From the NCBI RefSeq assembly GCF_014356525.2, contig NC_052507.1, forward strand, positions 47,113,431 to 47,177,430: a stretch of 64,000 nucleotides of DNA, in the 5' to 3' direction. The position numbers and the translations under genes were made by a program. The notes beneath the pieces are model-generated. The model saw nothing but the letters and a program-made list of their open reading frames with translations, was not told the origin of the DNA and ran no database searches. Of this stretch, positions 1 to 64,000 are shown in pieces. Positions within the stretch are counted from its first letter, which is position 1, and each line of letters begins with the position of its first letter. The stretch is from Nilaparvata lugens (lineage: Eukaryota; Arthropoda; Insecta; Hemiptera; Delphacidae).

Positions 1-86
1 ACAACTAGCTTACCCAGCGAACTTCGCATCGCCAATGTATCTCATGTTACACTTGACTTTATTTGGTGTTCCGAAACTTCAGAAAA

Positions 87-419
87 TTAGAACTCATTTT
101 CAAGAGCGTTTACTTGGAGAGTGTCGGCATATGCACGGGCACCCTCATCACTGACTGGGACATTGCAGAAAAAAGAGTTGAGCTCTTCAAGGCTATGAGT
201 GATGTTAGGCAGTTTCTTCTCTTTACCCAACCCCATACTTTTTACGGTTCTCCAGATACTTGCAGAGGAACGATTGTCTGTCAGTAGGGCTCGAAAGTAA
301 TGAGATTTTGAATTTCGTATCCTGAGCTTACAACGATTCCTAAGCCTTTTGTACTCTGCAAACATCATTGGACACCCACATCTCTTAGCCAAGCGGAATT
401 TTTTGTCACGCTCGTTCAT
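87..419 (-). pseudogene. LINE ORF2, linker between endonuclease and reverse transcriptase (fragment)
   Basis: The translation has the basic stretch typical of LINE ORF2 between endonuclease and RT, with residues like 'YKRLRNRCKLRIRNSK' followed by 'IWRTVKSMGLG'. In an upstream frame the bases 420-470 encode a 'PAPWITPDIR'-like motif that normally sits just before this block, so ORF2 is shifted here by an indel around 465-475. The reading continues to the left in another frame. It is a decayed piece of the same ORF2 as 464-1399. Confidence 0.65.
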
Positions 420-463
420 AAGCTGACGTATGTCCGGTGTTATCCAGGGAGCTGGTCTCCTAG

Positions 464-1399
464 TTACTTTTTGCTCCTCAACGGCACATGTTTATTGAAC
501 AGCTCGCACATAATTTGTTGGAATACTTCCAGCTTCTCATCAATAGTAGCAGCCATGACAACATGATGCCAAGGAACAGAGAAAAGGTCAGCAAACAACT
601 CCGAGTAATTAATATTCTTATAATCACGGTATCTTATGATTCTTGCTTGTGACTTGGGGGCTTTCACAGCATAAATGCAATAAACCAGATCATGAGCTGA
701 GAGACCCGGCACTGGCACCTGTCCATGACTCTTCACAGCATCAGCATCACAAACAGTGACAAGATCCAACAAAGTGTGGGAAGTGGCTGTGTGGTGTGTA
801 GCCTGTAGCGGAAGTATTGTCATATTGCAAGTAAAAAATATTGTCTTTAGTTGTGTCAAGTCAAAAGTGTCACGTCCAAGCAAGTCTGTGTTAAAGTCAC
901 CCATAACAATGACATGACTGTAAGCCGGCATACACTGCAGGAGAGCGTCCTCGAATTCACACATATATCCTATGTGTGGAGGGCGGTAACAAACTCCAAT
1001 CAACACTTTGGAATTCGCCGCAACTATTTCAATAAACATGAACTCAGGCCTGTTTGGTCTGGAATTGTCGGACTGAAATAAAACTTTGGCTTTCGAATCT
1101 TCCTTTGCAAAAACAGCAACTCCCCCACCATTCTTATGAAGCCTATCATTCCTGAATATGCTAAAGTTATCAATGTGAATAGCCTTTGACGATATCGAAG
1201 GCTTTAGCCATGTTTCAGAGACCAACATCACATCACAGATCTGTGTGCCAAACAAATCACGGAATTCATCAATGTGACACTGCAGTGACTGCGCATTCAC
1301 ATGACATATTTTTAAAAAATTCTTGTGAGGCGAAAAAGCTTGTTCAATGAAGCCCTTTGTGCTTGGCGCGGCTGCACTATCATCTGGAGCTACACTCAT
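464..1399 (-). pseudogene. LINE ORF2, apurinic/apyrimidinic-type endonuclease domain
   Basis: About 311 codons from an ATG at 1399. The endonuclease nicks target DNA so that reverse transcription can start from the 3' end. Motifs appear in family order: 'HVNAQSL' (Asn), 'VSETWL' (Glu), 'GGGVAVF', 'GVCYRPP', 'MGDFN' (Asp, Asn), 'HTLLDLV' and 'SAHDLVY' (final His). The normal 'S-D-H' near the end reads 'SAHD', one sign of drift. The frame closes at a stop at 464-466 in the linker, where an intact ORF2 would go on for several hundred more codons, so this is a broken gene. Confidence 0.85.
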
Positions 1400-1946
1400 G
1401 AGAATGATGACAAGACCAAGAGCCAGTGAAGAAGAAAGAAGGAAATTATTGTAGTGAAACAGTATACTTATAACAGGAATAGCTAAATTACTTCCTGGGG
1501 CAACTGCATTAACTGATGATTAGATTATTAGATCAATAGAAAATGATGATGAAAATAATAATAATAAGAATATTAATGTATAAATATAATACAACTAATC
1601 CCACTTCAATCAATGATTCAATTTAAGAAGTAATACAAACAATATACACATATATAATATATCCTTTGAGATGCTGGCATGAGGCTTAGCCTCAAATCAA
1701 ACTTGAAATAATAGTCTACTAATAATCAAGTACAGCACAAAAGTTGATGAAGTCAATCATCAATAAATATGGAGATCAATAGAAAATAAAAAATAACAGT
1801 ACTTGAGACCGAAAGTATGAGAGAAGAAATCAAATAAATGCTTTGTATAGTGCTGTTTATGAATAAATGGAACAAATAAAAATAGAAAAGAAATTGAATC
1901 ATGTTATTTTTAAAAATTCAGAAAACTGAAAGCGTAAATACATATC
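1400..1946. other. AT-rich spacer between LINE ORF1 and ORF2
   Basis: About 550 bases with no sustained frame, rich in A and T, with short runs such as repeated 'aataat' near 1550-1575. ORF1 and ORF2 of a LINE normally overlap or lie within tens of bases, so this may be an old insertion. I could not find a target-site duplication or a recognisable end. Confidence 0.5.
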
Positions 1947-2789
1947 TCAGACCTGGTTGGTTGCACTGTGCTTTTTACCCTCAGTGTCAGTCCAATAAAT
2001 GATTCCATCAGAAGACCACACATTTTTATACCCAACTCTTTCACATAATGAATTATAGACCTGTATTCTACGTTGTGTTAAGTCTTCCCTTATCACAACG
2101 CCAGTACCCTTGAGCTTTTTCTTTTGAGAGAAAACTGCATTCCGTTGACGATAGCTGACGAATTTGACAATGATGGCGCGGGGTCGTGGTGGCGGGATGG
2201 TGGAGGCCGCGGCGGCCAGCCGACGCCCCACGCGATGCGAGCGATCGATGTCTTGCAGCTCGATGTTAACACCCAGCTTGTCCTTGCAAATATCGATCAC
2301 TAGTTGATCAGTGCTCTCCTTATTTGATTCTGGCACTCCGAATATGCGAATGCAGTTTCTTCTCTGATACTGCTCTAAATCGTCGATGCTACTAGATGAT
2401 TGCTTGATTTTCTCGTCTCTGAGCTTGAGCTGTTCTTTCAACGATGATACTTCTTTTTGAAGATCCACTATTTGAAGAATAGCAGAATTCAAAGATGCTG
2501 TCAACCCCTCAATGACCAGGGTGGAAACGTCTTTAACTAATCTGTCATATACATTGCTGTTATTCAGAATTTTATTTACGAAATTGTTCTCAATACCTGA
2601 GATAACAGCCGGTGATAAAGGGCGAGCCGGCTCAGAGGCAGAGCCTGGCTTCGAAGCAGTAACTGTCGTCTGCTGCGGCACCTTATCTTTCACAGCTGAT
2701 GAGGACGACTGCGACGATGACGATGGCTGCTTATCTGCTGTTTTGCCCGACTGAGAACGAGTCACAGCAGTAAGTTTCGGTGAACTCAT
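1947..2789 (-). CDS. LINE ORF1 protein (coiled coil plus RRM-like domain)
   Basis: About 280 residues. The start is the ATG at 2789 (protein begins MSSPKLT); the same frame is open to 2810 but only with a GTG. Residues 1-60 are Ser/Gln/Lys-rich and low in complexity. A coiled coil follows ('LQKEVSSLKEQLKLRDEKI'), then the conserved core 'RRNCIRIFGVPES', a 'DIDRSHRVGR' segment, and a C-terminal domain with 'VKFVSYRQRNAVF' and 'REDLTQ'. This is the layout of L1-like ORF1 proteins, which trimerise, bind the LINE RNA and chaperone nucleic acids. No CCHC knuckles are seen. The frame is intact although the downstream ORF2 is not. Confidence 0.8.
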   Translation of the reverse strand: MSSPKLTAVTRSQSGKTADKQPSSSSQSSSSAVKDKVPQQTTVTASKPGSASEPARPLSPAVISGIENNFVNKILNNSNVYDRLVKDVSTLVIEGLTASLNSAILQIVDLQKEVSSLKEQLKLRDEKIKQSSSSIDDLEQYQRRNCIRIFGVPESNKESTDQLVIDICKDKLGVNIELQDIDRSHRVGRRLAAAASTIPPPRPRAIIVKFVSYRQRNAVFSQKKKLKGTGVVIREDLTQRRIQVYNSLCERVGYKNVWSSDGIIYWTDTEGKKHSATNQV

Positions 2790-2810
2790 TATTAATATTC
2801 GTTTACACAC

Positions 2811-3246
<436 letters not shown>

Positions 3247-3250
3247 AAGA

Positions 3251-4578
3251 AGAGGAAAAATAATTTAACAATGTCGCGTATTCGTGCGACCCGGGATAAC
3301 CTAGTAAATGAATAAAATGAATTAAATGAATAAGAAATAATATTTAGTTGATAATCTAAGTTGTTAAATAAATAATCAAATCAATTTTGAGATTGAAAAT
3401 TAAACTATTGTGTTTGTGGAACGATTACACAACACCAATTGGGTTTTGTAGGATATATTATGTGCCAATAAAATAAAATATGTTTTAATATTACTCTCAG
3501 ACTACACGTACATTGATTAAAACATTCTTGAGACTGTTTTATTGTCAGCTCGATCAAGTTGGACTAACAATAGCGTTCATGATGGAGCAATAATAATGTA
3601 AACCCTACAAACCAATTCTTAAAACAATTTAATTAACTTTGTTGCATGATTTTCATTCTCCAGTACAGAAGAAGGATCAGGGACATGTTTTCAGAACGAA
3701 TTTGTGAGCCTACTCTTTATCTTAAGGACAGCGATAATGTCAACAACCCGAGGGAGGCACAAGGGGCGTACTTATCGCTCATTTTCAGCCCAGATGTTCC
3801 ATGTGTGTCGTTTTCTTATCATTAAAGTTCTTTTTCAGAAGAGTGTTCTATACTGTATAACCAACAGAAAAACAAGTGTGAAGAGAGAATATTCAGCTTT
3901 ATCGGGTTTTGAACAAGTTTCAGATAAGAACAATGTGTTTGTTGAAGTTTACGATTCACTCAATGAGTGAGGAGATACTAATTTTCACAATCAATAAAAC
4001 CTGTGAAGTCGAGGATGTTAAGTCAATCCATAAATGCTTGGAAGATTTGAAGAGGAGTATCAATGAATAAATGGGAAGAGTTACAATTTCAACTACTACA
4101 ACTACTAACTTCAACCTTTAAGGGATAGCATATTGTCCTGCTGCATTGATTTTATCTCATTTACTGATTTTTATTTCCAATGATTATACTTTGTTAATTA
4201 TTGTAGGCTATATTCAATCTAATATAAATTCTTCTAATTCCTATTGTTCTATAGTTACACTCTTACCAATATATTACTTTCTTTAATATTCAATTGTACA
4301 AATAGTACATTCACAGATGAAAATTCCTGTACGGTACACAATAAATATATCACAGAAAATATATAATAGTTAAAACGATGAATTTTGATACATATTCAAA
4401 ATTATTAAAAAGAGAATTAGCTAGGTCTCATTGAAGGAAACTAGAAGCATTGTCATCAACTGCAAATTATCAATTGAATGAAATAAGATAAGACAGACTT
4501 TAGATACTGTGGTTATTGGCAATGGTACAAAATTGAATACATTTTTCAACCATTTAAAAAAATCATAATTAAGAATTT
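3251..4578. other. Unassigned AT-rich stretch
   Basis: No long gene. Two short stretches look possibly coding on the plus strand: a MAM-like block at 3706-3825 and a 35-codon frame from an ATG at 3963 to a stop at 4068-4070. I recognise nothing in the rest. Family A LTR similarity begins at about 4579. Confidence 0.5.
3706..3825 (+). pseudogene. Possible MAM-domain exon fragment
   Basis: Thirty-nine codons ending in TAA read 'YLKDSDNVNNPREAQGAYLS', then 'IFSPDVPCVSFSYH'. MAM domains (extracellular adhesion modules) carry a segment of the form 'YL..DSS.PR..G..A.L.SP.....CLSFWYHM', which this resembles in order and spacing. The first half of the domain and the following 'G' are missing, and no splice sites convince me. 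It could be a decayed host exon carried between elements, or chance. The resemblance is my reading; family membership is inference. Confidence 0.3.
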
Positions 4579-5649
4579 GAGGTTAGGTTCACTTGTAACC
4601 GTGCCTATCGGCAACATCAACGGCGGTCAAGCCGGATACATAAAATTCTACCAGGCACTTTCGAGTAGAATATCTGTATGTGTACACTATTCATTAAAAC
4701 AAGGACAAAAAACGTTTGAAGAAACATGAAAATATTATTGTAAAAACTAGAGGATATTGTAAAAACCATAGAACAGAATAATTAAAAATCGTAATAAAAA
4801 TAGGGGGAAATAAGATATAGTTTAATGGGTGCAGTAATACTAAAATACATTTGTACAAGAAAATATAAAACCACCAATCAAAGTATAGTATTTGATGGGC
4901 GCTAAAAGTATATAATTCGAAAAGCCACCACGTGGGATTTCTCAAAGTATTAAATATTTATGTTATAATCTGTAAATCATGAACACAATTATGACTTGCA
5001 TGTGAGAGTCACCAAATGTGAGAAATATTTGTTTATTCTAAAGTAGTCTATCTTCATATTACGAACTATTTACTGGGGCCTAATTACGTCATACGGTTTT
5101 GGTGAAATCCATCAATCAGGAGAAACATTCAAATGACATGTAAATTAGGAATAAGGAAGTGTCGTCGAAAAAGAAAAAAGAATAACAGTCACTTGCTTGC
5201 CAGAGATCACGAGAGACACCAACCAAAGATGAGAGAGGTGGACTGAACCCTTGTTATAATATTATTTATGCCAAGTTTGAATTTGAATTTTATTATTAAT
5301 CAATAGCTACAACTCAGTGAAGTCTTTGTATGACAGGAGTTGCTAATTTGAAATAATCCCCATCGAAGAAGATGGCAGCGACCTACCAAACTAATAAGGC
5401 GATGGACACATGAGGCGAAAAACACGTTTCAACTTTAGACACGAACTATCGTCACAGTGAGTTTTCTCGTCTAAATGGTATTCACTACGTCGAATTTCTG
5501 GAAATAATAAAGCTAGCTTGTCAAAAGTTATGTTCAGAAATCGAGCTTGATTAATAACTATTTGCGCATTTAATTGAAATAAGGGAAAGTCTTATTAAGA
5601 ACTTGAATATGAGAATTAAGGAATTAAGTAGCTAAAGAACTATTATATA
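4579..5649 (+). repeat. Family A gypsy LTR fragment, left part (split by the mariner-like insertion)
   Basis: From 'gaggttaggtt' onward this follows the LTRs at 22194 and 37060: same order of blocks, including 'tgagagtc/ggtcacc' segments near 5200 and the 'actcagtgaagtc' and 'agaacttga' blocks near 5310 and 5600. The first roughly 200 bases of a full LTR are missing. The copy is interrupted at 5650 and resumes at 17514. Confidence 0.75.
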
Positions 5650-5811
5650 CAGAGTATCCCACCAAGGTTGTAACAGCCGTTAACCATATATTCTTCACAA
5701 CATTTCTGACAAAAAATGTTCAGTAAACTTTTTTCCTATCGCCCTTAGTTTTCGAGATATATCGATTTTTCAATATTTTCAGAATATGCGCCCACTTCCA
5801 GTCATTAAATA
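5650..5811 (+). repeat. Left terminal inverted repeat of the mariner-like element, outer part
   Basis: Inverted match to 17352-17513, sharing blocks such as 'agtaaacttttttcctatc' and 'gttttcgagatatatcgat'. The similarity stops at 'cattaaata', where the LINE 3' end begins, and resumes at 15893. Confidence 0.85.
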
Positions 5812-6081
5812 ATAAATAAATGAATAATGAAATAATAAATAAATGTTTATTTCCCAAAAAACTAAAACTACAACATCAATTACACAAAATATTAGATAAA
5901 TTACAATATTACATACAATAGTTAGTTACAAAAAGTTCTTATAATGTGTCCTCTACTTGTTTAGTTTTTTCTGTGTGGAAATTGACCTACTCCACTATGG
6001 CATACCATGTTCTAGAGTAGGTTTTGTTAGTTTTTTTGAGCGTATTATTAATTAGTTAGTGTTTAGTAAGTCATTAGGTGG

Positions 6082-7852
6082 TTAGCTGTTTGGAATAATT
6101 TCTTCTATGTTCTGTCTTCCTTTGCTCATCAACCAATTGTGTACTATTGTTTTGAATTTTCTAGGATGATTAATCTGTTTGAAGTTTGCAGGAAGTAGAT
6201 TATATAATTTTGGTGCTAAATGATTGAAATTCCTCTGGTATAGTGCCTTCCTTGCAACACTGGTGATGAGAAGATTCCTGTATCTGGTGTTGTGGTTGTG
6301 GTTTCTGGTTTGAAATGTTGTTGGGTTCTTGTGTAATCTGCATAGCATCTCCTTGGAGTAAAGCTGTCTTGGATCCATCACGTCAAACTCATTGAATAGC
6401 TGGTCTGATGAATAGCGTGGAGGCTTCTGGTTGATGACCGTAATGACCAGCTTCTGTACCCTGAGGAGCGGTTCAATGTGCAAGAAGCTTGCACCTCCCC
6501 ATCCCACAATCCCATACAGCATGAGGGACTGTGCTAGAGAGAAGTAGATAACTCTTAGACATCCTTTGTCGACCAGTGTCCTCAGAATCCTGAATCTGCA
6601 GATAGTCTTCCTCAGTCTCCCGCATAATTCATTGAAATGATGAACCCAGCACAGAAAAGAGTCCATTGTAAATCCCAGGTATTTCTGTGACTGTTTCTTG
6701 TGAACTGTGTATGAAGTGTTATTCCGTTGATTCTTGATTACTATCTCATTTCCTGTTGCCTGTCCATGTTGAGTCGCCGAAATGATCAGAAAGAAGGTTT
6801 TCTCATTATCCAGTGTTAGCAGATTTTCACTCAACCAGCGAGACACCCTCTGAATTCCAGTCTCCACTTCTCTCCAGGTCATCCCCCAGGTCGGTTCAGA
6901 AAACAGTAGAACAGTATCATCTGCAAAGGTGATGATTGATCCATTAATTTCCATGTTGCATAATAGATTTATGTAGAGAAGAAAAATAATTGGTCCTAGT
7001 ACTGTTCCTTGTGGCACTCCAAACTTTACAGTCAGCTTGTTGCTTATCCATTGACTCCGACACATTGTGTTCGGTTTGACAGGTAGAACTTGAAAAGATT
7101 CCATGCAACTTCTCTTATTCCATAGTTATCAAGCCTTGAAAGAAGAATGTCATGTGACACCGTATCAAAAGCCTTTTTTAAATCTAAGAATACTGCTAAT
7201 GGTTTCTCTTCAGTGTTTATTTTATCGGCAATCTGAGTGGTCACATAGTGGATAGCATCATTTGTACTGCGACTAGATCTGAAAACATATTGGTTTAGCG
7301 ATAGAAGATTATTTTTTTCAAGAAATCTGATCAGTCTTGTTTTGATACACTTTTCAGAAATTTTTGATAATGTACTGAGTAATGATATGGGTCTGTAGCA
7401 ATTCATATCTTTCTTATATCTTGTTTTGAAGATTGGACAAAGGACAGCTTCCTTAAGACTCTGTGGAAAAACACCTTCCTCAAAAATTCTGTTTGCAATA
7501 TGTGTTAAAGGCTTGGCAAGAATAGTATTATTGTGTTTGAAAAAATCTGGTTTTAAATTATCGAGTCCTGGTGCACTATTAGTTTTTAGACTATTGATGA
7601 TTTTCATCATTTCGTCCTCACTGACAGGTGTAAAGAATAATGACCAGAAAACTATCTGATCAGCTGCCACATGCTCATCTGCGCCATTACAATCACTATA
7701 TAGAATGTCCTGGGCCAGTTTTGATCCAATACTAATAAAAAATTCATTGAAAGAATTTGACATATCTTTGTCATCATCTCCCAATTTCAACTCTCTCCCT
7801 TCCAAGTTGATTTGGTGGATTTGTGTTCTTGGCCGTTGCACTTCAGTTATTT
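6082..7852 (-). pseudogene. LINE ORF2 reverse transcriptase and C-terminus
   Basis: Two overlapping frames cover it: one down to 7044 and one from 7104 to a stop at 6082, so there is a frameshift near 7044-7104. Motifs in order: 'LKTNSAPGLDNLKPDF', 'CYRPISLLSTLSKISEK', 'FRSSRSTNDAI', 'AVFLDLKKAFDTVSHDIL', 'GVPQGTVLGPIIFLLYIN' and the catalytic 'FADDTVLLF' (Asp codons at 6916-6921). A thumb region and a C-terminal 'RYRNLLITSVARKALYQRN' block follow. Catalytic residues are kept, so the break is recent or mild. The frame above 7852 continues across the BEL/Pao insertion in the linker at 9719. Confidence 0.9.
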
Positions 7853-7857
7853 CTCTC
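7853..7857 (+). repeat. Target-site duplication CTCTC, left copy (BEL/Pao insertion)
   Basis: CTCTC lies just before the LTR start TGGT at 7858. The same five bases follow the other LTR end ACCA at 9719-9723. Five bases is usual for BEL/Pao elements. Confidence 0.9.
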
Positions 7858-8302
7858 TGGTAATCCCGTCCTGTCCCCAAACCTATGGATTGGGGTACAG
7901 TTAAGATTCAATTCACAAAAACGTCGACAGCCCCAAAAGTAAGTCTTTAATTTGCACTAACCTTGGAACTGGTGAGGAAGTGGACTGTATCTCGTGTGTA
8001 GAAGTTACTGCTGACGATATCCTGTCTTTATGCGTAGGCCTATATGATATTGTACATATATCACAAAACGAAACTAGGTAATTGCGTTCAGCTCGAACGC
8101 CACGGAACAGGAGAAATGAAATGAAAACGATGTTGACTTCTCGAGCACGTTTCTTGAAGTGCTGGTTTGAAAGATAAACGGGGAGGATGAAGGAGGGGTG
8201 AGGGAGAGAGGTTATCTTGCCTCTTTGGGAGAGGGGGAAGGGGAGGAAAGCACAAACTAATCAACCCACAATCAAGGCTGCCGATCCTCTGTGAATCCAC
8301 CA
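7858..8302 (-). repeat. BEL/Pao LTR (3' LTR of the deleted copy)
   Basis: 445 bases starting TGGT and ending ACCA, matching 29421-29856 and 35117-35553. The plus-strand bases just right of it (8303-8316) are pyrimidine-rich, which on the element's strand gives a purine-rich tract suited to priming plus-strand synthesis. Confidence 0.9.
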
Positions 8303-8468
8303 TCTCCGCCCGCCTAGGAATGCCCCATTTCCAAGAACATAAACTAACAAAAACTAAAATTTTAAAGTAAAAGAAAAACAAAACAACAAGCACTGAACGG
8401 TAGGAAAGGAAAAACTAAGGGAAAAAGTAATAGGAAAGGAAAACGGAAAACTTGGTGTGTGGGTTAAA

Positions 8469-9292
8469 CTAATAGGGAAGTATGTGGGCAAGTTTCCTAA
8501 CTGGCCTAACATACTCACCAGAGTTAGTTTTCACGTGAGCTGAGCGCACAACACCCTTAGCATCACTTATGATTTGGGTGACTCTACCTAACGGGTATGA
8601 TAAGGGTGATGAATTGTCCTCTTTAATCCATACTAACTGCCCTACCTGAAGGTTTGTGTCACTCTCAAACCACTTATTCTTCTGTTGAAGAGTGTGGAGG
8701 TATTCACTCTCCCACCTCTTCCACAATCTCTGAGTGAAGCGATTAACCTTTTCCCAACGAGACAGTCTGTGCTCGTTGACATCACTCACATCAATTTCAG
8801 GAACCGCCAACAGAGGGCGATGAACAAGGAAATGTCCGGGAGTCAGCGCCTCGTAGTCATCAGGAGATGAAGAGAGTGCATACAACGGTCTCGAATTGAG
8901 TATCGCCTCAATTTTCACCAACAGAGTGGAAAGCTCAACAATGGTTAGGACCGAATTTCCCACATCACGAAACAAATGGAATTTCACATTTTTAATATCA
9001 GTCGCGCAGCACCTTTGAAATTCGTCCCTTGATTACAGAATATTTCTTTAGGCGATCCACGCCTAGAAACAAAACGATGGAGAGTGTTAATAAACTCTTC
9101 GGATGAAAGACTTGTAAGCACCTCAATGTGACAAGCTTTTGTTGCCAGACAGACAAACAGTGCAAAGTATGCCTTGTACGTACGAGCTTTGGGCCGAATA
9201 CTCTCTTTGACAGTGAAAGGACCAGCTAGATCGACTGCAGCCTTCAGAAAGGGAATACTGGGAACAACACGAGAGCTGGGAAGATCACCCAT
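8469..9292 (-). pseudogene. BEL/Pao integrase, core and C-terminal DUF5641-like region (fragment)
   Basis: Two frames: 9292-8984 with the core start ('PFLKAAVDLAGPF', 'LATKACHIEVL', 'CNQGTNFKGA'), then 8987-8469 with 'ILNSRPLYALSSSPDD', 'LTPGHFLVHRP', 'WKRWESEYLHTLQQ' and 'VGQLVWIKEDN'. Integrase inserts the cDNA into host DNA. Compared with the copy at 30022-31250, about 130 bases around the glutamate of the catalytic triad are deleted at 8984-8990. In the first block 'CNQGTN' stands where 'CDNGTN'-type sequence with the second Asp is usual. It is therefore catalytically dead. Confidence 0.88.
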
Positions 9293-9718
9293 CCAAACCT
9301 ATGGATTGGGGTACAGTTAAGATTTAATTCACGAAAATGTCGACAGCCCCAAAAGTAGGTCTTTAATTTGCACTTACCTTGGAACTGGCGAGGAAGTGGA
9401 CTGTATCTCGTGTGTAGAAGTTACTGCTGACGATATCCTGTCTTTATGCGTAGGCCTATATGATATAGTACATATATCACGAAACGAAACGAGGTAATTG
9501 CATTCAGCTCGAACGCCACAGAAACAGGAGAAACAGAACGAAACGATGTTGACTTCTCGAGCACGCTTCTTGAAGTGCTGGTTTGAAAGATAAACGTGGA
9601 GGATTAAGGAGGGGTGAGGGAGAGAGGTTATCTTGCCTCTTTGGGAGAGGGGGAAGGGTAGAAAAGCACAAACTAATCAACCCACAATCAAGGCTGCCGA
9701 TCCTCCGTGAATCCACCA
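9293..9718 (-). repeat. BEL/Pao LTR (5' LTR of the deleted copy, truncated at its internal edge)
   Basis: It follows the 7858-8302 LTR from 'ccaaacctatggattgggg' to 'aatccacca', but the first 20 or so plus-strand bases are missing where it is fused to integrase sequence. The outer end ACCA at 9715-9718 is intact and is followed by CTCTC. Confidence 0.88.
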
Positions 9719-10249
9719 CTCTCATTACTTCCCATGTTTGCTTAGAGTTGCTGGAGGTTTCAAATCGCCTTGAAAAGTATTGTTTCTTCGCATTTTCTAT
9801 TACAGTTGTTAGTAGATTTCTGTACCTTCTATAATACTCTCTAAGCTGTAGATTCGCTGTATTATTCTTGCTCTGTCTGTGTAATTTATCTCTCTTCCTT
9901 ATTGATGTTATTAATCCATTCGTAATCCAAGGCTCAATTTTTCTTTTTGTGTGCGATACTCTATCAATAACGTTACATTCTTCTGTGTATTTCTTCAGTA
10001 TTTCTATAATTCTCTTCAAAGCACTATCAGCGCATTCCTGCAGGTACACGGAATTCCAGGTCTCATTCGTTAGTATTAATGGAAGTTTAATATAATCAAT
10101 ACTTTCATAGTAGGGTTTTCTCCTGTTGTGATTGTGTTCCACCGCATCATATTTAATTCCCAGAATAGTTATTAAATGATCTGAGATAGAATTTGGGAAA
10201 ACTATTGGTATTATATCTTTTTCAAAGCTTATCAGAATAAATGATCTAT
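9719..10249 (-). pseudogene. LINE ORF2 segment between endonuclease and reverse transcriptase
   Basis: It contains the end of the endonuclease ('FPNSISDHLITILGI', holding the Ser-Asp-His motif) and the basic linker ('WITNGLITSIRKRDKLHR', 'YYRRYRNLLTTVIENAKK'), ending in 'SKQTWEVM' at the BEL/Pao insertion. Just after the solo-LTR junction the endonuclease frame reads 'CIDHLF' and then meets a stop, and the segment continues one frame over, so there is one indel near 10235. It belongs between 11928 and 7852 of the same ORF2. Confidence 0.85.
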
Positions 10250-10253
10250 ACAT

Positions 10254-11923
10254 TGTGAGGGTTATACCAATCTCCTGTCGGTGACGGCACTTATCTGAGG
10301 GTTAACTCCTGTTTGGGAAGTACCCTTGTCACACGAAATAGGGAAAAATGTCTAGAGTATACTAGATTATTTTCCTGACAATTAATCAAAGGATCAATTG
10401 TACTATTTTTCTCAAGGTCAAGTAACTCGATGATGGGCTACTATTAGCCTCTGAAATGAATATGATATTAGCAAATAAATAAGCTATAAGCAAGGTCGAA
10501 CACAGGGTCACTAAGGAACAACATGTGATGACAAGTTGCAATTATTAAATTCACTAAATCATATAAGAATATTGTTGGTTCAATAAGTAATAAATGAATT
10601 TGATAATGAAGGGTTAGGCCCATAAACAATATAATTTGAATTTTAAAAAGTTCTTTCAAGTTTATAAATTTATTAAGGATGAAAAAAGTTAATTCGTATG
10701 GCTTTGTTGGTGGGGAGTCCCTTGCGGGAAAGTTCCACCGCCTGAATATATAATTTGAGCCGTCAATGGGCCTTACGACTGTCATACTTCAGCCGGGACC
10801 GACAGTTTAACGTGCCCATCCGATAACACGGGAGTGATCTGGTTAAAAAACTTTTGGTTGTGAGAGGGTTTGAACCCGGAATCTCTATGCTGCTACGCCA
10901 TCCATTAAGGATGAGCATGTAGTGCTTTCACCCAAGGGTTGCCCGACTCAAGTTTGGACAGTGCAACGTCAGAATTTTTACAAACGATATACCAGTTTGT
11001 CTATGGAAAAAATGAGTCGAAGAGATTTTGAAATAATATTGTTATCATAAATCACTCACATAATATGGGCCCATAATATACGCGCACTCACTCATGAAGA
11101 TTTGTTCACTGCATGGCTGGCATCTTTCATCAGGCTGCATGGCATCATATTAGGCTTCATTATTTGGCCCGCGATTTTAATAATTGATAACTCCTTTTTA
11201 ACTGAGACTTGGCAATCAAATTAAATTCTAACGTTACGGGAACTCTACATTAATTGAATTTAGCACTCTTACATAAATTTAACAATGGAACATTTAAAAC
11301 GACAAAAAATAACAAATAGGAGTTACAAACGACTCTCCATTGGAATGCTCAGTTAATCTCTCTCTTCTTCCTTCTTCTCCGAAATTGAGAAGCTAGGTTT
11401 GGGGAAGAAAAGGTCACATGACCAGTAATGACCAATCACTGGTCAGAAAAACAAATCTACCAATAGGATGGCTACAAATGAAGAAATGAGCTCAGGTGTG
11501 CCATATAGAATAAATAAATAATTTTACAAATAAAAACGAGAAAACAAGCAAAACAAATATAGGGGAACAATGAGCAGATTTTTCAGCAGGTCAGAGTGTA
11601 CAATAAACAATATAATAAAATTAAAAATCGAAGCAAGCAGTCAAGAACCAGAAACAGACATGCCGGTTATCAGCTGACTGATAAGGTAGCCAACTCAGTT
11701 TGATTCAAGAAACTAACCCTTATTGTAAACAAACATTATGCTGTTATAGGTTATTCGAAAACCATTTACAACTGTTTGTGAATCTGGATCTTAATAAATG
11801 AATATATAATAGATTTTGTTGTTATTTCAACAGCCAATAAAGGTGGGTAGTGTAATTTTCAGCTTATTATTATAGAAAGTTGCTTATCAAAGCTGTTTGG
11901 CCACCGTGAATCTCACCGTGACA
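10254..11923. mobile_element. Solo LTR of an unidentified LTR retrotransposon
   Basis: A 1,670-base block starts TGTGAGG and ends GTGACA (TGT...ACA, as LTRs do). It is flanked by ACAT at 10250-10253 and 11924-11927, a four-base duplication usual for Ty3/gypsy. It interrupts the LINE endonuclease exactly between its penultimate and last motifs. No long coding frame is present, and no second copy of its ends lies inside, so a solo LTR is the simplest reading. An unusual non-autonomous element is possible. A tRNA-like promoter block lies at 10866-10900. Confidence 0.75.
10866..10900 (-). promoter_or_regulatory. tRNA-like A and B boxes (possible SINE head)
   Basis: On the minus strand TGGCGTAGCAG (10900-10890) fits the box A pattern TRGCNNAGYNG and GGGTTCAAACCC (10877-10866) resembles box B. 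They are only about 23 bases apart, closer than in a normal tRNA gene, and no cloverleaf can be drawn, so it is not a tRNA gene. A SINE remnant inside the solo LTR is possible. Confidence 0.35.
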
Positions 11924-11927
11924 ACAT

Positions 11928-12562
11928 AAAGCGCTATTATTTCCAATACAAGTTGCCTGCTTTATACAATGTAGGAATTCATATTCACTGAGTAGATTAT
12001 CATAGTCTTCCAGTTGCCTGTGCTGATTTGGTTCTTTTGTGTTGATGTTCAAATCTCCTAGGACGATGTGAAAATACTTTCCATTATCATCCAAAATCTG
12101 CCTCAGATCAATGAGAAATTCTGTTAAGTCCACGTGTGATGGAGATCTATATAACGCTGTTATAACAAAAGTATCTTTCCCAATTTTTAAATGCATATTC
12201 AAACAGTTGGCTAGCCTAACTGCAATTTCTTTTATTTCGACAAAATAGTCGGATTTGACATAAATTATTACTCCATCATTCTGTAGAATATTGTTTTCTG
12301 TTTTGTGGCAGGTATAATTATAGATTGATTCCAAGGAAACACCACCAGCAATCCAGCATTCCGTTAAGACTATCACGTCGAAATCCACGTTCAGGTCATC
12401 CAGTTGAATAAGAAATTCTTCAAAATTCTTATTGTAGCTTCTGATGTTGAAATTGATGATTTTCAAGTTGAAAGGTTGGATTGTATTGTTGACATCTTGT
12501 GAATTTGGAATCGAAGAGTCTTCAATGTTTAATAAATCCAAATCCTCCATCAAATCAGCCAT
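11928..12562 (-). pseudogene. LINE ORF2, endonuclease domain (N-terminal part)
   Basis: The start is the ATG at 12562, in the context AAAATGG; the frame is open further up to 12619 without a better start. Motifs: 'LKIINFNIRS' (Asn), 'VLTECWI' (Glu), 'NDGVIIYVK', 'ALYRSPSH', 'LGDLNINT' (Asp, Asn). The frame is cut by the solo LTR at 11927 just before the 'CIDH' motif, which lies across the insertion. The ORF2 start is only about 100 bases from the helicase region's stop. Confidence 0.85.
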
Positions 12563-12663
12563 TTTTGTTTTTGTGTTTATAATTATTTGTGTGCCAATTG
12601 TAGATATCCTTGTCCTCAACTGATTGTATTTTTTGAGTTAATGACAGCATCAGATCCAACTGT

Positions 12664-14350
12664 TTAATATCTGAATGAGTTGGTATGCCTACCAAGTGCT
12701 ACTATTATGTGCTGAATGCTATCGTAAATCTTGAGTGGTTTAGTATTTTTCCTCACTAGGATAACATCTCTAAACGTTAAACCCTGAGCTTCATGTATAG
12801 TTAGTATTGTTAATGAGCCAGCGGGAGCCTTGTTTTTAACAGCTTTCAGTACCATTTGTTTTTCTGATTGCGTGAATGTGAGGATTAAAGTTTGTGGTTG
12901 TAGGTTGTGAGGTTCTCCGTTAGTTATTGTTGGTTCAATTGATCTAATAATTTTATTTGTAGTGCAGATATCATTGTAGTAGTTAGACAATAGACAGCAC
13001 ACATCCATTGGACACCTGTTGGTTACTGATTGGTAGGAATCCGGATCTGCGAAAACAGAAATATTTTTCCAGACTGCTGGTAAACCACTTCTCTCGATGT
13101 AAGATATTTGTTTTGAGTCTCCAACCAGTACTATCTTGTCTGCGCCTGTCAGCTCAGAGACGAATCCCACGAAGCCGGCGTGCATAAGGACAGCTTCATC
13201 GATGAATACGCACTTATATATTTTTGTGGCAGCCATTAATTAGAAACGACGTCACGGTTCTGTAATTTAAACTAATGGTTGAGTTGAAATCATTTCCGTG
13301 TTTCTCCTGTATAGTTGATCTTATTCCTTTGATTGCGGCTCTTGTTTGAGTTAGTATGAGGTCTTCCATTGGTCGATGTTTATCAACAATTAGATGTGTT
13401 TTTCCGCTCCCTGGAACTCCATCAATCCATCTGATTCTTGGTATCTTGCATCGAGATATATCAATTTTCGAAACAGCATACAACAGTTCCTCATGAAGCA
13501 TCACTTGAGTGTCTCGACTAACCATAATATATTTTTCATTGGTTCTAAATCTGCGAGAACTGTTGTCAAATGATACGTAAGCTCCGCCTCCCTCCATACT
13601 GAATCCCATTCTATATTTTGAAGTAGTTGGTAGAAGGAACATTTTCAATCCATTATCGTAAACATTCATGCTCCTCAATTCAATTTCTCTGAAGACCGAC
13701 GATGAAGCATGAAGATTTTCGGTTCAAAGTGTTGAAAGAGCTTCTTTGAGAATATCTGAGTTTATTTTATCATATTGCTGTAAAAGATTTTTTCAATTCA
13801 ATCATGCAATTTAGAAAGTTATGGTGCTTGCTATCTTCTGGTAGATAACCTTTTGGGCATACTTTTTCTTCTGGCCGATCTGGTTCTGGATAATTGAGAA
13901 AATTCATGCTTCCAGTGCCCCTATGATAAAATATATATTTCAAATGATTAGTTGATAAGATAAAACTGAGTAAATCAATTGAGGATAAATTTTCTAGCTG
14001 GCTGAATTCATCTATGCCTACGACAAGTGGATAATTCATTGATGCCCATTCATTTATTTCCAATAGCACTTTTTTAATTTCTTCTAGAGCATTATAATCA
14101 TTTACTGGCAACAAGTAATTCCGAATTAATTGTTTACTGTCAAGCGTGTTGATTGTTTTCAGTAAGATCGCCGAGCATTTGTTTTGTAGACTAATTGGCT
14201 CAAGGCTACACCACTCCTCTAGCGTCAGCGATTTTGACTTTAGTACGTGCGAGAATTCATCTGAGACTCGAATCTTATTTTCTCCTACGTAAGCAAACGC
14301 TAAATTAATATCGGAATATTCACCGTAATTCTGAATTAATGATACTCTAC
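12664..14350 (-). pseudogene. SF1 helicase of an alphavirus-like RNA virus (endogenous viral element) between LINE ORF1 and ORF2
   Basis: About 560 codons in three frames (from about 14345; 13678-13214; 13236-12664), with at least two frameshifts and stops near 13720. It carries the superfamily 1 helicase motifs of plus-strand RNA viruses in order: Walker A 'GVPGSGKTH' (13394-13420), Walker B 'VFIDEA' (about 13190-13207), 'VLVGDSKQISYI' (about 13095-13135), 'TNRCP', 'TIHEAQGLTF' and 'ALGRHT' (about 12680-12705). In the virus this enzyme unwinds RNA during replication. The upstream third (14345-13770) has no motif I can name and would match the region before the helicase in virga- or nege-like replicases. 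The methyltransferase and polymerase are absent. It lies in the same direction as the LINE genes and fills the space between them. Whether it is a passenger or a LINE-acquired gene is open. Confidence 0.8.
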
Positions 14351-14450
14351 TTTGACGTTTGTTTATTTACATGTAGCTTATTTATCTTTTTTAGAGATTT
14401 TTCAATAGTCGACGGCTCTCTTCTATTGCCCGGTCTACATGACAACGATA

Positions 14451-14479
14451 TTAGCGCAAACCTGCCAGGTTTGCGCTAA
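14451..14479. repeat. Perfect 14-base inverted repeat at the LINE ORF1 stop
   Basis: TTAGCGCAAACCTG, one central base, then its exact inverse CAGGTTTGCGCTAA. The ORF1 stop codon (14478-14476) lies inside it. The ORF1 frame after the stop stays open for about 43 codons towards the helicase region. Confidence 0.9.
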
Positions 14480-15764
14480 GTTCGTTCGTTTCCCATAGTT
14501 CGTTCTATCAATAACTTGTTGCAGTGCTCTTCTATACATGGGCATTTTGCGTCATTGGATTTATGATTAGCTGGCTTGTTATTCTTTTCACAATTAACAC
14601 AAGTTGGAATTTCCTTTTCGGAAGGGCAGTTTTTAGAATTATGTCCTATAACTGAACACTGGCACCGGAAGCATCTCTGAGCTACAGTATAGTCGCTGGC
14701 TTTGCAGCATGTAAAGTCGATAAACAGTTTTACCTTGTTAATTATTAGCTTCCTTATTTCAGGATCGCATTCAAACACCCAATGAAGGGTATCTTTATCT
14801 CTTGGGCCTAACTTGAATGATGGGACGCTGCCTTTGACAAAGTCTTCTTGTTTGATTCCAGAGTTATGGAAATTCTTTTCATAAATGATTTCTGACAGCT
14901 CCTCTTCATTTACATCTGATGGGACATCGTACAAGATTATCCTTGGCTTCTTGTTTGCAGGCTCCGTGATTTTTATCCCTCCAATTTGTAAGCTTTCGTT
15001 TGTTAGTATTTTTTTCTTATCATCCAATGTATCCAGAACAATAAGAAGGCCGCCGCCTCGAACATTAACAGTTCCCTTCACTCTTATATTTTCTTTCTTT
15101 GGAATGTTTTCCTTCAGACTTTTCCTTATTTCTTCACTACTCAGCTTCTCATTATAACCTACCAATTCCAATTTTGTTGGTTTTAGAAGAAGTACATGCT
15201 CTTCAGGTTGGATTATTCTTACGTTTCCTATTTTTTCTGCTGTTGATGTCTTCTTTGGTAACTTAATCACTTCAGCAAAACTGGATTTCTGAACTGATTT
15301 CCTGGATTTTTTTATTTAAGCTGACTATTGTTTCTTGTAACTTTGGCGCACCTGAATTGAGATTTTCTGTCAACTGACTGATAGTAATAGCCCTTGTTTC
15401 GATTCCAACGACAGATTCCGTTTTTTCAACTAACATCTCTGAAAATCTATCATAATCTACTCTTAAAAGTCTCTTTCTCTCATTCTCATATACAACTGCA
15501 GCCCATTTTTGAAAATCCAAGAGTTTATTATTATAGTTCCTCAATATCCTTTTTGAATTCATTGGCCATAACTTCACTTATAGTATTCATATTGTTACCT
15601 TTTTGCAGCTCCACCTCCTGGTCCTGTTTCTGCTCCAAAGGGCTGATGGTAACGTTTTGTTGAAACGCCTCTCCTTCTTCTTCCTCCTCCTCTTCTTTGT
15701 ATTCTGGAATCACTCCATAAGGTGGTTTTTTTTTGTGATTGCATTTGTTGAAAAGACACGACAC
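14476..15764 (-). pseudogene. LINE ORF1 (Gag-like, CCHC zinc knuckles)
   Basis: Three frames follow one another: 15764-15531 (acidic run, 'EEEEEEEG'), 15577-15272 (helical region), and 15270-14476. The last is the best conserved, with RRM-like 'VRGGGLLIVLD' and 'RIILYDVPSDVNEEEL' segments. Cysteine clusters follow: 'CFRCQCSVIGHNSKNC' and 'CVNCEKNNKPANHKSNDAKC', the zinc knuckles of Jockey/I-type ORF1 proteins that bind LINE RNA. No ATG opens the first frame; it can be extended upstream to a stop, so the true start is unclear. Two frameshifts (near 15535 and 15271) make it non-functional. Confidence 0.85.
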
Positions 15765-15892
15765 TATAATGTTGATGGTACTACACTATATAGCTGATGT
15801 TAAACTAACACTATTCTATTGACCTACTTTTCACTGCTACTCTACTCACTAATTTAGATGTTTACTGTACGACTGCTCGACTACGACTGTCC

Positions 15893-16108
15893 ATACTCAA
15901 TAACTCGAAAACTACTGGTCGAATATTTCAATTTCAAGGGTATTGTTGGAAAGAGAAAAGCATTTCAAACATGTTTAATGTGATTTTATCTTTTGTTAGA
16001 TATTTTGTAGTTTTTTATTAGGGCCTAAACTTGAAAAAATGCTATTCTTCAAATTCAAAGTCAAATTTCAAACCGATTTTTCTCGATTTTTCTACGGGTA
16101 ATTATAGT
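15893..16108 (+). repeat. Left terminal inverted repeat of the mariner-like element, inner part
   Basis: Inverted match to 17163-17352, sharing 'ctcaataactcgaaaactac', 'attgttggaaagag' and 'gggtaattatagt'. It continues the repeat that breaks off at 5811. Confidence 0.85.
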
Positions 16109-16387
16109 AGTTTCAATATTTCAAAACTTCTCCATTCCATAAGCTTCCGAATGAATATAAATTCGGAAAGGTAAGTTCCATGATGAAGTGTTCAAAACTG
16201 CTAATATCTGGAATGAACACCTTCAAAAAGAAGAAATTCACAAACAGCATGCATCAAGTGGTGATCCTAAAAGGGTGAAATCACCTGATTATTGCATTTT
16301 TTCTGTAGTACATAGCCTAAATCCTATATAAAATATTAATCATACAATTTTACAAGATCCAACAAAATTTATTCATAGAATAATAAT

Positions 16388-17256
16388 TCAAAGTAGATGA
16401 ATGACAGAATTAAAAGAACTGATGGCAATCATTCGGATGGTAATGAAGTTCCATATCATGCTCACTGCTAACAGGAATTCAAAATAGCCTGTTGCATTTC
16501 TGTTTATGCAACTTCTGCTGCGTTTCATCAAGCTTCGAGTTGCCCGTCTCACTTCGTTGGGCCGTGTCTTCATTACTTTGAACGTCACTCGAATTCTGAG
16601 AATCAGTTCCTCCCTGGTCTCTACAGGTTCTCTGTAAACTTTACTTTTCTCAACCCCCCAAAAGTAGAAGTCTATTGGAGTAAGATCAGGTGAGCGTGGT
16701 GGCCAACTTACGGGTCCACCTCGGCCAATTCACAAGGCCACTTGATTATTTTTATTATCAAGCCACCCACGGACGTTTCTAGCAAAATGAGGGAGGCAGC
16801 CATCCAACTGGAGCCACATATTCTCCCTCAAATTGAGATTCACGTCTTCCATCAATTCGTGAAGCTCATTGACCAGAAAGTCCATATAAACTTCACCATT
16901 CATTCTTTCAGGGAATATGAAAGGTCCATGTATGTGCATTGTGTAAATTTACAGCATCAGTTCTTGTGAACGTACTTTTATCTGTCATCTGTCAATAAAA
17001 TGTTTGAAACACAAACTTGTGCTAAGATCCAACGGCAAAACTGCATCCTTGAAACAGTATGAGATGGTCGAAGGTTATTCTTCTTCGATAATCTTTGAAC
17101 TATTCTTGAAACATCCAACATCCCAGCTGCCCACCGGATGCTGGATTGAGGATTCTGAACACCACTATAATTACCCGGAGAAAGATTGAGAAAAATCGGT
17201 TGAAATTTGACTTCGAATTTGAAGAATAGAATTTTTTCAAGTTTACGCCCTAACAA
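16388..17256 (-). pseudogene. Mariner-like transposase remnant
   Basis: Pieces in family order on the minus strand: helix-turn-helix and linker ('NPQSSIRWAAGMLDVSRI', 'MQFCRWILAQV', 'NILLTDDR', the last holding the first catalytic Asp) at 17256-16978; the catalytic core ('FPERMNGEVYMDFLVNELHE', 'LNLRENMW', 'LDGCLPHFARNVRGWLDNK', second Asp) at 16939-16730; then a C-terminal part at 16588-16388 with the frame lost between. About 50 residues between 'TDDR' and 'GPFIFPE' are deleted, and the third catalytic acid region is unreadable. The enzyme would cut and join the element ends; this copy cannot. Confidence 0.85.
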
Positions 17257-17513
17257 AAAACTACAGAATATCTATCAACACATAAAATTACATTAGTCTT
17301 GTTTGAAATGTTTTTCTCTTTCCAACAATATCCTTGAATTTAAATTCGTACAGTAGTTTTCGAGTTATTGAGTATTTAATGACTGAAAGTAGGCATATTC
17401 TGAAAATATCGGAAAATCGATATATCTCGAAAACTAAGGTTGATAGGAAAAAAGTTTACTAAAAATTTTTTGTTGTAGAAAATCTATGGTCATCGGCTTG
17501 GTGGGACACTCTG
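17163..17513 (-). repeat. Right terminal inverted repeat of the mariner-like element
   Basis: Outer end CTTGGTGGGACACTCTG at 17497-17513, followed by TA. Inverted partner of 5650-5811 plus 15893-16108. Confidence 0.87.
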
Positions 17514-18551
17514 TATAAGCATCTTATCTATTCTTATGGGCTCATATCACAAGTCTCAAAATCATTATTGCATTGAAGTAATTAAAAGGAGGCTCTCATA
17601 ATTTCAAAGAATTATTCATTCTATCTAAGTTCCACTGTATGCCGAACTCAAGCCCTGAGATTCATGAATATTTTAATATTTAATATATTATTAGAATCTA
17701 GAATTATAGATTTATTCGACAAGCAAGAGCGAGTTGAGGAATTGAGCCTATATACTATATGCAATTAATGAAATATAAGATTTATTATTTGATACGAGAA
17801 AGCCTAATAAAATTTAAGTGAGCTACCACTGTGATATTTTCTTTCATATTTTCTCATACTGCTTTATTGTTCCATGTTTTATTATCTCTTGTTGAATCAT
17901 CTGTGTAATATATGAGTTTGTCTATTGAATGGTGTACCTTTTATTTATGACCCTGTCTTTATGCATGAGCATGACCAATCTGGTATTAGCACATTATTTC
18001 ATTATTAATGTAACAGTAAAATTATCATCCAACTATATTCTTTATTGAATGTGGTGAATAAACCAGCAATATACAGCATTGATTATTAAATCTTCAGAAA
18101 TGTTACGTTCTCAAGATTTATCTGAATTATGCAGAATCATAACTGAACTATGGACACAGGGTCATAGTTAAGTTGGAGCAGCGGTATAAATTAATAGAAA
18201 TCATAAGGAATTCTGATTTGGTGTCGCCTTTGATCCTGCTCGATATTGTCTCACATTGCTGACCTCCTTGCCAGATGGTGACGAGTTGGTTTGGAGTCGA
18301 TTCTATATTGTCTCGCACAATATTCAGATTCTTTATATTTATCTATCATTTCAACATCTATAATTGCGGAATTGTCTGGAGCAACAGTAAGAATTGCGGA
18401 CCGACAAAGCAGCGGCAGATTGCAACGTACGATGACAGAACTTTATATGAGCTCTTTGAAGAGCTGGTAAGAACATTGTGGTATTTTTATTTCAGTGGGA
18501 GTGAATATAAAAATTTGCTATTCATTGAATTATATAAAATAATGAAATTTT
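17514..18551 (+). repeat. Family A gypsy LTR fragment, right part
   Basis: It resumes the LTR broken at 5649. It shares blocks with 19693-20490 and 26100-26660: 'ccctgagat', 'cgacaagcaa', 'tacagcattgattattaaatc', 'cacattgctgacc', 'gagctctttgaagagctggtaagaa'. The last part of the LTR before the primer site is missing; at 18551 the sequence changes directly into the next LTR copy. Confidence 0.75.
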
Positions 18552-19947
18552 GAGGTTAGGCTATAATACTTACTGGTCGGCAACCTAAATAATCGATCAA
18601 GCCATATAATTTGAAATTTAGCCAGACACCTTTGGCAAATTTTTGTTGTAAACAAATAGCATTCAACCAGAGGATTTGGTAACCACATGGCATGTTATTG
18701 TAAATGGAAAAACAACTTAATAAACTTAAAAAAATTTATCGTGTAGAATGAGCATGTACAAAATATGTAAAATGACTAAAAATATTAATGAAGTATGTAT
18801 ATTATATCAGGCACATGGATACATTTGTAATTTTTAGATGAAAAATTGCAGTGGCTGATTGGCGGTAATAACGAGTCGATTCGAAAACAACCCTCCAAAT
18901 TTATATAAATGATAAGAATTTGTAAGTTATCACTACTCAGTTCATGTACCAGATGTAATCTGAGTAATTATAAAATATAACAAATAAGATATAGGTAATA
19001 GCCTAGCAGATTGACATGGACTATTTGATTATACAATGGCATAGTAGTTGAATATTTAAATAATATGCATATTTGGAATACAGAAGTATGATCGGAGAGA
19101 ATAGGGGTGGATCAGAGCCCACTTGCTTGCCAGATGTCACCATGGAATGCCACTAACTTTTATAGAGCACAAGTACCTTTTTTGTCAATAATTGTACGTT
19201 TGAAAGATTTAAGTTTGAATTCAATAATTAATTTTCATAAAACTTAGTGAGGCCGTATTAAGGCGTAAGTCATACAGATATTTATTTATTCCCTTGGAGA
19301 GGACGACTTCAGCTACCAGAAAACCCAAGACGACGGGACATTCGGATCGCCATCATCATCTTGTGAATTTCGGCACATGAGTTACAGTTTACAAGAAATA
19401 TATTTATCTAGGGCACCCTCAGTGCTTTGAGTGGAACAAGATTTAAAAAGCTAGCTCGTCGAAAGGTTATACAAATATTGAAATCAATATCAAACTTGCA
19501 CAAGTCTTGAGACATACAAAAAACGATTTTACTAATTGAGAACTATATATCAGATTTACATGTCTAAGTATGCATAGATGAAATAGATATTTAAATTCAA
19601 AGTTATAATATATATGCTCACTAGGTCATAAATTTTATTAGTAAATTATAAAGATATAAATGAAGCTCATGTTCACTGGATAAATTGATTTATCTAATTT
19701 CCATCAGAGGCCGAACCTTTAGCCCTGACATATATATATATTAATATATTTGAGACTTATAATGTATTAATTAAATATTTATATTAACTTGGAAAGAAAG
19801 TATATGAGATTTTATTGGACAAGCAACAGCAAGTCGATAACTGAGCTGCATAGTCTAGATGCATAGGATTGATGATTTAAGAAGCACATGGTAATTTTTC
19901 GTGCTAAGAGCAAAAAACCTAATAATTGAGCTAACCTGTGATATTTT

Positions 19948-20006
<59 letters not shown>

Positions 20007-20596
20007 TTGTTCTTATTTTAATTTTTATACTCGTTGCTCTATATATATTTGTTTATTCGTTGATATTTTGTGTAATATATTTGCATCAATTTTGATGGTT
20101 TATCCTTTATTTATTCCCCTATCTCCATGCATGACCAATCTCGTTATAATCTATTCAGTTACCAGTATTGAAATATTATTAAGATTACCATCCGACTATA
20201 TTCTTCACCGAATAAGTTGGTTAAGACAGCGATATACAGCATTGATTATCAAATCTTTGGAAATAATACGTTCCAGAGATTTATATAAATTATCCAGTAT
20301 CATTAAATCCGATTTGAAGAATCTCAAAATCATAGCATTAAGTTGCAGCAGCGCAAATTCTCGCATCTATATTTGCGGAATTCGACAAATCAGTCACAGA
20401 AATTGTGGACTGTTGGAGCAGCCGACGTCAGTAACCGGCAAGAGCCGAGAACTGCGGGAGCTCCTGAGCGAGCCAGTAAGAAATTGATATTATTATTATT
20501 CTAAGAACCACAATAAGGGTTATATATTTTATTATTCATGCTTTACCGACTGCAGCCAAGCAGGGCAACTCGTTATTGAAAGAAATAACGTGACAT
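18552..20596 (+). repeat. Family A gypsy LTR, second joined copy
   Basis: It begins at 'gaggttaggct', about 200 bases into the LTR, and runs to the end block 'ctttaccgactgcagccaag...aacgtgacatc'. It lacks the first 200 bases and the last few before the primer site. No primer site follows. Together with 4579-18551 it forms two LTR units joined head to tail at the same internal point. Confidence 0.75.
19950..20007. repeat. (TA)n microsatellite
   Basis: About 58 bases of alternating T and A with one interruption, inside the LTR copy at the place where other copies read 'gatattttttactatata'. Confidence 0.95.
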
Positions 20597-21982
20597 CTTC
20601 TACAGGTTCTTTCTTGTTAATTCATTTGGAATTTTAATTGAAATGCACAGAATTTATTACATCGGTATCAATTGGTGTAAGGTGCACACATAACAATACA
20701 CTTAAACTGTCAACCAAGATTTAAGTAGCTCAACAACGAAGACACATGGGCGCTTCTAAACAATTCTCGACCAACTTTGACATATTTATAACCCACTGGA
20801 GACAAATGGTCAATTGCGCAGAGGAAGCAGTGCAGATGCAGAGTAGTTTACATGAGCGGACGGTCAAGCAGAGCTCGAGGGCAGAGGAGAATATAAAGTT
20901 GATAACCCGTCGTAAGGGACAGCCGAGTTTCTTTCTGGCTCCACAAAAGGGGAGAAAGGGTTAGTCAGCTGGGTTGCCATGGTGATGAGGGTGATTATCA
21001 TTTCTTGAAAACCGACTATGGGTCAACGAAGGGTTGACTTGCACACATATTAGCAACCCTTCCTTATTCTTAGTTGTTCTCAGTGTTATTATTGTCCGAT
21101 TTCTGTTCTTATCATAGGACCTCCTTTGGATGCTGTGTCCCAAGCGGGCACAATTCAACTCACTTCTCTGTCACTCTCAACTCCTTATCCGATTCTGCTT
21201 CCCTCTCTCTCTCTAATCTGCATCGATATACCAAGTGGCCGGTCAGTATACTGTGTTATTTACACGTTAGTGGTATCTTCGCTCGGTCCCAGCAAACACG
21301 ATCTTCACAAAGATGACCTTAATCTGAATTGATTGCAATTCTGATTCAACCTCAAGATAATTTTGATTTATCATTTGAAATAATTTCAGTTTATTGCAGT
21401 GGAGAGAAGTATCCCAACGTTCCTCCTTGCTGGAAAATAGTATCATTGAAATTATCTGGTGATTTTAAGACTGCAAAGAAAAATAACCAGGAACCAATGG
21501 GATAATAATTGACAACAATTGGATTTGAACCTTTATTTGGAAGACATTTGGAGGCAGGTTTGGAATCATTCCATAATTGCTAGAAACCAATAATTATTAG
21601 TATTGATTGTTTCTATTGAGAAGGATGCTTAAAAGGATCAATATAAAATGATACGTTAATTTGATTCAATAATAATATTGATCTTTCTCACATGGACATT
21701 ACAAACCAAATATTGGTCCCATCTTTGATAAAGCTGTATGATCTATATCAAGGATTGGAATAGATTGAAAATCACAATTAAATGTGATTATATGATACAA
21801 TAGTGCAAAATTGGTTACGTCATCCTAATCACTTCAATCCTTTAATAAATAATCCTTCATCAATAGGCTGAATCCTTTCATCAATAATTTTTTTCATTCA
21901 CTAAATAATGAAGATAGAATCTCATGGATTCAATTGTTGAACTCATTCATCATTCATTTGAATCAAGTATTCCAATAAACAA
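20597..21982. other. Unassigned stretch before the family A element
   Basis: No long frame. 20600-21330 is less AT-rich than its surroundings, with a CT-rich run near 21200-21215 and 'tataaag' at about 20893; 21330-21982 is AT-rich. I recognise no element, ends or duplication. It could be part of an unidentified LTR or host spacer. Confidence 0.4.
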
Positions 21983-23609
21983 TGTAACACTATATTTTGG
22001 GTATTTCCCAAAAACTAATATTGAAAGAAATTGATAGGTCTCAGCACAAGAAGCTGGGAATTGTTATCACCAGTTACGGTATCAATTGTCTAGAGATTAG
22101 ATAATAATGGCTCTCAAGGCTATGATTATTAACAGCCAAATGAAAATAAAAGTCTGGTTGCAATTATATAATAATATAATAATAATAATATTTGAGGTTA
22201 GGTTCTTTGACATTAGCTAGTCGGCGACCTTAGTAATCGGTCGAGCCATATATTTGAAAATTAGCCAGACACCTTGTGCCAAAATAATTGTGTCTATGCA
22301 GCATTCATTAAGGCTAGGATCAGAGGGTTTAGTAAGCTAAGCATGCCAAATAAATGTAACTAAAAAGCGATTAAGAAAGCACAAAAATATTTATTATATC
22401 AATGAGCATGAACAAAAATATAAAAAAAACAAAAAGATAAAGAAAATGGGATTTAGTTTTATTAAGCGCAATAATACATGATACAGTCTTGGGATGTACC
22501 AATCACAATGCAGTATTTGACCGGCGCTAAAAATGATCTAATTCAAAATCTCCACATGGTCTTTATAAAAATCATAAACATTTGTAATCATTATAGAATG
22601 TACGGGATTATGTAATCAATATGAAATAAGAGTTTAAGACTAAAATATTCAATCAATCTATAGTAATATGATGTTTTGTTATGGACTATTTGTCAGTACT
22701 AAATTACATCACTGTGGGGTATTTAAAATCCGCCAATGGGAGAGGATATTTAAATGTTATGTTAATTGAAAAGATGGAAGTGTTGTTGAGAAAAATAGGG
22801 GAAGACCCACAGCCCACTTGCTTGCCAGAGGTCACCAGGGACACCCACTAATTATGAGAGCACTAGACTGAATCCCTTTCTATACATTAAATAATTTTGT
22901 CAAAGTTCATGTTTGATTCATGTATCTAAAGAATAGAATTCATGAGACTCAGTGATGTCACAGTATGACATGAGTTGTTGAATTTGAATATTCTCACTGG
23001 AGAGGATGACAGCAGCCCACCAGAAAAGGTTTAGGACACCAAGACGAATCCAGACTGCCATAATTGTGGAAAATCGACATGTGAGTTCAATAGTTATTAA
23101 AGAGGGCCCTCATTACAAATAAATCATAATTAAATAAAGCTAGCTCATTGAAGGTCTATTTAAAAATCAAACTCAATATTGAAATTTGTGCAAATATTCA
23201 AAATGTAAAGGGAGTCTTATTGAGAACAATTTATGAGAATTTAATATTTAAGTATGCACAGATTAAATATTTATTAATAATTGATTTATTATATATGCTC
23301 ACTTATTTATATTTTTTATCAGTAATTTATAAGAATTTTTATGAAGCTCATGTTCACAAGATAAATTATTTTATCTGAATTCCACCAGAGGCCGAACCTA
23401 AGCCCTGAGATATGTTAACATTTATATTTTTCATATTGTTTGGAAGTAAGATTTATAAATTCCATTCGACAAGCAACAGCAAGTCGACAACTGAGCTATA
23501 TAAATAGAAAGAATATATGCTGATTGAAGAAGCAGATGATCTATTAATTGATGCTAATAAGTGAAGCAGAATCTTTTTGTGAGCTATCTGTGATATTTTT
23601 TACTATATA

Positions 23610-25701
23610 CAGGGTGATTCATAATTATTGTAAAAAAATCCAATACGTGATAGTAGAGGTAAAAATAAGAAAAAAAGTTATCATAAACATATATCCATAA
23701 ACGCTTCATTAGCGAGCTATACAGGGTGAAAGATTTCGCCAGAAATTCAGTTCCTCTGGTGAAATACACCGATGCTGAATTGTTTGGGAACTAGTTCTTG
23801 AAAAACTTATGTTGGATTCATATGGAAAAAAATCTGAAAAACTGAATAAAACTAGTCTGGAAGCTGCAGTGTGAGTAGTTTTTGAGAAAAAAGTTGAAAT
23901 ATGCAAAAAAATTCAAGTGGAAAAACACAGACTTCTACGTTTGATGCCCAATAACTTTCTTTAATGACCAGTAAACAAATATATTTTGCAATAAAAATTG
24001 TAGAGAATTTAATTCTGGAAAGAATGATGTAAGCTGTGTAAACTAAATTTGAATAAAAGTTGGATGAAATGTATTCTCATGTAGTACATTACACCACAAA
24101 AATTTGCTGTTTTATGAGGAGAGAACTAATAACTCATAAGTTGTAGCTGATTGCAAATAAAATATTTGGTTTTTTATGAAAAGTTTTTTCTTATATGAAA
24201 GTAGCATATCTAAATGACATCAAACTTATACCAAAAGACTGGTAGATTATGCCATTAAGCCTGGGAGGAAGCTCGAACAGAAGTAGATGATCTCCTATGA
24301 TTCCTGCCTAATTGTTTACTGAAAACTGATGTTGTGGAAGATTGGGATTGATGGCATGAGGATTCTCAGCTGCCCAAATATGTTAGTTGTGGACGTTAAC
24401 GATAGCTGTTCTTGTGGAGTGTGCCTCATCGGTAAATAAAATGGTTGTTAAAAAGTTTGGGTAAACAAGTTTTACTAAAAACCATCAGCAAGTACCAGCA
24501 CGGGGAATACAGTCTCGTGGCAATGGAGTATGAACTTTCTGGAGGTGGTATGGATGTAATTGTTGCTCTTTTAATTGTTCCTCCAAATAATAGATTGATT
24601 GACATTAAACTGCACTGACAATTCTCTTGTGTTCTTCTCGGGAAGTTCATAAATTTCATTAAGAACTTGTTCTTCTAACTCAACAGTCTTAGTAGATCGG
24701 GGTCTGCCTGCATAAATGTGCTCTTTGGATATCAAAGAATCTGTCTCAGACAGATGTTGATGAATAGTGGCAAAAAACCTTGAACTTGGACATACTCGGT
24801 TGGGAAAGTTCTCTTGATACAAACGTCTTGCTTCAGTACTATTACAGTAGTGTCCCATTCCATACATTAAATGCATGTCAGCTAATTTGTAGTATGAATA
24901 ATGTCTAAAATTACCGGCCATCTTTTAAAAAGTTAACACTTAACACAAAAGCAAAGTGAAATGGTTACAAATAACTGGTTAATAGGTTAGAAAAAAAAAC
25001 ACAGCGCGTCTACAGTAGGCCTAACTTACAGTTTGTTTTTTTGTTCAACAGTGAGCTAAAATATTTCTGAAAATAATTTTCAGCTCATATTTCTTTTAAA
25101 TATTTTTTTATTTAAAACAAAATAAATCACCTGAAAATAAACAGCTGTTCTCAAAATCAATGTTCTATTTGCAATCAGCTAACCTATGAGTTATTAGTTC
25201 TCTCCTCATAAAACAGCAAATTTTGTGGTGTAATGTACTTCATAAGAATACATTTTATTCAAATTTAGTTTACACAGCTTACATCATTTTTTTCAGAATT
25301 AAATTCTCTACAATTTTCATTGCAAAAAATTATTCGTTTACTGGCCATTAAAGAAAGTTACTGGGCATCAAACGTAGAAGTCTGTGTTTTTCTACTTGGA
25401 TTTTTTGCATATTTAAACTTTTTTCTCAAAAACTACTCACACTACAGATTCCAGACTAGTTTTATTCAATTTTTCAGATATTTTTCCATATGAATCCAGC
25501 ATAAGTTTTTCAAAAACTAGTCCCCAAACAATTCAGCATCAGTGTATTTCACCAGAGGAACTGACTTCCGGGCGAAATCTTTCACCCTGTATAGCTCGCT
25601 AATGAAGCGTTTATGGATATATGTTTATGAGAACTTTTTTTCTTATTTTTACCTCTACTATCACGTATTGGATTTTTTTACCATAATTATGAATCACCCT
25701 G
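23610..25701 (-). mobile_element. Mariner-like DNA transposon with about 545-base inverted repeats
   Basis: The ends read CAGGGTGATTCAT / ATGAATCACCCTG, flanked by TA on both sides inside 'tata'. The inverted repeats are 23610-24161 and 25163-25701. A transposase remnant lies between them on the minus strand. It is inserted in the family A 5' LTR. Length 2,092 bases. Its ends differ from those of the 5650-17513 element, so it is a different family of the same superfamily. Confidence 0.9.
24230..24921 (-). pseudogene. Mariner-like transposase, N-terminal DNA-binding part and decayed core
   Basis: From the ATG at 24921 an open stretch to 24571 has the helix-turn-helix signature of insect mariner-like transposases: 'LADMHLMYGMGHYCNSTEA', 'LYQENFPNRVCPS', 'RFFATIHQHLSE', 'GRPRSTK', 'NTRELSVQFNVNQSIIW'. 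A frame change near 24575 leads into 'LHPYHLQKVHTPLPRD'-like linker, and further shifted frames down to about 24230 contain 'FTDEAHSTR' (first catalytic acid) and 'HNxHIWAAENPHA'. The rest of the core is missing. It is dead, but the domain that binds the element ends is nearly whole. Confidence 0.85.
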
Positions 25702-26754
25702 TATATAGTAAAAAATATCACAGATAGCTCACAAAAAGATTCTGCTTCACTTATTAGCATCAATTAATAGATCATCTGCTTCTTCAATCAGCATATATTC
25801 TTTCTATTTATATAGCTCAGTTGTCGACTTGCTGTTGCTTGTCGAATGGAATTTATAAATCTTACTTCCAAACAATATGAAAAATATAAATGTTAACATA
25901 TCTCAGGGCTTAGGTTCGGCCTCTGGTGGAATTCAGATAAAATAATTTATCTTGTGAACATGAGCTTCAGAATCATTTTACCATAATTATGAATCACCCT
26001 GTATATTCTCTCATATTATTTTTTATTTATCATTTTATCTTTTATTATTGCTTGTTGATATTTTCATGAAATTATATATTTTGATTCTTGAATGGTCTAC
26101 CCTTCATTTATGATCCTATCTTCATGCATGACCAATCTTGTTATAGTCTATTTTATTTCTATTATTGACAAAATATTCAAATCATCAACCAACTATATTC
26201 TTCACTGAATAAGTTGGATAAATCGGCGATATACAGCATTGATTATTAAATCTTTGGAAATATTACATTCTCAAGATTTACTTAAATTATTCAGAATCAT
26301 CACATCAAATTTGCAAGAACACAAGGGTCATAGTATTAAGTCACAGCAGCAATACAAATTAATATAATTTATGAGGTATTCTAATAGAGTGTTGCCTTTG
26401 ATTCCGCTCAGTATCATCTCACACTGCTGACCCCTTTGTCAGATGGTGGCAAGTGGCATTGATGTCAATACCATATTGTCTAGTACAAAAATCACAACAC
26501 TCATATCTATTCATCTCTTCTGCATCTATATTTGTGGAGTCGTCCAGATCAGTCATAAGAACTGTAAACTGATAAAGCAGCCACCATTTGCAGCCATTGA
26601 AAGCAGAGAATTATTTGAGCTCCTTGAAGAGCTGGTAAGAAATTGGTGGTATTTCTCTCTCAGGAGTCATAAAATAATAATATTATTCAAAAATCTTTTG
26701 CTCTACTGACTGCTGCCAGCAGGACATATGCAAAAATATGATGTCACTTAAACA

Positions 26755-26772
26755 TGGCGCCCAACGTGGGAC
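26755..26772 (+). promoter_or_regulatory. Primer-binding site for tRNA-Lys (copy 1)
   Basis: TGGCGCCCAACGTGGGAC directly follows the LTR end ACA. It is complementary to the 3' end of the tRNA-Lys of the CTT type (expected TGGCGCCCAACGTGGGGC) at 17 of 18 bases. Reverse transcription would start here. Confidence 0.9.
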
Positions 26773-26929
26773 TGGTGATGAGAACAGAGCTCACAAAATT
26801 GTATCATTGAGAATAAATCTAGGCTGTCTATCGCTGATAGTCGCAGAACAAGTCAATAACGATTAAGATTTGTCATGAATGAACGATAGGCAAAGAATCC
26901 CACAATAGATGCAGTCAATATGTGATGGG

Positions 26930-28060
26930 TGAGGGAACCCGGAAGTGTTAGCTCCATAAATTTCAATCCTCAAGGTCTTCAGCAGTTGTCGTCCACTCAG
27001 ATCAAAGCCACCGATGCACCGCTGAACACGGGGGTAGCAGATGTCGATACCAAGGGGGGCACAGAGGAGCTTGTGTATCCATCACTTCAGGATGCATAAC
27101 AGCATCTGGGGGAACATAGCATTATGTCAAACACTGACCTAGATCCCTTAATCGAAGTACTAATGGATCAAACTAGTAGTGTGTTTACTGTCATGCTGCA
27201 GAATGCAATGAGCGACTTGATGCAGGAAATCAAGGTAGGAAATGAAAAATATTAAGGATTTGGCTAAAAGTGTAGTAGAGCAGGGCATGAAGAAGACTAC
27301 AGATAGAATAGAGCGTAAGTGTGATGATATAAATAGTAAAGTAGAGAGTTATAGAGAGGAACTTAAAACAATGATCGATTTAAAACTAGAAGACCAGGCA
27401 GGAGTTACAAGGGATTTAGTGGCAAGGGTAGATGAGGTCACATGTAAACTCAATGAACGTATAGACAACTTAACTGTACAAAGCGATAGGCAGATACAAG
27501 AGCTAGAAACCAAACTTAAAACTGATTTTCAAAAAACTACCTTTCTAAGTTAGAATAGTGCTAGCTACTCAACCAATAACCGGTTGTAAACACCTCATAA
27601 ATCACTTATATAGTATACAATCTGTAATGGCAGTATCTAACCACTGTCCAGACGAATCATATGTTCAAAATCAACATCATTCTAAAGCTAACCGATATGC
27701 TGACCAATTCTGTGAAACATGGCCATATGATTGCCCTAGAACAACACCTCGTTTCGAGCATCGCGATTACAACCTGAGAGAAAACAAAAAAAAATGGAAA
27801 TTCGCAAAATCGTTTGGCAAATCATTATTCGCCGCGGGCAGGTCGAAGGAATTACTATGATGGCCATGATTGTTTGAACACAAATACCAGATATTCAAAT
27901 AATAACTATAATAGAAACTATAACCTGCCACCACAACAAGTAAGAACAAATTATACTATTGAACTTGCAACCCGTTCAAACCAACAAAGAGCACAGAAAC
28001 AAACACAAAATAACCCATCACCAGACACAGACAATACTATAGATAAACAACCATCACTAT
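26930..28060 (+). pseudogene. Family A Gag remnant (copy 1)
   Basis: Parallel to the Gag of copy 2 at 39648-40900. The start ('gaacccggaagtg', 'cactcagatcaaagccacc', 'gatgcaccgctgaaca') is readable only in broken frames. An open stretch at 27242-27553 is a coiled coil ('RIERKCDDINSKVESYREEL', 'VDEVTCKLNERIDNL') that copy 2 lacks. 27558-28050 encodes an Asn/Gln-rich basic tail in several frames. No CCHC knuckle is seen in either copy; the Asn-rich tail may take the nucleic-acid role. Function as capsid protein is inferred from position between primer site and protease. Confidence 0.7.
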
Positions 28061-28540
28061 ATGATACCCCATATAAACACAGAAGAATTAGATGAAGAAA
28101 GTAAAGATGCTCCCTCCTCATATACTACTTTCATGAACGACCTACCAGAACTATTATTAGAAGAACCAGAGAAAGAACACGGGCTACCGGACACACAGAT
28201 GCCGGCTTACATTGACATCAAATTATATGGACTACAGATCCAAGCATTAGTGAATAGTGGTTCACAATGCAGCCTTATACAATCAGATGTGATTCAGTGC
28301 ATAAATGAGAAAACAAAATTATCTATCCTACCGCTAACGAATGTATACATATCAGGCATCAATCCAGGACGACGGATTCACATAACCACCCAATGCTTAC
28401 TGGAAATGGACCTCCAACAATAACAGTTCGCCTATACATCTCTTGTATTACCTGTACCCGGCCTACACCTAATAATAGGTACCGATTTTCTTCAACATTT
28501 CCAAGCCTGTCTAAACTTTCAAACTTTCAAAATACCATGC
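28061..28540 (+). pseudogene. Family A retropepsin-like protease (copy 1), catalytic Asp replaced
   Basis: It reads 'YIDIKLYGLQIQALVNSGSQ' with the active-site triplet as Asn-Ser-Gly (28253-28261); copy 2 has Asp-Ser-Gly (41891-41899). Later landmarks are 'ILPLTNVYISGI', 'TQCLLEMD', a stop at 28421-28423, then 'LHLIIGTDFLQHFQACLNF', the flap and dimer-interface region of such proteases. The Asn change and the stop both inactivate it. The sequence is cut at 28540 by the LINE. Confidence 0.85.
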
Positions 28541-29154
28541 AGAACGGACGTATAGTGGAGTAGTAATAGTGTAGTGTAGAAGTAGTGAGTCAGCAGTTTG
28601 TTCAAGATTAAAAGTGGAACAAAATTATTGCATCGAGTATCGGTCGTCAACCGCGGTATTTTATGCAAGCAAAGCGACCTGCTTTTTGCGGTGGTAATAT
28701 AGCTCCGTTTGCGTTTCCGTGTGCGTGAGTGTTGATTACGAGTGCTGTTTGAAATGTATGGTAGCAAAATCACACTATGTCCGAATTAGTGCACCAAGTT
28801 TTCCTGCATCAGAGCAAGAAGAAAAGGAAGCCACTAACGAGAGCATGGACACCAACAACATGGCAAATACACCAGAAATCCAGTGTTCACCAGATCAATA
28901 CAAATAAACTCAAATCCTCAGTGGAGCAGGTACTTTTCATCACCTGGAAGGAATCTGAAGAGAAGAGGAAGGAGCTAGAGAGAAGCAACGCCGAACTCTT
29001 GCAAAAAATGCAGGATTTGGAAAAAGATTTCTCAATATTCAGAAAAAGATCCATAGCCCACAGCCTACCAGCTCAGCAGCCGAGAACTACTCGACAAATG
29101 AAGAAGAATTGGCTAAAGAAACTGAATGGATCAGAACTCGTACTAAGCGGGCTA
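28541..29154 (+). mobile_element. LINE 5' end with partial ORF1, running into an assembly gap
   Basis: Family A similarity stops at 28540. The new sequence has a GC-richer 5' leader (28541-28800, with 'gtttgcgtttccgtgtgcgtg'). A frame from about 28788 passes an ATG at 28845, then after a frame change a coiled coil ('EEKRKELERSNAELLQKMQD'), then in another frame 'NEEELAKETEWIRTRTKRA' up to the gap. The last motif is the kind found in ORF1 of Jockey-type insect LINEs; that family call is from memory of the pattern. It appears 5'-complete. Its ORF2 lies in or beyond the gap. Confidence 0.6.
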
Positions 29155-29254
29155 NNNNNNNNNNNNNNNNNNNNNNNNNNNNNNNNNNNNNNNNNNNNNN
29201 NNNNNNNNNNNNNNNNNNNNNNNNNNNNNNNNNNNNNNNNNNNNNNNNNNNNNN
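29155..29254. other. Assembly gap (100 N)
   Basis: Exactly 100 N, the conventional size for a gap of unknown length. Sequence on the left is LINE ORF1 and on the right is gypsy integrase, so the rest of the LINE and probably the family A reverse transcriptase are hidden here. Confidence 0.99.
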
Positions 29255-29415
29255 TTGATTAGATATTTATCATTTTTAGAAGAATGTTATAATAACAGTA
29301 TAAATGAAGCACTGGTTATACTCCACATGAAACTATTTTTGGAAAGAGAATAATACTTTATGGAGAAATAAGTTTCCAACCTCGGGAATAAATAGGCCTT
29401 AAAATTTCAATTTAC
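29255..29415 (+). pseudogene. Family A integrase, end of the catalytic core (copy 1)
   Basis: It reads 'YLSFLEECYNNSINEAL' and, one frame over, 'GYTPHETIFGKR', the conserved end of a Ty3/gypsy integrase core. This picks up about where copy 2 is broken at 44687. The frame is shifted near 29310. It is interrupted at 29416-29420 by the BEL/Pao element and goes on at 35559. Confidence 0.75.
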
Positions 29416-29420
29416 ACCAT
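29416..29420 (+). repeat. Target-site duplication ACCAT, left copy (BEL/Pao insertion)
   Basis: ACCAT directly before the LTR start at 29421; the same five bases at 35554-35558 directly after the other LTR. Confidence 0.92.
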
Positions 29421-29856
29421 TGGTAATCCGTCCTGTCCCCAAACCAATGGATTGGGGTACAGTTAAGATTAATTCAACAAAACGTCGACAGCCCCAAAAG
29501 TAAGTCTTTAATTTGCACTAACCTTGGAACTGGCGAGGAAGTGGACTGTATCGTGTGTAGAAGTTTCTGCTGACGATATCCTGTCTTTATGCGTAGGCCT
29601 ATATGATATTGTACATATATCACGAAACGAACGAGGTAATTGTGTTCAGCTCAAACGCCACGGAACGGAGAAACGGAACGAAACGATTTTGACTTCTCGA
29701 GCACGCTTCTTGAAGTGCTGGGTTGAAAGATAAATGGGGAGGATGTGAAGGGGTGAGGGAGAGAGGTTATCTTGCCTCTTGGGAGAGGGGGAAGGGGAGG
29801 AAAGCACAAACTAATCAACCCACAATCAAGGCTGCCAATCCTCCGTGAATCCACCA
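29421..29856 (-). repeat. BEL/Pao LTR (3' LTR)
   Basis: Starts TGGT, ends ACCA; 436 bases; matches 35117-35553 and 7858-8302 with scattered single-base gaps. Confidence 0.93.
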
Positions 29857-30021
29857 TCTCCGCCCGCCTTGGAATGCCCCATTTCCAAGAACATAAACTG
29901 AAAAAAAACTAAAATTTAAAGTAAAAGAAAAACAAAACAACAAGCACTGAACGGTGGGAAAGGAAAAACGAAGGGAAAAGGAATAGGAAAGGAAAACGGA
30001 AAACTTGGGGTGAGGGTTAAA

Positions 30022-31250
30022 CTAATAGGGAAGTATGGGGGCAAGTTTCCTAACTTGCCTAACATACTCACCAGAGTTAGTTTTCACGTGAGCTGAGTGC
30101 ACAACACCCTAGCATCACTATGATTTGGGGACTCTACCTAACGGGTATGATAAGGGGGATGATTGTCCTTTTAATCCATACTAACTGCCCTACCTGAAGT
30201 TTTGTCACTCTCAAACCACTTACTCTTCTGTTGAAGAGTGTGGAGGTATTCACTCCCACCTCTTCCACAATCTCTGAGTGAAGCGATTAACCTTTTCCAA
30301 CGAGACAGTCTGTGCTCGTTGACATCACTCACATCAATTTCAGGAACCGCCCAACAGAGGGCGATGAACAAGGAAATGTCTGGGAGTCAGCGCCTCGTAG
30401 TCATCAGGAGATGAAGAGAGCGTATAGAATGGTCTCGAATTGAGTATCGCCTCAATTTCCACCAACAGAGTGGAAAGCTCAACAATATAGGACCGAATTC
30501 CCACTTCACGAAACAAATGGAATTTCACATTTTCAATATTAGACTCACAGATTCCATTCATGAAAGGAGCATGTGGAATATTAAAACGAAATTGGATGCT
30601 TTTAGAAGACATCGCATCACAGACGTTGGATTGATTTTCTGATGATCTGAGAAATTCAACAATTTCCTTCAATTGTCACGCAGCACCTTTGAAATTCGTC
30701 CTTGATCACAGAATATTTCTTTAGGCAATCCACGCCTAGAAACAAAATGATGGAGAGTGTTAATAAACTTTTGGATGAAAGACTTGTAAGCACCTCAATG
30801 TGACAAGCTTTGTTGCCAGACAGACAAACAGTGCAAAGTATGCCTTGTACGTACGAGCTTGGGCCGAATACTCTCTTTGACAGTGAAAGGACCAGCTAGA
30901 TCGACCGCAGCCTTCAGAAAGGGAGCACTGGGAACAACACGAGAGCTGGGAAGATCACCCATGACGGGAGCAACAGGAGTTGCATTGAATAAACGGAAAC
31001 GAGTACAATTGAAAATCACATTTCTGATAACACTGTGTGCTCCAACAATCCAAAAATAGCGCTGAATAAGAGCACGCACTATTCTTGGTCCAGCATGAAG
31101 ATGAGGAATATGATAATACTCAATGAGGAGTTTAGTAAAATGACTATCTTTATGTATCAAACAAGGATGCTTGGCTTCATATCCCAAAGCACCATTTACC
31201 AATCTGCCACCAACACGAATCACACCATCACAATCCAAGAATACAGACAA
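30022..31250 (-). pseudogene. BEL/Pao integrase
   Basis: Zinc-binding N-terminus ('HPCLIHKDSHFTKLLIEYYH', 'HLHAGPRIVRALIQRYFWI'), core start ('SAPFLKAAVDLAGPF'), second half of the core with the Glu region ('[20 protein letters not shown]') at 30672-30500, and the C-terminal part ('[17 protein letters not shown]', 'LSRWKRLIASLRDCGRGGSE', 'LHTLQQKSKWFES'). In 'NCTRFRL' only one Cys of the usual Cys-x2-Cys pair remains. Frames change near 30800, 30690 and 30350. Inactive. Confidence 0.88.
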
Positions 31251-31284
31251 TTTTTGGAAACTCTTATCACAAGGTTACCCTCTT

Positions 31285-32337
31285 TCAATAGGTCGAGTTC
31301 ACGATTGAGATGACACTTTTGAACAATTCTAACACACAAATTCGTACACATTTCAACTCTTGAACACCAAGTGCGCCTGATTTACGACAGACACCACTAA
31401 TTGATGCTTTACAGTTATTCACGAAACGTAAAACATAAGCACAGGAACATAACAATCTCATGTATGAGGAGAAACGTGTTATCTGAATAACAGCAGTCTC
31501 TTCAGTGATATTCAAAAACAACACCTTTATTTGTTTCACATCAGGCAGAATTTCAGTAGCAGGGTAAGTCATAGATGACAACGGCCAACATGACAACGAA
31601 TTAGAACACCACGTTGGAGCATTGAACCAATCTTGCGAATTGCACAAGTTTTGAGGAGAAAGCCTCGTGAACCAACGTCGGCAATATTGAAATCAGTAGC
31701 AATGTGATTCCAATCAGAAATATTAGTCAACTCTAATATTCTCACAACACGATTTGCAACAAACGTTTGCAACTTGTAAGGAGGTATATGCAACCAAGAT
31801 AAAAACAATAGTTGAATCACTGAACAGAAAGTAGATTGAAGTTTGATTTTTTCCAGTGGAGGAAGGACTGAAACATACAATCGCGAAAGCAACAATGCAG
31901 CTTGAAGCTCTAATCGAGGAATAGACAGAGTTTCAACGACACAACTTTAGTTTTAGCTTTCAACAGGAAGCATTTCACCGTAGATTCTGACGACACAACT
32001 CTCAAGAAGATACAAGCACAGATTCCTTTCTGCGATGCGTCGGAAAACCCAAGTATTTGACAAGAAAAAGCATCGCCATAAACGCATCGAGGAATGAAAT
32101 TGAACTTAGAGCAGGAAGCTCTCTCATCAGCTCGTTCCAGCATTCGTTGTAGTCAACAGGAATCGGCATATCCCAATCGATGTCCAACTTCCACAGCTCT
32201 TGTAAAAAACATTTCATTTTGAATATTACTGGAGCTATAAAACCAAAAGGGTCATACAGAAGCGTGATAACGGACAGAACAGTGCGCTTAGAGTTTTTCT
32301 TTTGAAACTCTGGAACGGAGACTTTAATAGAAAACAA
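31285..32337 (-). pseudogene. BEL/Pao RNase H-like region
   Basis: Successive frames: 32337-32002 ('SVITLLYDPFGFIAPVIFKM', 'KLDIDWDMPI'), 32143-31910 ('ILGFSDASQKGICACIFLR', with the first catalytic Asp, then 'TKVVSLKLCLF', where 'IPRLEL'-type sequence with the Glu is usual), and 31895-31285 ('VANRVVRILELTNISDWNHI', 'NIADVGSRG', the last catalytic Asp region). It would remove the RNA strand during cDNA synthesis. At least three frame breaks. Confidence 0.85.
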
Positions 32338-33140
32338 TCAGTAGTTGGGTCCCACATTATGCCAAGAACTTTCACATTTGAATTAGGCTCATCACTGATA
32401 TGAAGTGGTACTTGAGTGTTCTCAGAACGAATCAAATCCAAGAACTCAGGAGAATTACTGCTCCATTTATTCAACTTGATATGAGCACAGTTTAGAAGAT
32501 TACAAAGTTGTGATTTTATTTCACAGATTTCTTCCAACGAATTAGCACCTGTGAGAAAATCATTGTGATATATATCATCACGAATAGCTGCTGCTGCCAA
32601 CGGAAATTCATCTCCTTCATCTTTCGCCAGTTGAATGAGAGCACGTTGAGCAAGAAAACCAGACGGTTTCAAACCATATGTGATTGTTTTGAGCTCATAA
32701 ACGACAATATCATCGGAAGGATCTTTACGAAACAATATGTGAAGGAAAGAACGATCTTCTTCATCAACGAGGATAGCACGATACATTTTCGTAACATCAC
32801 ATGTGAATACGAATGAGTGAAGTCTGAATCTAGTTAACACATCACATATGTCATTTAACAATTTTGGACCTGAATGAAGAACTTGATTCAATGAAATGTG
32901 ACTCTTTTAAGCAGACCCATCAAATACAACACGAACCTTTGTTGTAGGTGATGACGGATTGAATACACAAAAATAAGGAATAAATATTTACCTAGTTTTT
33001 TAGCAACTTCATATGATCCAAAAGAAGATACTCTTCCATAAATGATACGCAATCAGTTTTCAAACGAGCATCATGCGCATACGATGCTCCAATGACAGAA
33101 AACGATTTAAAACAACATCATGAGATTCATGAAACTTGAG
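32235..33140 (-). pseudogene. BEL/Pao reverse transcriptase, active site changed to YHND
   Basis: The palm is readable in one frame at 32891-32350: 'LHSGPKLLNDICDVLTRFRL', 'FTCDVTKMYRAILVDEEDR', 'TYGLKPSGFLAQRAL', then 'DDIYHNDFLTGA' at the catalytic site (32559-32570), where BEL/Pao enzymes have Tyr-Val-Asp-Asp. The first catalytic Asp is therefore Asn. The fingers region (33140-32900) is spread over other frames ('SHDVVLNRFLSLEHRM', 'FMEEYLLL'). The enzyme cannot work. Confidence 0.88.
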
Positions 33141-33141
33141 T

Positions 33142-33600
33142 TTATTTGTCAACTTTGAAAGGAAGACGAACAACATATCTTCCTTCAGTATCACGCATGT
33201 GAGTTTCAGCAAAATGTTTCTCACAAAACTCATCATCTGGACTAGGAAATTTATGATTAGGAATTTCTTCACTTTCCCAAAACTCATGAACCAAATTATT
33301 CAACGAGTTCTCAGAGGTGGGACACGTCATTAATGCAGTCAATGACTGATTAAGAAGACTGGAATGATTTGGAAATTCACCCAGAATAATGTCACCAAAC
33401 ACGGTAGGAATCACGCAAAACAAACACTCTTCACTAGATGAAATTTTGTTGACAATCATGAACAAGATAAACCAAGTTCATAACAAGATCTTTTGTGAGG
33501 AATTAGCAGTACTACCAGAATCAATGAATTGAACGAACACCAATAAACGAACCAGATGAATTTCTATAACTGCTTGAGCAGTACCTAGAAAACACTCGTT
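33142..33600 (-). pseudogene. BEL/Pao protease region, C-terminal part
   Basis: The open piece 33465-33142 reads 'FGDIILGEFPNHSSLLN' and 'NNLVHEFWESEEIPN', then 'PDDEFCEKHFAETHMRDTEG', the link between the aspartic protease and the reverse transcriptase in BEL/Pao polyproteins. The catalytic Asp region upstream (about 33500-33700) is not readable in one frame, though 'DSGSTANS'-like codons are scattered near 33500-33520. Confidence 0.7.
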
Positions 33601-33799
33601 TTAGGAATCAAACTAACAATTGATGACTTATCAATAACATTATCAGTGATACCACATGCTTAGAAGAATTTGAGTTCTCAACAACATTCATAGTGCTATC
33701 AGTTTGAGTAATCGAATCAACGGATTTCGATTTCAAAGCAACTTTAGAGTTGTTATAAGTAGATTTCTGATAACGAGCAGGAGAATTTGAACGGCTATT

Positions 33800-35013
33800 A
33801 TCACTACTATGAGGATGATGAAGTAATTATTAGCATTACCACAATCAATAACCAAACGTTTAGACTTGCATGGTTTACAGCGTGAAATTTGGAGAAACAA
33901 TTGAAACAGACTCTTAATGATTTAATAAATTCATTCCTAGCTTTTGGATCTCTTTTCAAGAAAGCAGGACATTTGAATAACGAATGATTTGTTGAGTTGC
34001 AAATGAGCAAATGACAACCTTTTTCTGAAAGACTTATTTTTCGGCTTTTCAATAGATTTTTGTTCATTAACAGATGGCACATCAGATGCAGATAATGATA
34101 AGATCTAACTTCTTTATTCACGAAATCAATCAACTGTTGAACGATTCACGTGATATTTGTCTAATTGACGAATAGCCAATGAGTACAAAATATAATCAGC
34201 CAAATCGGGAACTTTCAACGACTTCAGAGTGGTAATACTATCACCTACTTTAACAAGAAATCTTGAAGCGATTGTAACGAAGGTTTTAAATGGGATTCAA
34301 CTAGTTTTCAAAATCTTATTTATGCAATAGTTAGCTAGCACCCTATCACTTTCATAATGCTTGCATAGAGTTTTCCATGCCAAATCAAAATCACTACTTA
34401 TCTAAAAGATTTCACTACTTGGCTGCTTCGCTTTTCAACAAATTATGCAAAATATGAGATTTATGAACAGGAGAATAATATTTATCATCCACAATCAATG
34501 ATGAGAAGATATTTTTGGATCTAGGCCAGTCTGAAATATCAGAGCCATCAAACAGTTTTATTTCAGTTGGAGGTAATATCATGTTCAAACGGGGAGAATG
34601 AGGGGTTGAAGTTGAGGGTTCACTTTTCTCCTTCGGTTTCTCATTTTTAATTTGATTCAATTATCACGAGCATTTATTATTGCACAGGATAAATTATCAA
34701 TAATGGTAAGTGATTGATATTCAGGTTCTTTAGTAGGTTCAACTTGAATAGATAATCCATTGATTTCATCTAAGAGTGCAGAATATTCTTTCACAGTATT
34801 TCCAATAGATATACTTCTTATCCAAAATTGAGATTGAATTTTAGGATACTTGATGTCCTTCAACAAGTCATAAGCTTGTTGAACACAGCTAAACAAAGTT
34901 CTTTCTTCTTCACACAAATAGTAAGCAAGGCTTGTGGGCTTGCCATTGTAACTAAGTAACTGATTAGATAAAACAGGAGATCTGGAAAGGAACTTTGTAA
35001 CTGGATTTAACAT
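33800..35013 (-). pseudogene. BEL/Pao Gag
   Basis: Three successive open pieces: 35013-34657 (helical N-terminus, 'YYLCEEERTLFSCVQQAYDL'), 34660-34415 (the DUF1759-type block 'LPPTEIKLFDGSDISDWPR' and 'KSHILHNLL'), and 34133-33807 (cysteine clusters 'CNSTNHSLFKCPAF' and 'CFNCFSKFHAVNHAS', zinc-knuckle remnants with a lost final Cys). An ATG opens the first piece at 35013. It would form the particle shell and bind the RNA. Broken near 34660, 34400 and 34135. Confidence 0.83.
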
Positions 35014-35116
35014 GGATATCAGTCATGTATCAACAAGTAACTCTACTATTAACAAATTGAAATTTAAATTGAAAAATAAATCTCTTGGAAATAGAACATA
35101 TCGGCCCGGAGACCTG

Positions 35117-35553
35117 TGGTCCCGTCCTCCGTCCCCAAAACTTTGGATTGGGTACAGTTAAGATTTTATCACGAAAACATCAACAGCCCCAAAAGTAAGT
35201 CTTAATCTGCACAACCTTGGAACTGGTGAGGAAGTGGACTGTATCTCGTGTGTTGAAGTTACTGCTGACGATATCCTGTCTTTATGCGTAGGCCTTTATG
35301 ATATTGTACATATATCACAAAACAAAACGAGGTAATGCGTTCAGCTCGAACGCCATGGAACAGGAGAAACGGAACAAAACAATGTTGACTTCTAGAGCAC
35401 GCTTCTTGAAGTGCGGGTTGAAAGATAAACGGTGAGGATGAAGGAGGGGTGAGGGAGAGAGGTTATCTTGCCTCTTTGGGAGAGGGGGAAGAGGAGGAAA
35501 GCACAAACTAATCAACCCACAATCAAGGCTGCTGATCCTTCGTGAATCCACCA
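35117..35553 (-). repeat. BEL/Pao LTR (5' LTR)
   Basis: Plus-strand ends TGGTCCCGTCC and AATCCACCA; 437 bases. I could not match the bases just inside it (35116 downward) to a particular tRNA. Confidence 0.92.
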
Positions 35554-35558
35554 ACCAT

Positions 35559-36854
35559 CTAGTCCAGTTAAAATTAGAAAAGGCAGCCCAGTAGCAGAAA
35601 GTGATATCATGATCATGCCTGCAAAATATTTTCTTTCAAAGTTGGTGATGAGGTTCTAGTAAAAAGTCATTGTTCATTAAATGCATGGAAAGGTAACACA
35701 TGAATTCTTTTTAATTTATTCAGGGCCATCCACTGTTTTAGCCGTCTCACAGCATAACACATTTCAGTTGCAAGAGAAGATACAAGTATTGTCTGGTGGG
35801 AAAATGTAGCAAATGTAAAACGATTTCATCAAATTTGAAAAAATGTGATAAGAATGTAAATGAAAACAATATTATCAAATAATTGACCTACTCAAATTCT
35901 TCTCTATCAAGCCATCACCACCACATGCAGCTGAAATCACTTTTAAATCCACCTGGGCCGAAAGAAACCTGCAACATATCAGGGAATATTTTCAAATCAT
36001 TTGTTTTCTCTGTAATTATTATTTAAGAAAGGCAACAAGATAGAATAAGTAAAATAAAGTGAGATAATTACCTTTAAGTGTGAAAATTCAGGAGTTAGGT
36101 TATCTGGAACCAAGCCAAAGATGAAAAGTGACATATTGAAGATGGAAATGGATGTATCATATACTAGCCAATGCCAAACAGATTAAAGCTGTAGCCCTGT
36201 CAATCAAATGATTGAAAAAGTAAAAGTGGTCTTAGCGTTTTTATATATTAATATGTATTCAATTAGTGTCTATATATTATTTAAATGTTTTATATAATCT
36301 ATTATTATTATGTAGCTACCAAACCCTCAAATGAACCAAGTTACCTCAATTTTGTTAGACCAAAGAACCAGCAACATGTAGTATAGCCAAAAAAACATAT
36401 CCTTTATCTAATCAAATCAGATATTATTAAATGCAAGTGAGAACTGGAAAATATGATTAATATTATGAGCTCACCATGTTACAAATAAATATATGTTTGA
36501 AAAAAGTTTTTTGTAATTGATAATCAAGCATCTTTTGTAATAGGAACTAGTGAGGGAGTCAGTTGGAAGCACTGCCGAGTGGCAGATTTGAAAAAACCTT
36601 ATGTTTTATATGAGAGAAGAGAAAGTGAAATTCGTTTTTATATCTGTATTGTTATTTGTTTGTGAGGAATAAAAATGTGTTGTTGAGATGAAGAATAGGG
36701 GGTGTATGCAGATAGAGTCTGTGAGTTATTATCGAAGCTGTAATATTGTATTTGACAGTTGTTCTTAGGTTATGTTCATATGCTTGAGAGTTTAGAATTT
36801 GTATTAAAAACATTTCGATTCTCAAATATTTTGAATTCAAATTCGGGGGCGTTT
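35559..36854 (+). pseudogene. Family A integrase C-terminus and 3' untranslated region (copy 1)
   Basis: About 35565-35870 encodes, in shifting frames, 'SSPVKIRKGSPVAESDI', 'FSFKVGDEVLVKSHCSLNAW' and 'FLIYSGPSTVLAVSQHNTFQ'. This is the SH3-like C-terminal domain with the Gly-Pro motif seen at the end of gypsy integrases. The remaining 1 kb is AT-rich and without genes, ending in 'aaattcgggggcgtttt', a G-rich purine tract directly before the LTR at 36855. No envelope gene is seen. Confidence 0.7.
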
Positions 36855-39099
36855 TGTAACAGTATATTTAGGCATTTCCCAAAACTAATATTGAAAAAAT
36901 TGATAGGTCTCAGCTCAAGAAGCTGGAAATTGTTATCACCAGTTACGGTTTTAATTGTCTAGAGATAAGATAATAATGGCTCTCAAGGCTATGACTAATA
37001 ACAGCCAAAGGAAATAAAAGTCTGGTTGCAATTATTAAATAATATGATAATAATAATATTTGAGGTTAGGTTCTTAGACATTAGCTGGTCAGCAACCTTA
37101 GTATTGGTTGAGCCATATATTTGAAATTAGCCAGACACCTTGTGGCAAGTTAATTGCGTCTAGGCAGCATTCACTGAGGCTAGGATCAGAGGGTTTAGTA
37201 AGCTAAGCATGCCAAATAAATGTAACTAAAAAACGATTGAGAAAGCACAAAAATATTTATTATATCAATGAGCATGAACAAAAATATAAAAAAAAACAAA
37301 AAGATAAAGAAATAGGATTTAGTTTCATTAAGCACGATAATACATGTTACAGTCTTAGGATGTACCAATCACAATGCAGTATTTGACCGGCACTAAAAAT
37401 GATTCAATTCAGAATCTCCACATGGTCTTTAGAAAAATCATAAAATTTGTAATCATTATAGAATGTACGGATTATGTATCAATATAAAATGAGAGTTGAA
37501 GACTAATTATTCAATCATAGATAGTAATATGATGTTTTGCTATGGACTATTTGACAGTACTAAATTACCTCATTACAGAGTATTTAAAATCTGCCAATGG
37601 GAGAGGATATTTAAATGTTATGTAAATTGAGAAGATGAAAATGTTGTTGAGAAAGATAGGGGAAGACCCACAGCCCACTTGCTTGCCAGAGGTCACCAGG
37701 GACACCCACCATTATGAGAAGACTAGACTGAATCCCTTCCTATACATAAATAATTTTGTCAAAGTCATGTTAGATTCATGAATTTAAAGAATAGAATTCA
37801 TAAGACTCAGTGATATCGCAGTATGACATGAGTTGTTGAATTTAAATATTCTCACTGGAGAGGATGACAGCAGCCCACCAGAAAAGGTTTAGGACACCAA
37901 GACGAATCCAGACCGCCATAATTGTGAAAAAATCGACATGTGAGTTCAATCGTATCAAAAAGGGCCCTCAGTGCTATGAATAAATCACAATTAAATAAAA
38001 CTAGCTCATTGAAGGTCTATTTGAAAATCAATTTTAATATTGAAAATTGTGCAAATATTCAAATGTAAATGAAGTCTTATTAAGAACAATTTATGAGAAT
38101 TTATATTTGAGTATGCACATATTAAATATTTATTAATAATCAATTTATTATATCCTCACCTATTCATCTTTTTTACCAGTAATTTATAAGAATTTTATGA
38201 AGCTCATGTTCAAAAGATAAATTATTTTATCTGAATTCCACCAGAGGCCGAACCCAAGCCCTGAGATATGTTAACATTTATATTTTGCATATTGTTTAGA
38301 AGTAAGATTTATAAATTTCATTTGACAAGCAACAGCAAGTCGACAACTGAGCTATATGAATAGAAGGAATATATGCTGAATAAAAAAGTGCATGATCTAT
38401 TAATGATGCTAATTAGTGGAATAAAATCTTTTTGTGAGCTATCTGTGATATTTTTTACTATATATTTTCTTATATTTTTTATATTTATCATTCTATCTTC
38501 ATTATTACCCATGATATTTTTAATGATATATTTTGTTTGTTGAATGTTGTACCCTTCATTTATGATCCTATTTTCATGCATGACCAATCTTGTTATAGTT
38601 GTAACGAATTATAATTTGATAAGCAAGCAAATCGCTGATTGAGAGAATTTTATAGGTCTTGAGCAAACAGCTGCTCTATTATTGACGTGTGCAATAGCAA
38701 CAAATGAAAGATCAGATAATAACGGGTATCATGGCTAAAAGTAGAACAGCCAAATAGAGAAGAATTTTCCTTTTGCTATTATTATATATTCATTTATTAT
38801 TTATAATTACCAGTATTTAAATATTGATAAGATTATCATCTGACCATATTCTTTACCAAATAAGTTGGTTTAGACAGCAATATATAGCATTGATAATCAA
38901 TCTTTGGAGATAATATGTTCCAGAGATTTATATAATTGTCCAAGAGCAGTGATTGCGGGAGCTCCTGAGTGAGCCAATAAGAGTTTGGTCTAATTTATAT
39001 TTAAGAACCACAACCAGAGTTATATAATTTTTTACTCATGCTTTACCGACTGCAGCCAAGCCAGGCAAACGTTATTGAAAAAAAAACGTCATAGAAACA
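36855..39099 (+). repeat. Family A LTR shared by copies 1 and 2
   Basis: It starts TGTAACAG after a G-rich tract and ends AAACA before a primer site, 2,245 bases. A block of about 200 bases at 38602-38800 is not in the other LTRs at that place and resembles the LTR's own first 200 bases. Because both a purine tract and a primer site flank it, it serves as the 3' LTR of copy 1 and the 5' LTR of copy 2. Confidence 0.82.
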
Positions 39100-39117
39100 T
39101 GGCACCTGAGCGTGGGG
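39100..39117 (+). promoter_or_regulatory. Primer-binding site for tRNA-Lys (copy 2, degenerate)
   Basis: TGGCACCTGAGCGTGGGG follows the LTR end and lines up with 26755-26772; it has drifted at several bases from the tRNA-Lys complement. Confidence 0.75.
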
Positions 39118-39647
39118 CTGGTGATGAGAACAGAGCTCATTATATTATTATGAGAGTAAATCAAGGCTGTATATCACTGATAATAATTATAGGCAAGTCA
39201 ATACATACTGAGATTTGTTGTGAATGGATGATAGACAGTAAGAACTCACTGGGGAATGCAGGCAAGTAGAAAACTATTTTTGGAATCAACAGCTCCAAGC
39301 AAAGTGGGAATTATGTTATGAGATTCTATCATCATTGGAAATTGTATTTTGAAATTTTTCATGGGCCTAAACTGCTGAAATTTGTCTAGTCACTAATATT
39401 TCAAATATAAGCCAGTTGGAGAATAATGTAAGCTACAATCTATAAGCTAGTTAGAAATTGACAATTCAACACATGAACAATATTAATATATCATAAGAGC
39501 TTAAGTAGTAAATACCTGGTAGAGTTTGTAGCAGGAAACACTCTGCACATAGCTATTGTCTGTAAATCACACCTTGTGACCCTCGTAAAGGCCTCGTTGC
39601 ATAGTATTTATCACTTTTCCAAATTGCACTTAACACACATTAGTAAC

Positions 39648-40900
39648 ATGAACCACACTCCCGCAAACTCTGAAGTTTCGTATATGAACGGCGGTTGTCC
39701 AGATCCCACTTTGTCGACTCCCAGCACATCAAATCCCACAATGGTAGATGTCAATACGCCACGAGAGAGGGAACCCGGAAGTGTCGGTTTGATAGTTTTT
39801 GATCTGCAAAGTCTGCAACCTATGTTGTCCACTCAGATTGAAGCCACCGATGCACCGCTGAACATGGGGATAGCAGATATCAACGTCGAGGGGGGCGAGG
39901 AGCAGCCTGCAGATCCAGTGTCCCAGGAGGCAGAGTCATATCTGGCGAAACAAAGCATGTTGTCAGATACAGAATTAGATCTGTTATCAAAGGTAATGAT
40001 GGAACAGACTAGCAGTTTGTTCAATATCATGTTACAAAATGCAATGAGTAATATGATGCAGGAGATTGAAAACTCTTGCATCCACCTCTTGGAATATGTG
40101 GCAACTCCGCTCAATCAGCTTACTGAGTGGTGAACCCTGTTGTTTTTTCGGAGTAGAGCCCATGAATTTACATGGTGGAGGAGTCTATTGCTGTCTTCCT
40201 GGAACAGTATTGGAGCAGAAGTAAACAGTTGGACGCACTAGCAGATATTATATCATGCTATTTCAATCCCAATTTAGATGGTGCATATAATACTCTCGTC
40301 ACTGCCCTATAGTCCAAGAATTCTCAGCTATATGAGCCAATAAACGATTCTGCTTTAGCAAAGATAATCTTGAAAAGCTACCTTTCCGAGTCAGAATGGC
40401 ACTCGCCACTCAACCAATAACCAGTTGTAAACACCTGATAAACAATTTATATGGTATACAATCTGTGATGGCAATACCAAATCACTGGTCAGATCAATCG
40501 TATACCCAAAATCAATATAATTCAAATGTTAATTGGTACACCAGCCAAGCTTATGAATCGGTACCATATGATCGCTCCCGAACAACCCCTCATTTTGAGC
40601 ATCACAACGATCAGAAACAAAATAATAACTGGAATAATGGAAGTTTTCAGAATCGACCAACAAACCATTATTCACAACAAACAAACCAAAGAAATCATTA
40701 TGATGGCTGTGATCGATTGAACACTAATAATGGTTATGCTCACAATAATTACAACAGAAATTATAAACCGCCACCACAACAAATAAGTGCGAATTATACA
40801 TTAGCGCATGCATCCAGATTGAAACAACAAAGAACAGAGAACCTAACACCAGATAACCCACCACCAAACACAGAGAAGACTACATCTAAACAATTATGAC
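39648..40900 (+). pseudogene. Family A Gag (copy 2)
   Basis: An ATG at 39648 opens a 162-codon frame to 40133 ('SYMNGGCPDPTLSTPST', 'LLSKVMMEQTSSLFNIMLQN'). After a frame change, 40160-40390 reads 'FLEQYWSRSKQLDALADI' and 'ALAKIILKSYLSESEWHSPL', the capsid-like part. The C-terminal tail at 40396-40899 is rich in Asn, Gln and Tyr, with no CCHC knuckle. Copy 1 has an additional coiled-coil block that is absent here, so the two copies are different deletion variants. The capsid role is inferred from position. Confidence 0.7.
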
Positions 40901-41062
40901 TATATGATACCACCGATACCACCAACATAAGTCCAGAAAAAAAAGATAAAGAAAATAAGATAATTCAGCCTCATATACCACCTTCATGAACGATTTACCG
41001 GAAATTTTATTAGAAGAACCAGAAAAAGAATGGATGCCCAACCAGGATGCCCGACACACAGA

Positions 41063-41073
41063 TGCAAGCATAT
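41063..41073 (+). repeat. Target-site duplication TGCAAGCATAT, left copy (RTE LINE)
   Basis: Eleven bases repeated exactly at 41844-41854. They flank a block that interrupts the protease gene relative to copy 1. Confidence 0.9.
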
Positions 41074-41843
41074 CTTCTTCTTATTGTGCCTGTCCGCTAC
41101 GAACGTGGGCGATCAACATGGCGATTTTCACTTTATCCATGGCAATACGAAATATTTCTATGTAGCTTTTCCACACCAGGATTGGATGTTGCTTAGCCAA
41201 GAAATTCTTCTTCTACCTGGCTCCTCTTTCCAAGAATCTTTCCTTGGAGAATCACCTTTAATAGAGAATATCTTTCATCGTTTCTCATTACATGTCCCAG
41301 ATACTGAATCTTTTTGCATTTGATGGTGGTGATTATCTCAATGTCTCTCCCCATTCTCCTTGTTTGTTTGAAACTCAATGTTTGTTAAGCGATCAGTCCA
41401 TGGTATCCTCAGAATCCTTCTGCATGCCACATCTCGAATGACACAAGTCTTCTACTAATGGCCTCATTCAGAGTCCAGGACTTTGCACCATATAATAGGA
41501 CTGTAAACACATAACATCTGAGCATTTTTATCTTCGTTTCTAGGGAGTAATTCTTGCTCTCGAGATGGAGCCCATTCTATTGAAAGCTGATCTGGCCTTT
41601 CCTAATCTTGATTCTATTCCTCAGTAATATCCCATCCTCCATTTATAATGGTTCCCAGGTAGCTATACTTCTTTACTCTTCCACTGGTGCTTGATTGATA
41701 TATGGGTGATCTCCATTCATGTTATTCTTGCTTATAATCATCAGTTTTGTCTTCTTCACATTAATGTCATGAAGACCTCATTTAGACCATATTCATTACT
41801 ACATGCCGTGATTTTGTCCATCATGAATGCAAATCTTCCAAAT
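41074..41843 (-). mobile_element. 5'-truncated RTE-type LINE
   Basis: 770 bases between exact 11-base duplications. The minus strand encodes, over several frames, the end of an RTE reverse transcriptase: 'KKYSYLGTIINGGWDI', 'RILRIPWTDRLTNIEF', 'IKCKKIQYLGHVMRN', 'LLKVILQGKILGKR'. The 3' end at 41074 is a short AAGAAG tail, typical of RTE elements. It was truncated at the 5' side on insertion and is dead. Confidence 0.88.
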
Positions 41844-41877
41844 TGCAAGCATATATCGAATTATATTGATTAAAGGT

Positions 41878-42240
41878 TTAAGCATTAGTTGATAGTGGTT
41901 CACAGTGTAGTCTTATACTAGCGGATATATTTCAACGTGTAAAAGAGAGAACAAAATTAGCTACTCTACCGCTAACAAATGTATATGTATCAGGCATCAG
42001 TCCAGGATGGCGAATACATATAACTACCCAATGTTTACTGGAAGGCATCAGTCTAGGATGGCGAATACATATAACTACCCAATGTTTACTGGAAATAGAC
42101 CTTCAACAACAACGATTCGCTTATACATTTCTTGTATTACCTGTATCCGGTCCACACTTAATAATAGGCACAGATTTTCTTCAACATTTCCAAGCCTGCT
42201 TAAATTTCCAATCATTAAAATTTCATGCTTCTACTGAACC
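41878..42240 (+). pseudogene. Family A protease (copy 2), with a 51-base internal duplication
   Basis: The catalytic Asp-Ser-Gly is at 41891-41899 ('ALVDSGSQCSLI'). 'ATLPLTNVYVSGISPGW' follows, then a 51-base exact-length tandem duplication, then 'LIIGTDFLQHFQACLNF' near 42165-42215. Reading frames change more than once. It is the retropepsin that would cut the polyprotein; here it is inactive through frame loss and the upstream RTE insertion. Confidence 0.8.
41993..42094 (+). repeat. 51-base tandem duplication inside the protease gene
   Basis: 41993-42043 and 42044-42094 are the same 51-base unit (17 codons) with one C/T difference; copy 1 has it once (about 28360-28410). Confidence 0.95.
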
Positions 42241-42549
42241 TGAATCACATGAAGTTATAGTACCACTGGATCTGAAAAAACGCACTGAAGAAGTCATGGA
42301 GATACACTTCACTCATTACATGGAAGGCACGCCGAGGATGTGGGGTATCCACGAGATTGATAATGCTATGGAGCATATAGAAGTACTAAGTCTAACAACT
42401 GAGAACCAGGTACAGCCAGAAGCAGACTAATACCGAAGAATTATTAGAGATTTTGATAAATAAGATCCATCAACATACAGATTGGCACCCTGACATTAGA
42501 AATGAAATAATTCAAGTATTCCGAAAAATGCAGATGTTTTTTCTGAACA

Positions 42550-44010
42550 ACCCGGACTAGCTACTCACTTTGAATGCACACTCAAGGTTAAGCCACATGA
42601 TACTCACTACCGCAAATCATACCCCATACCATTCACCTATCGACCGGCCGCTATAGCAGGAATCGCCCACATGGAACACTGGGAATAATCAAAGAATCAA
42701 CAGCACCTTATAGCCTACTGATTGTGTGTGTGGCAAAGAAAAGTGGAACAGTAAGACTATGTCTAGATGCCCGCGCTTTGAACCGCATACTGGATAATGA
42801 TCGAGAAGGACCCGACCAGATTGAACAAGTCATGCAAACATTTCATGGCAAAACAGTATATTCAACGGTAGATTTGGGCGCAGGATACTGGCAAGTCCAG
42901 GTAGCACCAGAGTTGCGCGATTATTTATCATTTTTGTTCAACAAACGTAACTACAGGTTCACTCGATTGGCATTTGGATTTCAAAATGCTATGGCTATAT
43001 TTATACGATGTCTAAGACAGGCACTAGTAGACGATATCTGAGACTATTGCATGCTTTATGTGGACGATGGATTGATAGTCTCACAAAATATACGCGAGCA
43101 TTGCCAGCATCTGGATACAGTATTTGGTAGATTGATCAATTGCGGACTGAATTTGAAGCTATCAAAGTGCAAATTTTTTGCAAACGAAGTGGAATACCTA
43201 GGACATATAATTACACCCACCGGCATATCACAGGACACAAATAAATTAGAAGCTATCCGACATTTTCCATCACTGATCAACCACAAACAACTACAAAAAT
43301 TCATTGGATTTCTACAGTTCTACCACTGCTTTAACAATCAAATGTCCCACTACACCACCCAGCTCAGTCACATATTATCCAGCACCAAACCTTGGACCGA
43401 TAATGAAGAAGTCATATTTCAAAAACTAGAAGAAGCATTCTTAAACTCTGTTGTACTGAAACACCCTAATTTGAAGAAACCTTTTTTCTTGAATGTCGAT
43501 GCCTCAGATTATGCAATAGGCGCAGAGATTTTCCAAGAAGATGATCAAGGAGAGAAAGGAGTGTTGGCATTTTTCAGTAAAACACTCAATCAGCACAGCT
43601 TCAATATTCCGTAACTGAGAAAGAATTAAGTACTGTTGAAGTATGTACTAATACCGAACATTGTTACTCGGCAATAAGATATTTATCAACACAGACCACA
43701 AAGCCTTAACCTTCTTTAAAACCGCCAAATTAAATCATAACCGCTTGTCTAGATGGTTTCTTGCACTTCAAGAGTATGATATCGAATTGACCCATTCACC
43801 AGGAAAGAAAAAACAGACTGCTGACTTTCTATCTAGAGAATTAGAGGCCACATATTGTCAAGATACCAACCTAGAATGTTTCACCGTAAAGGATGAAGAA
43901 AGCATACCATACCCCCCCAATATCCAACCACGTCATCACACTTCCATACTGACCCCTGAGAAAATCCGCATCGCCCAATACAAAGACCCAAACTGTCCCG
44001 GATCTGTGAA
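42550..44010 (+). pseudogene. Family A reverse transcriptase and RNase H (copy 2)
   Basis: 'KKSGTVRLCLDARALN', 'VYSTVDLGAGYWQVQV', 'FTRLAFGFQNAMAIF', an in-frame TGA at 43039-43041, then the catalytic 'YVDD' (43057-43068), 'LNLKLSKCKFF', 'EYLGHIIT' and the connection. RNase H: 'FFLNVDASDYAIGAEIFQED' (first Asp) to a stop at 43614, then after an indel 'IFINTDHKALTFF' and 'ADFLSRELE'. The TGA is a single nonsense change five codons before the active site; the frame is the same on both sides. Catalytic residues are otherwise kept, so decay is modest. Confidence 0.9.
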
Positions 44011-44013
44011 CTG

Positions 44014-44687
44014 ATGAGAGAAGGAGCTACTGAACCACCCGACTACCTGCAACAGTACACCATCTACAAAGGATTTATGTTCCACCGACCAGCTAAAAAT
44101 AATTACAACTGGCATATAATGATTCCCCCAAACATAGAAATAGACCTGATAAAAGAAGCCCACGAACGTATCAGACACTTTGGAACAATAAAGACCCTCC
44201 ACATGCTAAAAGAAAGTTGTTATTTTAAGAACATGCATAAAAAGGTGGCCAAATAATAAAAGCTTGTGATATATGCCAGAAAGCTAAATATGCACGATAT
44301 AACATCAGAGGGAAAATGAATCCTATTCTACCTCGAGCATCATTGGTATTAATATCAGCAGATATATATGGTCCATTACCTATAGCCCAATATGGAAAGA
44401 AATACATATTCGTTCTTACATGTATTTTCTCAAAATATACTATGTTATTTCCCATAGGTAAATTAACAGGAGAAGCCTTGGCCCGATGCGTAACAGGAAG
44501 ATGGACTAATAAAGTGGGAAAGCCTAAACGTATGCTATCTGATAATGCAACCTATTTCTGTAGCAAGCAGTGGAAGGAAGTACTTCACCTGGCTAATATC
44601 AAATGGTCGAGAACTTCTCTTTATAACCCCAGCGCTAATCCTGTAGAGCGACATATGGCAGAGATCTCTCATTTTATGCAGACATAC
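44014..44687 (+). pseudogene. Family A integrase (copy 2), truncated
   Basis: Zinc-binding N-terminus 'HERIRHFGTIKTLHML' and 'CDICQKAKY' (His-His-Cys-Cys), then the core with 'ISADIYGPLP' (first Asp), 'LSDNATYFCSKQW' (second Asp) and 'YNPSANPVERHMAE' (Glu). A frame break lies at about 44255. The core is cut at 44687 by the family C insertion; the missing part of the domain is visible in copy 1 at 29255 and 35559. Confidence 0.9.
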
Positions 44688-46550
44688 TGTAATGGTCCCA
44701 TTACAAGGTAGTTGATTTATTTAAAGTTCCCGCTGAAGCCATCTGGTTTTTCTCCCTTTTAACTCTTTGTGGGAAATTTTCTTTAAATTTGTTGCCAGTC
44801 TGCCTTGCCGACTGCTTTGGTTGGTAGTTGAGGTTTCGCTCCAACTAAATTAACCTATCAAATCCTTTGTTTCAACTGTTTTCTTGCCCATCATTTGATT
44901 GGTAAATAAATTCCCTTTTACTGCTTTAATCCAATAAAGTTTGGTTTAACAAAGTTGTAGAGGGCGCTGGCTGTCTCCCTTCCAGGCGTCTAGGAAGCTC
45001 TGCTCCTTGTTTAGGCTTCTGTTTTGGCTTGGGTTTTTGAATTCTAACCAATGTAGCTATGTTGTGTTGTTAAAGAACAGTTTTTCTTTCTTTTAGCATT
45101 TAAATTTTGGCATTTTAACATGCCTAACTCATTTACCTAATTATCTCGTTCACCTAGCTATTAATTTATGTCTCATTTGTGTAAATGCACTTCTTTGCAA
45201 ACGTTTGACGCTTGACCAAGCCAAGCTAACCAAACGCGTCTGTTACTTGTTTATTAAATCCGCAAAAGGTATGTACTAGCATAAGTATTTAATTATTATT
45301 TGTAATAATTATACCAAAATGGGAACATTGATTTCCATAGACTCAAAACAAGTAGTAATAAGAAGTAATAAGGTACTCATAATAAGTAGTAATAAGGTTG
45401 CATCTTCTATGTACGACAGGTTAGATTGTAAGTTTGCTGGTTAGATCGTGTAATTAAGTGATCCTATGGATTCTCTGGACGAGAATAACAAATTTTACTA
45501 CTAGAATAGGAAGTCAGGATGCAGAAATATTACTTTGTTTTCTGTTAAACGTTATTTCATTTAAACATCGATAATTACTTCTGTTCAAAGTGGGGAGAGC
45601 TAATCTCCATAAATTTCAGATGACAATTATTCCAATAGTTATGTTAATAAAGAAATATTATAATTTTGATATTCCACTATTATTTGCCGTAGTACTAGTT
45701 GATTATAATTCAAGAGTGGCCAATACATAGCATGTAGGCTCCATGCTTAAGATAGAAATAACCGAAATGATTGTTATACAGTAGGTTAGGTGCGCAAAGC
45801 ATAGATTTGTTGCATAATTCGAAACTCTTTTTTGAACTCCTTAAAATTATTCCAATTGAAAATATTTGTTTTTGAATTCCTATTGTTAGAGGAGTAGAAA
45901 CTATTGTAGATTGTTTATTATTTTAAGCGGTCCACGACATGGGGATTCACGATCTCGGCGTACTGTCCGACACTCCACGAGCTGGGCGACATTCTGATTC
46001 TGACGTCACGGACGATCTGTTGGACCACGGCTGTACAATGGCATAACCATCTAATTTTGCCGAATGCTGTTGAACTACCAGAGTTTGTTACTCCCAATTG
46101 GAAAGTTCGCCGAATCGAGGTAATACATCTCCAATTTTTCTACCAAACTGGAACAATCGGCGAATAGTGGGGGAAGTTATTCGTTTATCCTTGTCAGGTT
46201 GGGAATATAATAGTTTGTTCTCGATAATGAATTATTGTATTCCTTTCACTGTCCGTGTTGAGTCGGAAATGATCGAGCAGTGTATTTGAGGAACACTTGA
46301 CCGCAACACTACTGGGGTGATGTTAGATGAACGAATTGGACTGCAACCTAATCAGAGATTCACGGATTTGTATTTGAATCTTAGGTAATCCAAGTATCCC
46401 TTGAATAGTAATTTCTTTTATCTTTTATTTTTGAACTTGCATTAATTCTTTTTTGGATATTGAGTAATACTTGGGTGGACTTGCTTATTATCTGTTTTGA
46501 ATTATTTTCCTTATATTCAAGATCAATGTTGATCTTTTGGGGATTTCAGT
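44688..46550 (+). repeat. Family C LTR (first copy, right boundary estimated)
   Basis: The left end TGTAATGGTCCCATTACA is itself an 8-base inverted repeat with a two-base centre. AATAAA signals at about 44907 and 44933 suit polyadenylation. The right end is uncertain: I found no convincing tRNA primer site. I place it by divergence, since eight of the base differences between units fall between 45050 and 46520 and few fall beyond. Direct repeats of 'agtaataag' lie at 45350-45405. Confidence 0.5.
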
Positions 46551-47465
46551 TACGTACTGGGTATCCTTGGATCGCCTAGATTCTTTCCTTTTGAGATTGT
46601 CATTTTCAGGTTTTGAAACTTATTAAGTAGTGGTCAACGACTGTTGAAAATCATGTATTGCCTTGTTCATAATAATTTTTTTTTAATATATTGGTAATTT
46701 ATCCACCAAATGAGCGTCAGTGAATTTTAGATTGATTAGACCCCTTTCCCTAGGTTAGAAGTGGTCGGGCTGGATTCTTTCAAGTGATGAATCAATAACA
46801 CTGTTCACACAAACATTTCTTAAGTGTGACAGTAAGCTGCGCCGCACTCTGCTATTTTGGTAACTATACCAAATTTCCAAATTCTATATTTTTCAGACAT
46901 ATCTTTTCAATATCCATATTTCCAAATTTATTACTTAATATATTTGATTGATTCATTGCTTGCCAAGCATGACAGCTTGACCGCCAGTCTGACCTGAGGA
47001 ATGTGGTTTGATTGTCGATCAATCACAGGTTAGGGTATTGTAGTCAGGTGTGGATAAATTTAAATTTCTGAGAGTGGAAATAATTTAATGCATCCATATT
47101 ATCTTCATTTAGAGTATTGAGATAGACAATCATCATTGGTTATTTAGTATTGAAGATGCTTAGCATGGAAATGTTAATAATATTGACAGTACTGTTAGTT
47201 AATGTGCCTTACAAGATCTAAAAATTTAAGATAGAATCTTATACATGATAATTTTACTTTGTCTAATTTTGTACAATGTTGCATACCTTTTGTTGGATTC
47301 TGAGTTGAGTTTGAAGTATGAATTGAATTCAAGGTATGAAGTGACTTTGAATTTGAACTTTAAAGACTTGGTCTTAAAACACAACGATTTTGAAATTTTC
47401 TATTTGCCATTAATATTTTTATTTTATTTTCAATTTTTTGTACTAGCTTGCTCTAGCTTGACAAG

Positions 47466-49220
47466 ATGGAAACCAGCATCCCAAATATGTCCGGACAACC
47501 CTCAGATACCACCCGGGAAGTAAGGGATCAGACTGTTCAGGGAACAGAATCCACAGAGTCCCCATCAAGTATGTTTTGGGAAGTAAAACATGAGATAGAG
47601 GAGAAAATAGCTTCAGGTGGGGGAATGAGAGGTTGGTTAGCTCGAGCTATTAACCCTAATCATTTAGTAAAGTTTCAGATTCATTTTGAACTTAGAACCA
47701 TGGGAATCCCCGGGGAGGAAATTGAACCTATGAGTGTAGATGATCTACGTAAGAAGTATAGAGAGGTGCGAAAAGAGCATGGGGAGGGGGAAAGACAGTT
47801 ACATAGGTATAATCACTCTGACGACTCTGCCAAGTCTGAATTAAGTCAAATAGACAATATTATAGGATGGATAGAGGGCTGGTGTGCTAGTTTAAGTGGG
47901 GACATGGAGGCCGAGAATAGGAAGGAGGTTTTCCTCAAAAGTATGTCCAATGTGTCCCACTGCACAAATAGAATTATCCACTTGTTGACATTTGCCCGTT
48001 TTGAAAAGAAAGAGAGCTTGCTTTCAGATTTGGATCAACGTATAGAAAAAATACTAGTGATAGTTACATCATTGTCAAATTGGCAACCTGGACCTCCTAG
48101 CCGCGGAGCTTCACCAGTGCCGTATTCAACAGCCATGTCATCTCCAACGGTTCCTGAGGCTTCTGCAACTACTACTACTTTAGTGCTGCCTCCAACACAA
48201 AATTTGCAGAAAGTAGGCAGACCTGAAGTTTATATTCCTGTTGAGCCAGTTGGTCGTGCTCCTCTCAGGACAAATAATCCAAGGTTGACCTTGAACATTC
48301 CGCCTGCAGGTGCACATCAATTCATGCCAGTGCAACCTAGTCAATTCAACTTTAATCCAGCAATTTCCACAGGTGTCCCTCGTTTAGACCCAAGTGCATC
48401 TTCACCTTTTGGAAGTTTGTACAACAAATTACAGAATCCAGTTGAGTCTTTATTGAAAGAGTTACCTGTCACTGATGGATTGACAGTTGAGACTTTATTG
48501 AAATTCTTGGGAGTGGCATTGAAAATTAGAAGCCAATTTGGTGTAAGTAATTTGCATTTATTTCAGCTGTTGCAACCTTTTGCGGTAGGGCCTTTAGGGG
48601 AACGTTTGAATTTTGCAATCAATTCAAACATCAGTTTTGACCAATTTCACAAAGGTATTTTACAATATTTCATTCCTCAACGCTTGTTATCGGCCATTGA
48701 GAGAGAACGTTTTTATCGTTTACAGAGCTCACAGGAACCACTTTGCAGTTACATTGTTTCGATCAGGGAAGCTGCAAGTTTGCTCAGAATCAACTTATCT
48801 GAGACAGAAATAGTCCACACAATTTGTTCAGGCTTGAATCCTGCGGAAAGATCTCGTCTTATTTTCCAGGAAAGACCAACCACATTTCAAGCTTTAAATG
48901 AGATGAGTGTATTATCACAGAACCTGAGTTTTGCTGACAATGAGCGAGCCTATGTGGAGAGTTCGAGAATCGGTAGCGTCAGGCAGACCTCTACGGCTTA
49001 TGGACACCGGGATAGGACCTGCTATGAATGTGGAAAGAGAGGTCACATTGCTATGAACTGTAGGTCAAAATCGGCACAACAACACGCTGGTACCTCCAAC
49101 AATAAGCCTGATGTCAAGCAGCCTGGACCAAGCGCAGTTGGTGGAAGTGGAAAGGTAACTTGTTTTAATTGTAAGAAGGTAGGTCACTTTGCACGTGACT
49201 GTACATCAAAGAGGTCCTGA
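47466..49220 (+). CDS. gag: Gag polyprotein (family C, unit 1)
   Basis: 584 codons from an ATG in good context (gacaagATGg). Residues 1-30 are Ser/Thr-rich; 60-130 are charged and helical. A Pro-rich stretch (about 200-320) precedes the capsid region (about 330-490), with 'LFQLLQPFAVGPLGERLNFA' and 'YFIPQRLLSAIERERFYRLQ', typical of retrotransposon Gag. Two CCHC zinc knuckles end it: 'CYECGKRGHIAMNC' (519-532) and 'CFNCKKVGHFARDC' (566-579), for binding the element RNA. It ends at UGA 49218-49220, and the frame goes on open into Pol. The protein is identical to that of unit 2. Confidence 0.95.
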   Translation: METSIPNMSGQPSDTTREVRDQTVQGTESTESPSSMFWEVKHEIEEKIASGGGMRGWLARAINPNHLVKFQIHFELRTMGIPGEEIEPMSVDDLRKKYREVRKEHGEGERQLHRYNHSDDSAKSELSQIDNIIGWIEGWCASLSGDMEAENRKEVFLKSMSNVSHCTNRIIHLLTFARFEKKESLLSDLDQRIEKILVIVTSLSNWQPGPPSRGASPVPYSTAMSSPTVPEASATTTTLVLPPTQNLQKVGRPEVYIPVEPVGRAPLRTNNPRLTLNIPPAGAHQFMPVQPSQFNFNPAISTGVPRLDPSASSPFGSLYNKLQNPVESLLKELPVTDGLTVETLLKFLGVALKIRSQFGVSNLHLFQLLQPFAVGPLGERLNFAINSNISFDQFHKGILQYFIPQRLLSAIERERFYRLQSSQEPLCSYIVSIREAASLLRINLSETEIVHTICSGLNPAERSRLIFQERPTTFQALNEMSVLSQNLSFADNERAYVESSRIGSVRQTSTAYGHRDRTCYECGKRGHIAMNCRSKSAQQHAGTSNNKPDVKQPGPSAVGGSGKVTCFNCKKVGHFARDCTSKRS

Positions 49221-49224
49221 CTAG
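49218..49224 (+). promoter_or_regulatory. Readthrough-type stop UGA-CUAG between Gag and Pol (unit 1)
   Basis: TGACTAG: the Gag stop is followed by CTAG. UGA-CUA(G) is an established context for efficient stop-codon readthrough in animals and RNA viruses. Upstream (Gag) and downstream (Pol) codons are in the same frame with no other stop. I see no clear stem-loop downstream. Use of readthrough is inference. Confidence 0.75.
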
Positions 49225-52200
49225 TCAATGCTTGTCTTGATGAAAATTCCAACTATGAGTCCAAAAACAAATTGTTTACCAACTTGGAGGGATACAAGGG
49301 TAAACCCAGAAATAGAGTTATCTCTAAATATGGTCAGAGGAGCAGGCGTTTGGATAAGCGGCATCCTGCCAACCATAAGGCTAGAGTACTCATGAATGAA
49401 ATCCTGCCTATAATTGTTTGTTTTTTGGGTTTAGGGGCTTTGGAAACACCAGCTTTGATTGATTCTGGTGCTGTTAGATCTATTATTTCTTCTTCTGTTC
49501 TGGATCAATTGTTAGCCAATGGTGACCACATTGTCTTCTCTGAAGAACATTTTGTCTGTACCACTGCAAATAAAAGCCCTCTTGTGTTGAGTAAGTCAGT
49601 CTCGATAAAAATCAGAATTGAAAACTTCACCTGGAATTTCAAATTTTTTATTGCCGAAAATGTTGCCTTTCCTGTCATTCTAGGGTGTGATTTTATTAAG
49701 TTTTCCCAGCTGATTCCTAATCTTTTCAACAATTCCTATTTCTTTGGCTTCAAACCACGGATTAAATTCAACTTTGTCACGGAGTGGAGATCTTTGTTGT
49801 CACCACTGATTGCATCTATTGGAGTCCTTGATAGTAACAGTCCCTTGTCACAGGATGAGCAGTCCGGTTTAGATGAGGTTCTTGGTGATTTCCAGGATGT
49901 ATTATCCAAAAGATTGGGTAAAACAAACTTGTTGGAGTATAAAATCCGTTTGACCTCAACTGAGCCTGTACGTCGCCCTCCATATCAGCTGAACCCAATC
50001 AAAAGGGAGATTGTTGATCAAAAGGTAAAGAAAATGTTGGAGGAAGGAGTAATTGAGAAGGCTGTTTCCAATTATTCAAGTCCATGTTTTCTGGTACCCA
50101 AAGGAGATAAGAATGACTCAGACAGCGAATCATGGCGGTTAGTGGTGGATTATCGATTTCTAAACAAACGTATCTCGTTAGATTCTGTGCCTCTTCCTAA
50201 CATTGAAAGTGCCTTTCACAACTTCAATGGAGCCAAATTCTTTTCTGTACTGGATTTAAATTCTGCTTATTATCAGGTTCCTCTGCATGAGTCCAGTAGG
50301 GACTACACAACATTTTGTACCATGAGGGCAACCTACAGATTCTGTCGTGTGCCATTTGGACTGGCAGTTGGTTCACAAATTTTGTCCAGTGTTCTGGATG
50401 AATTGTTTGAAGAAGAGAAATATAAATTTGTTTTCCATTATCTCGACGATATTGTCATCTATTCAAAAGATTTTTCAGATCATTTGTCTCACATCCGGAT
50501 TGTGCTATCAAAATTGCGGCAAGCTGGATTCACCGTTAATCCTGACAAGGCTAGCTTTGGGAAAACCCAAATTTCTTTTCTGGGTCACATAATGAACGAA
50601 CATGGAGTAGCTGTGGATCCAAGCAGGACTACTAGTATTCGAGATTTCCCTCCTCCTAAAAATCAAAAAGGAGTTGCTCGGTTCATTGGGATGGTTGCAT
50701 ATTATCACAAGTTTATCCCTCATTTTGCTGAGATTGCTGCACCCCTCAATGCATTGAGGAAGAAAAATGTCAAATTTGAGTGGACTGATATTCATCAGGA
50801 GGCTTTTCTCAAACTTAAGAAGGCCATTGCCAACCCACCTGTACTACGAACTGCCGACTTCACCAAACAGTTTGTCTTGCAGACTGACGCCAGTTCAACA
50901 GCGATTGCAGCAATTCTATCGCAGGAAACAGATGGCATCCTCCAACCTATTGCATATGCATCCAAGAAGTTGACACCTAATGAGACACGTTACAGCACCT
51001 ATGAATTGGAGTGTTTGGCCGCTATTTTTGGGATGGAGAAGTTCAAAGTCTACTTGCAACATGCCAAGTTTAAGTTGCTTACAGACAATTCTGCTCTGTC
51101 TTGGGTTCTCAACAACCCCAAAGGTGGTCGTATTGGTCGTTGGGTATTAAGAATTTTATCGTTTCAATTTGAAACAGTTCATGTTGCAGGAAAATCAAAT
51201 GTCTGTGCTGATTCTTTGTCTCGCATGTTTCAAGATGAGGAGGAACCTCTTGATTTGTCTCCTTCGGCTCAGGAAATAGAACCTCTCTTTTGTTTTGTTA
51301 ACAATTTGAAACTGTCGGATTTTCCCCTTGTCTTTTCTGAAATCAAACATCATCAGGAGAATGATGCATTTTGTAAAGAGGTAATCGACAAGATAATCAA
51401 CAATGAAGACCAATTTCCTTATTCATTGAGTAAGGGTGTACTTGTTGTCAAATCACGGAACTCTGATGACAAAAAGGTGGTAGTACCCAGGATTTTAATA
51501 CCCCTGGTTTTCAAATACTTCCATGAAAGTGCTCTAGGTGGGCATTTAGGAATTTTCAAAACCACAAACAAGGTTCTTGAAAAATTTTTCTGGCCTGGGG
51601 TCAGAAATGACATTTGTCGCTTGGTGAAATCATGTCATGTGTGTGAGAAAAGCAAACCTGCTAGACAACACAATTTTGGGTTCCTCTCATCCAAGGTGGT
51701 CACAAAACCTCTGGAACGATTTTATTGTGATCTGGTGGGTCCTCTAATTAGAACTCCTGAGGGTTATACTCAAATCTTGTCTTGTGTAGACTCCTTCAGC
51801 AAATTTTGTTGGTTAATACCATTGAGGAAGGGAAATACTGCCTCTATTGTTAAAGCATTGAAAGGAATATTCTTGAATTTCTCAGTTCCCAAAAGTCTGG
51901 TTACTGACAACGCACCAGCATTCACCTCTAATGCTTTCAAGAACTTCTGTTTTCAGCTGGGCATCCAACAGGTCACTACTTCACCATATTACCCTGCCCC
52001 TAACATGTCCGAACGGGTAAATCGAAACCTGAAGAGTGCTTTGATAGCTTTCCATGCGGAGGCTCAACACAAATGGAGTGATAGTCTAGAGTGGTTAAGC
52101 CTAGCTTTCAACTTAGCTGAACATGAAAGTACCGGGTGCACACCATTCTCTCTCATGTTTCGACATGCTCCCAATCATCCCTTGACCAATGCGTGGGGAA

Positions 52201-52535
52201 TCGACGAAATACTTCCTGAAACCGTGGAGCCTGGCACCTTGCAGATCTGGCGTAAAGCGCGGAAAAATTTGTTGAAAGCGCATACCCGAATGGCAGAGCA
52301 ATACAACAAACGTCGAGTAGCAGTCCCATTTCAGATAGGTGATTTAGTGCTCGTGCAATCACATGTTCTGTCTAGTGCTGCTAACAGAGTGATGAGTAAG
52401 CTTAGTTATCGGTTCAAAGGACCATATCTGATTAAGAAGTTTTTGACACCAGTTACTGCAGCTTTGCATGATCCTGAAACAGGAGTCTATATGCAGAAAG
52501 CACATGTATCTCAACTAAAGAAGTACACTGAATAA
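49221..52535 (+). CDS. pol: Pol polyprotein (protease, reverse transcriptase, RNase H, integrase; family C, unit 1)
   Basis: In frame with Gag and open from the codon after the Gag UGA to TAA at 52535; the first 58 codons hold no ATG (first one near 49392). Protease Asp-Ser-Gly at 49461-49469 ('ALIDSGAVRS'). Reverse transcriptase 'SVLDLNSAYYQVPL', 'CRVPFGLAVG', 'YLDD' (Asp codons 50445-50450). RNase H 'LQTDASSTAIAAIL' (Asp 50886-50888) and 'YELECLAAIFGMEKF'. Integrase zinc region 'HLGIFKTTNKVLEKFFWPGV' and 'CHVCEKSK'; catalytic Asp 51729-51731, Asp 51906-51908, Glu 52011-52013 (34 residues between the last two). C-terminal 'FKGPYLI' module. All key residues present; probably active. Same protein as unit 2. 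Confidence 0.96.
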   Translation, partial: LVNACLDENSNYESKNKLFTNLEGYKGKPRNRVISKYGQRSRRLDKRHPANHKARVLMNEILPIIVCFLGLGALETPALIDSGAVRSIISSSVLDQLLANGDHIVFSEEHFVCTTANKSPLVLSKSVSIKIRIENFTWNFKFFIAENVAFPVILGCDFIKFSQLIPNLFNNSYFFGFKPRIKFNFVTEWRSLLSPLIASIGVLDSNSPLSQDEQSGLDEVLGDFQDVLSKRLGKTNLLEYKIRLTSTEPVRRPPYQLNPIKREIVDQKVKKMLEEGVIEKAVSNYSSPCFLVPKGDKNDSDSESWRLVVDYRFLNKRISLDSVPLPNIESAFHNFNGAKFFSVLDLNSAYYQVPLHESSRDYTTFCTMRATYRFCRVPFGLAVGSQILSSVLDELFEEEKYKFVFHYLDDIVIYSKDFSDHLSHIRIVLSKLRQAGFTVNPDKASFGKTQISFLGHIMNEHGVAVDPSRTTSIRDFPPPKNQKGVARFIGMVAYYHKFIPHFAEIAAPLNALRKKNVKFEWTDIHQEAFLKLKKAIANPPVLRTADFTKQFVLQTDASSTAIAAILSQETDGILQPIAYASKKLTPNETRYSTYELECLAAIFGMEKFKVYLQHAKFKLLTDNSALSWVLNNPKGGRIGRWVLRILSFQFETVHVAGKSNVCADSLSRMFQDEEEPLDLSPSAQEIEPLFCFVNNLKLSDFPLVFSEIKHHQENDAFCKEVIDKIINNEDQFPYSLSKGVLVVKSRNSDDKKVVVPRILIPLVFKYFHESALGGHLGIFKTTNKVLEKFFWPGVRNDICRLVKSCHVCEKSKPARQHNFGFLSSKVVTKPLERFYCDLVGPLIRTPEGYTQILSCVDSFSKFCWLIPLRKGNTASIVKALKGIFLNFSVPKSLVTDNAPAFTSNAFKNFCFQLGIQQVTTSPYYPAPNMSERVNRNLKSALIAFHAEAQHKWSDSLEWLSLAFNLAEHESTGCTPFSLMFRHAPNHPLTNAWGIDEILPETVEPGTLQIWRKARKNLLKAHTRMAEQYNKRRVAVPFQIGDLVLVQSHVLSSAANRVMSKLSYRFKGPYLIKKFLTPVTAALHDPETGVYMQKAHVSQLKKYTE

Positions 52536-54322
52536 CTTGTTTCTTATCCGTGAGGGGAAACTTGTTCAGTAGAGCTGACTTGTCTTCTTTCTATTCATGT
52601 CAACTTTTGACATTACTGTATCTGGACAGCATCTAATACAGTGAATACTTTGTTTTTTCCATTTGGAAAATTCTTGTGTAATGGGAATATGGTAATTAAT
52701 AGATGATCGCGACATCTTTACTGCCCTCCTATTCTAATAAATACTTGTATATATGGGTATTAGCTTATTCTTTAAGCTGTTGGTCTGACGATGTGGTTGT
52801 GTACTACATTTTCATTGTTGTGTTATGAGTAAGGAATTTGTTTCCTGTGGACATTGACTTTGAGGTATAAAGTCTTGGAAGAATTTGGTGTATTGTTTGT
52901 GTTAATAACTATATTTCACGAAAATTTGAGCTAGGTCCTATTGTCTTCATGGATTTGTAATTTTGTTGTTGTAGTCAATGACTTGATGTACTGCAGTATG
53001 TGCTCTTGTGCTATTTAGTAATTATTTGGTATGTCTTTGTATAATAATTGGTGAGTTTTACACCACAAGGCTCTGAAAGTTGTTAACTTGTGGACTGTAT
53101 ATAAAAGTAGTGTTGACATTGTACACTGGGAACAAAGTGAATTGTTCTATTTTTCTAATAAAATTGTTTTGATTTCATATTAGACTTAGGCATTTTGGAT
53201 ATTTGAAGTTATGATAGTAGAACTATCTTTATTCCTTAGTTAGTCTGCCAACAGAGTCATCTGTGAATTCAAGTTGGTTAGGTATGTGAACTTTGTCTTA
53301 GGTAGTTGTACCTTTGGAAATTACCATAGGTCAAGTTAAACCCTTTTCAGTTATTGTTGGTTTTGTCTTATTCTAGAATCAAGAACAGCAGAGTATGCTA
53401 ACGATGTTATTTTTCTTGTGGTGTTTATCTCTTGGAAGCTTGTGTAGATTTTCTCAACCCCTAGTGTGCGAATGGAGCTGCTCACTTCTTTTAAAATCTT
53501 CTGCTTCAAGTTGAGTTGATGGCGGTGAGAACCGGTGCTCACTCAGTCATTGCTTGACTTGTTAGGTAAAGCTAGATTGGTTCAGGGTTTCCAACTGTTT
53601 GTTGTCATATTTAAAATTGATTAATCAAAAATCTTCAAACCAGACTAACGTCTTTTATTATTGATCTCTGTCTTAATTATTTCTTTGGTGAGTAAACTGA
53701 TTGACAGGCTGGCCACCTGGAAGGTCAGGATTCTCACAAATTCTCCTTTTAAGTAGTTGTATTCCTTTGGGAACTTCGTCCTATTCCACATGGTTTATTT
53801 GAAGTTTTGCTTCCTTTGTTTTGTCAACTTGACATGGTTTTACTTTTACAATCATTCCACTTTGTTTTGCTTTTGCAATTATTCCTTTACCTCTTCCAAA
53901 TATTTTGCTTTCAGCACCTTTCTTCATGATTTAAACTTTTCGAATTTTATCCAGTATTTTGGAAACTTTGGATCCCATGATCTGGTATCCTGTGGAATCC
54001 TATTTGCATCCTGTCACTCTTCCACATGGGTTGGGATAGTCTCAACATTTTTGTCCTCGTGATTATGTTGTACATAAATGCGTAATATATGAATAGAATG
54101 TAAGCTTAGTCATATATCTCTTGACAAGTAATGCACTTGGGGAATGCTTTTCATTTCTTTGTCTTAATACTAGGTAGGAACCAATTTATTAGTTTGTTGC
54201 AGCACATGAAACGGTGGGTTATTTGACTTGATTTACCACAAACTTAGGTTATTTTTTTATCTAGTTAGTTACCCTGGGATTGTGATTTTCCCTGGTGTTT
54301 CACACCAAAACGAGGGGGTGAA
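52536..54322 (+). other. Long 3' region of family C unit 1
   Basis: 1.79 kb after the Pol stop without a recognisable gene; no envelope. It holds TATATAAAAG at 53098-53107 and AATAAA at 53157-53162, only about 50 bases apart. It ends in the purine tract 'acgagggggtgaa' (about 54310-54322). Confidence 0.7.
53098..53107 (+). promoter_or_regulatory. TATA-box-like TATATAAAAG in the 3' region (unit 1)
   Basis: A strong match to a TATA box, followed 50 bases later by a polyadenylation signal (53157). Present in both units (second at 62730-62739). Role unknown. Confidence 0.4.
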
Positions 54323-56180
54323 TGTAATGGTCCCATTACAAGGTAGTTGATTTATTTAAAGTTCCCGCTGAAGCCATCTGGTTTTTCTCCCTTTTAACTC
54401 TTTGTGGGAAATTTTCTTTAAATTTGTTGCCAGTCTGCCTTGCCGACTGCTTTGGTTGGTAGTTGAGGTTTCGCTCCAACTAAATTAACCTATCAAATCC
54501 TTTGTTTCAACTGTTTTCTTGCCCATCATTTGATTGGTAAATAAATTCCCTTTTACTGCTTTAATCCAATAAAGTTTGGTTTAACAAAGTTGTAGAGGGC
54601 GCTGGCTGTCTCCCTTCCAGGCGTCTAGGAAGCTCTGCTCCTTGTTTAGGCTTCTGTTTTGGCTTGGGTTTTTGAATTCTTACCAATGTAGCTATTTTGT
54701 GTTGTTAAAGAACAGTTTTTCTTTCTTTTAGCATTTAAATTTTGGCATTTTAACATGCCTAACTCATTTACCTAATTATCTCGTTCACCTAGCTATTAAT
54801 TGATGTCTCATTTGAGTAAATGCACTTCTTTGCAAACGTTTGACGCTTGACCAAGCCAAGCTAACCAAACGCTTCTGTTACTTGTTTATTAAATCCGCAA
54901 AAGGTATGTACTAGCATAAGTATTTAATTATTATTTGTAATAATTATACCAAAATGGGAACATTGATTTCCATAGACTCAAAACAAGTAGTAATAAGAAG
55001 TAATAAGGTACTCATAATAAGTAGTAATAAGGTTGCATCTTCTATGTACGACAGGTTAGATTGTAAGTTTGCTGGTTAGATCGTGTAATTAAGTGATCCT
55101 ATGGATTCTCTGGACGAGAATAACAAATTTTACTACTAGAATAGGAAGTCAGGATGCAGAAATATTACTTTGTTTTCTGTTAAACGTTATTTCATTTAAA
55201 CATCGATAATTACTTCTGTTCAAAGTGGGGAGAGCTAATCTCCATAAATTTCAGATGACAATTATTCCAATAGTTATGTTAATAAAGAAATATTATAATT
55301 TTGATATTCCACTATTATTTGCCGTAGTACTAGTTGATTATAATTCAAGAGTGGCCAATACATAGCATGTAGGCTCCATGCTTAAGATAGAAATAACCGA
55401 AATGATTGTTATACAGTAGGTTAGGTGCGCAAAGCATAGATTTGTTGCATAATTCGAAACTCTTTTTTGAACTCCTTAAAATTATTCCAATTGAAAATAT
55501 TTGTTTTTGAATTCCTATTGTTAGAGGAGTAGAAACTATTGTAGATTGTTTATTATTTTAAGCGGTCCACGACATGGGGATTCACGATCTCGGCGTACTG
55601 TCCGACACTCCACGAGCTGGGCGACATTCTGATTCTGACGTCACGGACGATCTGTTGGACCACGGCTGTACAATGGCATAACCATCTAATTTTGCCGAAT
55701 GCTGTTGAACTACCAGAGTTTGTTACTCCCAATTGGAAAGTTCGCCGAATCGAGGTAATACATCTCCAATTTTTCTACCAAACTGGAACAATCGGCGAAT
55801 AGTGGGGGAAGTTATTCGTTTATCCTTGTCAGGTTGGGAATATAATAGTTTGTTCTCGATAATGAATTATTGTATTCCTTTCACTGTCCGTGTTGAGTCG
55901 GAAATGATCGAGCAGTGTATTTGAGGAACACTTGACCGCAACACTACTGGGGTGATGTTAGATGAACGAATTGGACTGCAACCTAATCAGAGATTCACTG
56001 ATTTGTATTTGAATCTTAGGTAATCCAAGTATCCCTTGAATAGTAATTTCTTTTATCTTTTATTTTTGAACTTGCATTAATTCTTTTTTGGATATTGAGT
56101 AATACTTGGGTGGACTTGCTTATAATCTGTTTTGGATTATTTTCCTTGTATTCAAGATCAATGTTGATCTTTTGGGGATT
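54323..56180 (+). repeat. Family C LTR (second copy, shared; right boundary estimated)
   Basis: Preceded by the purine tract of unit 1 and followed by the leader of unit 2. It differs from the first LTR at, for example, 'ttcttaccaatg' and 'gctattttg' near 54680-54695, 'attgatgtctcatttgagt' near 54800, and 'cttataatctgttttgg' near 56120. Confidence 0.5.
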
Positions 56181-57097
56181 TCAGTTACGTACTGGGTATC
56201 CTTGGATCGCCTAGATTCTTTCCTTTTGAGATTGTCATTTTCAGGTTTTGAAACTTATTAAGTAGTGGTCAACGACTGTTGAAAATCATGTATTGCCTTG
56301 TTCATAATAATTTTTTTTAATATATTGGTAATTTATCCACCAAATGAGCGTCAGTGAATTTTAGATTGATTAGACCCCTTTCCCTAGGTTAGAAGTGGTC
56401 GGGCTGGATTCTTTCAAGTGATGAATCAATAACACTGTTCACACAAACATTTCTTAAGTGTGACAGTAAGCTGCGCCGCACTCTGCTATTTTGGTAACTA
56501 TACCAAATTTCCAAATTCTATATTTTTCAGACATATCTTTTCAATATCCATATTTCCAAATTTATTACTTAATATATTTGATTGATTCATTGCTTGCCAA
56601 GCATGACAGCTTGACCGCCAGTCTGACCTGAGGAATGTGGTTTGATTGTCGATCAATCACAGGTTAGGGTATTGTAGTCAGGTGTGGATAATTTAAATTT
56701 CTGAGAGTGGAAATAATTTAATGCATCCATATTATCTTCATTTAGAGTATTGAGATAGACAATCATCATTGGTTATTTAGTATTGAAGATGCTTAGCATG
56801 GAAATGTTAATAATATTGACAGTACTGTTAGTTAATGTGCCTTACAAGATCTAAAAATTTAAGATAGAATCTTATACATGATAATTTTACTTTGTCTAAT
56901 TTTGTACAATGTTGCATACCTTTTGTTGGATTCTGAGTTGAGTTTGAAGTATGAATTGAATTCAAGGTATGAAGTGACTTTGAATTTGAACTTTAAAGAC
57001 TTGGTCTTAAAACACAACGATTTTGAAATTTTCTATTTGCCATTAATATTTTTATTTTCTTTTCAATTTTTGTACTAGCTTGCTCTAGCTTGACAAG

Positions 57098-58852
57098 ATG
57101 GAAACCAGCATCCCAAATATGTCCGGACAACCCTCAGATACCACCCGGGAAGTAAGGGATCAGACTGTTCAGGGAACAGAATCCACAGAGTCCCCATCAA
57201 GTATGTTTTGGGAAGTAAAACATGAGATAGAGGAGAAAATAGCTTCAGGTGGGGGAATGAGAGGTTGGTTAGCTCGAGCTATTAACCCTAATCATTTAGT
57301 AAAGTTTCAGATTCATTTTGAACTTAGAACCATGGGAATCCCCGGGGAGGAAATTGAACCTATGAGTGTAGATGATCTACGTAAGAAGTATAGAGAGGTG
57401 CGAAAAGAGCATGGGGAGGGGGAAAGACAGTTACATAGGTATAATCACTCTGACGACTCTGCCAAGTCTGAATTAAGTCAAATAGACAATATTATAGGAT
57501 GGATAGAGGGCTGGTGTGCTAGTTTAAGTGGGGACATGGAGGCCGAGAATAGGAAGGAGGTTTTCCTCAAAAGTATGTCCAATGTGTCCCACTGCACAAA
57601 TAGAATTATCCACTTGTTGACATTTGCCCGTTTTGAAAAGAAAGAGAGCTTGCTTTCAGATTTGGATCAACGTATAGAAAAAATACTAGTGATAGTTACA
57701 TCATTGTCAAATTGGCAACCTGGACCTCCTAGCCGCGGAGCTTCACCAGTGCCGTATTCAACAGCCATGTCATCTCCAACGGTTCCTGAGGCTTCTGCAA
57801 CTACTACTACTTTAGTGCTGCCTCCAACACAAAATTTGCAGAAAGTAGGCAGACCTGAAGTTTATATTCCTGTTGAGCCAGTTGGTCGTGCTCCTCTCAG
57901 GACAAATAATCCAAGGTTGACCTTGAACATTCCGCCTGCAGGTGCACATCAATTCATGCCAGTGCAACCTAGTCAATTCAACTTTAATCCAGCAATTTCC
58001 ACAGGTGTCCCTCGTTTAGACCCAAGTGCATCTTCACCTTTTGGAAGTTTGTACAACAAATTACAGAATCCAGTTGAGTCTTTATTGAAAGAGTTACCTG
58101 TCACTGATGGATTGACAGTTGAGACTTTATTGAAATTCTTGGGAGTGGCATTGAAAATTAGAAGCCAATTTGGTGTAAGTAATTTGCATTTATTTCAGCT
58201 GTTGCAACCTTTTGCGGTAGGGCCTTTAGGGGAACGTTTGAATTTTGCAATCAATTCAAACATCAGTTTTGACCAATTTCACAAAGGTATTTTACAATAT
58301 TTCATTCCTCAACGCTTGTTATCGGCCATTGAGAGAGAACGTTTTTATCGTTTACAGAGCTCACAGGAACCACTTTGCAGTTACATTGTTTCGATCAGGG
58401 AAGCTGCAAGTTTGCTCAGAATCAACTTATCTGAGACAGAAATAGTCCACACAATTTGTTCAGGCTTGAATCCTGCGGAAAGATCTCGTCTTATTTTCCA
58501 GGAAAGACCAACCACATTTCAAGCTTTAAATGAGATGAGTGTATTATCACAGAACCTGAGTTTTGCTGACAATGAGCGAGCCTATGTGGAGAGTTCGAGA
58601 ATCGGTAGCGTCAGGCAGACCTCTACGGCTTATGGACACCGGGATAGGACCTGCTATGAATGTGGAAAGAGAGGTCACATTGCTATGAACTGTAGGTCAA
58701 AATCGGCACAACAACACGCTGGTACCTCCAACAATAAGCCTGATGTCAAGCAGCCTGGACCAAGCGCAGTTGGTGGAAGTGGAAAGGTAACTTGTTTTAA
58801 TTGTAAGAAGGTAGGTCACTTTGCACGTGACTGTACATCAAAGAGGTCCTGA
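57098..58852 (+). CDS. gag: Gag polyprotein (family C, unit 2)
   Basis: 584 codons, same protein as unit 1 (47466-49220): Ser/Thr-rich start, Pro-rich middle, capsid region, then knuckles 'CYECGKRGHIAMNC' and 'CFNCKKVGHFARDC'. The start is the ATG in gacaagATGg. It ends at UGA 58850-58852 and is in frame with the following Pol. Confidence 0.95.
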   Translation: METSIPNMSGQPSDTTREVRDQTVQGTESTESPSSMFWEVKHEIEEKIASGGGMRGWLARAINPNHLVKFQIHFELRTMGIPGEEIEPMSVDDLRKKYREVRKEHGEGERQLHRYNHSDDSAKSELSQIDNIIGWIEGWCASLSGDMEAENRKEVFLKSMSNVSHCTNRIIHLLTFARFEKKESLLSDLDQRIEKILVIVTSLSNWQPGPPSRGASPVPYSTAMSSPTVPEASATTTTLVLPPTQNLQKVGRPEVYIPVEPVGRAPLRTNNPRLTLNIPPAGAHQFMPVQPSQFNFNPAISTGVPRLDPSASSPFGSLYNKLQNPVESLLKELPVTDGLTVETLLKFLGVALKIRSQFGVSNLHLFQLLQPFAVGPLGERLNFAINSNISFDQFHKGILQYFIPQRLLSAIERERFYRLQSSQEPLCSYIVSIREAASLLRINLSETEIVHTICSGLNPAERSRLIFQERPTTFQALNEMSVLSQNLSFADNERAYVESSRIGSVRQTSTAYGHRDRTCYECGKRGHIAMNCRSKSAQQHAGTSNNKPDVKQPGPSAVGGSGKVTCFNCKKVGHFARDCTSKRS

Positions 58853-58856
58853 CTAG
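58850..58856 (+). promoter_or_regulatory. Readthrough-type stop UGA-CUAG between Gag and Pol (unit 2)
   Basis: TGACTAG, identical to the site at 49218-49224, again with the same frame open on both sides. Confidence 0.75.
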
Positions 58857-61800
58857 TCAATGCTTGTCTTGATGAAAATTCCAACTATGAGTCCAAAAAC
58901 AAATTGTTTACCAACTTGGAGGGATACAAGGGTAAACCCAGAAATAGAGTTATCTCTAAATATGGTCAGAGGAGCAGGCGTTTGGATAAGCGGCATCCTG
59001 CCAACCATAAGGCTAGAGTACTCATGAATGAAATCCTGCCTATAATTGTTTGTTTTTTGGGTTTAGGGGCTTTGGAAACACCAGCTTTGATTGATTCTGG
59101 TGCTGTTAGATCTATTATTTCTTCTTCTGTTCTGGATCAATTGTTAGCCAATGGTGACCACATTGTCTTCTCTGAAGAACATTTTGTCTGTACCACTGCA
59201 AATAAAAGCCCTCTTGTGTTGAGTAAGTCAGTCTCGATAAAAATCAGAATTGAAAACTTCACCTGGAATTTCAAATTTTTTATTGCCGAAAATGTTGCCT
59301 TTCCTGTCATTCTAGGGTGTGATTTTATTAAGTTTTCCCAGCTGATTCCTAATCTTTTCAACAATTCCTATTTCTTTGGCTTCAAACCACGGATTAAATT
59401 CAACTTTGTCACGGAGTGGAGATCTTTGTTGTCACCACTGATTGCATCTATTGGAGTCCTTGATAGTAACAGTCCCTTGTCACAGGATGAGCAGTCCGGT
59501 TTAGATGAGGTTCTTGGTGATTTCCAGGATGTATTATCCAAAAGATTGGGTAAAACAAACTTGTTGGAGTATAAAATCCGTTTGACCTCAACTGAGCCTG
59601 TACGTCGCCCTCCATATCAGCTGAACCCAATCAAAAGGGAGATTGTTGATCAAAAGGTAAAGAAAATGTTGGAGGAAGGAGTAATTGAGAAGGCTGTTTC
59701 CAATTATTCAAGTCCATGTTTTCTGGTACCCAAAGGAGATAAGAATGACTCAGACAGCGAATCATGGCGGTTAGTGGTGGATTATCGATTTCTAAACAAA
59801 CGTATCTCGTTAGATTCTGTGCCTCTTCCTAACATTGAAAGTGCCTTTCACAACTTCAATGGAGCCAAATTCTTTTCTGTACTGGATTTAAATTCTGCTT
59901 ATTATCAGGTTCCTCTGCATGAGTCCAGTAGGGACTACACAACATTTTGTACCATGAGGGCAACCTACAGATTCTGTCGTGTGCCATTTGGACTGGCAGT
60001 TGGTTCACAAATTTTGTCCAGTGTTCTGGATGAATTGTTTGAAGAAGAGAAATATAAATTTGTCTTTCATTATCTCGACGATATTGTCATCTATTCAAAA
60101 GATTTTTCAGATCATTTGTCTCACATCCGGATTGTGCTATCAAAATTGCGGCAAGCTGGATTCACCGTTAATCCTGACAAGGCTAGCTTTGGGAAAACCC
60201 AAATTTCTTTTCTGGGTCACATAATGAACGAACATGGAGTAGCTGTGGATCCAAGCAGGACTACTAGTATTCGAGATTTCCCTCCTCCTAAAAATCAAAA
60301 AGGAGTTGCTCGGTTCATTGGGATGGTTGCATATTATCACAAGTTTATCCCTCATTTTGCTGAGATTGCTGCACCCCTCAATGCATTGAGGAAGAAAAAT
60401 GTCAAATTTGAGTGGACTGATATTCATCAGGAGGCTTTTCTCAAACTTAAGAAGGCCATTGCCAACCCACCTGTACTACGAACTGCCGACTTCACCAAAC
60501 AGTTTGTCTTGCAGACTGACGCCAGTTCAACAGCGATTGCAGCAATTCTATCGCAGGAAACAGATGGCATCCTCCAACCTATTGCATATGCATCCAAGAA
60601 GTTGACACCTAATGAGACACGTTACAGCACCTATGAATTGGAGTGTTTGGCCGCTATTTTTGGGATGGAGAAGTTCAAAGTCTACTTGCAACATGCCAAG
60701 TTTAAGTTGCTTACAGACAATTCTGCTCTGTCTTGGGTTCTCAACAACCCCAAAGGTGGTCGTATTGGTCGTTGGGTATTAAGAATTTTATCGTTTCAAT
60801 TTGAAACAGTTCATGTTGCAGGAAAATCAAATGTCTGTGCTGATTCTTTGTCCCGCATGTTTCAAGATGAGGAGGAACCTCTTGATTTGTCTCCTTCGGC
60901 TCAGGAAATAGAACCTCTCTTTTGTTTTGTTAACAATTTGAAACTGTCGGATTTTCCCCTTGTCTTTTCTGAAATCAAACATCATCAGGAGAATGATGCA
61001 TTTTGTAAAGAGGTAATCGACAAGATAATCAACAATGAAGACCAATTTCCTTATTCATTGAGTAAGGGTGTACTTGTTGTCAAATCACGGAACTCTGATG
61101 ACAAAAAGGTGGTAGTACCCAGGATTTTAATACCCCTGGTTTTCAAATACTTCCATGAAAGTGCTCTAGGTGGGCATTTAGGAATTTTCAAAACCACAAA
61201 CAAGGTTCTTGAAAAATTTTTCTGGCCTGGGGTCAGAAATGACATTTGTCGCTTGGTGAAATCATGTCATGTGTGTGAGAAAAGCAAACCTGCTAGACAA
61301 CACAATTTTGGGTTCCTCTCATCCAAGGTGGTCACAAAACCTCTGGAACGATTTTATTGTGATCTGGTGGGTCCTCTAATTAGAACTCCTGAGGGTTATA
61401 CTCAAATCTTGTCTTGTGTAGACTCCTTCAGCAAATTTTGTTGGTTAATACCATTGAGGAAGGGAAATACTGCCTCTATTGTTAAAGCATTGAAAGGAAT
61501 ATTCTTGAATTTCTCAGTTCCCAAAAGTCTGGTTACTGACAACGCACCAGCATTCACCTCTAATGCTTTCAAGAACTTCTGTTTTCAGCTGGGCATCCAA
61601 CAGGTCACTACTTCACCATATTACCCTGCCCCTAACATGTCCGAACGGGTAAATCGAAACCTGAAGAGTGCTTTGATAGCTTTCCATGCGGAGGCTCAAC
61701 ACAAATGGAGTGATAGTCTAGAGTGGTTAAGCCTAGCTTTCAACTTAGCTGAACATGAAAGTACCGGGTGCACACCATTCTCTCTCATGTTTCGACATGC

Positions 61801-62167
61801 TCCCAATCATCCCTTGACCAATGCGTGGGGAATCGACGAAATACTTCCTGAAACCGTGGAGCCTGGCACCTTGCAGATCTGGCGTAAAGCGCGGAAAAAT
61901 TTGTTGAAAGCGCATACCCGAATGGCAGAGCAATACAACAAACGTCGAGTAGCAGTCCCATTTCAGATAGGTGATTTAGTGCTCGTGCAATCACATGTTC
62001 TGTCTAGTGCTGCTAACAGAGTGATGAGTAAGCTTAGTTATCGGTTCAAAGGACCATATCTGATTAAGAAGTTTTTGACACCAGTTACTGCAGCTTTGCA
62101 TGATCCTGAAACAGGAGTCTATATGCAGAAAGCACATGTATCTCAACTAAAGAAGTACACTGAATAA
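58853..62167 (+). CDS. pol: Pol polyprotein (family C, unit 2)
   Basis: Same protein and order as unit 1: protease Asp-Ser-Gly at 59093-59101, reverse transcriptase 'YLDD' (Asp codons 60077-60082), RNase H Asp at 60518-60520, integrase acids at 61361, 61538 and 61643 (first bases), C-terminal 'FKGPYLI'. Differences from unit 1 at about 60064-60068 (codons for Val and Phe) and 60852 (Ser) are silent. It has no ATG near its start and follows the Gag UGA in frame. Confidence 0.96.
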   Translation, partial: LVNACLDENSNYESKNKLFTNLEGYKGKPRNRVISKYGQRSRRLDKRHPANHKARVLMNEILPIIVCFLGLGALETPALIDSGAVRSIISSSVLDQLLANGDHIVFSEEHFVCTTANKSPLVLSKSVSIKIRIENFTWNFKFFIAENVAFPVILGCDFIKFSQLIPNLFNNSYFFGFKPRIKFNFVTEWRSLLSPLIASIGVLDSNSPLSQDEQSGLDEVLGDFQDVLSKRLGKTNLLEYKIRLTSTEPVRRPPYQLNPIKREIVDQKVKKMLEEGVIEKAVSNYSSPCFLVPKGDKNDSDSESWRLVVDYRFLNKRISLDSVPLPNIESAFHNFNGAKFFSVLDLNSAYYQVPLHESSRDYTTFCTMRATYRFCRVPFGLAVGSQILSSVLDELFEEEKYKFVFHYLDDIVIYSKDFSDHLSHIRIVLSKLRQAGFTVNPDKASFGKTQISFLGHIMNEHGVAVDPSRTTSIRDFPPPKNQKGVARFIGMVAYYHKFIPHFAEIAAPLNALRKKNVKFEWTDIHQEAFLKLKKAIANPPVLRTADFTKQFVLQTDASSTAIAAILSQETDGILQPIAYASKKLTPNETRYSTYELECLAAIFGMEKFKVYLQHAKFKLLTDNSALSWVLNNPKGGRIGRWVLRILSFQFETVHVAGKSNVCADSLSRMFQDEEEPLDLSPSAQEIEPLFCFVNNLKLSDFPLVFSEIKHHQENDAFCKEVIDKIINNEDQFPYSLSKGVLVVKSRNSDDKKVVVPRILIPLVFKYFHESALGGHLGIFKTTNKVLEKFFWPGVRNDICRLVKSCHVCEKSKPARQHNFGFLSSKVVTKPLERFYCDLVGPLIRTPEGYTQILSCVDSFSKFCWLIPLRKGNTASIVKALKGIFLNFSVPKSLVTDNAPAFTSNAFKNFCFQLGIQQVTTSPYYPAPNMSERVNRNLKSALIAFHAEAQHKWSDSLEWLSLAFNLAEHESTGCTPFSLMFRHAPNHPLTNAWGIDEILPETVEPGTLQIWRKARKNLLKAHTRMAEQYNKRRVAVPFQIGDLVLVQSHVLSSAANRVMSKLSYRFKGPYLIKKFLTPVTAALHDPETGVYMQKAHVSQLKKYTE

Positions 62168-63953
62168 CTTGTTTCTTATCCGTGAGGGGAAACTTGTTCA
62201 GTAGAGCTGACTTGTCTTCTTTCTATTCATGTCAACTTTTGACATTACTGTATCTGGACAGCATCTAATACAGTGAATACTTTGTTTTTTCCATTTGGAA
62301 AATTCTTGTGTAATGGGAATATGGTAATTAATAGATGATCGCGACATCTTTACTGCCCTCCTATTCTAATAAATACTTGTATATATGGGTATTAGCTTAT
62401 TCTTTAAGCTGTTGGTCTGACGATGTGGTTGTGTACTACATTTTCATTGTTGTGTTATGAGTAAGGAATTTGTTTCCTGTGGACATTGACTTTGAGGTAT
62501 AAAGTCTTGGAAGAATTTGGTGTATTGTTTGTGTTAATAACTATATTTCACGAAAATTTGAGCTAGGTCCTATTGTCTTCATGGATTTGTAATTTTGTTG
62601 TTGTAGTCAATGACTTGATGTACTGCAGTATGTGCTCTTGTGCTATTTAGTAATTATTTGGTATGTCTTTGTATAATAATTGGTGAGTTTTACACCACAA
62701 GGCTCTGAAAGTTGTTAACTTGTGGACTGTATATAAAAGTAGTGTTGACATTGTACACTGGGAACAAAGTGAATTGTTCTATTTTTCTAATAAAATTGTT
62801 TTGATTTCATATTAGACTTAGGCATTTTGGATATTTGAAGTTATGATAGTAGAACTATCTTTATTCCTTAGTTAGTCTGCCAACAGAGTCATCTGTGAAT
62901 TCAAGTTGGTTAGGTATGTGAACTTTGTCTTAGGTAGTTGTACCTTTGGAAATTACCATAGGTCAAGTTAAACCCTTTTCAGTTATTGTTGGTTTTGTCT
63001 TATTCTAGAATCAAGAACAGCAGAGTATGCTAACGATGTTATTTTTCTTGTGGTGTTTATCTCTTGGAAGCTTGTGTAGATTTTCTCAACCCCTAGTGTG
63101 CGAATGGAGCTGCTCACTTCTTTTAAAATCTTCTGCTTCAAGTTGAGTTGATGGCGGTGAGAACCGGTGCTCACTCAGTCATTGCTTGACTTGTTAGGTA
63201 AAGCTAGATTGGTTCAGGGTTTCCAACTGTTTGTTGTCATATTTAAAATTGATTAATCAAAAATCTTCAAACCAGACTAACGTCTTTTATTATTGATCTC
63301 TGTCTTAATTATTTCTTTGGTGAGTAAACTGATTGACAGGCTGGCCACCTGGAAGGTCAGGATTCTCACAAATTCTCCTTTTAAGTAGTTGTATTCCTTT
63401 GGGAACTTCGTCCTATTCCACATGGTTTATTTGAAGTTTTGCTTCCTTTGTTTTGTCAACTTGACATGGTTTTACTTTTACAATCATTCCACTTTGTTTT
63501 GCTTTTGCAATTATTCCTTTACCTCTTCCAAATATTTTGCTTTCAGCACCTTTCTTCATGATTTAAACTTTTCGAATTTTATCCAGTATTTTGGAAACTT
63601 TGGATCCCATGATCTGGTATCCTGTGGAATCCTATTTGCATCCTGTCACTCTTCCACATGGGTTGGGATAGTCTCAACATTTTGTCCTCGTGATTATGTT
63701 GTACATAAATGCGTAATATATGAATAGAATGTAAGCTTAGTCATATATCTCTTGACAAGTAATGCACTTGGGGAATGCTTTTCATTTCTTTGTCTTAATA
63801 CTAGGTAGGAACCAATTTATTAGTTTGTTGCAGCACATGAAACGGTGGGTTATTTGACTTGAATTACCACAAACTTAGGTTATTTTTTTATCTAGTTAGT
63901 TACCCTGGGATTGTGATTTTCCCTGGTGTTTCACACCAAAACGAGGGGGTGAA
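62168..63953 (+). other. Long 3' region of family C unit 2
   Basis: Matches 52536-54322, with TATATAAAAG at 62730-62739, an AATAAA about 50 bases further on, and the purine tract just before 63954. No gene recognised. Confidence 0.7.
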
Positions 63954-64000
63954 TGTAATGGTCCCATTACAAGGTAGTTGATTTATTTAAAGTTCCCGCT
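63954..64000 (+). repeat. Family C LTR (third copy, cut by the window end)
   Basis: TGTAATGGTCCCATTACAAGG and the next bases match 44688 and 54323. It closes unit 2; whether a third unit or the family A integrase follows cannot be seen. Confidence 0.93.

Follow-up and report, generated by a model that had tools for sequence, protein, structure and literature searches.

A LINE family of the brown planthopper Nilaparvata lugens with a virus-type SF1 helicase in a separate open reading frame between ORF1 and ORF2

The sequence analysed here, referred to as the window, is a stretch of 64,000 nucleotides of the N. lugens genome (NC_052507.1, positions 47,113,431 to 47,177,430), and its minus strand carries a decayed virus-type SF1 helicase region between a gag-like ORF1 and an ORF2 for endonuclease and reverse transcriptase (EN-RT). 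The features are collected in Table 1. A preliminary description, made from the sequence of the window, had placed an SF1 helicase between ORF1 and ORF2 of a LINE, all on the same strand, and this was confirmed by Pfam, by the nearest solved chain and by the flanking ORFs. Pfam Viral_helicase1 matched the helicase piece at 13236-12664 with an E-value of 3.7e-25 and, weakly, the Walker A piece at 13678-13214 (E 2.3e-4), while the nearest solved chain by sequence was the tomato mosaic virus (ToMV) helicase (3.7e-22). A correction to that description is that the helicase of the window copy is split into several pieces in different frames: tblastn searches of the window with the helicase of the intact copy L012 and with the related protein P0001 each gave five pieces, at 89-96% and 62-91% identity, respectively. 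In L012 and L032, positions 3-228 of the 228 positions of Viral_helicase1 were matched, which corresponds to the full-length domain, whereas the window copy has only broken pieces of it. The sequence GVPG.GK is invariant in our helicase alignment (A1), and sequence and fold together assign the protein to the tobamovirus/virga-type SF1 helicases.

Table 1. Features of the helicase-bearing LINE copy in the window (positions are those of the window).
Feature	Position	Strand	Basis
Whole LINE copy, subfamily A; segments 15887-11924, 10253-9719 and 7856-5816	5816..15887	-	DNA identity to L012
ORF1, gag-like, CCHC knuckles	14492..15744	-	matches to P0009 and L012 ORF1
Remnant of the 14-nt ORF1/helicase overlap	14492..14496	-	comparison with L012, L030, L032 and L021
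Helicase ORF region, decayed; ATG to stop set as in intact relatives	12555..14496	-	tblastn
N-terminal domain of the helicase protein, limits approximate	13923..14351	-	weak macrodomain-like predicted fold; homology to TRAS "spacer"
Tobamovirus-type helicase: own N-terminal domain and SF1 core, limits approximate	12600..13866	-	
Walker A motif GVPGSGKT	13397..13420	-	sequence
Motif II VFIDEA	13192..13209	-	sequence; alignment A1
8-nt helicase/ORF2 overlap ATGGCTGA	12555..12562	-	
ORF2 (endonuclease, reverse transcriptase); pieces 12562-11924, 10238-9714 and 7856-6085	6085..12562	-	tblastn with L012 ORF2; Pfam RVT_1
Later insert in ORF2, about 1.67 kb	10254..11923	.	gap between LINE blocks
Later insert in ORF2: partial LTR element with integrase and DUF5641 pieces	7857..9718	-	
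LINE 3' end with TTTA-rich tail	5816..5878	-	

The three LINE segments of the window share 94.2, 95.5 and 95.1% DNA identity with L012, and the 5' end at 15887 is common to other copies. ORF1 of the window was matched by P0009 and by L012 ORF1 in pieces across 15731 to 14492 (84-90% identity); it is broken by frame changes, one stretch of the knuckle region is missing, and no Pfam family was matched either by the window ORF1 piece or by an intact ORF1. The LTR element that cuts ORF2 has two LTR copies, at about 7877-8306 and 9293-9723, and more partial copies of this element were observed in the window at 29421-30962 and 35120-35553 (91-96% identity). Set against the intact relatives, the slack of 100-130 bases described on either side of the helicase is a product of decay and not of structure: the helicase ATG corresponds to position 14496, inside the last codons of ORF1, and the helicase stop (12557-12555) overlaps the ORF2 ATG at 12562. 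The stop at 14476, taken in the same description as the end of ORF1, is not the ancestral one, since the window copy is scrambled at that point. A palindrome (88% over 43 bases) lies at 14444-14486, in the decayed ORF1/helicase junction, and is absent from L012, the one copy compared. The window copy sits in a repeat of which an uninterrupted relative is found near 17330-17480, and this interruption indicates that the three-ORF unit was inserted together; no clear target-site duplication was found at the window copy.

Two further features of the window were observed. By eye, an apparent second, different LINE is located on the minus strand at 87-2810, with an endonuclease-like ORF (464-1399) and an ORF1 of the coiled-coil type (1947-2810). 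Additionally, 45001-54369 and 54636-64000 form a direct duplication of about 9.4 kb (99.8% identity), which is either a tandem duplication or an assembly artefact, and each copy contains an open gag (584 aa) and pol (1087 aa), Ty3-like by our reading.

The N. lugens genome was searched for other copies, and at least 150 helicase matches were scored (857 candidates for the helicase piece); in 37 of these 150 the open frame is 640 aa or longer. Not counting the window copy itself, its subfamily, A, comprises at least 58 matches with 91-97% identity to it (44 nearly full-length) plus one at 88%; subfamily D comprises at least 10 (71-78%), subfamily B at least approximately 71 (58-59%) and subfamily C at least 9 (55%). 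With group E, described below, the helicase is present in five subfamilies. For the layout check, 25 loci were picked from the helicase matches, and the order ORF1, helicase, endonuclease on one strand was found in 19 of them (in L026 with only 39 ORF1 residues). ORF1 was not found in the stretches taken for L023, L024, L025, L027 and L028 (D) or L033 (C), and the endonuclease was also not found in that of L025. An intact element is about 6.5 kb long and has three ORFs, with a helicase ORF of 644-648 aa. In L012 the ORF1, helicase (from the ATG in the overlap) and ORF2 measure 436, 648 and 981 aa, and in L032 they measure 430, 645 and 1009 aa (ORF2 1007 aa from the third ATG). RVT_1 was matched in ORF2 of L012, L031 and L032, as were endonuclease families, above the curated cut-off in L032 only; Pfam RNase H was not matched in L012 ORF2 at E 0.01. 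Two ORF1 relatives annotated as N. lugens proteins, P0010 and P0011, are 100% identical to ORF1 of L029-L031 and of L032, respectively. The A copies begin at a common 5' end, and copies from different places in the genome are up to 99.75% identical over 6.5 kb. The helicase is copied and inserted with the LINE as one unit. Many copies, common junctions and 5' end, intact ORFs and the purifying selection described below all bear out the proposal that a LINE family acquired a helicase and spread with it. It is very probable, in our view, that the LINE copy of the window is dead and belongs to a recently active brown planthopper LINE with three ORFs and a helicase of RNA-virus origin. Metagenome or Logan contigs also yielded intact helicase proteins (P0003-P0006), which measure 638-652 aa and are 47-56% identical to the window piece; judging from these proteins, the element may be carried by other organisms.

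The junctions between the ORFs are conserved. The helicase of intact A copies starts with an ATG within the final codons of ORF1 (ATGGGATTGCTTAA, where TAA ends ORF1), which gives an overlap of 14 nt; the overlap is also 14 nt in intact B copies (ATGGAAGTGCTTAA) and in C (ATGGGATTGTTTAA, with identical letters in the decayed D copy L021). The helicase stop overlaps the ORF2 start by 8 nt, with the sequence ATGGCTGA in A, ATGAGTAA in B and C (in C counted from the third of three ATGs) and ATGAATAA in D, and the overlap is also 8 nt in L035 of group E. For one N. lugens contig, the helicase/ORF2 overlap is given as 2 nt in PMC5563155. Both overlaps recur across subfamilies that have only about half of the helicase residues in common. 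ORF1 and helicase are separate ORFs in different frames in the intact A, B and C copies, with no single gag-helicase ORF. With stop and start codons arranged in this manner, the middle and the last ORF may be translated by termination and re-initiation, and this is the most likely way in which the helicase and ORF2 proteins would be made. Two deviating junctions were observed: in L039 (group E; reverse complement 4142-4372 and 4456-5901) the ORF2 start is doubled at the helicase/ORF2 junction, and in L040, a 5'-truncated A copy (reverse complement 4164-5399), the helicase tail and ORF2 are in the same frame, with an open frame of 1122 aa.

Silent and replacement changes, whose comparison among copies had been suggested in the preliminary description, were analyzed for the helicase, ORF1 and ORF2 using Nei-Gojobori counts. 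Between A and D, the dN/dS of the helicase is 0.173 and 0.194 in the N-terminal piece and 0.081-0.092 in the C-terminal piece, values that are biased upward by the decay of the D copies. Among six intact A copies it is 0.20-0.54 (15 pairs), and the corresponding values within A are 0.11-0.48 for ORF1 (6 pairs) and 0.26 for ORF2 (one pair); because A copies with open frames were selected, these ratios are biased downward. Pairs of D copies gave 0.92 in the N-terminal piece (one pair), as expected of decay, and 0.18-0.54 in the C-terminal piece. Synonymous sites are saturated between A, B and C, so that only pN/pS is given, namely 0.42-0.46 for the helicase, 0.32-0.42 for ORF1 and 0.34-0.50 for ORF2. 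Low ratios, mainly those between A and D, together with the open frames kept at about 50% identity, show the signature of purifying selection on the helicase. Between subfamilies, blastp identity is 47-51% for the helicase and 45-52% for ORF1; that of ORF2 is below the helicase for A against B or C (40-43%) and above it for B against C (57% versus 51%).

We also searched for relatives without the helicase. Group E was represented by nine places at 52-56% endonuclease identity. Six of them, with no helicase listed near the endonuclease, were examined: most of the helicase is present in L034, L035, L038 and L039, only its last 78 residues in L037, and in L036 the 5' truncation falls immediately upstream of ORF2. 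We also examined five endonuclease places of the A type for which no helicase was listed: the last 140-153 helicase residues are kept in L040, L041 and L042, the last 43 in L044, whose contig ends soon after, and none in L043. Each of the five is truncated at its 5' end, in four cases within the helicase itself, and ORF1 was matched in none of them. A direct junction of ORF1 to ORF2 was seen in none of these 11 loci; helicase-less kin may exist among the other endonuclease matches.

The subfamilies differ in which parts resemble each other. In all eight D loci the helicase is closest to A, as is ORF1 in the three D loci with any ORF1 match, and in all eight ORF2 is nearer to B and/or C than to A (overlapping matches were counted twice in this comparison). 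The ORF2 of group E is near that of A, at 53-56% over its first part and 72 and 74% in two RT pieces, with one short stretch of L036 at 41%, and the group E helicase is no closer to A than to B or C. Trees were built from unbroken pieces. In the helicase C-terminal tree (10 rows) A groups with D (99/99), and A, B, C and D stand together (95/92), apart from E and three outside proteins. In the endonuclease tree (8 rows) A groups with E (100/100) against B, C and D. As these splits are mutually exclusive, subfamily A is read as a chimera of two LINE lineages, in which a D-like ORF1-helicase cassette became attached to an E-like ORF2; the switch from one lineage to the other lies near the 8-nt overlap. 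The pS between A and D is in line with this for the helicase (0.66, against 0.80 for ORF2), and it is 0.81 for ORF1. Since the synonymous sites of ORF1 are saturated at this value, the share of ORF1 in the cassette rests on protein identity, and a recent common origin of the cassette would rest on the helicase and on protein identity.

As for its origin, the helicase is 38% identical to that of Atrato virga-like virus 2 in an alignment that extends upstream of the core, and its top viral fold match is Atrato virga-like virus 1. The replicase of Atrato virga-like virus 2 has a methyltransferase and an RdRp in addition to its helicase, whereas the LINE holds only the helicase and a domain before it; compared with the ToMV helicase (3vkw, 27% identity in the alignment), the LINE protein likewise has a further N-terminal domain. 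This domain has a macrodomain-like predicted fold, weakly supported, and resembles in predicted fold the first piece of the viral protein BFVD A0A1L3KJX8 (E 2.7e-5), the second piece of which is a helicase match; if this likeness is accepted, the domain would be viral too. No match to it was found before the helicase of Atrato virga-like virus 2, the one virus compared. No relatives were found in IMG/VR or in bacterial and archaeal genomes. The "spacer" that precedes the helicase in TRAS-type LINEs was reported earlier as being without any match. We compared the N-terminal domain with P0014 and P0015, which have a helicase behind RNase H and which we assign to the TRAS type by our reading of the domain order. 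The hhalign probabilities were 91 and 94% with scores of 48 and 52, and 100 column shuffles scored at most 16.5, which argues that the N-terminal domain is homologous to the TRAS-type "spacer".

Two accounts of how LINEs came to carry such helicases have to be weighed. Morozov et al. (2017) proposed independent captures, from different viruses, for the helicases of Jockey-type and of TRAS-type LINEs, and we lean slightly towards this account. It agrees with the separate branches in the published tree (PMC5563155) and in our own tree of 16 rows, where 13 rows, five from the LINE of this genome and eight related proteins known as proteins alone (P0001-P0008, with P0008 on a long branch), are separated from a single virus row and two TRAS-type rows (95/92). 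Of the helicase tree called for in the preliminary description, the grouping of the LINE rows apart from the virus is obtained; having a single virus row, the tree does not separate one capture from two. Against independent capture, both LINE types have the N-terminal domain in the same order, and this domain was not detected in the one virus compared. A shared domain speaks for a source in common, which may be related viruses or a transfer from one LINE to another, and calls the two published captures into question. We tentatively suggest, as a rather unlikely alternative, that one viral replicase block, consisting of the N-terminal macrodomain-like domain and the whole of the helicase, was captured a single time by insect LINEs and later passed from one clade to another (Jockey-type and TRAS-type) as well as from one ORF2 lineage to another, the latter step being suggested by the D/E chimera in the window's own subfamily; the ORF1-helicase cassette would then be an exchangeable accessory module.

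The RNA of the element would encode a gag-like ORF1 protein, a helicase protein of about 645 aa, in which the N-terminal domain is followed by a virga/tobamovirus-type SF1 helicase that is complete and of RNA-virus origin, and an EN-RT ORF2 protein. The middle protein is predicted to act for the element as an ATP-driven RNA helicase, which would block small-RNA silencing or remodel the RNA and RNP of the element, both ahead of reverse transcription and in its course. The most likely interpretation of the sequences is an RNA helicase that serves this RNP or blocks RNA silencing. A silencing suppressor, which would bind or unwind small or double-stranded RNA and so shield the element from siRNA and piRNA control, is a realistic candidate to which we assign a little less than an even chance. 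According to PMC5563155 and PMC4686597, tobamovirus helicases act as suppressors of silencing, and the helicase of a TRAS LINE was able to complement the movement of a suppressor-deficient plant virus, a result its authors call not unequivocal; a ToMV-like fold alone is no proof for a planthopper protein. We give equal weight to a retrotransposition co-factor, which would remodel the element RNA or clear RNA or protein from the template in reverse transcription. The location of the helicase ORF, after that of the RNP protein and before that of the RT protein, with overlaps pointing to coupled translation, would fit such a function. Between subfamilies the helicase is conserved about as much as ORF1; it surpasses ORF2 when A is compared with B or C, though it is less conserved than ORF2 for B against C. 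To our knowledge, LINEs without such a helicase gene are the rule, which counts against a co-factor. Improbable in our view is a benefit to the host, in which the helicase would be kept for interference with related viruses, as proposed in the accessible parts of PMC5563155 and PMC6338049, because conservation is seen across the copies of a mobile family, including young ones that are 99.7% identical, and not at one fixed host locus. Finally, a passenger without a role, that is, a viral RNA copied once into the window LINE by template switching, the first alternative of the preliminary description, would agree with the broken window copy and the viral ancestry of the sequence, and has practically no probability left, given that the helicase recurs at many other loci with the same junctions and intact frames, and is found in five subfamilies under purifying selection. 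Despite deep divergence, a retrotransposon has retained a viral enzyme that looks functional, within a compact arrangement of three ORFs that overlap, and the young, 99.7% identical copies in one insect are a convenient test bed for the role of such a helicase in a LINE, be it silencing escape or help in reverse transcription.

The window element can be compared with published helicase-bearing LINEs, for which we found in the open-licence literature no titles beyond three by Morozov, Lazareva and co-workers; the following refers to their accessible parts. The preliminary description held that LINEs are not known to carry such a gene and that a helicase-bearing LINE family would be a new kind of retrotransposon. 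Neither statement applies. A paper of 2015 (PMC4686597) described lepidopteran TRAS LINEs whose ORF2 carries an SF1 helicase at its C-terminus, and in 2017 a helicase ORF adjacent to ORF2 was reported for Jockey-like LINEs of Hemiptera and Orthoptera (PMC5563155), with dozens of helicase LINE sequences from N. lugens, transcripts and possible roles. A helicase-bearing LINE is thus already known in kind and in this species. The roles of LINE helicases are also discussed in PMC6338049, according to which Kondo et al. 2017 and Geisler 2018 extend the finding. Like the elements of PMC5563155, ours is from N. lugens and has an SF1 helicase ORF that immediately precedes the EN-RT ORF2 and overlaps it, by 8 nt in A to E; the label "Jockey" is taken from that paper. 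There, the helicase is placed "in ORF1", whereas here a fusion in the gag-like ORF1, the literal wording of the 2017 abstract, was not encountered, and the helicase is a separate ORF behind ORF1 with overlaps of 14 and 8 nt. Neither a common N-terminal domain nor a chimeric origin was found in the accessible part of PMC5563155. With the TRAS LINEs (PMC4686597) our element shares a virga-like SF1 helicase that has been kept and, by comparison with P0014 and P0015, the N-terminal domain; the helicase of the TRAS LINEs is located at the C-terminus of ORF2, whereas here it is a free-standing middle ORF before ORF2. What is apparently new within the literature searched, in addition to the selection measures, is the helicase as a separate middle ORF behind a gag-like ORF1 with conserved overlaps, the N-terminal domain homologous to the TRAS "spacer", and the origin of the window's subfamily as a chimera of two LINE lineages.
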